From: Castor canadensis
Lineage: Eukaryota > Chordata > Mammalia > Rodentia > Castoridae
Direction of reading: 5' to 3'
DNA length: 64,000 nucleotides
NCBI RefSeq assembly: GCF_047511655.1
Contig: NC_133401.1
Coordinates: 14,044,001 to 14,108,000, forward strand
Shown here: positions 1-64,000 of the stretch, piece by piece
Layout: every line of letters begins with the position of its first letter
Numbering within the stretch: the first letter of the stretch is position 1
The notes under the pieces: generated by a model
Seen by the model: the letters and a program-made list of their open reading frames with translations, nothing else
Databases searched by the model: none
Told to the model about the DNA's origin: nothing
Made by a program: the position numbers and the translations under genes

Positions 1-39
1 AGGTCGCGATATTGATGGATTTCTCTTCCTCCCTCGTAG

Positions 40-399
40 TCTCACTTTTAACCTTCTGGAACCTGCCCACCACTGCCCAACTCACCATTGAATCAGTGCC
101 AGCCAATGCTGTAGAAGGCAGTGACGTTCTTCTACGTGTCCACAACTTGCCAGAGAACCTTCAAGGTTATTACTGGTACAAAGGGGAAAGTGCCATGGAC
201 AACCAGCAAATTGCACTGTATGTGATAGGCACTCAAGAAACTAGGCGAGGGGATGTGTACAGCGGTAGAGAGACGATATACCCCAATGGATCCCTGCTGT
301 TCCAGAATGTAGCTCAGAAGGACACAGGATTCTACACCCTGCAAACGTTAACTGTTGAACTTCATGAAGAATGTGCATCTGTGCAGCTCTTCATTTTCA
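40..399 (+). CDS. CEACAM: Unit A N-domain (IgV-like) exon
   Basis: The acceptor is a pyrimidine run ending in TAG at 37-39 and the donor is GTGAGT from 400. The exon is 360 bp with phase 1 at both ends, as in known CEACAM N exons. It encodes the end of the signal peptide (LLTFWNLPTTAQ) and the N domain, with the WYKGE motif, the SGRETIYPNGS stretch and the KDTGFYTL motif (Arg and Asp of the usual salt bridge). It is identical to unit B's exon at 15193-15552. In the family this domain carries homophilic and pathogen-adhesin binding. Confidence 0.93.
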
Positions 400-1841
400 G
401 TGAGTGATTTTCTCTGACCTCTGGGTGCTGGGTGAGGTTAATTCCACTTTATATACACAGGTCTGCCTGGCCTGCACGGTGCCTACCTCCTTTCTGCACT
501 GTGTCCTCACATTGAGGTTTGAGTAGACACACCAACTGGACAAAACTTGAAAAGATGTCCATCCTTCATGTGACACACCGAGAGATATCAGATGGATTAA
601 CTCAGCGCCCCAGGGCCTCTCCCCTGTGAAAGACCATAGGAGTCTAAAAGGGACCCTAAGGCCTCCCTGGATTTTCACAGACAGCTCTGCAAGGGAAGCC
701 CCTGCCCCAGGCCCACATCTCAGGCTGCTATCCTCAGGTCATCCTGGCTTCCTTCTGGCCAGGGTTGTCATTTGGCCTCCTCTTTGGGCTGACAAGGAGC
801 GGTGATTGCCTGCCTGTCTGAATCTCATAGCTCTGGAAACTGGTCACCAGCCAGTGCACTGCCATGAGGGCCACATCTAGGCAAGGGCATCTGGTCCTCT
901 GTCCTGCAACTCAGTGTGACAGCACAAGTGGACAGGTGCCCCAGGCCATTAGCCAAAAGCCCTGATGACTTGAGAGCCTCCACAAGAAGGCCAGTGTCCC
1001 CAAGGGTAGGAACTGAGGACCAAAGATTCTCCTGGGAGGTCCTTGTTCCCCAGGGGCTGTGCCTAGGTTTTTCTCTCTTGGAGGCAAATAATAACAGATG
1101 TGTTGAAGTGGGTAGTTCTTCTAGGCCAAGTATTGTCCATACTTTGAGTGTAGACTGTGACTATGGGTATTTTAAGGTTAATTCACAGACAACTTACTAG
1201 CCAGAAACCATTTACCATGTGTCCTATGGAAGAGAAATGGAGGCACAGAAAATACAATTGCTGAATGATGGTCTCACAGAGCAGTGGTGGCAGGTCAGAG
1301 GCCCAGGGTGTCTGTGTCCAGCTACAGCCGCCCCCTCCTCCCTGGAGGCTGCATTAGGGGTCTGGTCCAGAGAGGAGCAGGTGGCTCAGGTGCTTTCATC
1401 TCAGAGTTTAGAGGCTTTGAGGAAGCGGAGAGTCTGGGCTGGGGAGGGAGAGCAATGGACAATTAGTCAGTTTTTACTCTGGACTAAATCAGCTGCTGCC
1501 TCAACAGAATGTCAAGGCCTTTCTGCTCAGGCAGCCGAGACACTCCCTCCCTGGGTGGACATGATGGTGTTTCCTGGCACTCTGGCTGTCACTTCCCCTG
1601 GAGGGCAGAGAAGAGAACTTTGTTGTCTCACTCCCCACTGTGCCCTGCAACCAGGGGAAGCCCAAGGTGTAGTCAACTCTCCACAGTCTTGTGATGCAGG
1701 AGGGAAGGAATGAACAGTGAGTGAATGGATGGTTGGTCTAGAACCTCTTCAGAGGTTAAACCTGCACGCAGAGTCATAGAACTTTTTCTTTTTTTTTCCT
1801 TTATTATTGGGCTGGGAAAATCTTAGCTTCTTTTTTTATTG

Positions 1842-1931
1842 TTGTTTTTTTTTTTTTGGTGAGATGGGAATTGAACAAGGGCTTCAGGCTTGAAAGCAGG
1901 CACTCTACCACTTGAGCCACACTTCTAGTCC
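1842..1931 (-). repeat. tRNA-derived SINE in intron 2 (unit A)
   Basis: Minus-strand copy with T-rich end, box B complement (GAATTGAAC) and box A complement (CTCTACCACTTGAGCCAC). Paralogous copies lie in unit B (16995-17084) and unit C (about 29911-30002), so the insertion predates those duplications. Confidence 0.75.
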
Positions 1932-3978
1932 CCCTAGAAGTTTCTATCCACACCTCCCTTTATAAATCCTGGAGGCTGAGACCCTGGTTCCATCCTCTGA
2001 GCATATGCTCCTAAGGTCACCCCTGGAGCCACATCACAGGGTGACCCTGGAGCTGTTGGCTGGGAAGGGTCTCAGGGTTTTACTAGTTCAACTCAGAGAC
2101 AGCCAGGAGCTCTAGGTCTGTGGGGTCTTTGAAGTCACTGTAACCCAAACTGATCCCTGTCCTTGGTGTTTCTGCCTCCCTGTGTTCCTCTCCACCCTCA
2201 CAATGCTCCCACTTCATTCCCAGCGGGACTGCCCCTGCTGCCCGGCTTGCCCTTCCTTACCTTCCCCGACTAATGCTGACCTTCCTGTTCCCTTCCTGCT
2301 AAACCCTGGGGCCAGGCCACCCTCCTGGGCACAGGAATCAGTTCAAGTAGCTGTCCCCTGTGCCTATCACAAGACAATGTCCCCCACTCTGCAGTAGCCT
2401 CCACTGGGTCCCTGACTAGCACTGCTTTCTTCCATGACGCTGATATGTGAAACAGCCCACAACCAAGACAAGCAACACCCCTGTCCACTCTCTGCACTGA
2501 CTCAACCAGGGGGTCAGAGAGAGGACAGGACTGCACGCCCTAAAGCCCCAGCCTCCTCCACCCCTCTCACTCTGTCCACCCTGGTTCCACCGTGGCACTC
2601 AGGATCCTCCAGTGGTCCTGGGAGCTTCCCCAAGGGGCAGCTGGCCAGACGGTGCCGTCTGATGGGCTCACTGCATATCTCACACCCACCTGTGTCCCCT
2701 AATGACACCATTGTCACAGGTGGGTCCTTTACAAGGTCCAGACGCTCCACCCACTGATCATTTCAATCAAACTCTGCCTCATTTGGAACAACTTGTAAAA
2801 CTGTAGATGTGATTCCTGTAGCTAAAAGAAATGGAAGAAAACATTTCACACACCTGTTTGGGGTCCTCCTCACTTTACTTGAATCTCCATAGCAACTGGG
2901 GACATAGATTTCTTCAAAATTACTCATGTGTTATATAACAATCGATGAGTTTGGTATGATTCCTCCTTTTATATAGTAGCATACCTCAGACTTCTCCCCT
3001 GACCCTTTGTCACCAGGAAGACTCCCATCACAATGTGACCTGCAGGACTTCAGAGCTCAGACTAAGACATTGCCATGCTCTACAGAAATAGTCCCTTCAA
3101 GAATTGGTTTTAGATCTGGATATTAACACAATTATTGCAATTTTCCCAGTGTCGCTAATTCCCATCTCAGATGTGTCAGACACGCATGGCCACAAGAGCC
3201 TGAAGTGCAGCAAGTTCATTCTCCCTGCCTTCTGCCAGTCTGCTCTTCTGCACTTGAAAACCTCCACAAGCTTTGCAGGAGAGACACAGGGTCCTTATCT
3301 GTCCTCTGCAGAGGGAGAAGGGACACTAAAGCCTAAGGACAAGAAGGTAGTTTGAGTCTGAGGCCTGACTATCACACTCACGCTTTTCCAGATCATTCTT
3401 TGGAATTATTTTTTTCAGGGTGCTTGACTCATGACAATCACCATCAAATAATTGAGCGAAATTGTTCAATTTTGTAGCCCCAACCTTCCCACAAAGCCAA
3501 ATGCTCCATGTCTGCTAAAACACTTGGTCCTCAGGTCAGGCCACATTGGCTTCTCAGAGTTTAATCACATTGGGAAGTCCATCGGGACCCTTCTCTAGGA
3601 CAGCCCTGAAAAAGGAGAGTCTCAGAGGACACAACCCTGGCTGAGCAGGGGAGGTCTGTGCAGATGAAAGGACTAGAACCACAAGGAGGCAGCGGGTCCG
3701 TGAGGACCAGGAATAATACCCGGGGGCTATGACTCCAGGTCCTGGGCCTGTTCATGGCCAAGGCCTCTGCTAAGTTCACATGTGAGAATCTGTTTTTCTC
3801 CACGTAAATTCACATGGTCCCATGTTCTCAGAGTGCTGAGCTCCTCAGGCATCTTCTGCCTGGTTCTTTAAGAATTAAGATTTGTTGGGAAGAGAGAGAG
3901 CGTGACTCTAAAGGAGAGAGGCCTCTGCAGGGATCACAGGTACCACACAGAACCATCTTCTCTCTGATATCTGCACAG

Positions 3979-4257
3979 CCGAGTTACCTAAACCCTTCAT
4001 CACAAGCACCAACTCCAGCCCCGTGGAGGGAAAGGACTCTGTAGCATTAATGTGTGAGCCTGAGACTCCAGACACAACCTACCTGTGGTGGATAAATGGT
4101 CACAGAGTTGCAGACAGTGACAGCCTGGAGCTGTCAAAGGACAACAGGACCCTCACTTTACTCAGAGTCACAAGGAATGACACTGGAAACTATGAGTGTG
4201 GAACCAGGAACCCAGTGAGCGCCAACCGAAGTGACCCTGTCACCCTGAATGTCCTCT
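3979..4257 (+). CDS. CEACAM: Unit A A-type IgC2 exon
   Basis: 279 bp, acceptor CAG at 3976-3978, donor GTGAGT at 4258. It encodes ELPKPFITSTNSS, the first Ig cysteine in LMCEPE, TTYLWWING, TRNDTGNYEC with the second cysteine, and SANRSDPVTLNV, all typical CEACAM A-domain motifs. It appears identical to the unit B exon. Confidence 0.93.
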
Positions 4258-4554
4258 GTGAGTAACTCTATTCCTCCATGGCCCTGGCTGCCAGCCCCAA
4301 TACACAGGGTCAGAGTCAAGTCCTCAGTCCCTCTCAGGTCCCAGTACACAGTCCCTCATCCTTGGGCACCAGGCAGGCCATGATAACTTGTCCCAGCCCC
4401 ATCCAGGCAGCCCACATTTGTCTAAGGACGGGAAAAGGGGCTGACCTGTCTGGAGAGGCTGGGGTCACCTCCAGTGATGGAGGAACAGAACATGGCTCAG
4501 ACTTAGCATCAGTGAACAGAGGGGGCAGCTGGGATGTTTTAGTGTGTGCTGTGC

Positions 4555-4621
4555 TGAGGATGGAACCCAGGGCGCACTGCCTGTTATGCAAGTGCTCTGT
4601 CACTGAGCTACATTACTAGCT
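4555..4621 (-). repeat. ID-like SINE (minus) after the A exon, unit A
   Basis: Reads GAGGATGGAACCCAGGGC then AGTGCTCTGTCACTGAGCTA, the complement of an ID/tRNA-type SINE. Paralogous copies lie at about 19708-19775, 32645-32712, 39260-39330 and 49678-49745. Confidence 0.7.
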
Positions 4622-4636
4622 TTGGTTGGGATTTAA

Positions 4637-4838
4637 TTTTTTGTTGGCAGTACTGGGGCCTGAACTGAGGGCCTACACCTAGAGACACTCCACCAGCCCT
4701 ATTTTTGATGTGTTTTGTTAACATAGGGGCTCACGAACTCTTTGCCCAAACTGGCTTCGAACCGTGATCCTCCTGATCTCTGCCTCCTGAGAGCTAGGAT
4801 TACAGGTGTGAGCCAGAGGCACCGGCATGGTTCAGACT
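4637..4838 (-). repeat. Composite SINE (minus) after the A exon, unit A
   Basis: The 7SL-like half (CTAGGATTACAGGTGTGAGCC) and the tRNA-like half (GGGCCTACACCTAGAG) are in reverse order, so the element lies on the minus strand. Copies in units B (about 19796-19949, internally deleted), C (about 32725-32910) and E (about 49755-49955). Unit D lacks it. Confidence 0.7.
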
Positions 4839-4946
4839 TTCTAAAAACAAGTTTGTGACATCACTCAGGGCTATACTTTTGGCTTTCTAAAAAGCAGGAT
4901 ATTCCCTGTGTTGACATTTCATGTGACTTCTTTCCATTTCTTCCAG

Positions 4947-5201
4947 ATGGCCCAGACACCCCCATCACATCCCCTCCAGAATCACATTTCCGTCCAGGGG
5001 ACAGCCTCAGGCTATTTTGCCACACAGCCTCTAACCCAGCTGCACAGTATTCCTGGCTTTTCAATGGGAGGCCCCAGTCATCCACACAAGAGCTCTTTAT
5101 CCCCAATGTCACCGCAAATAATGCCGGATCCTACACCTGCCTCGTCCACAACTCTGCCACTGGTGTCAGTAGGACCACAGTCAAGAATATTCTAGTTCTT
5201 G
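4947..5201 (+). CDS. CEACAM: Unit A B-type IgC2 exon with lost splice donor
   Basis: 255 bp, acceptor TTCCAG ending at 4946. It encodes GPDTPITSPPES, the first Ig cysteine in RLFC, AAQYSWLFNG, STQELFIPNVT and SYTCLVHNS. Where unit B has ..CTTG|GTAAGT, this copy reads ..CTTG|TCAAGT, so the GT is gone. A GT one base upstream (5201-5202) would shift the frame. Skipping the whole exon would stay in frame (phase 1-1). Confidence 0.9.
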
Positions 5202-5269
5202 TCAAGTGGATCCCTGGAACATGAGTGCCAAGCTCTGGGGTGGTGCCTGGATTTTCTGGAGGAAAATAT

Positions 5270-5880
5270 TAGGTATTATTAGGCCATTAATACCTGTTAA
5301 AGTCGTGATGACTGGATTGGGCTCTCCTCGCTCCCTAACAAACTGTTTTACCAGAAGCTCTTGCAATCACTATTCCATGTTATCCTTCCCTGACCCAGAG
5401 ATGGGGCTCATAATCCCCTTCCCCAACTTACAGAGCAGCATGTACAAGAGATGGGAGCCTAATCTTTTACAGAGCATCCCCAAAAACATGTGCTGAAAAT
5501 AGAATTCCCAACACAACAGGGATCAAAGATGGCACCCAATGGAAGGTGAATACGTGCTGAAGGCTCTGCCCTCATGAATGGAGCCCTGCTGCTGACCCAG
5601 GAGTGGGCCAGTTAGCAAGGATATAGATTCATCATGAAGGGATGAGGTTCTCCCCTTCCCTCCTCTCTCTCACACAAGCTCTCCTCGTGGGAAGTCTTCC
5701 AAATCTGTGATCTGGGAAGAGGCCCTCAGGAGATGCAGCCCCTTGATCTCGGACTTTCCAACCTTCACAACTGTGAGCAAAAAAAAAAAAAAAAAGCAAC
5801 AAAATACAAAGAAATTGTTCTTAATAAATTATCCGGTCACATGACATTCTGTTATAGCAGCACAGAATGAACTCAGACCA
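5270..5880 (+). repeat. MaLR-like LTR remnant in unit A
   Basis: The end (ATTCTGTTATAGCAGCACAG, then GAACTCAGACC) and the GGAGTGGGCCAGTTAGCAAGG stretch recall MLT1/MST-type LTRs. Nearly the same sequence is in unit E (51232-51842) but is absent from unit B at the equivalent place. Confidence 0.5.
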
Positions 5881-6179
5881 TCACAAAAGTTCTAGTGGAG
5901 AAGACATGTGAACACATGAGGAAAAATTCCCCCTGATGAGGATGTGGGACCCATGGACTGAGAAGAGATTTCCCATATGAATCCTACAGAGTCATCTAAG
6001 GGACCATTCTGTGGTCACTCTGGGTGATCTGGGGTCAGATGGGGTGCATTCCTCCTTATGGATCATCACCTACACAAAGACACCCAACCTTGCAAAGAGT
6101 ACGGCCATCTAAGGGTCACCTTACACATTTCACTGTGGAACCTAGAACTGGAGGAATGTCTGAGAAAGGAGCCAGGCCC

Positions 6180-6320
6180 TGGCCCCACTCAATCCCTGAG
6201 CCTCAGTTTCCTCATCTGTGAAATTATAACACAAAGCCTGGCTCTTCAAGTTGTTGTGGGGACATTTATTAGACCAATGGCATTAAAGTCCTTATCACAG
6301 GGCCTGCAGGGTCACGGCTC
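6180..6320 (+). repeat. MIR-like element in unit A intron
   Basis: CCTCAGTTTCCTCATCTGTG and the following GTTGTTGTGGGGACATTTATTAG-type order resemble MIR. Paralogues lie at about 21055-21200 and 52130-52275. Confidence 0.55.
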
Positions 6321-6923
6321 AGGCAGTGCTATCGCTGGTAACACTTCCATGAACTTGGTGTTAGCTGGTGAGTCAGGCAGACCTGGGTGAGCATGTTACT
6401 GTATCACTGACCAGCGGGTGACCTGGGTTGTTTATTTACACACATGGTGTCAGATCCTAATCTGCACAATGGAGTGACATCTGCTGCCTCTCACAGGCCG
6501 GAAGGATGAGATGAGATGTAGGAAAAGTGACTTGCACTGGACTGACCCATGGAGGGCCCCAGAGATCAGGGAGTCACCACTATTTTCATCATCGTCACTC
6601 CTAATCCTGGTGCTGACCAGTTAGGACCTGTCCTCCAGGACTGTCATAGGAGGGAGAATAGGAAGCAGAGGAAGAGACACTAACAGGAACGTGACAGAGT
6701 GTGGTACAGGTTACAGGAGGTGGAATGTGAGAGTTAGAGCAAGTTCAGGTTTTGACGTAGGAAATGAAGCAATGAGGACAGTCGCACAGTTGGAGGACAT
6801 GGAGATGACAACACAAAAGACTCTCGAACCTTAAGTGACACAAATTTTCTGGTCCCTTTCCTGCAAAGTTCCTTGTGGCTCTTCTTCTGGACACAGTTCT
6901 TCCCTTTTCTCTTCTCTCTTCAG

Positions 6924-7044
6924 CAGCAGGAAAAGCTTCAGGCCTCTCTGTGGGGGCCATCGCAGCCATTGTGACCGGAGTTGTGGTCGGTGTGATTCTG
7001 GTGGCCACAGTGACCTGTTTCCTGCTCCTCAGAAGGACTGGCAG
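6924..7044 (+). CDS. CEACAM: Unit A transmembrane exon
   Basis: 121 bp (118 bp if the second AG of a tandem CAGCAG acceptor is used). It encodes [13 protein letters not shown], a hydrophobic helix, then [10 protein letters not shown], closely matching CEACAM transmembrane exons. The donor is GTATTG. It continues the frame of the Ig exons. Confidence 0.88.
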
Positions 7045-7978
7045 GTATTGAGGGCTCTCCCCACCTGTCCCCACCTGTGGCTGACCAGGGTGGAGACTTC
7101 GGGTTCTGGACCTGGCTCCTGTCCCCCAACTTCCCATGGAAGCTTTCCCCTGTTCCACCAGCTCCTCCTCACCAAGCGCTGACCCCAGGCTGCTCCTCCA
7201 CTGCTTCCTCCTCCATAAATGGCACAATCAGGAACCCAGCCCGGGCTCTGTCCTAGTCCCTCACACAGCAAACCTGCAGCACTGCCTGGGAGTGCTTGCT
7301 CAGCACACACTCTTCCCTGTGTATTTCTCCCACCACCCAGGGAGGTGTCACAACCCAGGATCTGAGGGGTGGTCATGGTCGAGGTGATGCAGGGAGAGTG
7401 GAGGAGCCTGGACAGGCTGGGTGGGTTCAGCTCCCCCCACGGCTGCTGTGCTGCCCAGGACTCCTGATAGGTGAGATGGGACTGCCAGGGTGTAGGCACA
7501 GCAGCAGGTCCTGAATGTCCTGTGTACTGCCAAGGCAGATGGAGGGAGAAGACAAAGCCACTGTTACATTGCAGCCCACCTGGCCTGAAGGTCAGGGAGA
7601 ATCCTGATGCACGTGGCTCCCCCAGGGTCCTGTCCACACAGCTGGCCCTCTCTCCCTCCCAGGCCTGGACCCTTCCACTAAGTCAACCCCTCAGGTTGCC
7701 TACTTTTTGGGCCCTCAGTCCATTTCCTGGGTCCCTGGGTCAGTGTGTACTGGGTCTGCATCTGCCTGAGGGACTTTCTGCTGAGGCCCAGGACAGAAAT
7801 TGATTCTGAAGGTTTTGCTCAGTTGCCCTCTCCAGGGTCCCTTGCTCTTACCACAGAAGTGATGGAAAGAAGAGGTGTCCACAGCACACTTAAAATGGGG
7901 TCCCCTCCTCGTCCCCTGTCTGCACCCAAGTCTGTGACCTCTCCCTGTCCCCTCATTAACAAACCTGAGCTTTTCTAG

Positions 7979-9254
7979 GGCCCCCATCATCAGAGAGCGC
8001 TGGCCCCCTGCATCCACTCCGGGTAAGTGACCCTTGAACCCATGTGTGACTGGAGCCCCAAAACTATCCACCCTGACAGTCACCCTTTGGGGGTCTGACC
8101 CTTCCCTGGGGTTTCACAGAGATCTCAGAAAACACTAAGGAGAATGGACCCCAAACCCCAGGTCAACACAGACCCATGGATCCAGTCATGGTTACCTCCT
8201 CAGCCTCAGTGGTCAGTTGGCACTAAAACCTTGGAGAGTGTCTCCCTGAAAATGCTGTGAGATCAGAGGACCTCCCACAAGTTTCCTATAGGAAGGGCCC
8301 ATACCTCCTCACACCCTCCTGCTAACTCCTGACTGTGCCCTTAGGTCAAGGACCCTTGGACAGCTCCACTTCCATGGTAAGCCTGTCCCTCCCCCTTCAC
8401 AAAGGGGTCCCCAGCTGTGCAGGCTATGGTGGGTACAATTTCCCCCACTTCAGTACAGGCCCATTTTCCCACGCATCAGGACAGTGTTAGCCCAGCCATG
8501 GCAAGTACTGAGCCTTTCTACAGGGTCAGGATCACCCTCGCCCAGTCTTGACCCCATCCCGGGTGTCCCTGACCATCAGAAAGAACCACTGGAGACCAGC
8601 AGGTGCAGCGTGGGCTCTGGGAGCATCAAACACTGGGACAAGAAGTGTGCTGAGTGGGCACAGCTAGGACTTGAGGAGGAGTCATCTGGGTTGGAGGATG
8701 GTGTGTAGGAGCTAGAATTGTTCACTCCAGAGGTGAAATGGGGAAGTAGAAACAGGGAAGTAAGCTCTGCCTGTCAGAGACCAGAACCTTCGATCTTTGC
8801 CTGGACCTTGCTCACTGCAGCCTCAGCTTGGGTGGTTCTCCTTCCCTTTCCCCTGCCATCTGTTCCCTCTTCCCCCTTTAGGCCCCTCTTCCTGGTTCAA
8901 ATACAGCTGTTCCCATCTACCAGGTGAGTGTGGGAGACCAATGTTCTCATCCCAGTGGCTAAAGGAGACCCAGGATCTCCCACACCCCATACCTGGCTGA
9001 ACTTTGAGATTCAGGTGTCTGCAGTAAAAAGGGGATGAGGTGGTGGTGAGCAAAGGATGAAGGCCTGGGGACTGGACTCCTGAGTCAGGCCAGTGCAGAT
9101 AGCAATCTGGGTGGGACTGGGCTTTGGAGACCTGGACTCTCATGTGAGGGGGACACTTGACTCAGAGGCCTCTTTATTCATTTTACTGGACTTACTAAAA
9201 CGTGACATGGACATTTATGATCAGATCAACCACAAAGGACATGTGACTTCTTAG
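7979..9254 (+). CDS. CEACAM: Unit A cytoplasmic exons with ITAM residues
   Basis: Four small exons: 7979-8022, 8345-8376, 8882-8923 and 9189-9254. Together they would encode a tail ending VPIYQ then DLLKRDMDIYDQI and stop at TAG 9252-9254, an ITAM-like YxxL-x7-YxxI. The tyrosine codons are at 8918-8920 and 9216-9218. The final exon has lost its acceptor (ACTG instead of ACAG at 9185-9188). Confidence 0.85.
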
Positions 9255-9513
9255 TTTCCTCTAGAAACTTCTGCTTATTGATCAGGGAGAGATCTCCCTA
9301 GAACCTCAAACTCTGTCTTGTTGGTCAGAGATGGTCCCTGAGCCCCAAGGAGACTGGGACTTGGGGAGGAAGGATTTATCCTGAGTTTCTTGGGACCCAG
9401 ACAGGCTGACCAAGGCTCTTGATGGGACAGACCAAGGTCACCTGTGCTATATAGACAGGGGAGATTCTAGGGAGTGTGAATGGAGCCACAAGTGTGACCT
9501 GGAAAGCAGCTGA

Positions 9514-9519
9514 ACTAAA
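9514..9519 (+). other. Unit A degenerate poly(A) signal (ACTAAA)
   Basis: At the place where units B, D and E carry AATAAA just before the conserved AGACCC/AAACCC segment, unit A has ACTAAA. This is a likely loss of the 3' processing signal. Confidence 0.6.
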
Positions 9520-11317
9520 GAAACCCTTTCCTTCACTGGTTTTTTTCTGTTCTCATGGGAACATCTCTGAGTAGAAATTCACCTGAAATACTAGTGATCT
9601 CTCTCCTGTGTCACACCGTATAAATGTCATCTCTCCATTGTTACCATAAGCTCTGTATTCCTATGATACAGGAGCTGGGAGGTAGGAGCCAGGGTTAAAG
9701 CCGGGGTCCCTGAACAAGGAGGGGTGGGATTCCAAAAGCCCTGCAGGCTGCAGAGCATTTAGGGGTCCCCACTGTCAGAGACTCAGGGTGGCCTCTCCTG
9801 GCCACCGAGTGTCTCCTGTACTAGAAATGAGGATCTAGGGAGCCTTGAAAGGACTCTGTTCTGTGTACCAAAACTCTCACGGCCATTTTGTCATATTTTC
9901 ACTGAGTGACACTTCTCTGTATCAGCCTTTCAATTACGTCCACCGCACCCTCCAGCTCCTCTGAGGGAGGCAGAAGCACAAGGCACCCCAACACATTTTC
10001 AACTTCTGAGTGGCGCTAAGCTGTTAGGAGCTGAAGAACAGTGAGATCACAGTTCACCTGCCCTTCCTGGTCATCAGCACCATGGACAGTGTCTCAGGGC
10101 CACTGGTTCCCCAGGCTGTGCAGCAGGGAGGAGGCAGTGAGAAAGCAGGGGAGACAGGTTTGGGAAAGATGGAGTGAGGAAGTTTTTGCAGAGCCACTCA
10201 CTAATTTCTGTATTGTTCACCCTTGCACTTCCCATCCACCTGCCTCAAGATCAAATCCCAAAGCTACCTGCTCCCTCAGGTGCCTATGACTCCCCACTTG
10301 CCTCACCCCATCCTGCCCTAGTCCCACCTCTGTCTCCTGGTCCCCAAGCATATCCAGGGATGGTGCTCACATAGGTGATGGCTCACGGCCATGGCCATAT
10401 TTAAAGGGAATGAAAAGAAACTTGGGGTTGAATAAACAAGTGGGAGAATCCTGTTTATTCTCTTTATTCTTAAAGCTGTGACAATTGCCTGATATGCAGT
10501 ATCACAACAACAACAGCAAAGCCCAGAAATCAACATGTCCACCTGGCTATGTTTATCTGCAGGTAAGGGGACAGAGGGTATCCTCACAGACAAGCTGCTG
10601 CTTTCTTTCCTGTGCTGTGGCCCCTGTTTTAACTTGAAGCCAGGATCTTGGTGTCCTGATGCCCTGCTGTGCTCTGATTCATCCTCACCCCTGCTGCCCC
10701 TCCTCAACTCTCCTGCCTCCCCGTCTCATTGTAAAGAAAAGACCTTGTGATTGCTCACAGTTCATCAGCTGGATAAACCACAGAACCTTCCAGTTTCCTG
10801 ATCCTTTTGTAATCTGTTGAGTGTCTTTTCCCATGTCACATGTTCACAGAGTCTGGGGAAGAGGTTGTGGACATCCTTGAAGCGCCTTGTTCTGTGTACT
10901 GCACCTCTCAGAACATTTAGTCATCTTTTGCTGAGCTACTCTTCTTGGTATCAGCTTTGCAATGATGTCCACCGCACCCTCCAGCTCCTCTGAGGGAGGC
11001 AGCGGCACACAGCACCCCAACACTTTACCTTCTTAGTGGTGCTCAGCTGTTAGAAGCTAAAGAACAGAGAGATCACAGTTTACCTGCCCGTCCTGGTCAT
11101 CAGCACCATGGACAGTGCCTGAGGCCCACTGGTTCCCAGGCTCTGCAGCAACAAGGAGGCCATAAGAAGCCGGGGGTGGGGGATGGGAAAGAGGGAGCTA
11201 GGGACCTTGGGGTCATTGCCATGTTTACCACCTCTTGTACCTGTCACATTACTGCACCACTCAGTGTGGTGCAAGCTCTAACTCACAGTGAGTGTTTTTG
11301 TCCCTGAGAGCAAGGGC

Positions 11318-11445
11318 TGGGCGTGTGGCTCAGTGGCAGTGTGCTTGTCTACCAAAGGCAACGCCCTTTTCAGCCATCAGGAGAACCATATCAATCAATC
11401 AACCAATCAGTCAGTCAATCCTTTGTGTTTCAAGTCAATATTTTT
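11318..11445 (+). repeat. ID-like SINE and TCAA-type simple repeat in A-B spacer
   Basis: GGGCTGGGCGTGTGGCTCAG with box A-like sequence, followed by (TCAA)n-type repeat near 11390-11420. Copies lie at about 26208-26335, 34820-34925, 42690-42800 and 56236-56315. Confidence 0.6.
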
Positions 11446-13669
11446 CTAAAAATGTTGGAATCTTTTCCTGATTAACTTCTTGCTTGAGTGCCTGACCTTT
11501 CAATCAGCACATCACCCAGCGTGGAGACCCCCTGAGAACAGCATCTCCTTCCAGGGCACCAGCTATGTCCTTGGGAGAGAAGCCAGCTGAGCCCCTGGAC
11601 TGCTCTGCCAGCTCCTCAAAGCCTACCTTGTCACTGCCATCTTCCTCATTCCCAACTCATCCCATCCACAGAGTAACTCTGCTCCTACAGACCCAGCCCT
11701 GTTCTTCTAGAGACTCATGTCCAGTCCATCCAGTGTCCCTGAAGGTCTCACACTCACCCCCAGGTCACCCTGTGTCAGGGTCACTGTGTGCTGAGGGAAC
11801 TTCCCTTCCTTGAGTGGGTACAGCTCCCATCTCCCATCTCCCATCTGAGCAGTACCAGGGTCATCTCTACTCTGTCTTGGCACCCACTCTTCCTGTTTGG
11901 GGCCTCCCTCATCATCTACTCTGGACACAGCCCAGCTCCTGACAGGCCCCAGATCTGTGCTGATCCTCCACAAGGAGAAGCACTCAGAGAGTAACAGACA
12001 CTAGCACATCCACCATCAAGAACGTCTACTGCTGTGAGCCTGTGGTCTTCCTTGTCATCCTGGCTACTTGGGAGGCTGAGATCAGGAGGGTCATGGTGGA
12101 GGCCAGCCATGGCAAATAGTTAGGGAGACTTTCATCTACAAAGTGACTAGAGCTGAATGGACAGGAGTTGTGCTCAAGCTAGAGAACATGCTTTTCCAGT
12201 GTAAAACACTGGGCTTAAACCCCAGTATTACCAAAAAAAGAAAAAAAAAAGGAGAAAGAGAGAAAAAAATATTCTCCTGAGTCCTCCCCTTCTTATGCCT
12301 GTGACAGGGACAGACACACACACAGCTCTTCTCTCCATCCAGCACCCAAGGTGAATCCCAGCCCAAGTTCCTCCCCAGCCCCGCTGCAGCAGGTCAACGT
12401 CTTTGCTGCTCTTTCTCCAGAAAGGCAGGTTCCAGCCTCTGTTGAAGTAGCCTCTCTCCCAGGCCCGAAGCTCCAATTTAGCCATCTGCCTGCCTCATGG
12501 TCAGATACCTGAGCCACCCCTCCCTCAGGTGCTAATGACTTCCCACCTGCTGCACCCACCCTGCCTAGTCACACCTGTGCCCTGGTCCCAAGATTCCCCT
12601 AAGCATCTGCAGGGATGGTGCTCACAGAGGTGATGGCTCATGGCCATGCCAGATTTAAAGGGAATGAAAAGAAACTTGGGGTGGAATAAACAAGCAGCAG
12701 ATCATGTCCAGCCTCCTTCTTCACTGCTCAAGTGGACTGTGCATGGCTATCAGACAAGGAGATGAAAAGAAACCTCACGACGTCCAGTGAACATTTCCTT
12801 CTCATCGCCTCTTTTACCTGTGGGCAACACCGGACCCACACGGCTACCCAGATGTAAGGCTCCACCATCTGGGCATGGGTAGGTGAACAAACCTCAAACA
12901 CCATCACTTGTAATTCACAAACACTCCACCCTCTGCAATGACGGCGTCCATTGCCACCAAATGTGGGTAGCGCCACTCTCCCTCACAGTCAGGGAAGTGG
13001 AAACACATCCCTCATGCCTTCATCTGAGGAGGTGAAAATAAACAAAATAAATATCAGGATACCTCAGAAGATGGAAGAGCTCCCTGCTGCAGGGCAAGAG
13101 GACTCTGGTTTCGTGTAACCCAAGAGCAGTTCCTGTGCTTCTGAGGAGGTGGGGTTGTGAGGTGTGACAGGTGTCTCTGATATGAAGCTTGGTCCTCTGT
13201 AAGGGAGTCCCCGGTGGGGTTTGAGAGGATCCACGCGTTCCCTGACACAGTGAGGACCAGACGCCCTGGGGATGGAGAGGATAGAGAAGCCCCAGAGGAG
13301 GAGGAGGAGGCTGAGAGCCCCACACCAGTCCTGGTTTCAGGACTGAGAAGTCTGAGGTCATTGTTGTTGGGGAGGCATGGATTACATGAGGACACAAGGA
13401 CACTGATCCTCCCTCTAATCCTACACGTGCTTCAGTCCAGAACAAGGGCTGGGAACATGGTGCTGGATCCCCAGTACTGCAGACACAGTTTGGTCTGGCA
13501 CCGACCTCGGACCTCAGTTTGATGACATCTTCTTGGCACGTCAGAGAATAGTTTGGTGGTGGTCTGTTGAGAATTCCAGATGGAAGCTGACGCATCACTA
13601 CCATTACATGGAAATTTGAAGTGGGATCAAATCCTTACCCAACTCGGCTGTCTGCAGTTTCCTTACTGT

Positions 13670-13686
13670 CCACCAGGGGGCAACAG
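13670..13686 (+). promoter_or_regulatory. CTCF-like motif upstream of unit B
   Basis: CCACCAGGGGGCAACAG fits the CTCF core well. It lies about 620 bp upstream of the unit B start codon. Matching motifs occur at equivalent places upstream of units C (28570), D (36225) and E (45088), all in the same orientation. Confidence 0.6.
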
Positions 13687-14029
13687 CTTCCCCAGCATGG
13701 AGCCTCCCAAAGGGCTACTGACCTCTGTCTAGCAATGCCTGACCAGCCCCAGTCAGGACTCACCCCCAACCCCTGTTCTCCAGCCTCCTCCTATGGCCTC
13801 TGCAAGCTTCATTCTGATGCTGTCACTCTTCAGGCAGTTCCTGTCCCTTCTACCCTTACTCCTTTTCAGGGAAATGTCCACTTGTCTTCAAGTCTCAATC
13901 AACAAGGTCCTATCCAGGGAGCTCTCTTTGATCCCCAGATCTGAACAGGTTCTGCAGCCCCCACACTGTCCCTCCTACCCCTCTTTCAGTCTAATTAACT
14001 CCCTTGGTCCGACTTCTTTTTCATGGTGG

Positions 14030-14289
14030 GGTCTGGGAACTGAAACCTAACCCAAAAAGGGGAAGAGGGACAGAAGTCAGGACTGAGAGGGGAGGGGACA
14101 GAGAGGTATATGGGACACAGCTTGACCGCCAGCCCATGTAACCCTGGGAAGAGCTCTTGCCCTGTGTGGAGGCTCAGCTCAGAGGGTAGAAGGAGAGCAG
14201 AGCTGAGACCCAAAGCAGCCCTGTTTGGGAGCGGGTCTGGACCAGAAGCTCTGCTCCACAGAGGGAGGACGGAAAAGACAGCAGACACC
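14030..14289 (+). promoter_or_regulatory. Unit B proximal promoter / 5' UTR region
   Basis: The segment before the start codon is conserved upstream of units D (about 36590-36852) and E (about 45930-46184). It is GC-moderate with no clear TATA box, as expected of CEACAM promoters. The stretch from about 14230 (CTCTGCTCCACAGAGGGAGG) to GACACCATGG resembles the 5' UTR of human CEACAM genes from memory. The transcription start cannot be fixed from sequence. Confidence 0.5.
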
Positions 14290-14353
14290 ATGGAGACCCC
14301 ATCAGCCCCTCCCAGCAGAATGGGCGACACCTGGCAGGGGCTCCTGCTCTCAG
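14290..14353 (+). CDS. CEACAM: Unit B exon 1 (leader)
   Basis: 64 coding bp: ATG in a good Kozak context (GACACCATGG), encoding METPSAPPSRMG then DTWQGLLLS, and ending in phase 1 before GTAAGG. Length, phase and the SAPP..W..LLL pattern match CEACAM leader exons. Confidence 0.93.
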
Positions 14354-17300
14354 GTAAGGGGATGATTCCTTGGGAGTGAGCAGGAGGAGGGGAGCACAGA
14401 GACTGGATAGGGTCTCCTGTGAAGATAAGATCCTGAGAGAGGACACCGGGCTTCTCTTTGGGGCCTGAAGGAAGAAGACACAAAGAGTGACAATGGCTCA
14501 GCAAAAGGAAGGAGGAAAATCCATTCCAAGTTGATCATCAGGCCCACAATATTTTGAAAATTAATGTGAAAAACTAGGCGAGGGTGTCTCACCAAAAAAA
14601 ATAAGTGCTACATTAAACATGTCCTAGTTTCCAACTGCCAAATTGACACACCCCTGTTCCTGAGGCCCTGGGAACGCAGTTCCTCACCCACAGGAACCTG
14701 AGCCTGCTCCAGGCACTGGGTTACAACAAAGATCAGAGCAGGCCTGGTTCCCACACAGCTCTCCATCTAGTGGCAGGAGAACCATGCAGCAAGGACATCC
14801 AGAAGGTGAGGTCAGGGAGTGACAAGAGCCATAGGGACAGAGCAGGGAGAGGTGAGAAAGTGAAGGTCAAGGGTCTCCAAAAGAGGGGGTTAGGGAAGGC
14901 ATCTCCTAGGGTGCATGAGTGTGAGCAGGGATGTGAGGGCATTGAAGGGTGAGCCATGCAGACACCTGGGAAGGGTGCTTCACACAGAGGAAGTGACAAG
15001 GTTAGGGGCATTGAAGGAATGGAGGTCACGCTGCTGACCAGTACCCTAGGAGACACTCATGCTCCCCCCACACACACAGCAAGCACACGTACTCTGCCAG
15101 ACTGGGGGAGAGACACCTGATCAGGGCCCAATGCAGAGGTCCATCCAATATAGAGGTCGCGATATTGATGGATTTCTCTTCCTCCCTCGTAGTCTCACTT
15201 TTAACCTTCTGGAACCTGCCCACCACTGCCCAACTCACCATTGAATCAGTGCCAGCCAATGCTGTAGAAGGCAGTGACGTTCTTCTACGTGTCCACAACT
15301 TGCCAGAGAACCTTCAAGGTTATTACTGGTACAAAGGGGAAAGTGCCATGGACAACCAGCAAATTGCACTGTATGTGATAGGCACTCAAGAAACTAGGCG
15401 AGGGGATGTGTACAGCGGTAGAGAGACGATATACCCCAATGGATCCCTGCTGTTCCAGAATGTAGCTCAGAAGGACACAGGATTCTACACCCTGCAAACG
15501 TTAACTGTTGAACTTCATGAAGAATGTGCATCTGTGCAGCTCTTCATTTTCAGTGAGTGATTTTCTCTGACCTCTGGGTGCTGGGTGAGGTTAATTCCAC
15601 TTTATATACACAGGTCTGCCTGGCCTGCACGGTGCCTACCTCCTTTCTGCACTGTGTCCTCACATTGAGGTTTGAGTAGACACACCAACTGGACAAAACT
15701 TGAAAAGATGTCCATCCTTCATGTGACACACCGAGAGATATCAGATGGATTAACTCAGCGCCCCAGGGCCTCTCCCCTGTGAAAGACCATAGGAGTCTAA
15801 AAGGGACCCTAAGGCCTCCCTGGATTTTCACAGACAGCTCTGCAAGGGAAGCCCCTGCCCCAGGCCCACATCTCAGGCTGCTATCCTCAGGTCATCCTGG
15901 CTTCCTTCTGGCCAGGGTTGTCATTTGGCCTCCTCTTTGGGCTGACAAGGAGCGGTGATTGCCTGCCTGTCTGAATCTCATAGCTCTGGAAACTGGTCAC
16001 CAGCCAGTGCACTGCCATGAGGGCCACATCTAGGCAAGGGCATCTGGTCCTCTGTCCTGCAACTCAGTGTGACAGCACAAGTGGACAGGTGCCCCAGGCC
16101 ATTAGCCAAAAGCCCTGATGACTTGAGAGCCTCCACAAGAAGGCCAGTGTCCCCAAGGGTAGGAACTGAGGACCAAAGATTCTCCTGGGAGGTCCTTGTT
16201 CCCCAGGGGCTGTGCCTAGGTTTTTCTCTCTTGGAGGCAAATAATAACAGATGTGTTGAAGTGGGTAGTTCTTCTAGGCCAAGTATTGTCCATACTTTGA
16301 GTGTAGACTGTGACTATGGGTATTTTAAGGTTAATTCACAGACAACTTACTAGCCAGAAACCATTTACCATGTGTCCTATGGAAGAGAAATGGAGGCACA
16401 GAAAATACAATTGCTGAATGATGGTCTCACAGAGCAGTGGTGGCAGGTCAGAGGCCCAGGGTGTCTGTGTCCAGCTACAGCCGCCCCCTCCTCCCTGGAG
16501 GCTGCATTAGGGGTCTGGTCCAGAGAGGAGCAGGTGGCTCAGGTGCTTTCATCTCAGAGTTTAGAGGCTTTGAGGAAGCGGAGAGTCTGGGCTGGGGAGG
16601 GAGAGCAATGGACAATTAGTCAGTTTTTACTCTGGACTAAATCAGCTGCTGCCTCAACAGAATGTCAAGGCCTTTCTGCTCAGGCAGCCGAGACACTCCC
16701 TCCCTGGGTGGACATGATGGTGTTTCCTGGCACTCTGGCTGTCACTTCCCCTGGAGGGCAGAGAAGAGAACTTTGTTGTCTCACTCCCCACTGTGCCCTG
16801 CAACCAGGGGAAGCCCAAGGTGTAGTCAACTCTCCACAGTCTTGTGATGCAGGAGGGAAGGAATGAACAGTGAGTGAATGGATGGTTGGTCTAGAACCTC
16901 TTCAGAGGTTAAACCTGCACGCAGAGTCATAGAACTTTTTCTTTTTTTTTCCTTTATTATTGGGCTGGGAAAATCTTAGCTTCTTTTTTTATTGTTGTTT
17001 TTTTTTTTTTGGTGAGATGGGAATTGAACAAGGGCTTCAGGCTTGAAAGCAGGCACTCTACCACTTGAGCCACACTTCTAGTCCCCCTAGAAGTTTCTAT
17101 CCACACCTCCCTTTATAAATCCTGGAGGCTGAGACCCTGGTTCCATCCTCTGAGCATATGCTCCTAAGGTCACCCCTGGAGCCACATCACAGGGTGACCC
17201 TGGAGCTGTTGGCTGGGAAGGGTCTCAGGGTTTTACTAGTTCAACTCAGAGACAGCCAGGAGCTCTAGGTCTGTGGGGTCTTTGAAGTCACTGTAACCCA

Positions 17301-20300
17301 AACTGATCCCTGTCCTTGGTGTTTCTGCCTCCCTGTGTTCCTCTCCACCCTCACAATGCTCCCACTTCATTCCCAGCGGGACTGCCCCTGCTGCCCGGCT
17401 TGCCCTTCCTTACCTTCCCCGACTAATGCTGACCTTCCTGTTCCCTTCCTGCTAAACCCTGGGGCCAGGCCACCCTCCTGGGCACAGGAATCAGTTCAAG
17501 TAGCTGTCCCCTGTGCCTATCACAAGACAATGTCCCCCACTCTGCAGTAGCCTCCACTGGGTCCCTGACTAGCACTGCTTTCTTCCATGACGCTGATATG
17601 TGAAACAGCCCACAACCAAGACAAGCAACATCCCTGTCCACTCTCTGCACTGACTCAACCAGGGGGTCAGAGAGAGGACAGGACTGCACGCCCTAAAGCC
17701 CCAGCCTCCTCCACCCCTCTCACTCTGTCCACCCTGGTTCCACTGTGGCACTCAGGATCCTCCAGTGGTCCTGGGAGCTTCCCCAAGGGGCAGCTGGCCA
17801 GACGGTGCCGTCTGATGGGCTCACTGCATATCTCACACCCACCTGTGTCCCCTAATGACACCATTGTCACAGGTGGGTCCTTTACAAGGTCCAGACGCTC
17901 CACCCACTGATCATTTCAATCAAACTCTGCCTCATTTGGAACAACTTGTAAAACTGTAGATGTGATTCCTGTAGCTAAAAGAAATGGAAGAAAACATTTC
18001 ACACACCTGTTTGGGGTCCTCCTCACTTTACTTGAATCTCCATAGCAACTGGGGACATAGATTTCTTCAAAATTACTCATGTGTTATATAACAATCGATG
18101 AGTTTGGTATGATTCCTCCTTTTATATAGTAGCATACCTCAGACTTCTCCCCTGACCCTTTGTCACCAGGAAGACTCCCATCACAATGTGACCTGCAGGA
18201 CTTCAGAGCTCAGACTAAGACATTGCCATGCTCTACAGAAATAGTCCCTTCAAGAATTGGTTTTAGATCTGGATATTAACACAATTATTGCAATTTTCCC
18301 AGTGTCGCTAATTCCCATCTCAGATGTGTCAGACACGCATGGCCACAAGAGCCTGAAGTGCAGCAAGTTCATTCTCCCTGCCTTCTGCCAGTCTGCTCTT
18401 CTGCACTTGAAAACCTCCACAAGCTTTGCAGGAGAGACACAGGGTCCTTATCTGTCCTCTGCAGAGGGAGAAGGGACACTAAAGCCTAAGGACAAGAAGG
18501 TAGTTTGAGTCTGAGGCCTGACTATCACACTCACGCTTTTCCAGATCATTCTTTGGAATTATTTTTTTCAGGGTGCTTGACTCATGACAATCACCATCAA
18601 ATAATTGAGCGAAATTGTTCAATTTTGTAGCCCCAACCTTCCCACAAAGCCAAATGCTCCATGTCTGCTAAAACACTTGGTCCTCAGGTCAGGCCACATT
18701 GGCTTCTCAGAGTTTAATCACATTGGGAAGTCCATCGGGACCCTTCTCTAGGACAGCCCTGAAAAAGGAGTCTCAGAGGTCACAACCCTGGCTGAGCAGG
18801 GGAGGTCTGTGCAGATGAAAGGACTAGAACCACAGGGAGGCAGCGGGTCCGTGAGGACCAGGAATAATACCCGGGGGCTATGACTCCAGGTCCTGGGCCT
18901 GTCCATGGCCAAGGCCTCTGCTAAGTTCACATGTGAGAATCTCTGTTTTTCTCCACGTAAATTCACATGGTCCCATGTTCTCAGAGTGCTGAGCTCCTCA
19001 GGCATCTTCTGCCTGGTTCTTTAAGAATTAAGATTTGTTGGGAAGAGAGAGAGCGTGACTCTAAAGGAGAGAGGCCTCTGCAGGGATCACAGGTACCACA
19101 CAGAACCATCTTCTCTCTGATATCTGCACAGCCGAGTTACCTAAACCCTTCATCACAAGCACCAACTCCAGCCCCGTGGAGGGAAAGGACTCTGTAGCAT
19201 TAATGTGTGAGCCTGAGACTCCAGACACAACCTACCTGTGGTGGATAAATGGTCACAGAGTTGCAGACAGTGACAGCCTGGAGCTGTCAAAGGACAACAG
19301 GACCCTCACTTTACTCAGAGTCACAAGGAATGACACTGGAAACTATGAGTGTGGAACCAGGAACCCAGTGAGCGCCAACCGAAGTGACCCTGTCACCCTG
19401 AATGTCCTCTGTGAGTAACTCTATTCCTCCATGGCCCTGGCTGCCAGCCCCAATACACAGGGTCAGAGACAACGCCACTCAGTCCCTCTCAGGTCCCAGT
19501 ACACAGTTCCTCATCCCTGGGCACCACACAGGCCATGATATCCTGTCCCAGGCCCGTCCAGGCAGCCCACATTTGTCTAAGGCTGGAGAAGGGGTTGTAC
19601 CTGTCTGGAGAGGCTGTGGTCACCTCCTTTGATGGAGGAACAGGACATGTCTCAGACTCAGCATCAGTGAACAGAGGGGGCAGCTGGGATGTTTTAGTGT
19701 GTGCTGTGCTGAGGATGGAACCCAGGGCGCACTGCCTGTTATGCAAGTGCTCTGTCACTGAGCTACATTACGAGCCCTGGTTGGGATTTAATTTTTTGTT
19801 GGCAGTACTGGGCTTTGAACTCAGGGCCTACACTCGATCCACTCCACCAGCCCTATTTTTGATGTGTTTTGTTGAGATAGGTGCTCACGAACTATTTGCC
19901 TGGGCTGCCTCCTGAGAGCTAGGATTACAGGTGTGAGCCAGAGGCACAGGCATGGTTCAGACTTTCTAAAAACAAGTTTGTGACATCACTCAGGGCTATA
20001 CTTTTGGCTTTCTAAAAAGCAGGATATTCCCTGTGCTGACATTTCACGTGACTTCTTTCCATTTCTTCCAGATGGCCCAGACACCCCCATCACATCCCCT
20101 CCAGAATCACATTTCCGTCCAGGGGACAACCTCAGGCTATTTTGCCACACAGCCTCTAACCCAGCTGCACAGTATTCCTGGCTTTTCAATGGGAGGCCCC
20201 AGTCATCCACACAAGAGCTCTTTATCCCCAATGTCACCGCAAATAATGCCGGATCCTACACCTGCCTCGTCCACAACTCTGCCACTGGTGTCAGTAGGAC

Positions 20301-23300
20301 CACAGTCAAGAATATTCTAGTCCTTGGTAAGTGGATCCCTGGAACATGAGCGCCAAGCTCTGGGGTGGTGCCTGGATTTTCTGGAAGAACAGGAAGAAGT
20401 TCACCCCAGCCTGTGTGCATAGACCCTGGTAAATCCCAGTCCTCCCCGAACTTCAAGCTCCATCCCTGAGTCTCTCTATCATCTTGCTCCTCTCATTTCT
20501 CATGGCTGAACTGGGGTTTCAGCCTGAAATAGTGAGGAGGGGGATCTTCCAGTCCTACAGAGGCTCTAGCTCCAGGATTTCACTACCCTTAGAGGAGAGT
20601 TGAAGGGTCTATAAGGTAATTAGGTTCCATCTGTCACTAACCCATTCCTTCCATCAACTCTCAGTTTCCTTTTACATTCTTCTTCATCTACAACAAATAT
20701 CCAATCTAAGAACATGCTCAGACCTCTTTTCCCCAAATGAGAAAAGGAAATCCCATCAGGTGGGGTGAGCTGCACAAAGCTCTGCCACCTGGTGATGGGC
20801 TGTGCTCTGAATCCATGTGAGGTGGGCTGGGTTGGGTTGGGGTGGAAAAGAACCATAAGAGGCCTGTGGTGAGTCTGAGTAAATTGATCTGGGGTCAGAG
20901 GGAGGTGCATTCCTCCTTACAGATCATCACCTACACAAAGACACCCAACCTTGCAAAGAGTACAGCAATCTAGGGGTCACCTTACACAGCTCACTGTGGA
21001 ACCTAGAACTGGAGGAATGTCTGAGAAAGGAGCCAGGCCCTGGCCCCACTCAACCCCTGAGCCTCAGTTTCCTCATCTGTGAAATTATAACACAAAGCCT
21101 GGCTCTTCAAGTTGTTGTGGGGACATTTATTAGACCAATGGCATTAAAGTCCTCATCACAGGGCCTGCAGGGTCAAGACTCAGGCAATGTGATCGCTGGT
21201 AACACTTCCATGAACTTGGTGTTAGCTGGTGAGTCAGGCAGACCTGGGTGAGCATGTTACTGTATCACTGACCAGTGGGTGACCTGGGTTGTTTATTTAC
21301 ACACATGGTGTCAGATCCTAATCTGCACAATGGAGTGACATCTGCTGCCTCTCACAGGCCAGAAGGATGAGATGAGATGTAGGGAAAGTGACTTCCACTG
21401 GACTGGCCCATAGAGGGCCCCTGACAGCAGAGAGTCACCACCATCTTCATCATTATCACTCCTAAGCCTGTTGCTGACAAGTTAGGACCTGTCCTCTAGA
21501 ACTGTCATAGGAGGGAGAATAAGAAGCAGAGGAAGAGGCACTAACAGGAACGTGACAGAGTGTGGTACACGTTGCAGGAGGGGGAATGTGAGAGTTAGAG
21601 CAAGTTCAGGTTTCAATAGGAAATGAAGCAATGCCGACATCCGCCCAATTGGAGGACATGGAGATGACAATACAATAAAACACTCCCAGACTGTTAGTGA
21701 CACAAATTTTCTGGTTCCTTTCCTGCAAGGTTCCTTGTGGCTCTTCTGGACACAGTTCTTCCCTTTTCTCTTCTCTCTTCAGCAGCAGGAAAGGCTTCAG
21801 GTCTGTCTGTGGGAGTCATGGCAGCCATTGTGACCGGAGTTGTGCTCGGTGTGGTTCTGGTGGTTGCAGTGACCTGTTTCCTGTTCCTCAGAAGGACTGG
21901 CAGGTACTGAGGCCTCTCCCTACTTGACCCCACCTGTGGCTGACCAGGGTGGAGACTTCGGGTTCTGGACCTGGCTCCTGTCCCCCAACCTCCCAGGGAA
22001 GCTTTCTCCTGTTCCAACAGCTCCTCCTCACCAAGCGCTGACCCCAGGCTGCTCCTCAACTCTTCCTCCTCCGTAAATGGCACAATCAGGAACCCAGCCC
22101 GGGCTCTGTCCTGATCCCTCACACAGCAAACCTGCAGCACTGCCTGGGAGTGCTTGCTCAGCACACACTCCTCCCTGTGTATTTTACCCACCACCCAGGG
22201 AGGTGTCACAACCCAGGATCTGAGGAGCAGTCATGGTTGAGGTAATGCAGGGAGAGTGGAGGAGCCTGGACAGGCTTTGTGGGTTCAGCTCCCCCAACGG
22301 CTGCTGTGCTGCCCAGGACTCCTGATAGGTGAGATGGGACTGCCAGGGTGTAGGCACAGCAGCAAGTCCTGAATGTCCTGTGTACTGCCAAGGCAGATGG
22401 AGGGAGAAGACAAAGCCACTGTTACATTGCAGCCCACCTGGCCTGAAGGTCAGGGAGAATCCTGATGCACGTGGCTCCCCCAGGGTCCTGTCCACACAGC
22501 TGCCCCTCTCTCCCTCCCAGGCCTGGACCCTTCCACTAAGTCAACCCCTCAGGTTGCCTACTTTCCTGGGCCCTCAGTCCCTTTCCTGGGTCTCTGGGTC
22601 AGTGTGTACTGGGTCTGCATCTGTGTAAGGGACTTTCTGGTCAGGCTCAGGACAGAAATGGATTCTGAAGGTTTTGCTCAGTTGTCCTCTCCTGGGTCCC
22701 TTGCTCTTACCACAGAAGTGATGGAAAGAAGAGGTGTCCACAGCACACTTAAAATGGGGTCCCTTCTGGTCCCCTGTCTACTCCCAAGCCTGTGACCTCT
22801 CCCTGACCCCTCATTAACAAACCTGAGCTTTTCTAGGGCCAACCATTTACATGACTTCAGAGAGCACTGGCTCCCAGCGTCCACGCCGGGTAAGTGACCT
22901 TTGACCCCACGTGTGACTGGAGCTCCAAAACTATCCACCCTGACAGTCACCTTTTGGGGATCTGAACCTTCCCTGGGGCTTCACAGAGGTCTCAAAAAAC
23001 ACTAGGCACAGTGGACCCTAAACTCCAGATCAGCATAGACACATGGGATCTAGTCATGGTTACCTCCTCAGCCTCAGTTGGTCACTGGGCACTAAAACCT
23101 TGGAGGGTGTTTCCCAAAAAATGTTGTGGGATCAGAGGACCTCCCACAAATTCTCCTAGAGAAAGAGCCCATACCTCCTCACACTCTCCTGCTAACTCCT
23201 GACTGTGCCCTTAGGTCAAGGACCCTTGGACAAATCCACTTCTCTGGTAAGCCTGTCCCCTCCCCCTTCACAAAGGCGTTGCCAGCTGTGCAGGCTAAGG

Positions 23301-24126
23301 GTGGGTTCAATTTTCCCCACTTCAATACAGGCCCATTTCCCCATATATCAGGACAGTGTTAGCCCAGCCATGGCAAGTACTGAGCCTTTCTACAGAGTCA
23401 GGATCACCCTTGCCCAGTCTTGACCCCAACCTAGGTGTCTCTGACCATCAGAAAGAACCACTGGAGACCAGCAGGTGTAACGTGGGCTGTGGGAGCATCA
23501 AACACTGGGACAAGGGGTGTGCTGGGTGGGTACAGCTAGGACTTGAGGAGGAGTCATCTGGGTTGGAGGATGGTGTGTAGGAGCTAGAGTTGTTCACTCC
23601 TGAGGGGAAATGGGGAAGTAGAAACAGGGAAGTAAGCTCTGCCTGTCAGAGACCAGAACCTTCAATCATTGCCTGGACCTTGCTCACTGCAGCCTCAGCT
23701 TGGGTGGTTCTCCTTCCCTTTCCCCTGCCATCTGTTCTCTCTCCCCCCTTTAGGCCCCTCTTCCTGGTTCAAATACAGCTGTTCCCATCTACCAGGTGAG
23801 TGTGGGAGACCAATGTTCTGATCCCACTGGCCAAAGGTGACCCAGGACCTCCCACACCCCATAACTGGATGAACTTTGAGATTCAGGAGTCAGCAGTAAA
23901 AAGGGGATGAGGTGGTGGTGAGCAAAGGATGAAGGCCTGGGGACTGGACTCCTGAGTCAGGCCAGTGCAGATAGCAATCTGGGTGGGACAGGGCTTGGGA
24001 GACCTGGACTCTCATGTGAGGGGGACACTTGACTCAGAGGACTCTTTATTCTTTTTACAGGACTTGCTAAAACATGAAATGGAGATTTATGATCATATCA
24101 GCCACAAAGGACATATGACTTCTTAG
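14290..24126 (+). CDS. CEACAM: CEACAM unit B: intact CEACAM3-like receptor with ITAM tail
   Basis: Exons: 14290-14353 (64), 15193-15552 (360), 19132-19410 (279), 20072-20326 (255), 21783-21903 (121, or 118 by the second AG), 22837-22889 (53), 23215-23246 (32), 23754-23795 (42), 24061-24126 (66). The sum is 1272 nt, 423 residues plus stop, with all junctions GT-AG and in frame. Layout: signal peptide 1-34 (METPSAPPSRMG start), N domain 35-141, A-type Ig about 142-234, B-type Ig about 235-319, transmembrane helix about 329-355, tail 356-423. The tail has Y401-Q-D-L and Y412-D-H-I, spaced as an ITAM and split between the last two exons. In human CEACAM3 such a tail drives Src/Syk-dependent phagocytosis in granulocytes; that role here is inference. 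Several N-glycosylation sequons lie in the Ig domains. The 53- and 32-bp exons match the lengths I recall for CEACAM1 tail exons, so the tail type may be a derivative of that layout. Confidence 0.93.
15193..15552 (+). CDS. CEACAM: Unit B exon 2 (N domain)
   Basis: 360 bp, acceptor TAG at 15190-15192, donor GTGAGT at 15553. It completes the signal peptide and encodes the IgV-like N domain. The domain lacks the usual Ig disulfide, as in the family, but carries one cysteine near its end (codon 15525-15527, HEECAS), also present in unit A and absent from unit E. Confidence 0.94.
19132..19410 (+). CDS. CEACAM: Unit B exon 3 (A-type IgC2)
   Basis: 279 bp between CAG and GTGAGT. It carries the paired Ig cysteines (LMCEPE and NYECGT), the TYLWWING motif and sequons NSS, NRT, NDT and NRS. 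Confidence 0.94.
20072..20326 (+). CDS. CEACAM: Unit B exon 4 (B-type IgC2)
   Basis: 255 bp between TTCCAG and GTAAGT. It encodes DTPITSPPESHFRPG, RLFCHTASNP, YSWLFNG, QELFIPNVTANN and YTCLVHNS. Its donor is the intact form of the site that is lost in units A and E. Confidence 0.94.
21783..21903 (+). CDS. CEACAM: Unit B exon 5 (transmembrane)
   Basis: Encodes [11 protein letters not shown], then about 25 hydrophobic residues, then the stop-transfer LRRTGR. The acceptor is a tandem CAG CAG (NAGNAG), so a one-alanine length variant is expected. The donor is GTACTG. Confidence 0.9.
22837..24126 (+). CDS. CEACAM: Unit B exons 6-9 (cytoplasmic tail with ITAM)
   Basis: Exons 22837-22889, 23215-23246, 23754-23795 and 24061-24126. 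The 53-bp exon encodes ANHLHDFREHWLPASTP. The later exons encode APLPGSNTAVPIYQ and DLLKHEMEIYDHI, then SHKGHMTS and stop. Tyrosine codons are 23790-23792 and 24088-24090. The last two exons resemble the end of human CEACAM3 (PLP..TA..IY..LLKH...IY...HK). No ITIM is present. Confidence 0.88.
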
Positions 24127-24410
24127 TTTTCTCTGGAAACTTCTGCTTATTGATCAGGGACAGTCACCCAGAACCTCAAACTCAGTCTTGTTGGTCAGAG
24201 ATGGTCCCTGAGCCCCAAGGAGAGTGTGACTTGGGGAGGAAGGATTTATCCTGAGTTTTTTGGGACCCACACAGGCTGATCAAGGCTCTGGATGGGACAG
24301 ACCAAGGTCATCTGTGCTATATAAACAGGGGAGATTCTAGAGAGTGTGAATGGAGCCACAAGTGTGACCTGGAAAGCAGCTGAAATAAAGAAACCCTTTC
24401 CTTCACTGGT
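24127..24410 (+). other. Unit B 3' UTR with AATAAA at 24384-24389
   Basis: The sequence after the stop is shared with units A and E and contains AATAAA in a CAGCTGAAATAAAG context. Cleavage would be expected about 15-25 bp downstream. The hexamer is also intact in units D (40510-40515) and E (55437-55442). Confidence 0.7.
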
Positions 24411-26029
24411 TCTTTCTGTTCTCATGGGAACATCTCTGAGTAGAAACTCACCTGAAATACCAGTCATCTCTCTCCTGTGTCACACCATATAAATGTCATC
24501 TCTACATTGTTACCACAAGCTCTGTATTCCTATGATACAGGAGCTGGAAGGTAGGAGCCAGGGTTAAAGCCGGGGTCCCTGCACAACGAGGGGTGAGATT
24601 CCCAAGAGCCCTGTAGGCTGCAGAGCATTTAGGGGTCCCCACTGTCAGAGACTCAGGGTGGCCTCTCCTGGCCACCGAGAGTCTCCTGTACCAGAAATGA
24701 GGATCTAGGGAGCCTTGAAAGGACTCTGTTCTGTGTACCAAAACTCTCACGGCCATTTTGTCATATTTTCACTGAGTTGACACTTCTCTGTATCAGCCCT
24801 TCAATTACGTCCACCGCACCCTCCAGCTCCTCTGAGGGAGGCAGAAGCACAAGGCACCCCAACACATTTTCAACTTCTGAGTGGCGCTAAGCTGTTAGGA
24901 GCTGAAGAACAGTGAGATCATAGTTCACCTGCCCTTCCTGGTCATCAGCACCATGGACAGTATCTCAGGGCCACTTGTTCCCCAGGCTGTGCAGCAGGGA
25001 GGAGGCAGTGAGAAAGCACGGGAGACAGGTGTGGGAAAGATTGAGTGAGGAAGTTTTTGCAGAGCCACTCACTAATTTCTGTATTGTTCACCCTTGCACT
25101 TCCCATCCACCTGCCTCAAGATCAAATCCCAAAACTACCTGCTCCCTCAGGTGCCTATGACTCCCCACTTGCCTCACCCCATCCTGCCTTAGTCCCACCT
25201 CTGTCTCCTGGTCCCCAAGCATATCCAGGGATGGTGTTCACAGAGGTGATGGCTCACGGCCATGGCCAGATTTAAAGGGAATGAAAAGAAACTTGGGGTG
25301 GAATAAACAAGTGGCAGAATCCTGTTTAGTCTCTTTATTCTTGAAGCTGTGACAATTGCCTGATACGCAGTATCACAACAACAACAAGCCCAGAAATCAA
25401 CATGTCATCTGGCTATCTCATCTGGAGGCCGTGGACAGAGTGTTTCCTCACAGACAAGCTGCTGCCAGCTTTTCTGTGCTGCTGTGGCTTCTTTTTTACC
25501 TTGCAGCCAGGAGCCAGGTGTCTTGATGCCCCTCTCAGCTCTGATTCATTTCACACCTCCTGCCCCTCCTCAACTCTCCTGCCTCCCCGTCTCATTGTAA
25601 AGAAAAGACCTTGTGATTGCTCACAGTTCATCCACTGGATAAACCACAGAACCTTCCTGTTTCCTGATCCTTTTGTAATCTGTTGAGTGTCTTTTCCCAT
25701 GTCACATGTTCACAGAGTCTGGGGAAGAGGTTGTGGACATCCTTGAAGCGCCTTGTTCTGTGTACTGCACCTCTCAGAACATTTAGTCATCTTTTGCTGA
25801 GTTGCCCTTTTTGGTATCAGCTTTGCAATGATGTCCACCGCACCCTCCAGCTCCTCTGAGGGGGGCAGCGGCACACAGCACCCCAACACTTTACCTTCTG
25901 AGTGGTGCTCAGCTGCTAGGAGCTAAAGAACAGAGAGATCACAGTTTACCTGCCCGTCCTGGTCATCAGCACCATGGACAGTGCCTGAGGCCAACTGGTT
26001 CCCAGGCTCTGCAGCAAGGAGGCCCTAAG

Positions 26030-26072
26030 AAGGGAGAGGGAGAGAGGGAGAGAGAGAGAGAGAGAGAGAGGT
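26030..26072 (+). repeat. (AG)n microsatellite
   Basis: GGGAGAGGGAGAGAGG passing into a pure AG run. Absent from the A-B spacer at the equivalent point (about 11165). Confidence 0.9.
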
Positions 26073-28569
26073 GTGGGAAAGAGGGAGCTAGGGACCTTGG
26101 GGTCATTGCCATGTTTACCACCTCTTGTACCTGTCACATTACTGCACCACTCAGTGTGGTGCAAGCTCTAACTCACAGTGAGTGTTTTTGTCCCTGAGAG
26201 CAAGGGCTGGGCGTGTGGCTCAGTGGCAGTGTGCTTGTCTACCAAAGGCAACGCCCTTTTCAGCCATCAGGAGAACCATATCAATCAATCAACCAATCAG
26301 TCAGTCAATCCTTTGTGTTTCAAGTCAATATTTTTCTAAAAATGTTGGAATCTTTTCCTGATTAACTTCTTGCTTGAGTGCCTGACCTTTCAATCAGCAC
26401 ATCACCCAGCGTGGAGACCCCCTGAGAACAGCATCTCCTTCCAGGGCACCAGCTATGTCCTTGGGAGAGAAGCCAGCTGAGCCCCTGGACTGCTCTGCCA
26501 GCTCCTCAAAGCCTACCTTGTCACTGCCATCTTCCTCATTCCCAACTCATCCCATCCACAGAGTAACTCTGCTCCTACAGACCCAGCCCTGTTCTTCTAG
26601 AGACTCATGTCCAGTCCATCCAGTGTCCCTGAAGGTCTCACACTCACCCCCAGGTCACCCTGTGTCAGGGTCACTGTGTGCTGAGGGAACTTCCCTTCCT
26701 TGAGTGGGTACAGCTCCCATCTCCCATCTCCCATCTGAGCAGTACCAGGGTCATCTCTACTCTGTCTTGGCACCCACTCTTCCTGTTTGGGGCCTCCCTC
26801 ATCATCTACTCTGGACACAGCCCAGCTCCTGACAGGCCCCAGATCTGTGCTGATCCTCCACAAGGAGAAGCACTCAGAGAGTAACAGACACTAGCACATC
26901 CACCATCAAGAACGTCTACTGCTGTGAGCCTGTGGTCTTCCCTGTCATCCTGGCTACTTGGGAGGCTGAGATCAGGAGGGTCATGGTGGAGGCCAGCCAT
27001 GGCAAATAGTCAGGGAGACTTTCATCTCCAAAGAACTAGATGCTAAATGGACAGCAGGTGTAGCTCAAGTTAGAGAACCTGCTTTTCCAGTGTGAAACAT
27101 TGGGCTTAAACCCCAGTCCTACCAAAAAAAAAAAAAAAAAAGGAGAAATCGTGAGAGAAATAGAAGAAAAAGAGAAAATATTCTCCTGAGTCCTCCCCTT
27201 CTTATGCCTGTGGCAGGGACAGATAAAAATATCTCTTCTCACCATCCAGCCCCCAAGGTCAATCCTAAGCCTCGTTCCTCCCCAGCTCAGTCACAGCAGG
27301 TCAACGTCCTTGCTGTTCTTTCTCCAGAAAGGCAGGTTCCAGCCTCTGTTGAAGTAGCCTTTCCTCCATGCCCAGTAGCCCCAATTTATACATCTGCTTG
27401 CCTTAGTGTCAGATACCTGAGCCACCCCTCCCTCAGGTGCTAATGACTTCCCACCCTCTGCACCTCACCTGCCCTAGTCACACCTGTGCCCTGGTCCCAA
27501 GATTCCCCTGAGCATGTGCAGGTATGGTGCTCACAGAGGTGATGGCTCACGGCCATGGCCAGATTTAAAGGGAATGAAAAGAAACTTGGGGTGGAATAAA
27601 CAAGCAGCAGATCATGTTCAGCCTCCTTCTTCACTGCTCAACTGGACTGTGCATGGCTATCAGACAAGGAGATGAAAAGAAACCTCACGACGTCCAGTGA
27701 ACATTTCCTTCTCATCGCCTCTTTTACCTGTGGACCCACATGGCTACCCAGATGTAAGGCTCCACCATCTGGGCATGGGTAGGTGAACAAACCTCAAACA
27801 CCATCACTTGTAATTCACAAACACTCCACCCTCTGCAATGACGGTGTCCATTGCCACCAAATGTGGGTAGCGCCACTCTCCCTCACAGTCAGGGAAGTGG
27901 AAACACATCCCTCATGCCTTCATCTCAGGAGGTGAAAATAAACAAAATAAATATCAGGATATCTCAGAAGATGGAAGAGCTCCCTGCTGCAGGGCAAGAG
28001 GACTCTGGTCTCGTGTAACCCAAGAGCAGTTCCTGTGCTTCTGAGGAGGGGCGGTTGTGAGGTGTGACAGGTGTCTCTGATATGAAGCTTGGTCCTCTGT
28101 AAGGGAGTCCCTGGTGGGGTCAGAGAGGATCCACGCGTTCCCTGACACAGTGAGGACCAGACGCCCTGGGGATGGAGAGGATGGAGAAGCCCCAGAGCAG
28201 GAGGAGGAGGCTGAGAACCCCACACCAGCCCTGGTTTCAGGACTGAGAAGTCTGAGGTCATTGTTGTTGGGGAGGCATGGATTACATGAGGACACAAGGA
28301 CACTGATCCTCCCTCTAATCCTACACGTGCTTCAGTCCAGAACAAAGGCTGGGAACATGGTGCTGGATCCCCAGTACTGCAGACACAGTTTGGTCTGGCA
28401 CCGACCTCGGACCTCAGTTTGATGACATCTGATTGGCACGTCAGAGAATAGTTTGGTGGTGGTCTGTTGAGAATTCCAGATGGAAGCTGATGCATCACTA
28501 CCATTACATGGAAATTTGAAGTGGGATCAAATCCTTACCCAACTCGGCTGTCTGCAGTTTCCTTACTGT

Positions 28570-28586
28570 CCACCAGGGGGCAACAG
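28570..28586 (+). promoter_or_regulatory. CTCF-like motif upstream of unit C
   Basis: Same CCACCAGGGGGCAACAG motif and orientation as at 13670. It is retained although the promoter, leader and N exons of unit C are deleted. Confidence 0.6.
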
Positions 28587-29775
28587 CTTCCCCAGCATGG
28601 AGCCTCCCAAAGGGCTACTGACTTCTGTCTAGGAGTGCCTGACCAGCCCCATAAATTGACAGATATCTGACATAAATTGAGAGATATCTGATGGGGTAAC
28701 TCAACCCCTCAGGGCCACTTCCTTGCAAGACACCATAGGATTCTGACAGGGACTATGAAGGCCTCCTAGAACTTCTATAAACAAGTTCAGTTTGGGAAGC
28801 ACCTGCTCCAGGCAACTGTCTCAGGTTCATGACTCTAGGTCACCCTGGGGTGCTTCTTGCCATGGTTGTCATTTGGCCTCCTATTTGGACTGAGGAGGAG
28901 TCGTGACTTCCTGACTGTCTGAATCTCATAGCTTTGGGAACTGTCACCAGCCAGTGCACTTCCCTGAGAGCCACACCTATCTAAGGGCATCTGGGCGTCA
29001 ACCTCTCCTGAGACCCAGTGTGGAGAACACAGGCAGACAGGGGCCCTAGGCCATTAGCTAAATACTCTGAGGTGCTTTTGAGGAACTGATGACAAATGAT
29101 ACTTCTTCCAGGTCCTTGTCCCCCAGGAGCCCAGTCCAGGGATTTCTAACTTGGAGACAAATAACAATAGATGCTGCTGATGTGGGGCTCCTCTAGACCA
29201 AGGTCAGTGACTATGAGTATTCTGAGGGTAATTCACAGGCAATATGCTACCCAGATACCATTTGCCATGTGTCCTAAGGAAGGGAAACTGAGGCACAGGA
29301 AATAAAGTTGCTGAATGAGGGTCTCACAGAGCAGTGGTGGCAGGACAGAGACCCAGGGTGGCTGTGTCCAGCTACAGCCGCCCCCTCTTCCCTGGAGGCT
29401 GCATTAGGGGTCTGGGCCCAGAGAGAAGTAGGTGGCTCAGGTGCTTTCATCTCAGAGTTTTGCAGCTTTGAGGGAGCAGGGAGTTGGGCTGGGGAGGGAG
29501 AGCAGATGGACAATTAGTCAGTTTTTACTCTGGAACTAAATCATCTCCTTCAACAGAATGTCAGGGTCTTTCTGCTCAGGCAGCCGAGACACTCCCTCCC
29601 TGGGTGGACTTGCAGTGGTGTTTCCTGGCACTCTGGCTGTAACTCCCCTTGGAAGGTAGAGAAGAGAACTTTGTTGTCTCACTCCCCACTGTGCCCTGCA
29701 ACCAGGGGAAGCCCAAGGTATAGTCAACTCTCCACAGTCTTGTGATGCAGGAGGGAAGGAATGAACAGTGAGTGA

Positions 29776-29818
29776 GTGAATGGATGCATGGATGGATGGG
29801 TAGATGGATGGATGGTCT
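29776..29818 (+). repeat. (GGAT)n microsatellite in unit C
   Basis: Runs of GGATGGAT expanded from the shorter GAATGGATGG found in A and B. Confidence 0.85.
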
Positions 29819-32096
29819 AGAACCTCTTCAGAGGTTAAACCTGCATGCAGAGTCCTAGAACTTTTTCTTTCCCTTTTTTCCTTTTATTATTGTGCTGGGA
29901 AAAACCTTAGCTTCTTTTTTTTTCTTTGGTGGGACTGGGATTTGAACAAGGGCTTCAGGCTTGAAAGCAGGCACTCTACCACTTGAGCCACACTTCTAGT
30001 CCCCCTAGAAGTTTCTATCCACACCTCCCTTTATAAATCCTGGAGGCTGAGACCCTGGTTCCATCCTCTGAGCATATGCTCCTAAGGTCACCCCTGGAGC
30101 CACATCACAGGGTGACCCTGGAGCTGTTGGCTGGGAAGGGTCTCAGGGTTTCACTAGTTCAACTCAGAGACAGCCAGGAGCTCTAGGTCTGTGGGGTCTT
30201 TGAAGTCACTGTAACCCAAACTGATCCCTGTCCTTGGTGTTTCTGCCTCCCTGTGTTCCTCTCCACCCTCACAATGCTCCCACTTCATTCCCAGCGGGAC
30301 TGCCCCTGCTGCCCGGCTTGCCCTTCCTTACCTTCCCCGACTAATGCTGACCTTCCTGTTCCCTTCCTGCTAAACCCTGGGGCCAGGCCACCCTCCTGGG
30401 CACAGGAATCAGTTCAAGTAGCTGTCCCCTGTGCCTATCACAAGACAATGTCCCCCACTCTGCAGTAGCCTCCACTGGGTCCCTGACTAGCACTGCTTTC
30501 TTCCATGACGCTGATATGTGAAACAGCCCACAACCAAGACAAGCAACATCCCTGTCCACTCTCTGCACTGACTCAACCAGGGGGTCAGAGAGAGGACAGG
30601 ACTGCACGCCCTAAAGCCCCAGCCTCCTCCACCCCTCTCACTCTGTCCACCCTGGTTCCACTGTGGCACTCAGGATCCTCCAGTGGTCCTGGGAGCTTCC
30701 CCAAGGGGCAGCTGGCCAGACGGTGCTGTCTGATGGGCTCACTGCGTATCTCACACCCACCTGTGTCCCCTAGTGACACTATTGTCACAGGTGGGTCCTT
30801 TACAAGGGCCAAGAGCACCATCCACTGATCATTTCAATCAGACTCTAATCAGAAGACTCTCATTTTGAAGAACTGAAAAAACTGTAGTTGTGATTCCTGT
30901 ACCGAAAAGAAATTGAAGAAAAATTTCACATACTTGTGTTGGGTTCCACCCCACCACCTTACCTGAGTCTCCATAGCAGCTGGGGACATAAACTTCTAAA
31001 TTAACACATCGATGAGTTTGGCACGATTCCTTCTTTATATACTAGTGCATCTCAGACTTCTCTTCTGACCCTTTGTCCCAAGAGACTCACATCACAATGT
31101 GACCTGCAGGATTTCGGAGCTCAGACTAAGACATTGCCATGCTCTACAGAAATAGTCCCTTCAAGAATTGGTCTTAGAGCTGGATATTAACACAATTATT
31201 ACAATTTTCCCAGTGTCACAAATTCCCATCTCAGATCTTTCAGACACGCATTTCCACAAGAGTCTGAAGTGCAGCAAGTTCATTCTCCCTGCCTTCTGCC
31301 AGTCTGCTCTTCTGCACTTGAAAACCTCCACAAACTTTGCAGGAGAAACACAGGGTCCTTATCTGTCCTCTGCAGAGGGAGAAGGGACATTAAAGCACAA
31401 GGACTAGAAGATAGTCCTGCTCTAAAGACTGTCTGTGCCCTCACTCTTTCCTAGATCATTCTTTGGAACATCGCTGTCTTTATGAGTCCTTGGCTCATGC
31501 CAGTGACCATCAAATATCCAAGCAGAATTGTCCAATCTTGCAGCTGCAACCTCTCCTCGGCCAATGCCTGCTTGATCTTGGTCAGTTTGTGTGCGACAGC
31601 TGCTGACACACATGTCTGTGACCAGGCCAGGCCAGGCTGTGTTGGCTTCTAGGAGTTTAACACAGGAGAGTCCATCAAGACCCTGCTTTAGGACAGCCTT
31701 GAAAAGCAGAGTCTCAGAGGTCATCACCCAGGCTGAGTAGGGGAGGTCTGTGCAGTTGAAAAGACTGAGAGCCACAGGTAATGAGGCCAATGAGACTGGG
31801 GGCCTTTGAGGCCAGGAGAAGCACCAGGGGCTCTGACTCCAGATCCTCGGCCTGTCCTTGACTAAAGACTTCAGCTAAGTTCACATAGAGAAAGTCTGTG
31901 CTTTGCCACATAAGGTGGCCCCATGTCCTCCGAGTGCTCAGGTCCTCAGGCACCTGCTGTGAGACACACTCCTGCCTGGCTTTTTAAGATCTCAGGTTTG
32001 TTGGGAAGAGAGACAGATGGTGACTCTGATGGAAAGAGACTTCTGTAGGGATCACAGGTACCACACAGAACCATTTTCTCTGTGATATCTGCACAG

Positions 32097-32352
32097 CCGA
32101 GTTACCCAAACCCTTCGTCACAAGCACCAACTCCAGCCCCGTGGAGGGCAAGGAGCCTAAAGCTCAGAACACAACCTACCTGTGGTGGATAAACGGTCAC
32201 AGCCTTCCAGGCAGGGACAGGCTGGAGCTGTCCAAGGACAACAGGACCCTCACTTTACTCAGAGTCACAAGGAATGACACTGGAAACTATGAGTGTGGAA
32301 CCTGGAACCCAGTGAGCACCAACCAAAGTGACCCTGTCTCTGAATGTTCTCT
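32097..32352 (+). pseudogene. CEACAM: Unit C A-type Ig exon, internally deleted
   Basis: Splice sites CAG and GTGAGT are intact and TTYLWWING and NDTGNYEC motifs survive. The 21-bp deletion near 32150 and the 2-bp deletion near 32339 distinguish it from the other copies. Confidence 0.85.
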
Positions 32353-33026
32353 GTGAGTAACTCTATTCCTCCATGGCCCTGGCTGCCAGCCCCAATACAC
32401 AGGGCCAGAGACGAGGCCACTTAGTCCCTCTGAGGTCCAAGTCCCTCATCCCTGGGCACCAGACAAGCCATGATATCCTTCCCCAGGCCCATCCAGGCAG
32501 CCCACATTTGTCTAAGGACCGCAGAAGGGGATGTGCTTGTCTGGAGAGGCTGGGGTCACCTCCTGCGATGGAGGAACAGGACATGGTTCAGAGTCAGCAT
32601 CAGTGAACAGAGGGGGCAGCTGGGATGTTTTAGTGTGTGCTGTGCTGAGGATGGAACCCAGGGCGCACTGCCTGTTATGCAAGTGCTCTGTCACTGAGCT
32701 ACATTACTAGCCCTGGTTGGTTCAGGCAGTACTGGGGCCTGAACTGAGGGCCTACACCTAGAGACACTCCACCAGCCCTATTTTGTGATGGGTTTTGTTA
32801 AGATAGGGTCTCACAAACTATTTGCCTGGGTTGTGTTCGATCTATCGTCCTGCTGATATCTGCCTTTTGAGAGCTAGGATTAGAGGTGTGTGCCAGAGCC
32901 ACTGGCATGGTTGGGACTTTCTAAAAACAAGTTTGTGACATCACTCAGGGCTATACTTGTGGCTTTCTGTAAAGCAGGATCTTCCCTCTGTTGACATTAC
33001 ATGTGGCTTCTTTCCATTTCTTCCAG

Positions 33027-33092
33027 ATGGCCCAGACAACCCCATCACATCTCCTCCAGACTCACATTTCCATCCAGAGGCAAACCTCAGCC
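33027..33092 (+). pseudogene. CEACAM: Unit C truncated B-type Ig exon
   Basis: The acceptor TTCCAG and the first roughly 66 bp are retained (DNPITSPPDSHFHPEANLS). The sequence then switches to that found after the 3' UTR in other units (ATTCACCTGAAATTCC). Confidence 0.8.
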
Positions 33093-33105
33093 TCACTTAC
33101 CAAAG

Positions 33106-36100
33106 TAAGTGAAATTCACCTGAAATTCCCATCAGCTCTGTCCTGTGTCAGTCAGGGAAAACATCTCTACATTTTTACCTAAGCTGTATCCCTATGATTG
33201 ATGAATTGGGAGGCAGGAGCCAGGGTAAAGGTCAATGTCCATGGTAGAGGGTGTGAGATTCCCTAGTGACCTGCAGCCAGCAGAACACTCAGGGGTCCCT
33301 CCATCCAGAGACTCAGGGTGGCCTGTCCAGGCCACTGACTTCTCGTCTGCCCAAAAGGCCAGTGCCCAGGAGGTCTTCAAGTCTTGGGACACAGAGTATG
33401 GCTGTCAGAGTAAACTTAGATGTGAGACCTAGGCTCAGACCCCCAGCAAGGTCCTCCAGGTACTGCCTGCATTCTCTGGCCCTGTACTCCTCATCTTTTT
33501 CCACTCTGTGCTTGACTGGGTCCTACTCCAGTCTTAAGCATCCAAGGGCAGAAGTGCAGGGCTCACTGAGTGACCTTTCCTGGCTGTGTGGTGATGGGAC
33601 AATGTGTCTCTTCTTGACCTGGCCACAGGAAGTCCTCCTGCAGCCTCCTCCACACACCTGGGCCACTGCTCCCAGTCCTTCTCAGAGTCCCTGAGCAGGG
33701 AGATGGCCTCAGGTCTCCTCACTCGGATCAGGCACCACATCCCACAGACAGCTCTCCCTGCACTAGAGCTCTGAGGATGTTCTGTTAATTCCTCAGTTTG
33801 GATGTCCTGGGATGAAAAGCAACCCACAGAATTTCATGCGGACATCTGGTCATCGTTATTCCTTATCCCCCATGTACAGAGTCTCAGATTAGACAAGGAG
33901 ACTCCTCTTGCCTTCTTTGCCTATTGAGGCTGTGACAAATTGCCTCAAATACGTTGGCATAAAATACAACAGAAACCAACATGTTCACCTGGGTGTATTT
34001 GTCTGGAGGCCAGGGGACAGTGTGTCTCCTCACACACTAGCACCTGCCTGCTTTCCTGGGCTGTGGCCCCACTTTTATTTGAAGTCAGCAGCATGGTGTC
34101 CTGGAGCCCCTCTCTGCTCTGATCCCTCCTCACAGCTCCTGTTCTTCCTCAACTCTCCTGCCTCCCTCTCTCGTTGTAAGAAAAAGACCTTGATCACTCA
34201 CATTTTATCAGCTGCATAAACCACAGCACCTGCCAGTTTCACGATCCCTATGTAATCTGTAGAGTGTCTTTTCCCATGTCACATGTTCACAGGCTCTGGG
34301 GATGAGGATGGGAACATCCTAGAAGGACCTTGCTGTGTACCGCACCTCTAAGGCCATTTTGTCATCTTTTCATTGAGTCCTCCATGCTTGGTATCAGTTT
34401 CTGAGATGACATCCACTGCACCCTCCAGCTCCTGTGAGGGAGGCAGGGACACATGGCACCCTAACACCTCCTCAGCTTCTTGATGCTACTGAGCTGTTAG
34501 GAACTAAAGAACTGGGAGGTCACTGTTTACCTGTCTTTCCTGGTCCTCAGCCCCACAGACAGTGTCTCAGGGCCACTTGTTCCCAGGCTGTGCAGCAGGG
34601 AGGAGGCAGTGAGAAGGTAGTGGGAGAGGTGTGGGAATGACGGAGTGAGGACGTTTTTACAGAGCAAGTCTCTGCTAATTGCTGGATTATGTGTGCTCTG
34701 CATGGGGAGAGACCTTGAGTTTGTTGCCATGTTCTATCTCTGTGCCTCTCAGAATACTGCACCCCAGACTGTGGCCTTGGAAGACTGAGAGCAAACTCTA
34801 GACTCACGGTGTTTCTGTCCCCGAGAGCAAGGGTGTGTATTCAGTGACAGAAGGCTTGTGCACCACAGGCAAGTGTTTGACCATCTGGAGTGCCAATTGA
34901 TCAATCAAGCAATTCCTGAGATTCAGGACACTGTATTCTCCTAATAATGCCAGGATCATTTCATGATTAACTTCTTGCCTCGGTGTTTGACCTTTTAATC
35001 AGCACAGCACTCTGCATGGAGACCCCCTGAACACAGCATCCTGCTACATGGGCTCCAGCCTGGCCCTTGGGAAATTGAGCAATCTGAGCCCCTGGGCTGC
35101 TCTGCCAGCTCCTCCAAGCCTAGCCATGTCGCTGCATCTTCCTCATTCCCACTTCATCCCCTCCACAGAGCAACTCTGCTCCTACAGACCAATCCTGCCC
35201 TTCTAGGGACTCAGGCCAATCTATCTATTGTCCCTGAACACCTCACACTCACACTCCCAAGTCACCCTGTGTGCACGAGGGTCACCTGTGTGCTCAGGTA
35301 GCCTCTGCTACCTTGCATGGGTCCAACTCTGCCCTCACATGACACATCTGAGTGGTACCAGGGTAATTGCTACTCTGTCTTGGAACCCACTATTTCTGTT
35401 GGGCCCTCCCTCATCATCTCCCCTGGACGTAGCCTCCGCTCCTGAAAGGCCTCAGATCCATGCTGAATCTCCAAGGTGAAGCACTCAGGAGGTAATGGGC
35501 ACTAGAACATTCCACTATCAAGAACCCTGCTGCTATGAGCCTGGGGCTCTTCCCTGTGGCAGGCTGAGATCAGGAGGATCATGGTTGTTGACCAGCCATG
35601 GCAAATAGTTCAAGAGACCTCCATCTCCAAAATAAGTTGAGCAAAATGGACTGGAGGTTGGGTTCAACCAGTAGAGAACCAGCTTTGCAAGTGTGAAACA
35701 CTGGGTTCAAACCCCAGTCCTGCAAAAAAAAAAGAGAAGCCCACCTGAGTCCTCTCCTCCCCAAGCCTGTGACACTGACAGACACACAACACAGCTCTTC
35801 TCACCATCCAGCTCCCAAGGTCACCCCCTTGCTGCTTTCCTCCCCAAACCCAGCTGCAGCAGGACAACTTACTTGCTGCTCTTTCTCCAGGAAGACAGGT
35901 TCCAGCCTCTGTTTCAGTATCCTCCTCAAACACCCAGTAGCTCAAAGTTAACCATCCACCTGCCATAATCAAATCCCTAAGCCACCTTCTCCCATAGGTG
36001 CTAATCACACCTCTCTGCCTCGTCCCATCTTGCCCCAACTGGCACCCCTGTGCCTCTAATCCCCAACATTCCCTGACCATATCAGATGGCACGTCAGAGA

Positions 36101-36590
36101 AGACCTTGGTGGTCTTGAGATAGCAGATGGAAGGTGATGCCTCATTACAATGAGAAATTTGATGAATGCTGAGGAGGAAGTATAAATCCTTACCTGACTC
36201 TGTTATCTGCACTTTCCTTACTGTCCACCAGGGGGCAACAGCTCCTCAGGCTTGGACCTGCCAAAGGGCAACTGACCTCAGCCTAGCAATGCCTGACCAG
36301 ACCCAGTCAGGACTCACCCCCAACCCCTGTGCTCCAGCCTCCTCCATATGCCTCTGCAAGCTTTATTCTGAAGGCTGTCACTCTGCAAACAGGTCCCTTC
36401 CCTCTACCCTTTCTCCCTCTCAAGGGAATGTACACTTGTCTTCAAGCCTCAGTCAAAAATTTCCTTGCCCTGCTCCCCAGGGCAGCTCTCTGTGATCCCC
36501 AGACCAGCACAGGCCCCAGCTCCCCACACTGTCCCTCTTACCCCTCTCTCGGTCATAATTAACTCCTTCCTTCAGTGTCCTTCTCACGGT
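33106..36590. other. C-D spacer: diverged copy of the intergenic block, no gene seen
   Basis: Similar in order to the spacers after A and B but more diverged and lacking their internal 1-kb duplication. SINEs lie at about 34820-34925 and 35540-35735. The CTCF-like motif is at 36225. Open frames on the minus strand here (up to 182 codons) overlap SINEs and have no gene-like features. Confidence 0.65.
36225..36241 (+). promoter_or_regulatory. CTCF-like motif upstream of unit D
   Basis: CCACCAGGGGGCAACAG, same orientation, about 630 bp upstream of the unit D leader ATG. Confidence 0.6.
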
Positions 36591-36852
36591 GAGGTCTGGG
36601 GAGTGAACCTAACCCAAAGGAAGGGGAAGAGAGACAGGAGGCAGCACTGAGAGGGGAGGGAGCAGACAGGTGTCCTAGACACAGACTCCACACCCAGCCC
36701 ATGTGACCCTGGGAAGAGCTGTTTCCCTGGGTGGAGGCTCAGCTCAGAGGGAGAAAGGACAGCAGAGTGACACCCAGTGCAGTCCTGCTTGGGAGCGGGT
36801 CTGGACCAGAAGCTCTGCTCCACAGATGAGGCCAGAGCAGGCAGTGGACATC

Positions 36853-36916
36853 ATGGAGACCCCCTCAGCCCCTCCCAGAAGAATGGGCATCCCCTGGCAA
36901 GGGCTCCTGGTCTCAG
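36853..36916 (+). CDS. CEACAM: Unit D leader exon (intact piece of a pseudogene)
   Basis: ATG in context TCATCATGG, 64 bp, phase 1 end. Signal-peptide pattern as in unit B, with the Trp and the LL core kept. Confidence 0.85.
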
Positions 36917-38687
36917 GTGAGGAGATGGTTCCCTAGGAGTGTGCAGAAGGAGGGGAGCACAGAGACTGGCTGGGGCCTACTGGGGAAAATAAGATCCTGA
37001 GACTGGACACAGACCTTCTGCTTTGAGCTTAAGTGGACAGGACACAAGGAGTGACACAAGCTCAGCTACAAAAAACCTCTAGTGACAGGAATTGGAAAGG
37101 AGGGGAGGAAAAGCTATTCCAAGTTGATCACCACTGGCCACTGTATTTTATAAATTAATGTGAATAAGTATGTAAGGTGTCTCACCAAACAAAAATATAA
37201 CTGGTAATTAAATATGTCTTACTTATAAACTTCAAATTGACAGATCCCTCTTCATGCAGTGCTCTGAAAACACTGGTTCATTCACCCACAGGTACATGGC
37301 GAGTATCAATCACTGGGCTCCAACAAGATCACACCAATCCTGTCCTCACAAAGTTCTTGTTCTAGTTCTCAATCCCCAGGGCCACTCCTCTGGAAAAGAT
37401 GATAGGGCTCAGAGATGGACCCTGAAGGCCTCCCAGGGATTTTCGAAAACAAGCTCTGTCCTAGGAAGCCTGTGCCCATGGTGCCTGTCTCAGGTTTATG
37501 ACTCCAGATGACCTGGGAGAACTTGGGGCCAGGGTTGGAATTTGGCTTCCTATTTGGGCTAATGAGGAGCGGTGAATTTTGTCTGTCTGTTCTCATTGCT
37601 CCCCAGCTCTGGTCTCCAGTCAGTGCACTGCCCCATGAGACACATCTGGGCATTTCCCTCTCCTGAGGCTCAGTACCTCAGACTTCTCCTCTGACTCCTT
37701 TATTCCCCTTGTAGGACTCATACATAATGTGACCTGCAGGACTTCAGAGCTCAGACTAAGACATTGCCGTTTATTGCTAAGAAATAGTCCCTTCAGGAAT
37801 TGGTCTTAGATCTGGATATTAACACAATTAATGCAATTTGCCCAGTGTCACAATTCCCATCTCAGATGTGTCAGACACGCATGGCCACAAGAGCCTGAAG
37901 TGCAGCAAGTTCATTCTCCCTGCCTTCTGCCAGTCTGCTCTTCTGCACTTGAAAACCTCCACAAGCTTTGCAGGAGAGACACAGGGTCCTTATCTGTCCT
38001 CTGCAGAGGGAGCAGGGACACTAAAGCCTAAGGACAAGAAGGTAGTTTGAGTCTGAGGCCTGACTGTCACACTCACGCTTTTCCAGATCATTCCTTGGAA
38101 TTATTTTTTTTAGGGTGCTTGACTCATGACAATCACCATCAAATACTTGAGCAAAATTGTTCAATTTTGCAGCCCCAACCTTTCCACAAAGCCAAATGCT
38201 CCATGTCTGCTAAAACACTTGGTCCTCAGGTCAGGCCACGTTGGCTTCTCAGAGTTTAATCACATTGGGAAGTCCATCGGGACCCTTCTCTAGTACAACC
38301 CTGAAAAAGGAGTCTCAGAGGTCACAACCCTGGCTGAGCAGGGGAGGTCTGTGCAGATGAAAGGACTAGAATCACAGGGAGGCAGCGGGTCCATGAGGAC
38401 CAGGAATAATACCCGGGGGCTATGACTCCAGGTCCTGGGCCTGTTCATGGCCAAGGCTTCTGCTAAGTTCACATGTGAGAATCTCTGTTTTTCTCCACGT
38501 AAGTTCAGGTGGCCCCATGTTCTCAGAGTGCTGAGCTCCTCAGGCACCTGCTGTGAGACTCACTCCTGCCTGGTTCATAAGAACTTAGGTTTGTTGGGAA
38601 GAGAGAGAGGGTGACTCTAAAGGAAAGAGGTCTCTGCAGGGATCACAGGTACCACATAGGGGCATTTTCCTTCTGATGTCTGCACAG

Positions 38688-39682
38688 CAGAGTTACCCAA
38701 ACCCTTCATCTCAAGCACCAACTACAGCCCTGTGGAGGGCGAGGAATCTGTAGCATTAATGTGTGAGCCTGAGACTCAGGACATAACCTACCTGTGGTGG
38801 ATAAATGGTCACAGCCTTCCAGACAGTGACAGGCTGGAGTTGTCCAAGGACAACAGGACTCAGAGTCACAAGGAATGACACCAGAACCTATCAGTGTGGA
38901 GCCTGGAATCCAGTGAGTGTCAACCGAAGTGACCCTGTCACTCTGAATGTCCTCTGTGAGTAACTCTATTCCTCCATGGCCCTGGCTGCCAACCCCAATA
39001 CACAGGGCCAGAGGCCATGTCACTCAGTGCTTTTCAGGTCCAAGGAAACAGACCCTGTTCCCTGGGCACCTGGCAGGCCATGCCATCCTGCCCAAGCACA
39101 CCTAGGTAGCCCAGATTTGAGCCAAGATGTGAGGAGGAGTTGTTTCTGTCTTTAGAAGCTGGGGTCACCTCTTGTGATGGAGGAATAGGACTTGTCTCAG
39201 ACTCAACATCAGTGAATGGAAGAGGGGACAGCTGGAATCTTTTAGTGTGTGTGTTGTGCTGAGGATGGAACCCAGAGTGTACTGCATGTTGGGCAAGTGC
39301 TCTATCACTGAACTACATTACTAGCCCTGGTTAGGATTTTTAAAAACAAGTTTGTGACATCACTAATGGCTGTACTTGTGGCTTTCTGTACAAACAGGAC
39401 TTCCCACTATTGACATCACATGTGGCTTCTTTCCATTGCTCCAGATGGTCCATCGCCCCCCATCACATCCCCTCCAGTCTCACATTTCCATCCAGAGGCA
39501 AACTTCTGCCTCTCCTGCCATGCATCCTCTAACCCAGCTGCACAGTATTCCTGGCTTTTCAACGGGAGGCCCCAGTCATCCACACACGAGCTCATTATCC
39601 CCAATATCACTGCAAATAACGGCGCATCCTATACCTGCCACTGGCCTCAGTAGGACCACAGTCAAAAATATTCTAGTCCTTG
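38688..39682 (+). pseudogene. CEACAM: Unit D A-type and B-type Ig exons, both frameshifted
   Basis: Exons 38688-38955 and 39445-39682 keep acceptor CAG/CCAG and donor GTGAGT/GTAAGT but carry deletions of 11 and 17 bp. Motifs such as TYLWWING and AAQYSWLFNG are still clear. Confidence 0.87.
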
Positions 39683-42600
39683 GTAAGTGGATCCCTGGAA
39701 CATGAGTGGCAAGCTCTGGGGTGGAGGCCTGGGTTTTCTGGAAAGAGCAGGAAGAAGTTCATCCCCAACTTGTGTGCATAGACAAGGGCAAATCCCAGTC
39801 CTCTTTTGGAGCCTCCAGCTCCAGTTCTGAGCCACTCTCCTCTTGCTTTTCTCATTTCTTATGGCTGACCTGGGATTTCAGCTTGAAATTGTGAGGAGCT
39901 GGATCTTCCAGCCCTACAGAGCCCCCAGGACCAGGCCTGCTGCCACCCTCAGTGGAAAGTGGAAGAGTCTATAAGGTCAGGTAGCTTCCATCTGACACTA
40001 ACTGATCCCTTTCCATAAACTTTCTGTTTTCCTTTACCTCCTTCTTCATCTACAACTAATACCCAGGGCTTTGAAACACACTCAGGCTACTTTTCCCTAA
40101 ATGAAAGGAGGAAACCCCATCAGATGGGGGATGAGCTGCTCAGAGCTCTCCTCCTGTCCCACCTGGTGACATGGCTCTGACTCCATGTGATGTGTGTTGG
40201 GTTAGGTTGGGGTGGACAGGAGACCTAAGGGGCCTGTGGTAAGTCTGGTTAAATTTTAAGACTAATAAGTGCCAGAGCCTCCCAGGCTCAGTTGTAGGAA
40301 TTTGAGGAAATTGAGTCTCTGGACCAATGACTCTGACCTGTGTCCTGACCGTTTAAGGCTGTGGACACCAACATGTGTGATACATCACACAGAAATGTGA
40401 GGGACGCGGGCTTACAGAACTGGAGCTTCACCCTGGAGTCCGTGTGTGGGAGAGAAGATTCCAGGGAAAGTGAATGGAGCTCACTCAGAGTCATGTAGAA
40501 AGCAGCTGAAATAAAGAGACCCTTTCCTTCACTGGCTCTTTCTGTTCTCATGGGAACTTCTCAGTGCAGAAATTCACCTGAAATTCCAGTCAGCTCTCTC
40601 CTGTGTCACGCAGGGGAAATATCTAAGTTGTTACCACAACTTAGCTCCTGTATTCATATGATACAGGAGCTGGGCGACAGTAGCCGGGGTAAGGCTGGGA
40701 TCCAAGCACAGGGAGGGGTGAGGTTCCCAAGAGCCCTGCAGCCATCAGAACACAGAGAGTCCCCACCATCCAGGGACTCATGATTGTCTGTTTTGGCCAC
40801 TGAATTCTCTTCTGCCCAAAAGGCCAGTGCCCAAGATGTCTTCATGTCTGAGGACACAGAGAGTGGCTGTCAGAGTAACCTTAGGTGTGCTCCAGGCACT
40901 GCCTGGAACCTCTGTTCCTGTTTTCCCCACCTTTTTCCACTCTGTGCTTGACTGGGCTCACTGGTCCAAACTTCTTCTCCACACTTAAGCATCCAAGGGC
41001 AGGGGTCCTTGCATTATTACAGGTTTATTATATGGACATTATTATAGGCTACTATAATTAAAAATGAGCACTTTAGCCAACTGAAAATGATGATAGACCG
41101 GGACTAATGCTATGATATGCCATCTCAGTTCACAAAGCTGAGCATTGTTCAGGACTTCAAACTTGTGACTGAGTTGTTTTTGTTAGTTGAGTTCCGTGTT
41201 TCTCTGAAACACAGCATGACGGGCCAGTGTGAGTAATAATGAATGCTTCTCCAAATTGCAAATCGTGGGAGATGAAGAGCAATCTTGTGACATGCAGACT
41301 CAGTTCCCACAGGGCCCTTTCCTGGCTCCATGGTGATGGGACAATGTGTCTCTTCCTGACCTGGTCACAGGATGTCCACCTGCAGGTGTGTGGAGGTGTG
41401 TCCTCCACCTGGGCCGCTGCGCCCAGTCCTTGTCTGAGTCCCTGGGCAGGGAGGTGGCCTTACACCTCCTCATTCTGATGAGGAAATGTCACAGGAGTTT
41501 GCTGGCTAAGATATGGAACACTGAGACAGTTTAGCAGGAAGCAGCATTTTACTGTGCCAGCACAGACTCAGCGGACTCATGTCCAAAGGCTGAGCCCCAA
41601 GAACAAAGGGGTCTCACCTTCTATCCCCTTGCAAGCAGGTTACAGAAGCAAAAAGCAAGGTCTAGTCCATAGATGGTTATATTTAATTTTATTGGCTACT
41701 TTAGTGCTGCGTGACTTTCCCCTCCCTGGTGCTACGTGACCTTCCTCATGTTCAGATTCCTCAGGTTTTATCTCTCTGCTATGCCGTCCCTACCTCCCTG
41801 CTACTTTCTCAGGACTCAGGCCTAGTGTGTTTTCTTCTGATCCTCCTCCCTGTTATAGCACCACATTCTACAAACAGCTCTCCCTGCAGTAGTGCTCCAA
41901 GAATATTCTGCCAACATCTGTGTGTTGTCTAAAATAACCAGCAGATTTTCATGCTATGGTCTGGTCATTGTTACTCCTTGTAACAGATGCACATGGTCTC
42001 ATTTAAACAAGGTCACGCCTCCTGCCTTTTTTACCTTGCAGCCAGGAGCCTGGTGTCCTGGTGCCCCTCTCGGCTCTGATTCATTTCACACCTCCTGCCC
42101 CTCCTCAACTCTCCTGCCTCCCCGTCTCATTGTAAAGAAAAGACCTTGTGATTGCTCACAGTTCATCAGCTGGACAAACCACTGAACCTTCCACTTTCAT
42201 GATCTTTGTGAATCTGTTGAGTGTCTTTTCCCATGTCACATGTTCACAGAGTCTGGGGAAGAGGTTGTGGACATCCTTGAAGCTCCTTGTTCTGTGTACT
42301 GCACCTCTCAGACCATTTAGTCATCTTTTGCTGAGTTGCCCTCCTTGGTATCAGCTTTGCAATGATGTCCACTGCACCCTCCAGCTCCTCTGAGGGGGCA
42401 GGGGCACACAGCACCCCCACACATTAACTTCTGAGTGGTGCTCAGCTATTAGGAGCTAAAGAACAGAGAGATCACAGTTCACCTGCCTTTCCTGGTCATC
42501 AGCACCATGGACAGAGCCGCAGGCCCACTGGTTCCCAGGCTCTGCAGCTATTATGTCCCCTTCTCATTGAGGGACCTTAGGATCATTGCCATGTTTACCA

Positions 42601-43620
42601 CATCTTGTGCCTGTCATCCCTCAGTGTGGCAGTGGGGAGGCTGGGAGCAAGCTCTAACTCACAGTGAGTGTTTTTGTCCCTGAGAGTAAGGGCTGGGTGT
42701 GTGGCTCGGTGACAGAGTATTTGTCTACCAAAAGCAGCTCCCTTTTCAGCCATCAGAAGAACCATATCAATCAACCAATCAGTCAGTCAATCAATCCTTT
42801 GTGATTCAAGACAATATTTTCCACTAAAAATGTTGGAATCTTTTCCTGGTTAACTCCTTGCCTCAGTGCCTGACCTTTTAATCAGCACATCACCCAGTGT
42901 GGAGACCCCCTGAGCACAGCATTCTCTCTCCTTCCAGGACACCAGCTATGTCCCTGGGAAAGAGAGCCAGGTGAGTCTCTGGACTGCTCTGCCAGCTCCT
43001 CAAAGCCTACCTTGTCACTCCATCTTCCTCATTCCCAACTCATCCCATCCACAGAGTAATTCTGCTCCTACAGACCCAGCCCTGACTTCTAGGGACTCAG
43101 GCCCAGTCCATCCCATGTCCCTGAAGGTCTCACACTCACACCCCCAAGTCACCCTGTGTCAGGATCACTGTGTGCTCAGGGAGCCTCTCTTCCTTGCATG
43201 GGTGCAGCTCCCACCTCACATCTCACATCTGAGCAGTACCAGGGTCATCTCTTCTCTGTCCTGGCACCCACTCTTCCTGTTTGGGGCCTCTCTCATCATC
43301 TACTCTGGACACAGCCCAGCTCCTGACAGGCCCCAGATCTATGCTGATCCTCCACAAGGAGAAGCATTCAGGGAGTAATGGGCACTAGAACATTCCACCA
43401 TCAAGAACGTGTACTGCTGTGAGCCTGTGGTCTTCCCTGTCATCCTGGCTACTTGGGAGGCTGAGATCAGGAGGGTCATGGTGGAGGCCAGCCATGGCAA
43501 ATAGTTTGGGAGACCCCCATCTTCAAGCAACTACAGCAAAATGGACTGGAGGTGATGTTCAAGCTAGAGAATCTGCATTGCAAGTGTGAAACACTGGATT
43601 CAAACCCCAGCCTTACAAAG

Positions 43621-43678
43621 AAAGGAGAGAGAGAGGGAGGGAGGAGGGAGGGAGGAAAGAAGGAAGGAATGAAAAGGA
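43621..43678 (+). repeat. Polypurine microsatellite
   Basis: GGAGAGAGAGAGGGAGGGAGG continuing with GGAA repeats, directly after the SINE tail in the D-E spacer. Confidence 0.85.
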
Positions 43679-45087
43679 GAATCCTCATGCCTGTGACAGT
43701 GACAGACATAAACACAGCTCTTCTCACCATCCAGCCCCCAAGGTCAACCCCAGACCAAGTTCCTCCCCAGCCCCGCTGCAGCAGGTCAGCGTCCTTGCTG
43801 CTCTTTCTCCAGAAAGGCAGGTTCCAGCCTCTGTTGAAGTAGCCTGTCTTCCAGGCCTGAAGCTCCAATTTAGCCATCTGCCTGCCTCAAGGTCATATAT
43901 CTGAGCCACCCCTCCCTCAGGTGCTAATGACTCCCCACCCTCTGTACCTCATCCTGTCCTAGTCACACCTGTGCCCTGGTCCCAAGATTCCCCTGAGCAT
44001 CTGCAGGGATGGTGCTCACAGAGGTGATGGCTCACGGCCATGGCCAGATTTAAAGGGAATGAAAAGAAACTTGGGGTGGAATAAACAAGCAGCAGATCAT
44101 GTTCAGCCTCCTTCTTCACTGCTCAACTGGACTGTGCATGGCTATCAGACAAGGAGATGAAAAGAAACCTCACGACGTCCAGTGAACATTTCCTTCTCAT
44201 CGCCTCTTTTACCTGTGGGCAACACCGGACCCACATGGCTACCCCAGATGTAAGGCTCCACCATCTGGGCATGGGTAGGTGAGCAAACCTCAAACACCAT
44301 TACTTGTAATTCACAAATACTCCACCCTCTGCAATGACAGCGTCCATTGCCATCAAATGTGGATAGCGCCACTCTCCCTCACAGTCAGGGAAGTGGAAAC
44401 ACATCCCTCATGCCTTCATCTCAGGAGGTGAAAATAAACAAAATTAATATCAGGATACCTCAGAAGATGGAAGAGCTCCCTGCAGCAGGGCAAGAGGACT
44501 CTGGTTCTGTGTAACCCCAGAGCAGTTCCTGTGCTTCTGAGGAGAGTGGAGGTCATAAAGTGTGACAGGTGTCTCTGATATGAAGCCTGGTCCTCTGCTA
44601 AGGTAGACCCCTGATGAGGTCTGAGAGGATCCACACATTCCCTGACACAGTGAGGATCAGAAGCCCTGAGGTTGGAGAGGATGGAGAAACCCAAGAGCAG
44701 GAAGAAGAGGCTGAGAACCCCACAGCAGCCCTAATTTCAGGACTCAGAAGTCTGAGGTCTTTGGGGTGGGGAAGGGTGGAGCGCTGTGGCTCACATGAGG
44801 ACACAGGGACATTGATCCACCCCTCTTCTCACACACTCAAGAGCAGTGCAAGGTTTGGAACACAGTGTTGGATCCCCAGTACTGCAAGCATAGCTTGGCC
44901 TGGCACACACCTTGGACCTTAGCTAATGACATCATATTGGTACCTCAAAGAAGACTTTGTTGGTCTTGAGACCACTGAGAATTCCAGATGGAATGTGATT
45001 CATTATTACAATTACACGGAAATTTGGTAAGTGCTTAGGAGGTGGTATCAAATCCTTAACTGACTCTATCTGCACTTTTCATACTGT

Positions 45088-45104
45088 CCACCAGAGGGCA
45101 ACAG
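45088..45104 (+). promoter_or_regulatory. CTCF-like motif upstream of unit E
   Basis: CCACCAGAGGGCAACAG, one base different from the other three copies and still compatible with a CTCF core. It lies about 1.1 kb upstream of the unit E leader ATG because the L1-like insertion separates them. Confidence 0.55.
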
Positions 45105-45209
45105 CTTCCCCAGCATGGCACCTCCCAAAGGGCTACTGACCTCAGTCTAGCAATGCCTGACCAGCCCCAGTCAGAACTCACCCTCCACCACCTTCTTCGC
45201 CAGCCTCCT

Positions 45210-45671
45210 TCTTTCTTTCTTTATTATTTATTTTTTTATTATTCATATGTGCATACAATGCTTGGGTCATTTCTCCCCCCTGCCCCCACCCCCTCCCTTA
45301 CCTCCCCGCCCCCTCCCTCTTCCCCCCACCCCCTCGATACCTGGCAGAAACTATTTTGCCCTTATCTCTAATTTTGCTGAAGAAAGAGTATAGGCAATAA
45401 TAGGAAGGAACAAGGGTTTTTGCTGGTTGAGATAAGGATAGCTATACAGGGAGTTGACTCACATTGATTTCCTGTGCATGTGTGTTACCTTCTAGGTTAA
45501 TTCTTCTTGATCTAAACTTTTCTCTAATTCCTGGTCCCCTTCTCCTATTGGCCTCAGTTGCTTTTAAGGTATCTGCTTTAGTTTCTCTGCGTTGAGGGCA
45601 ACAAATGCTAGCTAAGTTTTTAGGTGTCTTACCCATCCTCATAGCTCTCTTGTGGGCTCTCGCTTTTATCT
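45210..45671 (-). mobile_element. 5'-truncated L1-like retroposon, minus strand
   Basis: It is flanked by an 11-bp direct repeat GCCAGCCTCCT (45199-45209 and 45672-45682). The paralogous spacers have this site once and uninterrupted (near 13785). The plus strand begins T-rich (poly(A) tail complement) followed by a long C-rich run at about 45275-45335. In the element's own direction this is a G-rich polypurine tract before an A-tail, typical of rodent L1 3' UTRs. No coding part is retained. Confidence 0.7.
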
Positions 45672-46184
45672 GCCAGCCTCCTCCTTATGGCTCTGCAAGC
45701 TTCATTCTGATGCTGTCACTCTGCAGGCAGCTCCTGTCCCTTCTACCCTTTGTCCCTCTCAGGGGAATGTCCACTTGTCTTGTGATTTGTCTCAAACACA
45801 AATCCTTACCCAGGGCAGCTCTCTGTGATCTTCAACAAGCACAAGCCCCAGCTCCCCACACCTTCCCTCTTACCCTTTCTCAGTCTTCATTAATTCCCTC
45901 CTTCAGCTTTCCTTCTCATGGTGAGGTATGGGACTGAAACCTAACCCAAAGGAAGAGAAAGAAGGACAAGGGGCAGCACTGAGAGGGGAGAGGGACAGAT
46001 AAGTCCTGGACACAGACTCCACCCCCAACCCATGTGACCCTGGGAAGAACTCTTGCCCTGGTGGAGGCTCAGCTCAGAGGGAGGAAAGACAACAGAGCTT
46101 ACACCCAGTGCAGCCCTGATTGGGGGCAGATCTGGACCAGAAGCTCTGCTCCACAGAGGGAGGACAGAGTAGGCAGTAGACATC

Positions 46185-46250
46185 ATGGAGACCCCATCAG
46201 CCCCTCCCAGGTTTGAAAGGGCATCCGCTAGCAGGAACTCATGCTCTCAG
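46185..46250 (+). pseudogene. CEACAM: Unit E leader exon, frameshifted
   Basis: Starts METPSAPPR like the others, then diverges (FERASASRN) because of a net 2-bp gain around 46210-46216. The Trp and leucine core are lost and the exon ends in the wrong phase before GTGAAT. Confidence 0.82.
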
Positions 46251-47119
46251 GTGAATGGACAATTCCCTGGGTGTGGGCAGGAGTAGGGGAGCACAGAGAC
46301 TGGCTGGGGCCTATTGGGGAAGATAAAATCCTGAGAGGGGACATAGACCTTCTGCTTGGAGCCTGAGTGGAGAGGACACAAAGAGTGACATGGGCTCAGC
46401 CACAAAAAATTCTAGTGATCAGGAATTGGAAAGGAGGGGAAGAAAAGCTATTCCAAGTTGATCATCACTGGCCACTGTATTTGGAAAATTAATGTGAACA
46501 AGTATGTAAGGTGTCTCACCAAACAAAAATATAACTTATAATTAAATATGTCTTAGTTATAAACATCAAATTGACAGATCCCTGTTCATGCAGTGCTCTG
46601 AAAACACTGGTTCATTCCACAGGAACCTGAGCCTGTTCTAGGCACTCATTTACAACAGAGATCAGACCCATCCCTGTCCTAAGAGAGCTTTTGTTCAAGT
46701 GGGCAGCAAGACAGAGCAGCAAGGACATTAGAAAGTGAGGTCAGGGGGTGACAAGAGCCGTGGGGGGAAGAGTGCAGCGAGAGGTGAGAAAGGGAAGACC
46801 CAAGGTCTCCAAAGGAGGGGGTCAGTGTCTCCCCAGAATTCCCTGAGGGTGAGCCGGAATGTGAGGGCAGCGAGGGATGAGCCGTGCCAACACTGGGAAG
46901 AGTGTTCCACAGAGAAGAAGTGACAAGTTAAGGGTCAGAGAAGGAATGGAGGTCACGCTGTTGACCTGCACCCAGGAGACACTCATGCAGCACACAGAGA
47001 TCACACACACACACACCCCAAGGCTGGGAGTAAAGACACCTGATCAGGGCTCAGTGTTCTATCTTTCCATCCATCATGAAGGTTACAATGTTGATGGAGT
47101 TCTCTCTTCTCCCTCTTAG

Positions 47120-47512
47120 TCTCACTTTTAACCGTCTGGAACCTGCCCACCACTACCCAACTCACCACTGAATCAGTGCCAGCCAACGCTGCTAAAGGCA
47201 GTGACGTTCTTCTACATGTCCACAAGTCGCCAGAGAACCTTCAAGGTTATTACTTGAATAACTTCAAGGTTATTATTCAAGGTTATCAGTACAAAGGGGA
47301 AAGTGTAGTCGACAGCCAGCAAATTGCACTATTTGTGATAACCACTCAAGAAACAAGGCCAGGGACTGTGAACAGTGGTAGAGAGACGATATATCACAAT
47401 GGATCCCTGCTGCTCCAGAATGTCGCTCAGAAGGACACAGGATTCTATACCCTACAAATCTTAACCGGAGATATTAAATATGAAGACACATCTGTGCAGC
47501 TCCACCTACTTG
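47120..47512 (+). CDS. CEACAM: Unit E N-domain exon with 33-bp insertion
   Basis: 393 bp (360 + 33), intact splice sites (TTAG and GTGAGT) and open throughout. Where A and B read GYYWYKGE, unit E reads GYYLNNFKVIIQGYQYKGE. The inserted DNA contains repeats of TTCAAGGTTAT, suggesting slippage duplication. The rest of the domain (SGRETIYHNGS, QKDTGFYTL) is conserved. Confidence 0.88.
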
Positions 47513-49098
47513 GTGAGTGATTCTCTGTGATCTCTGGGTGTTGAGCGGGGTTATTCCACTTCAAACACAGGTGTGCCAGGCCTGCACTGTGCCTACCTCC
47601 CCTCTGCATTTTGTCCTCACATTGAGGTTTGGTTAGGACATAGTAATTGGACAAACATCAAAAGATAACCATCCTTCTTGTGTCTGATAGAGAGACAATA
47701 ATCTGATGGGGTAATTGGTCCCCAGGGCCACTCCCTGGAAAAGACCATAGGACTTAGAGAGCTACCCTGAAGGCCTCCCGGGGATTTTCACAGACAAAGC
47801 TCTGTCCTGGGATTTCTCTGCCCCTAGTCCCATCTCAGGTTTATAACTCCAGATGACCCTGGAAAACCTGGGGCCAACGTTGGAATTTGGCCTCCTCTTT
47901 GGGTTGACTAAGAGCGGTGATTTCCTGCCTGTCTGCTCTCATAGCTCTGGGAACTGGTCACCAGCCAGTGCACTGCCCTGAGGGCCACATCTAGGCGAGG
48001 GCATCTGGGCCACTCCCTCTCCTGAGGCTCAGCACCTCAGACTTCTTCTCTGACCTCTTTGTCCCTCCAGGAGGACTCACAGCATAATATGACATGTAGG
48101 ACTTCAGAGATCAGACTAAGACATTGCCATGCTCTGTACAGAAATATTCCTTTCAAGAATTGGTCTTAGATCTGGATATTAACACAATTATTACAATTTT
48201 TCCCAGTGTCACAAATTCCCATCTCAGATGTGTCAGACACGCATGGCCACAAGAGCCTGAAGTGCAGCAAGTTCATTCTCCCTGCCTTTGGCCTGCTCTT
48301 CTGCACTTGAAAACCTCCACAAGCTTTGCAGGAGAGACACAGGGTCTTTATCTGTCCTCTGCAGAGGGAGCAGGGACACTAAAGCCTAAGGACAAGAAAG
48401 AAGTTCTGCTCTGAAGACTATGGAGAGCACTATTTAGAGCACTCTTTCCTAGATCATTCCTGGGAATTATTGTTTTTGGGGTGTGCTTGGCTCATGCCAA
48501 TTATCACCACATACCTGAGCAGATTGTTCAATCTTGCAGCCCCCAACCTATCCACAGCTCCAAATGCTCCATGTCTGCGTGTTTATGCTGTCTACTAACA
48601 CACTTGGTACTCAGGCCAGACCATGTTGGCTCCTCAGTACAAGAAAAATGGGAAGTCAATCAGGACCCTTTTCTAGTACACCTTTGTAAAGCAGAGTCTC
48701 AGAGCATATAACTCAGGCTGAGCAGGGGAGGTCTGTCAAACTGAAGGTGCTGAGAACCCACTGGTCCTGAGGACAGAGAAGCAACACATCTATAAGGACC
48801 AGGAGAAACTCCAGAGGACTCTGTCGCAAGAGCCTGGGCCTGTCTGTCCATGGCCTAAGGCTTCAGCTAAGTTCACTCATGAGAAAGTCTGTTCTTTCAC
48901 ATAAATTCAGTTGGCCCCATGTTTTCTGAGTGCTCGCTCAGGTCCTCAGGCATCCAATGTAAGATCCACTCCTGCCTGGTTCTTTAAAAACTGAGGTTTG
49001 TTTGTTGGGAAGAGAGAGAGGGTGACTCTAAAGGGAAGAGGCCTCTGCAGGGATCACAGGTACCACACAGAACCATTTTCTCTCTGATATCTGCACAG

Positions 49099-49377
49099 CC
49101 GAGTTACCCAAATCCTTCATCACAAGCACCAACTCCAGCCCCGTGGAGGGCAAGGACTCTGTAACATTAATGTGTGAGTCTGAGACTCCAGACACAACCT
49201 ACCTGTGGTGGATAAATGGTCACAGAGTTCCAGACAGTGACAGGCTGGAGCTATTCAAGGACAACAGGACCCTCACTTTACTCAGAGTCACAAGAGATGA
49301 CACTGGAAACTATGAGTGTGGAACCTGGAACCCAGTGAGCACCAAATGAAGTGACCCTGTCACCCTTAATGTCCTCT
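49099..49377 (+). pseudogene. CEACAM: Unit E A-type Ig exon with premature stop
   Basis: 279 bp with both splice sites and both Ig cysteines. TGA at 49347-49349 replaces the codon after VSTK, where other copies read NRS. Confidence 0.9.
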
Positions 49378-50070
49378 GTGAGTAACTCTATTCCTCCATG
49401 GCCCTGGCTGCCAGCCCCAATACACAGGGCCAGAGACAAGGCCACTCAGTCCCTCTCAGGTTCAAGTACACAGTCCCTCATCCCTGGGCACCAGACAAGC
49501 CATGATATCCTATGCCAGGCCCATCCAGGCAGCCCAGATTTGAGCCAAGGATTGGAGAAGAGGCTGTTCCTGTCTGGAGAAGCTGGGGTCACCTCCTGTG
49601 ATGGAGGAACAGGACATGTCTCAGACTCAGCATCAGTGAACAGAGGGGGCAGCTGGGATGTTTTAGTGTGTGCTGTGCTGAGGATGGAACCCAGGGCGCA
49701 CCGCATGTTAGGCAAGTGCTCTATCACTGAGCTACATTACTCACCCTTGTTGGGACTTTTTTTTTATTTTGCAGTTCTAGGACTTGAACTCAAGGCCTAC
49801 ACCTTGAGTCACTCCACCAGCCCAATTTTGTTATAGGTTTTGTCAAGATAGGGTCTCACAAACTATTTGCCTGGGCTGGCTTGAACTGTGATCCTCCTGA
49901 TCTCTGCCTCCTGAGAGCTAGGATTACAGGTGTGAGACAACGGTGCCCAGCTTGGTTGGGACTTTTTAAAAACAAGTTTGTGACATCACTCAGGGCTATC
50001 TTGTGGCTTTCTGTAAAGCAGGATCTTCCCTCTGTGGACATCTCATGTGGCTTCTTTTCGTTTGTTCCAG

Positions 50071-50322
50071 ATGGCCCGGACACCCCCATCACATCTCCAG
50101 AATCACATTTCCTTCCCGGGGCCAACCTCAGCCTCTCCTGCCACGCAGCCTCTCACCCACCTGTGCAGTATTCCTGGCTTTTCAATGGGAGGCCCCAGTC
50201 ATCCACACAAGAGCTCTTTATCCCCAATGTCACTGCAAATAATGACAGAATCTACACCTGCCTCGTCCACAACTCTGCCACTGGCCTCAGTAGGACCACA
50301 GTCAAGAATATTCTAGTCCTTG
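50071..50322 (+). pseudogene. CEACAM: Unit E B-type Ig exon with lost donor
   Basis: 252 bp (3-bp in-frame deletion near 50095). Typical motifs are present (LSLSCHAASHP, YSWLFNG, YTCLVHNS). The junction reads CTTG|GAGTGT instead of CTTG|GTAAGT. Confidence 0.88.
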
Positions 50323-51231
50323 GAGTGTGGATTGCTGAAACGTGAGTGCCAATCTCTGAGGTGGAGGCCTGGGTTTTCTGGAAGAGCAGAGAGAAGCTCA
50401 TCCCTAGCTTGTGCGCATAGACCCTGGCAAATCTCAGTCCTCCCCTGAACCTACAGCTCCATCCTTGAGTCTCTCTATCCTTTTGTTCCTCTCATTTCTC
50501 ATGGCTGAACTGGGGTTTCAGCATGAAATGGTGAGGAGGGGATCTTCCAGCCCCACAGAGGCCCAAGCTCCAGGCTTGCTACCACACTTGGGGAGAGTGG
50601 AAGGGTCTATAAGGTCAAGTAGCTTCCATCTGTCACTAACCCATCCCTTTCCTTCAACTCTCAGTTTCCTTTTACCTCCTTCTTCATCTACAACTCATAC
50701 CCAGTCTTAGACCATGCTCAGACTGCTTTTCCCCAAATGAGAGGAGGAAACCCAGTTAGGTGGGGAAACGAGCTGCTCAGAGCTCTGTTCCTGTCCCACC
50801 TGGTGACGGGCTCTGCTCTGACTCTATGTGAGGTCGGCTGGGTTGGGTTGGGGTGGAGAGGAGACATAAGAGGTCTGTGGTGAGTCTGGGTAAATTGTGA
50901 GACCAATCAGTGCCTGAGCCTCCCTGGCTCCGTTGTAGGAATTTGAGGAAATTGAGTCTCAGGATCAATGCCTCTTAGCTCTTCCTGGCTCTATAAGGCT
51001 ATGGAGACCAGCACGTGTGATACACCACGCAGAAGTCTGAGGGACACTCGCTTGGAGTCAGGGAGCTTCACTTTGGAGTCCGTGTGTGCAAGGGAAGGCA
51101 GTGCCGAGGTGAATATTGATAGAAGGTGGGATGAGCAGCTGTTGTCAGCACTGGGTCCACCCTTCCAGAGATTTTATTCACCATGAAATACTCTTGGTAA
51201 GCCAGGAAGCCTATTTCCTTGTTAATAAAGA

Positions 51232-51842
51232 AATTTTTATTAGGCCGTTAATACCTGTTAAAGTCTTGAAAACTGGATTGGGCTCTCCTCATTCCCTAAC
51301 AAATTGTTTTACCAGAAGCTCTTGCAATCACTATTCCATGTTATCCTTCCCCGACCCAGAGATGGGGCTCATAATCCCCTTCCCCAACTTACAGAGCAGC
51401 ATGTACAAGAGATGGGAGCCTAATCTTTTACAGAGCATCCCCAAAAACATGTGCTGAAAATAGAATTCCCAACACAACAGGGATCAAAGATGGCACCCAA
51501 TGGAAAGTGGATAGGTGCTGAAGGCTCTGCCGTCATGAATGGAGCCCTGCTGCTGACCCAGGAGTGGGCCAGTTAGCAAGGATATAGATTCATCATGAAG
51601 GGATGAGGTTCTCCCCTTCCCTCCTCTCTCTCACACAAGCTCATGGGATGCCTTCCCAATCTGTGATGCAGCAAGAGGCCCTCAGTAGATAGCCCCTTGA
51701 TCTCAGAATTCCCAACCTCCAGAACAGTGAGCAAAAAAAAGGAAAAAACACAACAAAAAACAAAGAACACTGTTCTTAATAAATTATCCAGCCACATGAC
51801 ATTCTGTTATAGCAATACAGAATGAACTCAGACCATCACAAA
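51232..51842 (+). repeat. MaLR-like LTR remnant in unit E
   Basis: Counterpart of 5270-5880. It follows about 900 bp of intron sequence that unit A has lost. Confidence 0.5.
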
Positions 51843-52856
51843 AGTTCTAGAAAGAGAAGACACGTGAACACCTGAGGATTGGGACCCATGGACTGAGAAG
51901 AGATTTCCCATATGAATCCTACAGAGACATCTAAGGGACCATTCTGGGGTCACCCTGGGTGATCTGGGGTCAGAGGGAGGAGCATTCCTCCTTACAGATC
52001 ATCACCTACACAAAGACACCCAACCTTGCAAAGAGTAGGGCCATCTAGGGGTCACCTTACACAGCTCACTGTGGCACCTAGAACTGGAGGAATGTCTGAG
52101 AAAGGAGCCAGGCCCTGGCCCCACTCAACCCCTGAGCTTCAGTTTCCTCATCTGTGAAATTATAACACAAAGCCTGGCTCTTCAAGTTGTTGTGGGGACA
52201 TTTATTAGACCAATGGCATTAAAGTCCTTATCACAGGGCCTGCAGGGTCACGGCTCAGGCAATGCAATTGCTGGTAACACTTCCATGAACTTGGTTGTTA
52301 GCTGGTGAGTCAGGCAGACCTGGGTGAGCATGTTACTGTATCACTGACCAGCGGGTGACCTGGGTTGGTTATTTACACACATGGTGTCAGACCCTACATC
52401 TGCACTATGAAGTGACATCTGCTGCTTCTCACGGGACAGAAGGTTGATTTAAGATGTAGGGAAAGTGACTTCTACTGGGCTGACCCATAGAGGGCCCCTG
52501 AGAGCAGGGAGTCACCACCACCATCATCATCATCACTCCTAATCTTCGTGCTGACCAGTTAGGACCTGTCCTCCAGGACTGTCATAGGAGGGAGAAGAGG
52601 AAGCAGAGGAAGAGGCACTAACAGGAACATGACAGAGCATGGTACAGGTCGCAGGAGGGGGAACATGAGAGTTAGAGCAAGTTCAGGTTTCAATAGGAAA
52701 TGAAGCAATGCTGACATCCGCACAGTTGTGGACGTGGAGATGACAACACCATAAAATACTCTCGGACCTTTAGGGACACATTTTCTGGTCCCTTTCCTGC
52801 AAGGTCCCTTGTGGCTCTTCTGGACACAGTTCTTCCCTTTTCTCTTCTCTCTTCAG

Positions 52857-55180
52857 CAGCAGGAAAAGCTTCAGGCCTCTCTGTGGGGGCCATCACAGCC
52901 ATTGTGACCAGAGTTGTGCTTGGTGTGATTCTGGTGGCCGCAGTGACCTGTTTCCTGTTCCTCAGAAGGACTGGCAGGTACTGAGGGCTCTCCCTACTTG
53001 ACCCCACCTGTGGCTGACCAGGGTGGAGACCTCGGGTTCTGGACCTGGCTCCTGTCCCCCAACCTCCCAGGGAAGCTTTCCCCTGTTCCACCAGCTCCTC
53101 CTCACTAAGTGTTGACCCCAGGCTGCTCCTCAACTCTTCCTCCTCCGTAAATGGCACAATCAGGAACCCAGCCCGGGCTCTGTCCTGATCCCTCACACAG
53201 CAAACCTGCAGCACTGCCTGGGAGTGCTTGCTCAGCACACACTCTTCCCTGTGTATTTTACCCACCACCCAGGGAGGTGTCACAGCCCAGGATCTGAGGG
53301 GCAGTCATGGTCGAGGTGATGCAGGGAGAGTGGAGGAGCCTGGACAGGCTGGGTGGGGTCAGTTCTCCCCACGGCTGCTGTGCTGTCCATGGTCCCTTAC
53401 AGGTGAGATGCAACTGCCAGGGCCTAGTCAGGACAGCAGGTCCTGAATGTCCTGTGTACTGCCAAGGCAGATAGAGGGAGAAGACAAAGCCACTGTTACA
53501 TTTCAGCCCTGACAGTTCATGGAGAATGCCGATGCATGCGGCTCTCCCAGGGTCCTGTCCACACAGCTGGCCCCGCTCTCCCTCCCAGGCCTGGACTTTT
53601 CCACTAAGTCAAACCCTCAGGTTGCCTACTTTCCTGGGACCTCAGTCCCTTTTCTGGGTCCCTAGATCAGTACTGAGTCTGTGTTGCCTGAGTGACTTTC
53701 TGCTGAGGCCCAGGACAGAAATTGATTCTGAAGGTTTTGCTCAGTTGCCCTCTCCAGGGTCCCTTGCTCTTACCACAGAAGTGATGGAAAGAAGAGGTGT
53801 CCACACCACACTTAAAATGGGGTCCCCTCCTCATCCCCTGTCTGCACCCAAGTCTGTGACCTCTCCCTGCCCCCTTATTAACAAACCTGAGCTTTTCTAG
53901 GGGCCCCATCATCAGAGAGCACTGGCCCCCTGCATCCACTCCAGGTAAGTGACACTTAACCCCACGTTGTGACTAGAACCCCCAAACTATCCACCCTGGC
54001 AGTCACCCTTGGGGGGTCTGATCCTTCCCTGAGGCTTCACAGAGATCAGAGAAAACACTAGGCACAGTGGACCCCAAACTCCAGGTCAGCACAGACCCAT
54101 GGGATCCAGTCATGGTTACCTCCTCAGCCTCAGTTACTCACTTGACACTAAAACCTTGGAGAGTGTCTCCCTCAAAATGCTGTGAGATCAGAGGACCTCC
54201 CACAAGTTTCCTATAGGAAGGGCCCATACCTCCTCACACCCTCCTGCTAACTCCTGACTGTGCCCTTAGGTCAAGGACCCTTGGACAGCTCCACTTCCAT
54301 GGTAAGCCTGTCCCTCCCCCTTCACAAAGGGGTTGCCAGCTCTGCAGGCTAAGGGTGGGTTCAATTTCCCCACTTCAGTACAGGCCCATTTTCCCACATA
54401 TCAGGACAGTGTTAGCCCAGCCAAGCAAGTACTGAGCCTTTCTACAGGGTCAGGATCACACTCGCCCAGTCTTGACCCCATCCCGGGTGTCCCTGACCAT
54501 CAGAGAGTACTGCTGGAGACCAGCAGGTGCAGTGTGGGCTCTGGGAGCATCAAACACTGGGACAAGAAGTGTGCTGGGTGGGCACAGCTAGGACTTGAGG
54601 AGGAGTCATCTGGGTTGGAGGATGGTGTGTAGGAGCTAGAGTTGTTCACTCCAGAGGTGAAATGGGGAAGTAGAAATAGGGAAGTAAGCTCTGCCTGTCA
54701 GAGACCAGAACCTTCGATCTTTGCCTGGCACTTGCTCACTGCAGCCTCAGCTTGGGTGGTTCTCCTTCCCTTTCCCCTGCCATCTGTTCCCTCTCCCCCC
54801 TTTAGGCCCCTCTTCCTGGTTCAAATACAGCTGTTCCCATCTACCAGGCGAGTGTGAGAGATGAATGTTCTGGTCCCACTGGCCAAAGGAGACCCAGGAC
54901 CTGCCATAACCCATACATGCCTGGGCTTTGAGATTCAGGAATTAGCAGTAAAAAGGGGATGAGGTGGTGGTGAGCAAAGGAGGGAAGGCCTGGGGACTGG
55001 ACTCCTGAGTTAGGTCAATGCAGATAGCAATCTGGGTGGGACAGGGCTTGGGAGACGCTGGACCCTGATGTGAAGGGGACACATGGCTCAGAGGCCTCTT
55101 TATTCATTTTACAGGACTTACTAAAATGTGACATGGACATTTATGATCAGATCAACCACAAAGGACATGTGACTTCTTAG
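52857..55180 (+). CDS. CEACAM: Unit E transmembrane and ITAM tail exons
   Basis: Exons 52857-52977, 53901-53944, 54270-54301, 54806-54847 and 55115-55180 keep the frame among themselves. The transmembrane helix has an arginine (AIVTRVVLG) where A and B have glycine. ITAM tyrosine codons are 54842-54844 and 55142-55144. The donor after 54847 is GCGAGT. Confidence 0.82.
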
Positions 55181-55436
55181 TTTTCTCTAGAAATTTCTGC
55201 ATTTGGATCAAGGAAATTCCTTCTAGAACCTCAGACTCTGGCTTGTGGTCAGAGATGGACCCTAAGCCCCAAGGAGACCGTGACTTGGGGAGGAAGGGCT
55301 ATTGTGGGTTTCTTGGGATCCAGACAGGCTGACCAAGGCTCTGGATGGGACAGACCAAGGTCACCTGCCCTATATAAATAAGGGAGAGTCTACAGAGTGT
55401 GAATGGAGCTATAAGTGTCAACTGGAAAGCAGCTGA

Positions 55437-55442
55437 AATAAA
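55437..55442 (+). other. Unit E poly(A) signal AATAAA
   Basis: AATAAA in the same context as in unit B (CAGCTGAAATAAAG). Confidence 0.7.
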
Positions 55443-56646
55443 GAGACCCTTTCCTTCACTGGTTCTTTTTGTTCTCATGGGAACTTCTCTGAGCAGAAAT
55501 TAACCTGAAATTCCATGCAGGGGAAACATCGTCTCTACATTGTTTCCACAATACAAGCTCTGTATTCCTATGATACAGGAGCTGGGAGGTAGGAGCCAGG
55601 GTCCATGCACAGGGAGAGGTGAGATTCCCAAGAGCCCTGCAGGCTGCAGAGGACTCAGAGGTCCCCACCATCCAGAAAATCACCGAGTGTCTCCTGTACT
55701 AGAAATGAGGATCTAGGGAGTCTTGAAAGGACTCTGTTCTGTGTACCAAAACTCTCACGGCCATTTTGTCATATTGTCACTGAGTGACACTTCTCTGTAT
55801 CAGCCCTTCAATTACGTCCACCGCACCCTCCAGCTCCTCTGGAGCTGCACACGGCACCCCGACACGTTCTCAACTTCTGAGTGGCGCTCAGCTGTTAGGA
55901 ACTAAAGAACAGTGAGATCACAGTTCACCTGCCCTTCCTGGTCATCAGCACCATGGACAGTGTCTCAGGGCCGCTGGTCCCCAGGCTCTGCAGCAGGGAG
56001 GAGGCAGTGAGAAGGCAGGGGAGACAGGTGTGGGAGTGATGGAGTGAGGAAGCATTTGCAGAGCCAGTCACTAATTTCTGTATTGTGCGCCCTTGCACAT
56101 GGAGGGACCTTAGGTTCATTGCCATGTTTACCATATCTTGTGCCTGTCACATTACTGCACTCCTGAGTGTGGCTGTGGGGAGGCTGAGAGCAAGCTTTAG
56201 ACCTACTGTGGGTGTTTCTGACCCTGAGAGTGAGGTCTGGGTGTGTGGCTCAGTGGCAGAACGCTTGCCTACCACTCCCTGTTAGACCATCAGGAGTGCC
56301 AGATCAATCAATTTTTCAGTATACTACTTTCCCCTAAAAACACTGGAATCTTTTCACTATTCACGCTTTGCTTCAGTGCCTGACCTTTTAATCAGCACAT
56401 ACCCAGCATGGAGACTTCCTGAGTACAGCATCCTGCTACCTGGAATGCGCATGGCTCCTGGGAAACAGAGCCAGCTGAGCTCCTGGACTGCTTTGCCAGC
56501 TCCTCCAACCAAGCCTTGTCAGTGCCATTCCTCATTCCCACCTCATCCCATCCACAGAGTAATTCTGCTGCTATAGACCCAACTCTGTCCTTCTAAGGAC
56601 TCTTGCCCAGTCCATCCAGTGTCCCTGAAGATCTCACACTCACACC
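55443..56646. other. Spacer after unit E up to the retroviral insertion
   Basis: Follows the common spacer order (compare 24410 onward, then 26090 onward), with a SINE at about 56236-56315. No gene seen. The same spacer resumes after the retrovirus at 63480. Confidence 0.65.
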
Positions 56647-57087
56647 TGATGGGAACCGTCTCTTCTGCAGCCTAAGCTGAAGCTGGTTTCACTCCTTACA
56701 AACAAAACCCACCATTCCTTATCTCCCACCCACCCCCCTTCATTTACCCATCCCTAGACCTTGCTTCAGCAGCCGGTCTCATCCTCTGTTGATCAAAGCT
56801 CACGGTCCTTATCTCCCGCCACCTCCCTTTGCCTGCCTCAAGACCTTGCTCCTGCAGCTGGTCTCATCCCTTACAGATCAAAGCCCACTGTTCTTTTCCC
56901 CCACCCCCTCTCTTTGTCCATCCCTTGCCCTCTCCCAAGTGCTACTTAAGGCCAGACCCGCCGAGAAAAGCTGCTGCACCATTTTTCTTTTCCTTTTCTT
57001 GGCCAGCCACCCTGCTTATTAAACTTTTGGACATGAGATAACTCTCGTGAGCCTCTTTTGTGTGTGATGTGCGGCGTTTTCCTAACA
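56647..57087 (+). repeat. 5' LTR
   Basis: TG...CA ends. An ATTAAA poly(A) signal lies at 57018-57023. Internally it has imperfect repeats of a segment containing CAGCAGCTGGTCTCATCC-type sequence. It differs from the 3' LTR at roughly 15 positions by eye. Confidence 0.88.
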
Positions 57088-57089
57088 TT

Positions 57090-57108
57090 TGGTGCATGGG
57101 CCGGGAAC
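57090..57108 (+). other. Retroviral primer-binding site, tRNA-Gly type
   Basis: TGGTGCATGGGCCGGGAAC is complementary to the 3' end of a mammalian tRNA-Gly as I recall it (..CCCGGCCCATGCA plus CCA). It begins 3 bp after the LTR end. Confidence 0.7.
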
Positions 57109-57656
57109 AGGTGAGCTTACGGCATTGATCAAGCTCTCCCAGTCAGTGACTCCAGGCTCTCCGGATATATACTGCACTCTCAAGCCTACTTTGGCCACAA
57201 GGCAGACATCTCCTATATAGGGGGGGCAAGCTGAGGGTTTATATCAGCCTACCAATGCTACGTAGGTGGGAGCTGCCTTCCTTAAGCATGGATAAACTTA
57301 CTGGGATCTGAGCTGCTTTGCCAGGACCCCTGTTCCTAGACTAGTGCCGTCATTGCTCACAGGGAACCTCCTCAAGGTCAGTGCTCTTCCTGTAACTCAC
57401 CCACCACCAGCTGATTTACTTGGTCTTCCCTTGGTGAGTTCCCTCGCGCTGCTGCGCCGTAAGTCATGGTTCTCTCTCAGTTGGTGGAAATCCTAGTACT
57501 AGGTCCCGACTCACTCAGCTCAGGAACTAGGTTTCTGAGGCGTGGGCGATCTCTCAGTGAAGACATTCCCTTGAGGTCCCTCCACTTCTCTGTTTCATCC
57601 AGGAAAGGAATATCTTGGGGATGCCCACCATATTCTTCCTCAAACCGGGTCTCACC

Positions 57657-57806
57657 ATGGGCACTGGACCTTCCAAAATTCCCTCAGACACCCCTCTGGG
57701 CTGTCTGCTGGCCAACCTTGAGCCCCTACGGCTCTCCCCTGATCTAAAGGCCAAAACTAATTTTTCTTTGCAATCAGGCTTGGCCACAATACCAATTGGA
57801 CAATAA
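57657..57806 (+). pseudogene. gag: gag start remnant (matrix)
   Basis: The ATG at 57657 begins MGTG, a possible myristoylation site, and the motif TPLGCLLANL follows. Stops after 50 codons. The interior from here to about 60160 shows no long frame. Confidence 0.6.
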
Positions 57807-60167
57807 CTCTAAATGGCCACTAGATGGCACACTCGACCCTAACATTCTCAGGGATCTCTACACCTGTGAACGCACTGAAAAGTAAAAGGAAATTCTCTAT
57901 GTCCCAGACTTCTCTTATCTCTGCTCTAAGCCTTCTCTCTGCACCTCTTGCTCCCCTGCCCAAGTCCTTCTGGCCATAAAAACCCCAATTAACATCCCTG
58001 ACTCTGAAACCTTCCCTTTCTTCGATCCTGCCAACAAACCAAAATCCTCTCCCTAACCTCCTCCTTCCCCATGTAGACGGACTTCTTGTGCTGCTCACGT
58101 TGCTTGTCTCTTCCTATCTTCCTGAAACTTTCCCGTTGTGGAGTTAAACAAGCCACTCCTTGCCAACTCTGGCCTCATGGCGATTCCGACTCTGGGGAGC
58201 TCATGCCCCTCCCTGTGGGCTGAGACCAAGCCCCAAGTTTATTCAGTATGCCTCATGCTACTCTGGCAGAATCCTGTTTAATTATGGCATCTGATGACTG
58301 CTTCTCTTCCCCCCTCCTGTTTAATGTCCCTTTTTCCTGAGACAGCAACTGGAGAGTGGAGGTTTCATGTTGCTGAAAATGTTCCAGTACCAGTCAATGG
58401 GAGCGACCTAGAGACACAGGTGATGGCTAATCCCATAGGCGTGTGTCATGCCTCCAGTCTCCGCCTTCCCCTCCCTTACCTAAGATATCAGGACACCTTT
58501 TCTGCCTCCTCCATGGTCTCACCGCATGTCCTTTGTCTCTGTCTGCCTTCCCCTCCCTGGGCTTACTGGGACCCTGCCTCCCATGAAAAACTTGTAACAT
58601 GGTACCTTATGACTCAAGTTATTCCAACTAGTTTGCCAGGCTTCTCAGTCTAAAGTAACTCTAAGTCAGCTGCTTTACAAAAGTGCTTACAAAACTGCAG
58701 CTGCCACATTCGTGCTCTAATTCCACCCCCACAAGGGGAGGAGGCAAAACAAACAGGTGCGCTCATGCACAGGATGCCAGCTCCTGGACACAGCAAAAAT
58801 GCCTGCCATAGCTAAGAAAATCCATAGAGAGGACCCAGCACAACCTGGGTCGCCAGTCACACGTGGCGATGGCTGTGGCCCACCACCACTTTCCCTAGAA
58901 TAAACACGCGCAGAGTACACAGGAAGTGGGGAGAGGTGATGGGCTGCAGGATCAGGACTGCAGCCCCTGTAAGCCAATTGTTAACTCAGGTTATAGTCCC
59001 AAAATAACACATTACTGTGGTCTCTAAACTTCTCATTTAAAATTTTCTATACTTTTGGCCTTAACATAAATTTTTTCCTCCAAATATAAACACTAGTTGT
59101 CCCATGTGGTACTGTTATTGACCCAAAATGCCCTCTGAATGCCCTTCTCTAACTTTACACATGATTTATTTCTCTATCAAAAGTAGCCTTTATTAAAGAG
59201 GCTGCCCGCTATTAGCTAAAAGGCAGGATCCTAATGTTTTGTTCTTTCTAGATGGGATCTGCACCTTCTAGTCTTCTGGCTTGTAGATGTTAAAACCTTT
59301 GTACTGAGGCCTGGCCTCAATATGCCTTGGGTGACCAAGAGAAGTGGCCTTCACAGGGTTCCTTAAATTGCAATACCATACTCCAATTAGACCTTTTCTA
59401 TAAAAGTAAAAAGGTAAGCTAAGGTCCCCATATAAATTTTCTTTCATTTCAGAGTGGCTCCACAATTGCTATTTAGATACTCAAACGCTGGCCATTCTTT
59501 GTAAGCCATGGGATAAACATGGAAAGGAGGACCAAAAAAGCCCCTTCTCAATGACAAGGCCCACCCTTACTGCTCCACCCTCTGCCCTACCTTCTAAGCC
59601 ACCCTAATATCCAGAACCTCCTAATGGGTGCTTCCCCTTTCAACAGGTAATGGTAGGAAGAGGTCCAAACTTTTCAATTAACATAAAAGGATATTATGCT
59701 TCTACTAGACCAGATTCTTGTCTCATTAAAAATAAAATGGGTTCTAGCCCAGGCCACTCAGGTTTAAAATGATTACTATTTACAATAAGCCCCAATACTA
59801 GCGACACCTAGAAATGAGGAAATAAATACACTTACCTACAGGGGCACAGACAGTCCCCTTAAATGATCCACACTAAAAGGAACTAATGATATAACTCAAG
59901 CAGTAGTGTGCTACTTTGCAGGCATAAAACCCTGAGCTCAAATCCAACCCAGCCAAAGACAAAAGATATTTGGGGCTGAGGAAGTAGCTTAATGGGAAAA
60001 TGTCTGCCCAGCATGTACAAAGTCCTGGGTTCAATTCCCCAACATTACTAAATCAAATAATAATAGTAATAATAATAATAATAAAAAGATAACTGCCATT
60101 AATGCCACTTCAGCCATCTCATAATGAAAAAAGTAGTTTAACCTAGACCAGTTTCCTCATTCTTCAA
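57807..60167 (+). other. Degraded ERV interior with SINE insertions
   Basis: No intact frame. Proline-rich gag-like fragments may exist near 59540-59640, but I cannot assign them. Two tRNA-derived SINEs lie at about 59878-59975 and 59971-60090, the latter ending in an (AAT)n tail. Confidence 0.45.
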
Positions 60168-60674
60168 ATGAGGAAACTGAGGCCCAGAACAGTTCAAAGA
60201 CCTGCCCTCCAGAGTGTCAGGTGTCAATGTAAAATAACAACTTTGCTTTATAGCAATGCCCTAAAAGAAAATCCCCTTACCTTTCTACAACATCTTAAGG
60301 ATGCTATCAGAAAACATACCACAGTGGACCCAGAGTCACAGGTGAGAGAGGTTCTCCTCAAAGATAAATTTTTAACAGTCAGCCCCTAATATTTGTAAAA
60401 AACTCAGTCTATGGCTGAAGGAAAAAAGTCATTGGATCAACTAATACAACTAGCCGTATCTATATATTATAACTGGGACATTACTAACAGAGAGAAAGAT
60501 AAGAGACATGACCTCACCCCACCCGACTGGGGCCTACATCTCGAGTTTGTTACCATGGTGGACAGGAGGGGCACTTCTGCAGAGAATGCTTAAGGGGGAC
60601 AGCCCAGGAGACAGCCCCGCCCCCAACCAGGACCGTGCCCTCTCTGCAAAGGTAACCACTGGAGGTCTAAGTGC
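60168..60674 (+). pseudogene. gag: gag capsid C-terminus and zinc-knuckle remnant
   Basis: Frames around 60240-60400 show ENPLTFLQHLKDAIRKHT and EVLLKDKFLTVSP, followed near 60430 by SLDQLIQLAVSIYY, all characteristic of the end of gammaretroviral capsid. A C-X2-C-X3-H-X4-C knuckle is encoded at 60636-60674, one residue shorter than the usual retroviral spacing. Frames are interrupted. Confidence 0.7.
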
Positions 60675-61249
60675 CCCCATTCCAGATGGAAGGCGAGGTG
60701 CCACCTCCCATGGATTGATGGGTCCCAGCCTCCTGTCCACGCTCCACTACTTGGAGCCTTGGGGTAGTCATAATGGTAAAAAAGCTAAAGGTCATTTTCC
60801 TCCTACACAGTGGAGCCCATTTCTCTCCCAGTCCCCAGTTCAATGACAAGGTTATCATTCAGGAAAAATCTGGCCAGCTCCTAGAGTGCTAGTTTACCCG
60901 GCCTCTGGCCTGCTCTTGGGGAGACCTCCTCTTCTGTCACTCTTTCCTCATATACCTAAAACTCCAATGTCCCTGCTGGGGTGGGATTTACTATCACAGC
61001 TAAAAACTCAAGTTCTCCTCCCCCATGCAGCTATCTCTGCTGCCCCCTCCTTCAGGAACAAATAGATCCCACAGTGTGGACTGATGAGATGAGTGTAGGG
61101 CGAGCCTTGATGGCCCTCCCTATTCAAATAAAACTCAAAAATCCCTCATAGTTTCCACATCCAAAGCAATATCACCTCAAGCCTGAGGGATGATGAGGCC
61201 TTTTGCCTATCATAAATTCCTTAAAACAAGGACTACTAATTAGTTACTT

Positions 61250-61980
61250 CAGCTCCTATAATAAATTTAAAATTCTTATAAAAATTAATTTTAAAATGCA
61301 AGGTACAAAGTAAACAACTAAAAAAGATATAGATAGGTAGTAAATATATTTTTTTTTAAAGTTAAAAAAATGTTTTTGGATAAAAAAGGATTTTATAAAG
61401 AAGAGTTTGTCCTAAATATTGCTTCAAATAGGAGGGATAAAGGCAGCCATCAAAAGGTTTAATATGTTATATAAAGGTCTAAATAAGTTTTAAAAATATA
61501 TAATAATAAGCTTCAATGTGTAATAAAATTAAAGTTAAATATAATTTAAGAGTTGCCTACAAGATTTTTAGGGTCATGTTAAATAAAATCAAATTCTCTA
61601 TGTCTATAAAATAGTATAATCAAATTCTCTATGTTCTGCTCTGAGTAACATCTACAAAAAAAAGTTACAGAAAAAGACTTTATCAAAGAAATTATTTATG
61701 TTTTCTGTTGATCTTGTCAAACTTTAAGTACTACTAAATCAGAGTTCATTTGTATATTTGCTCATACAACAGTCTCTTAAATGACCATCTTATAACTGAG
61801 TTCAATATCTAGACTTTATCTAAATATGGTACAAACATTTACAGAGTTAAAAGTGTCAGTTTATGTAAAATGATGAGCTAAACCTCTCTTTTATCCAAAA
61901 GTGTTATATTTAACCTGCATTCTGACAGTCAGCCTCTATTTGCTCTTTAAAAGTTCCCACAAATGCTTCATAACAACTAA
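61250..61980. other. AT-rich segment inside the ERV
   Basis: Strongly A/T-rich, unlike the rest of the element. No coding motif is seen where protease and the first part of reverse transcriptase would lie. It includes a 17-bp direct repeat AATCAAATTCTCTATGT (61587-61603 and 61618-61634). Confidence 0.55.
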
Positions 61981-61991
61981 CCTGGTCAGTC

Positions 61992-62345
61992 TTGCCACAA
62001 GAATTTAAAGACAGCCCTCAACTTTGTGGACAGGCCCTAACCAGAGACTTCTTAGATTGGCACTGCCCAGAGGCCACCCTTCTTCAATGCAGAGCCACAG
62101 AACCCCTTATCTGCAATGCAACTGAGTCCCTTTTAAACCTTTCTGACCTCCGGGAATACAAAGTCTCTAGGACAAGGCTCAATTATGTCTCCCTCAGGTC
62201 ATCTACCTAGGTGTGTTCTTAAAGGGACAGACTCACTTCCTGAGTTATGAGTAAATCAACCCAATCCTCCTTTTCCCACTTCCCCATACCATAAAGCAGC
62301 TTAGAGCTTTCCTGGGAGTTACAGGATTTTACAAACTTTAGATCC
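61992..62345 (+). pseudogene. pol: pol reverse-transcriptase remnant
   Basis: The frame from 61992 shows FKDSPQLCGQALTRDF and CNATESLLNLSD, the neighbourhood of the polymerase active site, but the catalytic aspartate pair is not readable (LLQCRATEPLICNATE). Downstream, IKQLRAFLGVTGFYKL (near 62290) is typical of the segment before RNase H. Confidence 0.7.
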
Positions 62346-62429
62346 CTAGGTATGCAAGATACCTTTTATGCTCCTCCTAATATTCCTATTTGTGTCTTAA
62401 ATAATATATGGCCACCCATTTCTCTTAGA

Positions 62430-62720
62430 AAACTTGCCTCCAACAGACCCTGCTCCTCTGGCTGACTACCTGCCTTATCTTAATCTTCTCAGGGAACTTC
62501 CTAAAGAGCATACAGACCAGATCCTGCTCCACCCTATAACAATTTCTGATCTTTTTCTCCTAAAAGATCTTCTACCCTCTCCATTGGGACTTTGGTGGAC
62601 CAGCTCTCACCTGGTCATTCTCACGATAACCACTGCTGTCAGGCTCAATGGGATCTCCCAGCGGCAGCACCTCTTAAGGAACAGACTCTTAAAACTTCTA
62701 GGGAACAACATTTTACAGTG
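62430..62720 (+). pseudogene. pol: pol integrase C-terminal remnant
   Basis: LADYLPYLNLLRELPKEH and, further on, LLKDLLPSPLGLWWTSSHLV and RLNGISQRQHLLRN resemble the integrase C-terminal region of gammaretrovirus-like elements. RNase H and most of integrase are missing between this and the RT remnant. Confidence 0.6.
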
Positions 62721-63023
62721 GTTCTCCTGACTAATGCCCATCCTAATGCCTATATTTCTTGTTCTTCTATTCTTAAGCTTCATCCCTTGTATCATACAAC
62801 ATGTCTGCTACTGCTAATCAAAAATTTAACCAGTTGTACCTCCAGGGACATCAACCTCTCCAAAACCACCTTGAAAAACTACTGTAAAGGGCCCATCCAG
62901 GACACCACAAGAGCCTGAGGATCCTGCCCCATACAATGTCCCCTGCCAGCAGGAAGCAGCTAAAGAGACCAATGCTTCGCCCCAATTCCTGATCGTCAGC
63001 CCCTACCCTCATCATTATTAAAC

Positions 63024-63037
63024 AAAAAATGGGGGAA
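63024..63037 (+). other. Polypurine tract
   Basis: AAAAAATGGGGGAA immediately before the 3' LTR, the expected plus-strand primer site. Confidence 0.65.
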
Positions 63038-63479
63038 TGATGGGAACTGTCTCTTCTGCAGCCTAAGCTGAAGCTGGTTTCACTCCTTACAAACAAAACC
63101 CACCATTCCTTATCTCCCACCCACCCCCCTTCATTTACCCATCCCTAGACCTTGCTTCAGCAGCTGGTCTCATCCTCTGATGATCAAAGCTCACTGTCCT
63201 TATCTCCCGCCACCTCCCTTTGCCTGCCCTCAGACCTTGCTCCTGCAGCTGGTCTCATCCCTTACAGATCAAAGCCCACTGTTCCTTATCCCCCATCCCC
63301 TCTCTTTGTCCATCCCTTGCCCTCTCCCAAATGCTACTTAAGGCCAGACCCGCCGAGAAAAGCTGCTGCAGCATTTTTCTTTTCCTTTTCTTGGCCAGCC
63401 ACCCTGCTTATTAAACTTTTGGACATGAGATAACTCTCGTGAGCCTCCTTTGTGTGCAATGTGCGGCATTTTCCTAACA
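63038..63479 (+). repeat. 3' LTR
   Basis: Same TG...CA structure and order as the 5' LTR, about 442 bp. Confidence 0.88.
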
Positions 63480-64000
63480 CCTCCCAAGTCACCCTTGTCA
63501 AAATTATCTGTGTGCTCATGGGGACTCCCTTGGGAAAGATCCTTCTGAGCAGTACCACAGTCATCTCTACCCTGTCCTGGCACCCACTGTTTTTGTGGGG
63601 GGCCTCCCTTGTCAACTTCTCTGTATCCAGTCTCAGTTCTTGACAGGCCTCAGATCTACACTGACTCTACAAAGAAAAGTATTCTGGGAGCAGTAGGCAC
63701 TAGACTATTCCCCCATCAAGAACCACTTCTGCTGGGCACCCATGACTCAAGCCTGTAATCGTAGCTACTTGGGAAAGACAGATCAGGAGGACTGAGGCTC
63801 AAGGTCAAATCCAGGAAAATGGTTTGCAGAACCCTGTCTCCAGAATAACCACAGCTAAATGGACTGGAGGTGTGGCTTATGTGGTAGAGCGCCTGCTTTG
63901 CAAGTGCAAAGCCCTGAGTTCAAACCACAGTCCCACCAAAATAATAATAATAATAATAATGAAGCCCACATTAGTCCTCGCCTCCTTGTGTGACCAGTGA
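63480..64000. other. Continuation of the spacer after the ERV
   Basis: Resumes the common spacer (compare 43143 onward) and contains the best-preserved composite SINE at about 63730-63960 with an (AAT)n tail. No gene seen. Confidence 0.65.
63730..63960 (+). repeat. Composite SINE (7SL-like head plus tRNA-derived part)
   Basis: The first part (GCCTGTAATCGTAGCTACTT) is Alu/B1-like. The second part has tRNA-like box A (GTGGTAGAGCGCC) and box B (GAGTTCAAACC), then an (AAT)n tail. The same element, more diverged, is at about 12038-12245, 26930-27140, 35540-35735 and 43420-43620. Confidence 0.75.

Follow-up and report, generated by a model that had tools for sequence, protein, structure and literature searches.

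Does the beaver (Castor canadensis) carry a working activating receptor of the CEACAM family, and if so, was its activating tail inherited or acquired anew? The question is raised by a locus at positions 14290-24126 of the window, that is, of the whole 64,000-nucleotide stretch of DNA analysed (NC_133401.1, positions 14,044,001 to 14,108,000 of the forward strand). A first-pass annotation had placed an intact CEACAM gene with an ITAM tail there, had held that mouse and rat are without an ITAM-type CEACAM, and had proposed that this lineage either kept or regained its activating receptor. Our reading of the DNA, to which we give a probability of about 0.85, is that the locus (gene e) is an intact beaver CEACAM gene with an ITAM-like tail, and the activating partner of the animal's CEACAM1. 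By analogy with studied receptors, its product is probably a cell-surface immune receptor, predicted to switch on white blood cells on binding microbes.

Gene e comprises nine exons, with GT-AG at all eight introns, and encodes a CEACAM of 422-423 residues in the order leader, N, A, B, transmembrane (TM) segment, and a tail with YQDL-x7-YDHI. All its features lie on the forward strand. The leader exon (14290-14353) opens with the start codon at 14290, in the context ACACCATGG, and ends at the donor GTAAGG. The remaining leader and the V-set N domain are encoded by exon 2 (15193-15552), the C2-type Ig domains A and B by exons 3 (19132-19410) and 4 (20072-20326), respectively, and the TM segment, in which no charged residue was seen by eye, by exon 5 (21786-21903). 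Four small cytoplasmic exons follow: C1 (exon 6, 22837-22889; 53 nt, whereas tail copies b, c, d, h, and the one at C16:14009575, five in all, have 44 nt), C2 (exon 7, 23215-23246; 32 nt), C3 (exon 8, 23754-23795), and C4 (exon 9, 24061-24126), which holds the stop codon. A polyadenylation signal, AATAAA (24384-24389), lies 258 bases 3' of the stop. The TM exon has a NAGNAG acceptor: use of 21786 gives 1269 nt, or 422 amino acids plus the stop, with the tail tyrosines at Y400 and Y411, and the alternative start at 21783 gives 423 amino acids, with Y401 and Y412. The nine GT-AG exons of the annotation are all present where it had put them, and its 423 codons with Y401-QDL and Y412-DHI are reproduced with the upstream acceptor. 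The 1269 nt of the nine exons are free of premature stops, frameshifts, and splice defects.

The product belongs to the CEACAM1-related CEA family, having a V-type N domain followed by C2-type A and B domains. A PDB entry for CEACAM1 is colinear with leader-N-A-B (E 4.4e-145), CEA is colinear with N-A-B (E 8.8e-249), and Pfam V-set and Ig_3 matches are above cut-off; a chance origin of the gene model was dismissed on these grounds. CEACAM1 has an additional exon, A2; in gene e none was found by tblastn at E <= 1e-3 in the interval from B to TM. The position is also that of the CEA locus, as LIPE, CEACAM1, and at least 14 N-exon places are clustered on C16. The LIPE assignment is based on an HSL_N (PF06350) match at C16:14.652-14.655 Mb; in human, LIPE adjoins CEACAM1.

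The beaver CEACAM1 lies at C16:14746037-14729417 on the minus strand, about 0.66 Mb from gene e, and its last exon encodes VSYSSL (an ITIM) and TVYLEV (an ITSM). The N exon of gene e matches that of CEACAM1 at 328 of 360 nt and the mature N domain at 90 of 106 residues (85%), and in the aligned pieces from L to B, introns as well as exons, the two genes are 72-83% identical. The N domains share a run of 29 residues without differences, HNLPENLQGYYWYKGESAMDNQQIALYVI, which covers C-C' on the ligand-binding face; the differences are commoner near the domain end. An N domain so similar to that of a CEACAM1 with ITIM and ITSM makes the two genes an inhibitory/activating pair. Receptors that share related N domains but have opposite tails are termed paired (PMC2832619; PMC2110893), and such N domains were found in the species compared for this, namely human, dog, cattle, and opossum (PMC2832619). 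The N domain of gene e (15193-15552) also has one unpaired Cys, in HEECASVQL, where copy c has Glu and copy x and CEACAM1 have Leu; this residue could allow a disulfide-linked dimer. Because of this Cys and the differing end of the N domain, it is uncertain whether gene e shares ligands with CEACAM1. The dS values against CEACAM1 are 0.148 for the N exon and 0.222 and 0.225 for A and B; the contrast is too small for a conversion tract in the N exon to be claimed.

The gene e protein ends in ...AVPIYQDLLKHEMEIYDHISHKGHMTS. Its YxxL is split as YQ|DL by a phase-0 intron, C3 ending in ...PIYQ, the first half of the motif, and C4 beginning with DLLKHEMEIYDHI..., the second half. The annotation was right to see here a two-tyrosine tail of the activating type: there are four small cytoplasmic exons, a split YxxL, and a second motif, YDHI, at a spacing within the 6-8 residues that the ITAM-like type allows for its Yxx(I/L/M). 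The tail is not a canonical ITAM, since the first Tyr is preceded by V-P-I at positions -3 to -1. We term the motif ITAM-like because it has no acidic residue at -1 to -3 of that Tyr, following the definitions that separate ITAM-like motifs from canonical ITAMs in PMC2832619. Among the best 120 of 1179 homologs, a motif search picked out 20 ITAM-like tails, and such a residue is absent from all of them. The main product could instead be short-tailed splice variants, formed by skipping of the small tail exons and not activating, as dog CEACAM24 and CEACAM25 make ITAM-less variants (PMC2110893). The tail splice sites of gene e are all canonical, however, and we regard this outcome as quite improbable. 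Gene model and motif together bear out the core of the annotation, in that this rodent has an intact gene, related to CEACAM1, whose tail is of the activating type.

Whether the tail was kept or regained can be judged from its relatives. A protein search with the tail alone (residues 322-422) gave 354 candidates, none at E <= 0.001; tail relatives were taken from the search with the full-length protein, as the best 120 of 1179 proteins. A maximum-likelihood tree of TM and tail was built with 36 rows, comprising 5 beaver, 18 ITAM-like mammalian, and 13 ITIM sequences. The 18 were 17 of the 20 motif matches and P0104, added by hand, whose second motif half is narrowly off the pattern; P0026 and P0120 (odd ends) were left out, as was P0080, whose printed tail belongs to P0074. 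The ITIM rows are set apart on a branch with 100/100 support. The five beaver rows group with the ITAM-like tails, not outside them, and are nearest to those of ground squirrels, with modest support (84/73). The annotation thereby withstands the check on the last exons that it had itself set. The placement supports a tail that was inherited, not acquired anew, and so favors "kept" over "regained". A regained tail would require that a CEACAM1-type ITIM duplicate gained a new ITAM-like tail in beavers. The closeness of the N domain to CEACAM1 (90/106 residues), which may reflect exchange with CEACAM1 at some time, lends this scenario what support it has. The tree opposes it through both the ITIM split and the squirrel affinity, the TM exon is identical to that of CEACAM1 at merely 77 of 118 nt, and a four-exon tail with a phase-0-split YxxL is a described CEACAM type (PMC2832619; PMC2110893). 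Regain is therefore hardly credible, and inheritance is the history we adopt.

Gene e is part of an array in which most copies have decayed. The DNA read amounts to 324 kb, made up of 164 kb including the window and 160 kb of a second, inverted subcluster. A genome-wide N-domain scan, whose counts are lower bounds, gave at least 23 rows; at least 14 of at least 15 CEACAM1-related N-exon places are within C16:14.01-14.80 Mb. Three distant relatives with N domains 30-36% identical are at C16:15.95-15.97 Mb. A lone broken CEACAM1-related N exon lies about 2.2 Mb off the cluster, at C16:11782979-11783291 on the minus strand, in two pieces, one of them with a TGA; the N exon at C16:14165309 is also in two pieces, and both places are outside the 324 kb read.

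Exons C3 and C4 are found in nine copies, of which gene e alone is intact, a count that covers the 324 kb and the genome-wide N-domain scan and that tails without an N exon elsewhere would escape. The other eight have at least one lesion each, and most have several. In copies c and d the exons are open, but the B donor and the C4 acceptor are lost. Copy b has an N frameshift, copies i and k have several lesions each, and the first copy (C16:14009575) has TM stops and no N exon. Copy x, part of the inverted subcluster, no longer has the first of the two tail tyrosines, and its C2 exon contains a stop. Pseudogene copy h (46185-55180, forward strand) has 33 nt added in N, a stop in A, a broken B donor, and GC as its C3 donor, though its tail motif is still legible. 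Two pseudogene fragments, also on the forward strand, are without N and tail: f (32097-33093), with deletions in the A exon and a partial B, and g (36853-39682), with L, an A exon 11 nt short, and a B exon 17 nt short. Open N exons are present at six of the scan-listed places, and only that of gene e is joined to a spliceable two-tyrosine tail. Farther on in the window, 85-bp tandem repeats that resemble each other, at 56756-56916 and at 63143-63308, flank open frames that look retroviral by eye; the region of about 56700-63500 is perhaps a provirus with two terminal repeats.

With eight of the nine tail-bearing copies read broken, gene e could have been silenced not long ago, as part of an array in decay, and be intact in sequence yet hardly or not expressed, heading for the condition of the copies around it. 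The pairwise dN/dS of TM and tail against b, c, and h, at 0.67-0.91, is weak evidence of constraint and fits this alternative (C1 was left out because its length differs between copies). An ITAM-like tail is also absent from the beaver proteins among the matches listed, being found in none of the six Castor canadensis entries, nor in P0015, among the best 120 of 1179 matches. Silencing is nevertheless unlikely, as gene e has no lesion in 1269 nt and nine exons, against one or more in each other tail copy, and an activating CEACAM has been reported in rodents without Psg genes (PMC10440875). We thus retain the view that gene e is an intact activating member.

Copy d (40-9254, forward strand; leader outside the window, at C16:14043137-14043200) bears on how the array evolves. 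Its N and A exons are identical to those of gene e, and its B exon matches at 253 of 255 nt. A comparison of 6.5 kb, starting some 2 kb 5' of the leader and stopping some 0.5 kb short of A, shows only 2 mismatches; beyond this point d and e are diverged, save for the A exon and most of B. With copy c, d has no mismatch in the last 9.1 kb compared. The hybrid, e-type 5' and c-type 3', is seen when 40-9254 is set beside C16:14028061-14068126. Such a hybrid is what unequal crossing-over of c with e would be expected to produce. Divergence so close to zero points to a very recent origin, a copy-number variant, or an assembly error, and a false assembly duplication may be the source; such an error would leave gene e unaffected because the 3' halves of e and d differ. 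If d is read through past its B exon, the protein ends seven codons on, which, if real, would yield a soluble N-A-B protein. On this basis c and d might be alive as secreted twins of gene e, d having received its N and A by a very recent unequal crossover. We consider this doubtful; if it were true, beavers would have inhibitory (CEACAM1), activating (gene e), and soluble decoy forms of one ligand-binding face. The c/d/e array illustrates clearly how recombination can shuttle a domain that binds ligand between signalling tails that work and ones that are broken.

Both top-ranking protein matches to gene e are Castor canadensis entries, with long stretches identical to it letter for letter, which marks the genome as a beaver's. 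Several of the entries look like chimeric models, and some paralogs differ from such entries by a few residues. P0015, P0020, and P0046 have an N exon type, SLLTFWHLPTTAQLTTES..., that was unseen in the 324 kb and did not stand out in the N-domain scan, which hints that beavers differ in copy number. P0043, a metagenome protein on a JGI contig of 3,570 bases whose source names it CD209 antigen, shares its tail with the CEACAM1 described here and, over the stretch compared, its N domain as well; it is sequence of the host within microbial data and may derive from a spliced transcript.

How the product of gene e would act can be proposed from human receptors. On a leukocyte, probably a granulocyte, the CEACAM1-like N domain would bind CEACAM-binding bacteria or other CEACAMs. 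Clustering would lead Src-family kinases to phosphorylate both tail tyrosines, and SH2 proteins (Nck, Vav, PI3K, and Syk, as in human CEACAM3) would then bring about uptake and an oxidative burst, opposing or bypassing the ITIM signal of CEACAM1. In human CEACAM3, Src kinases do phosphorylate both tail tyrosines, the first of which binds Nck, Vav, and PI3K, and the CEACAM4 tail (YxxL and YxxI) likewise drives uptake (PMC7026191). The beaver tail would be expected to signal as these tails do. In CEACAM3, the closest studied receptor, Syk contributes to the burst, yet gonococci are taken up without it, which counts against the Syk step (PMC7026191).

The annotation implied that such a gene is a surprise in a rodent. 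This is not supported, since activating CEACAMs were reported in 2023 in all studied rodents without Psg genes, their loss being confined to three mouse-like families (PMC10440875). By its own account this was the first report of ITAM-bearing CEACAMs in most rodents; Castorimorpha (n = 2) were checked at the Psg locus and placed among the suborders without Psg (PMC10440875). One ITAM-like member each had been described in guinea pig and ground squirrel (PMC2832619). In light of the 2023 paper, which was the sole relevant one among the matches listed for CEACAM and beaver, the finding is ordinary. That mouse and rat are without an ITAM CEACAM is right for the CEACAM1-related type (PMC2832619; PMC10440875), but mouse CEACAM19 and CEACAM20 have presumed ITAMs (PMC2110893); the loss is therefore limited to CEACAM1-related members. 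The beaver gene fits the picture already in print, in which activating CEACAMs came down to rodents by inheritance and were lost in Psg-bearing families alone, and it adds caution to the use of mice as models of CEACAM-binding bacteria. The analysis provides a complete exon-by-exon model of such a gene in beaver, a species whose six entries among the matches listed lack the tail.

Human CEACAM3 and CEACAM4 have one Ig domain each, the extracellular part of CEACAM3 being the N domain only, unlike the N-A-B of the beaver protein. That layout is longer than the N-only CEACAM3, as the annotation had noted, but it is not peculiar to beaver: P0084 (Myotis), P0094 (Ursus), P0103 (Microcebus), and P0114 (Pteropus) are also N-A-B-TM-ITAM-like proteins of 422-423 amino acids, with 99-100% query coverage. 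They are only 56-60% identical and are named CEACAM1, CEACAM6-like, or Ig-like domain-containing protein. The ground squirrel proteins P0069 (Ictidomys) and P0104 (Urocitellus), from rodents, have the nearest tails in the tree and the PIYQ motif start, but they are longer (514 and 488 amino acids) and 58-59% identical over 75% of the query. Like the beaver protein, human CEACAM3 and CEACAM4 have a CEACAM1-related N domain, a TM segment of their own, and YxxL followed by Yxx(I/M) (PMC2832619; PMC2110893; PMC7026191). CEACAM3 ends in YxxM, whereas the beaver tail ends in YxxI like CEACAM4, whose motif has been called a consensus ITAM (PMC7026191). Dog CEACAM23 and CEACAM28 also combine several Ig domains with an ITAM tail, in the different layouts N-A1-B-A2 and N-A-A (PMC2110893). 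CEACAM28 pairs with CEACAM1 (PMC2110893), as gene e does, but its N domain is 98% identical to that of CEACAM1, compared with 85% in the beaver.
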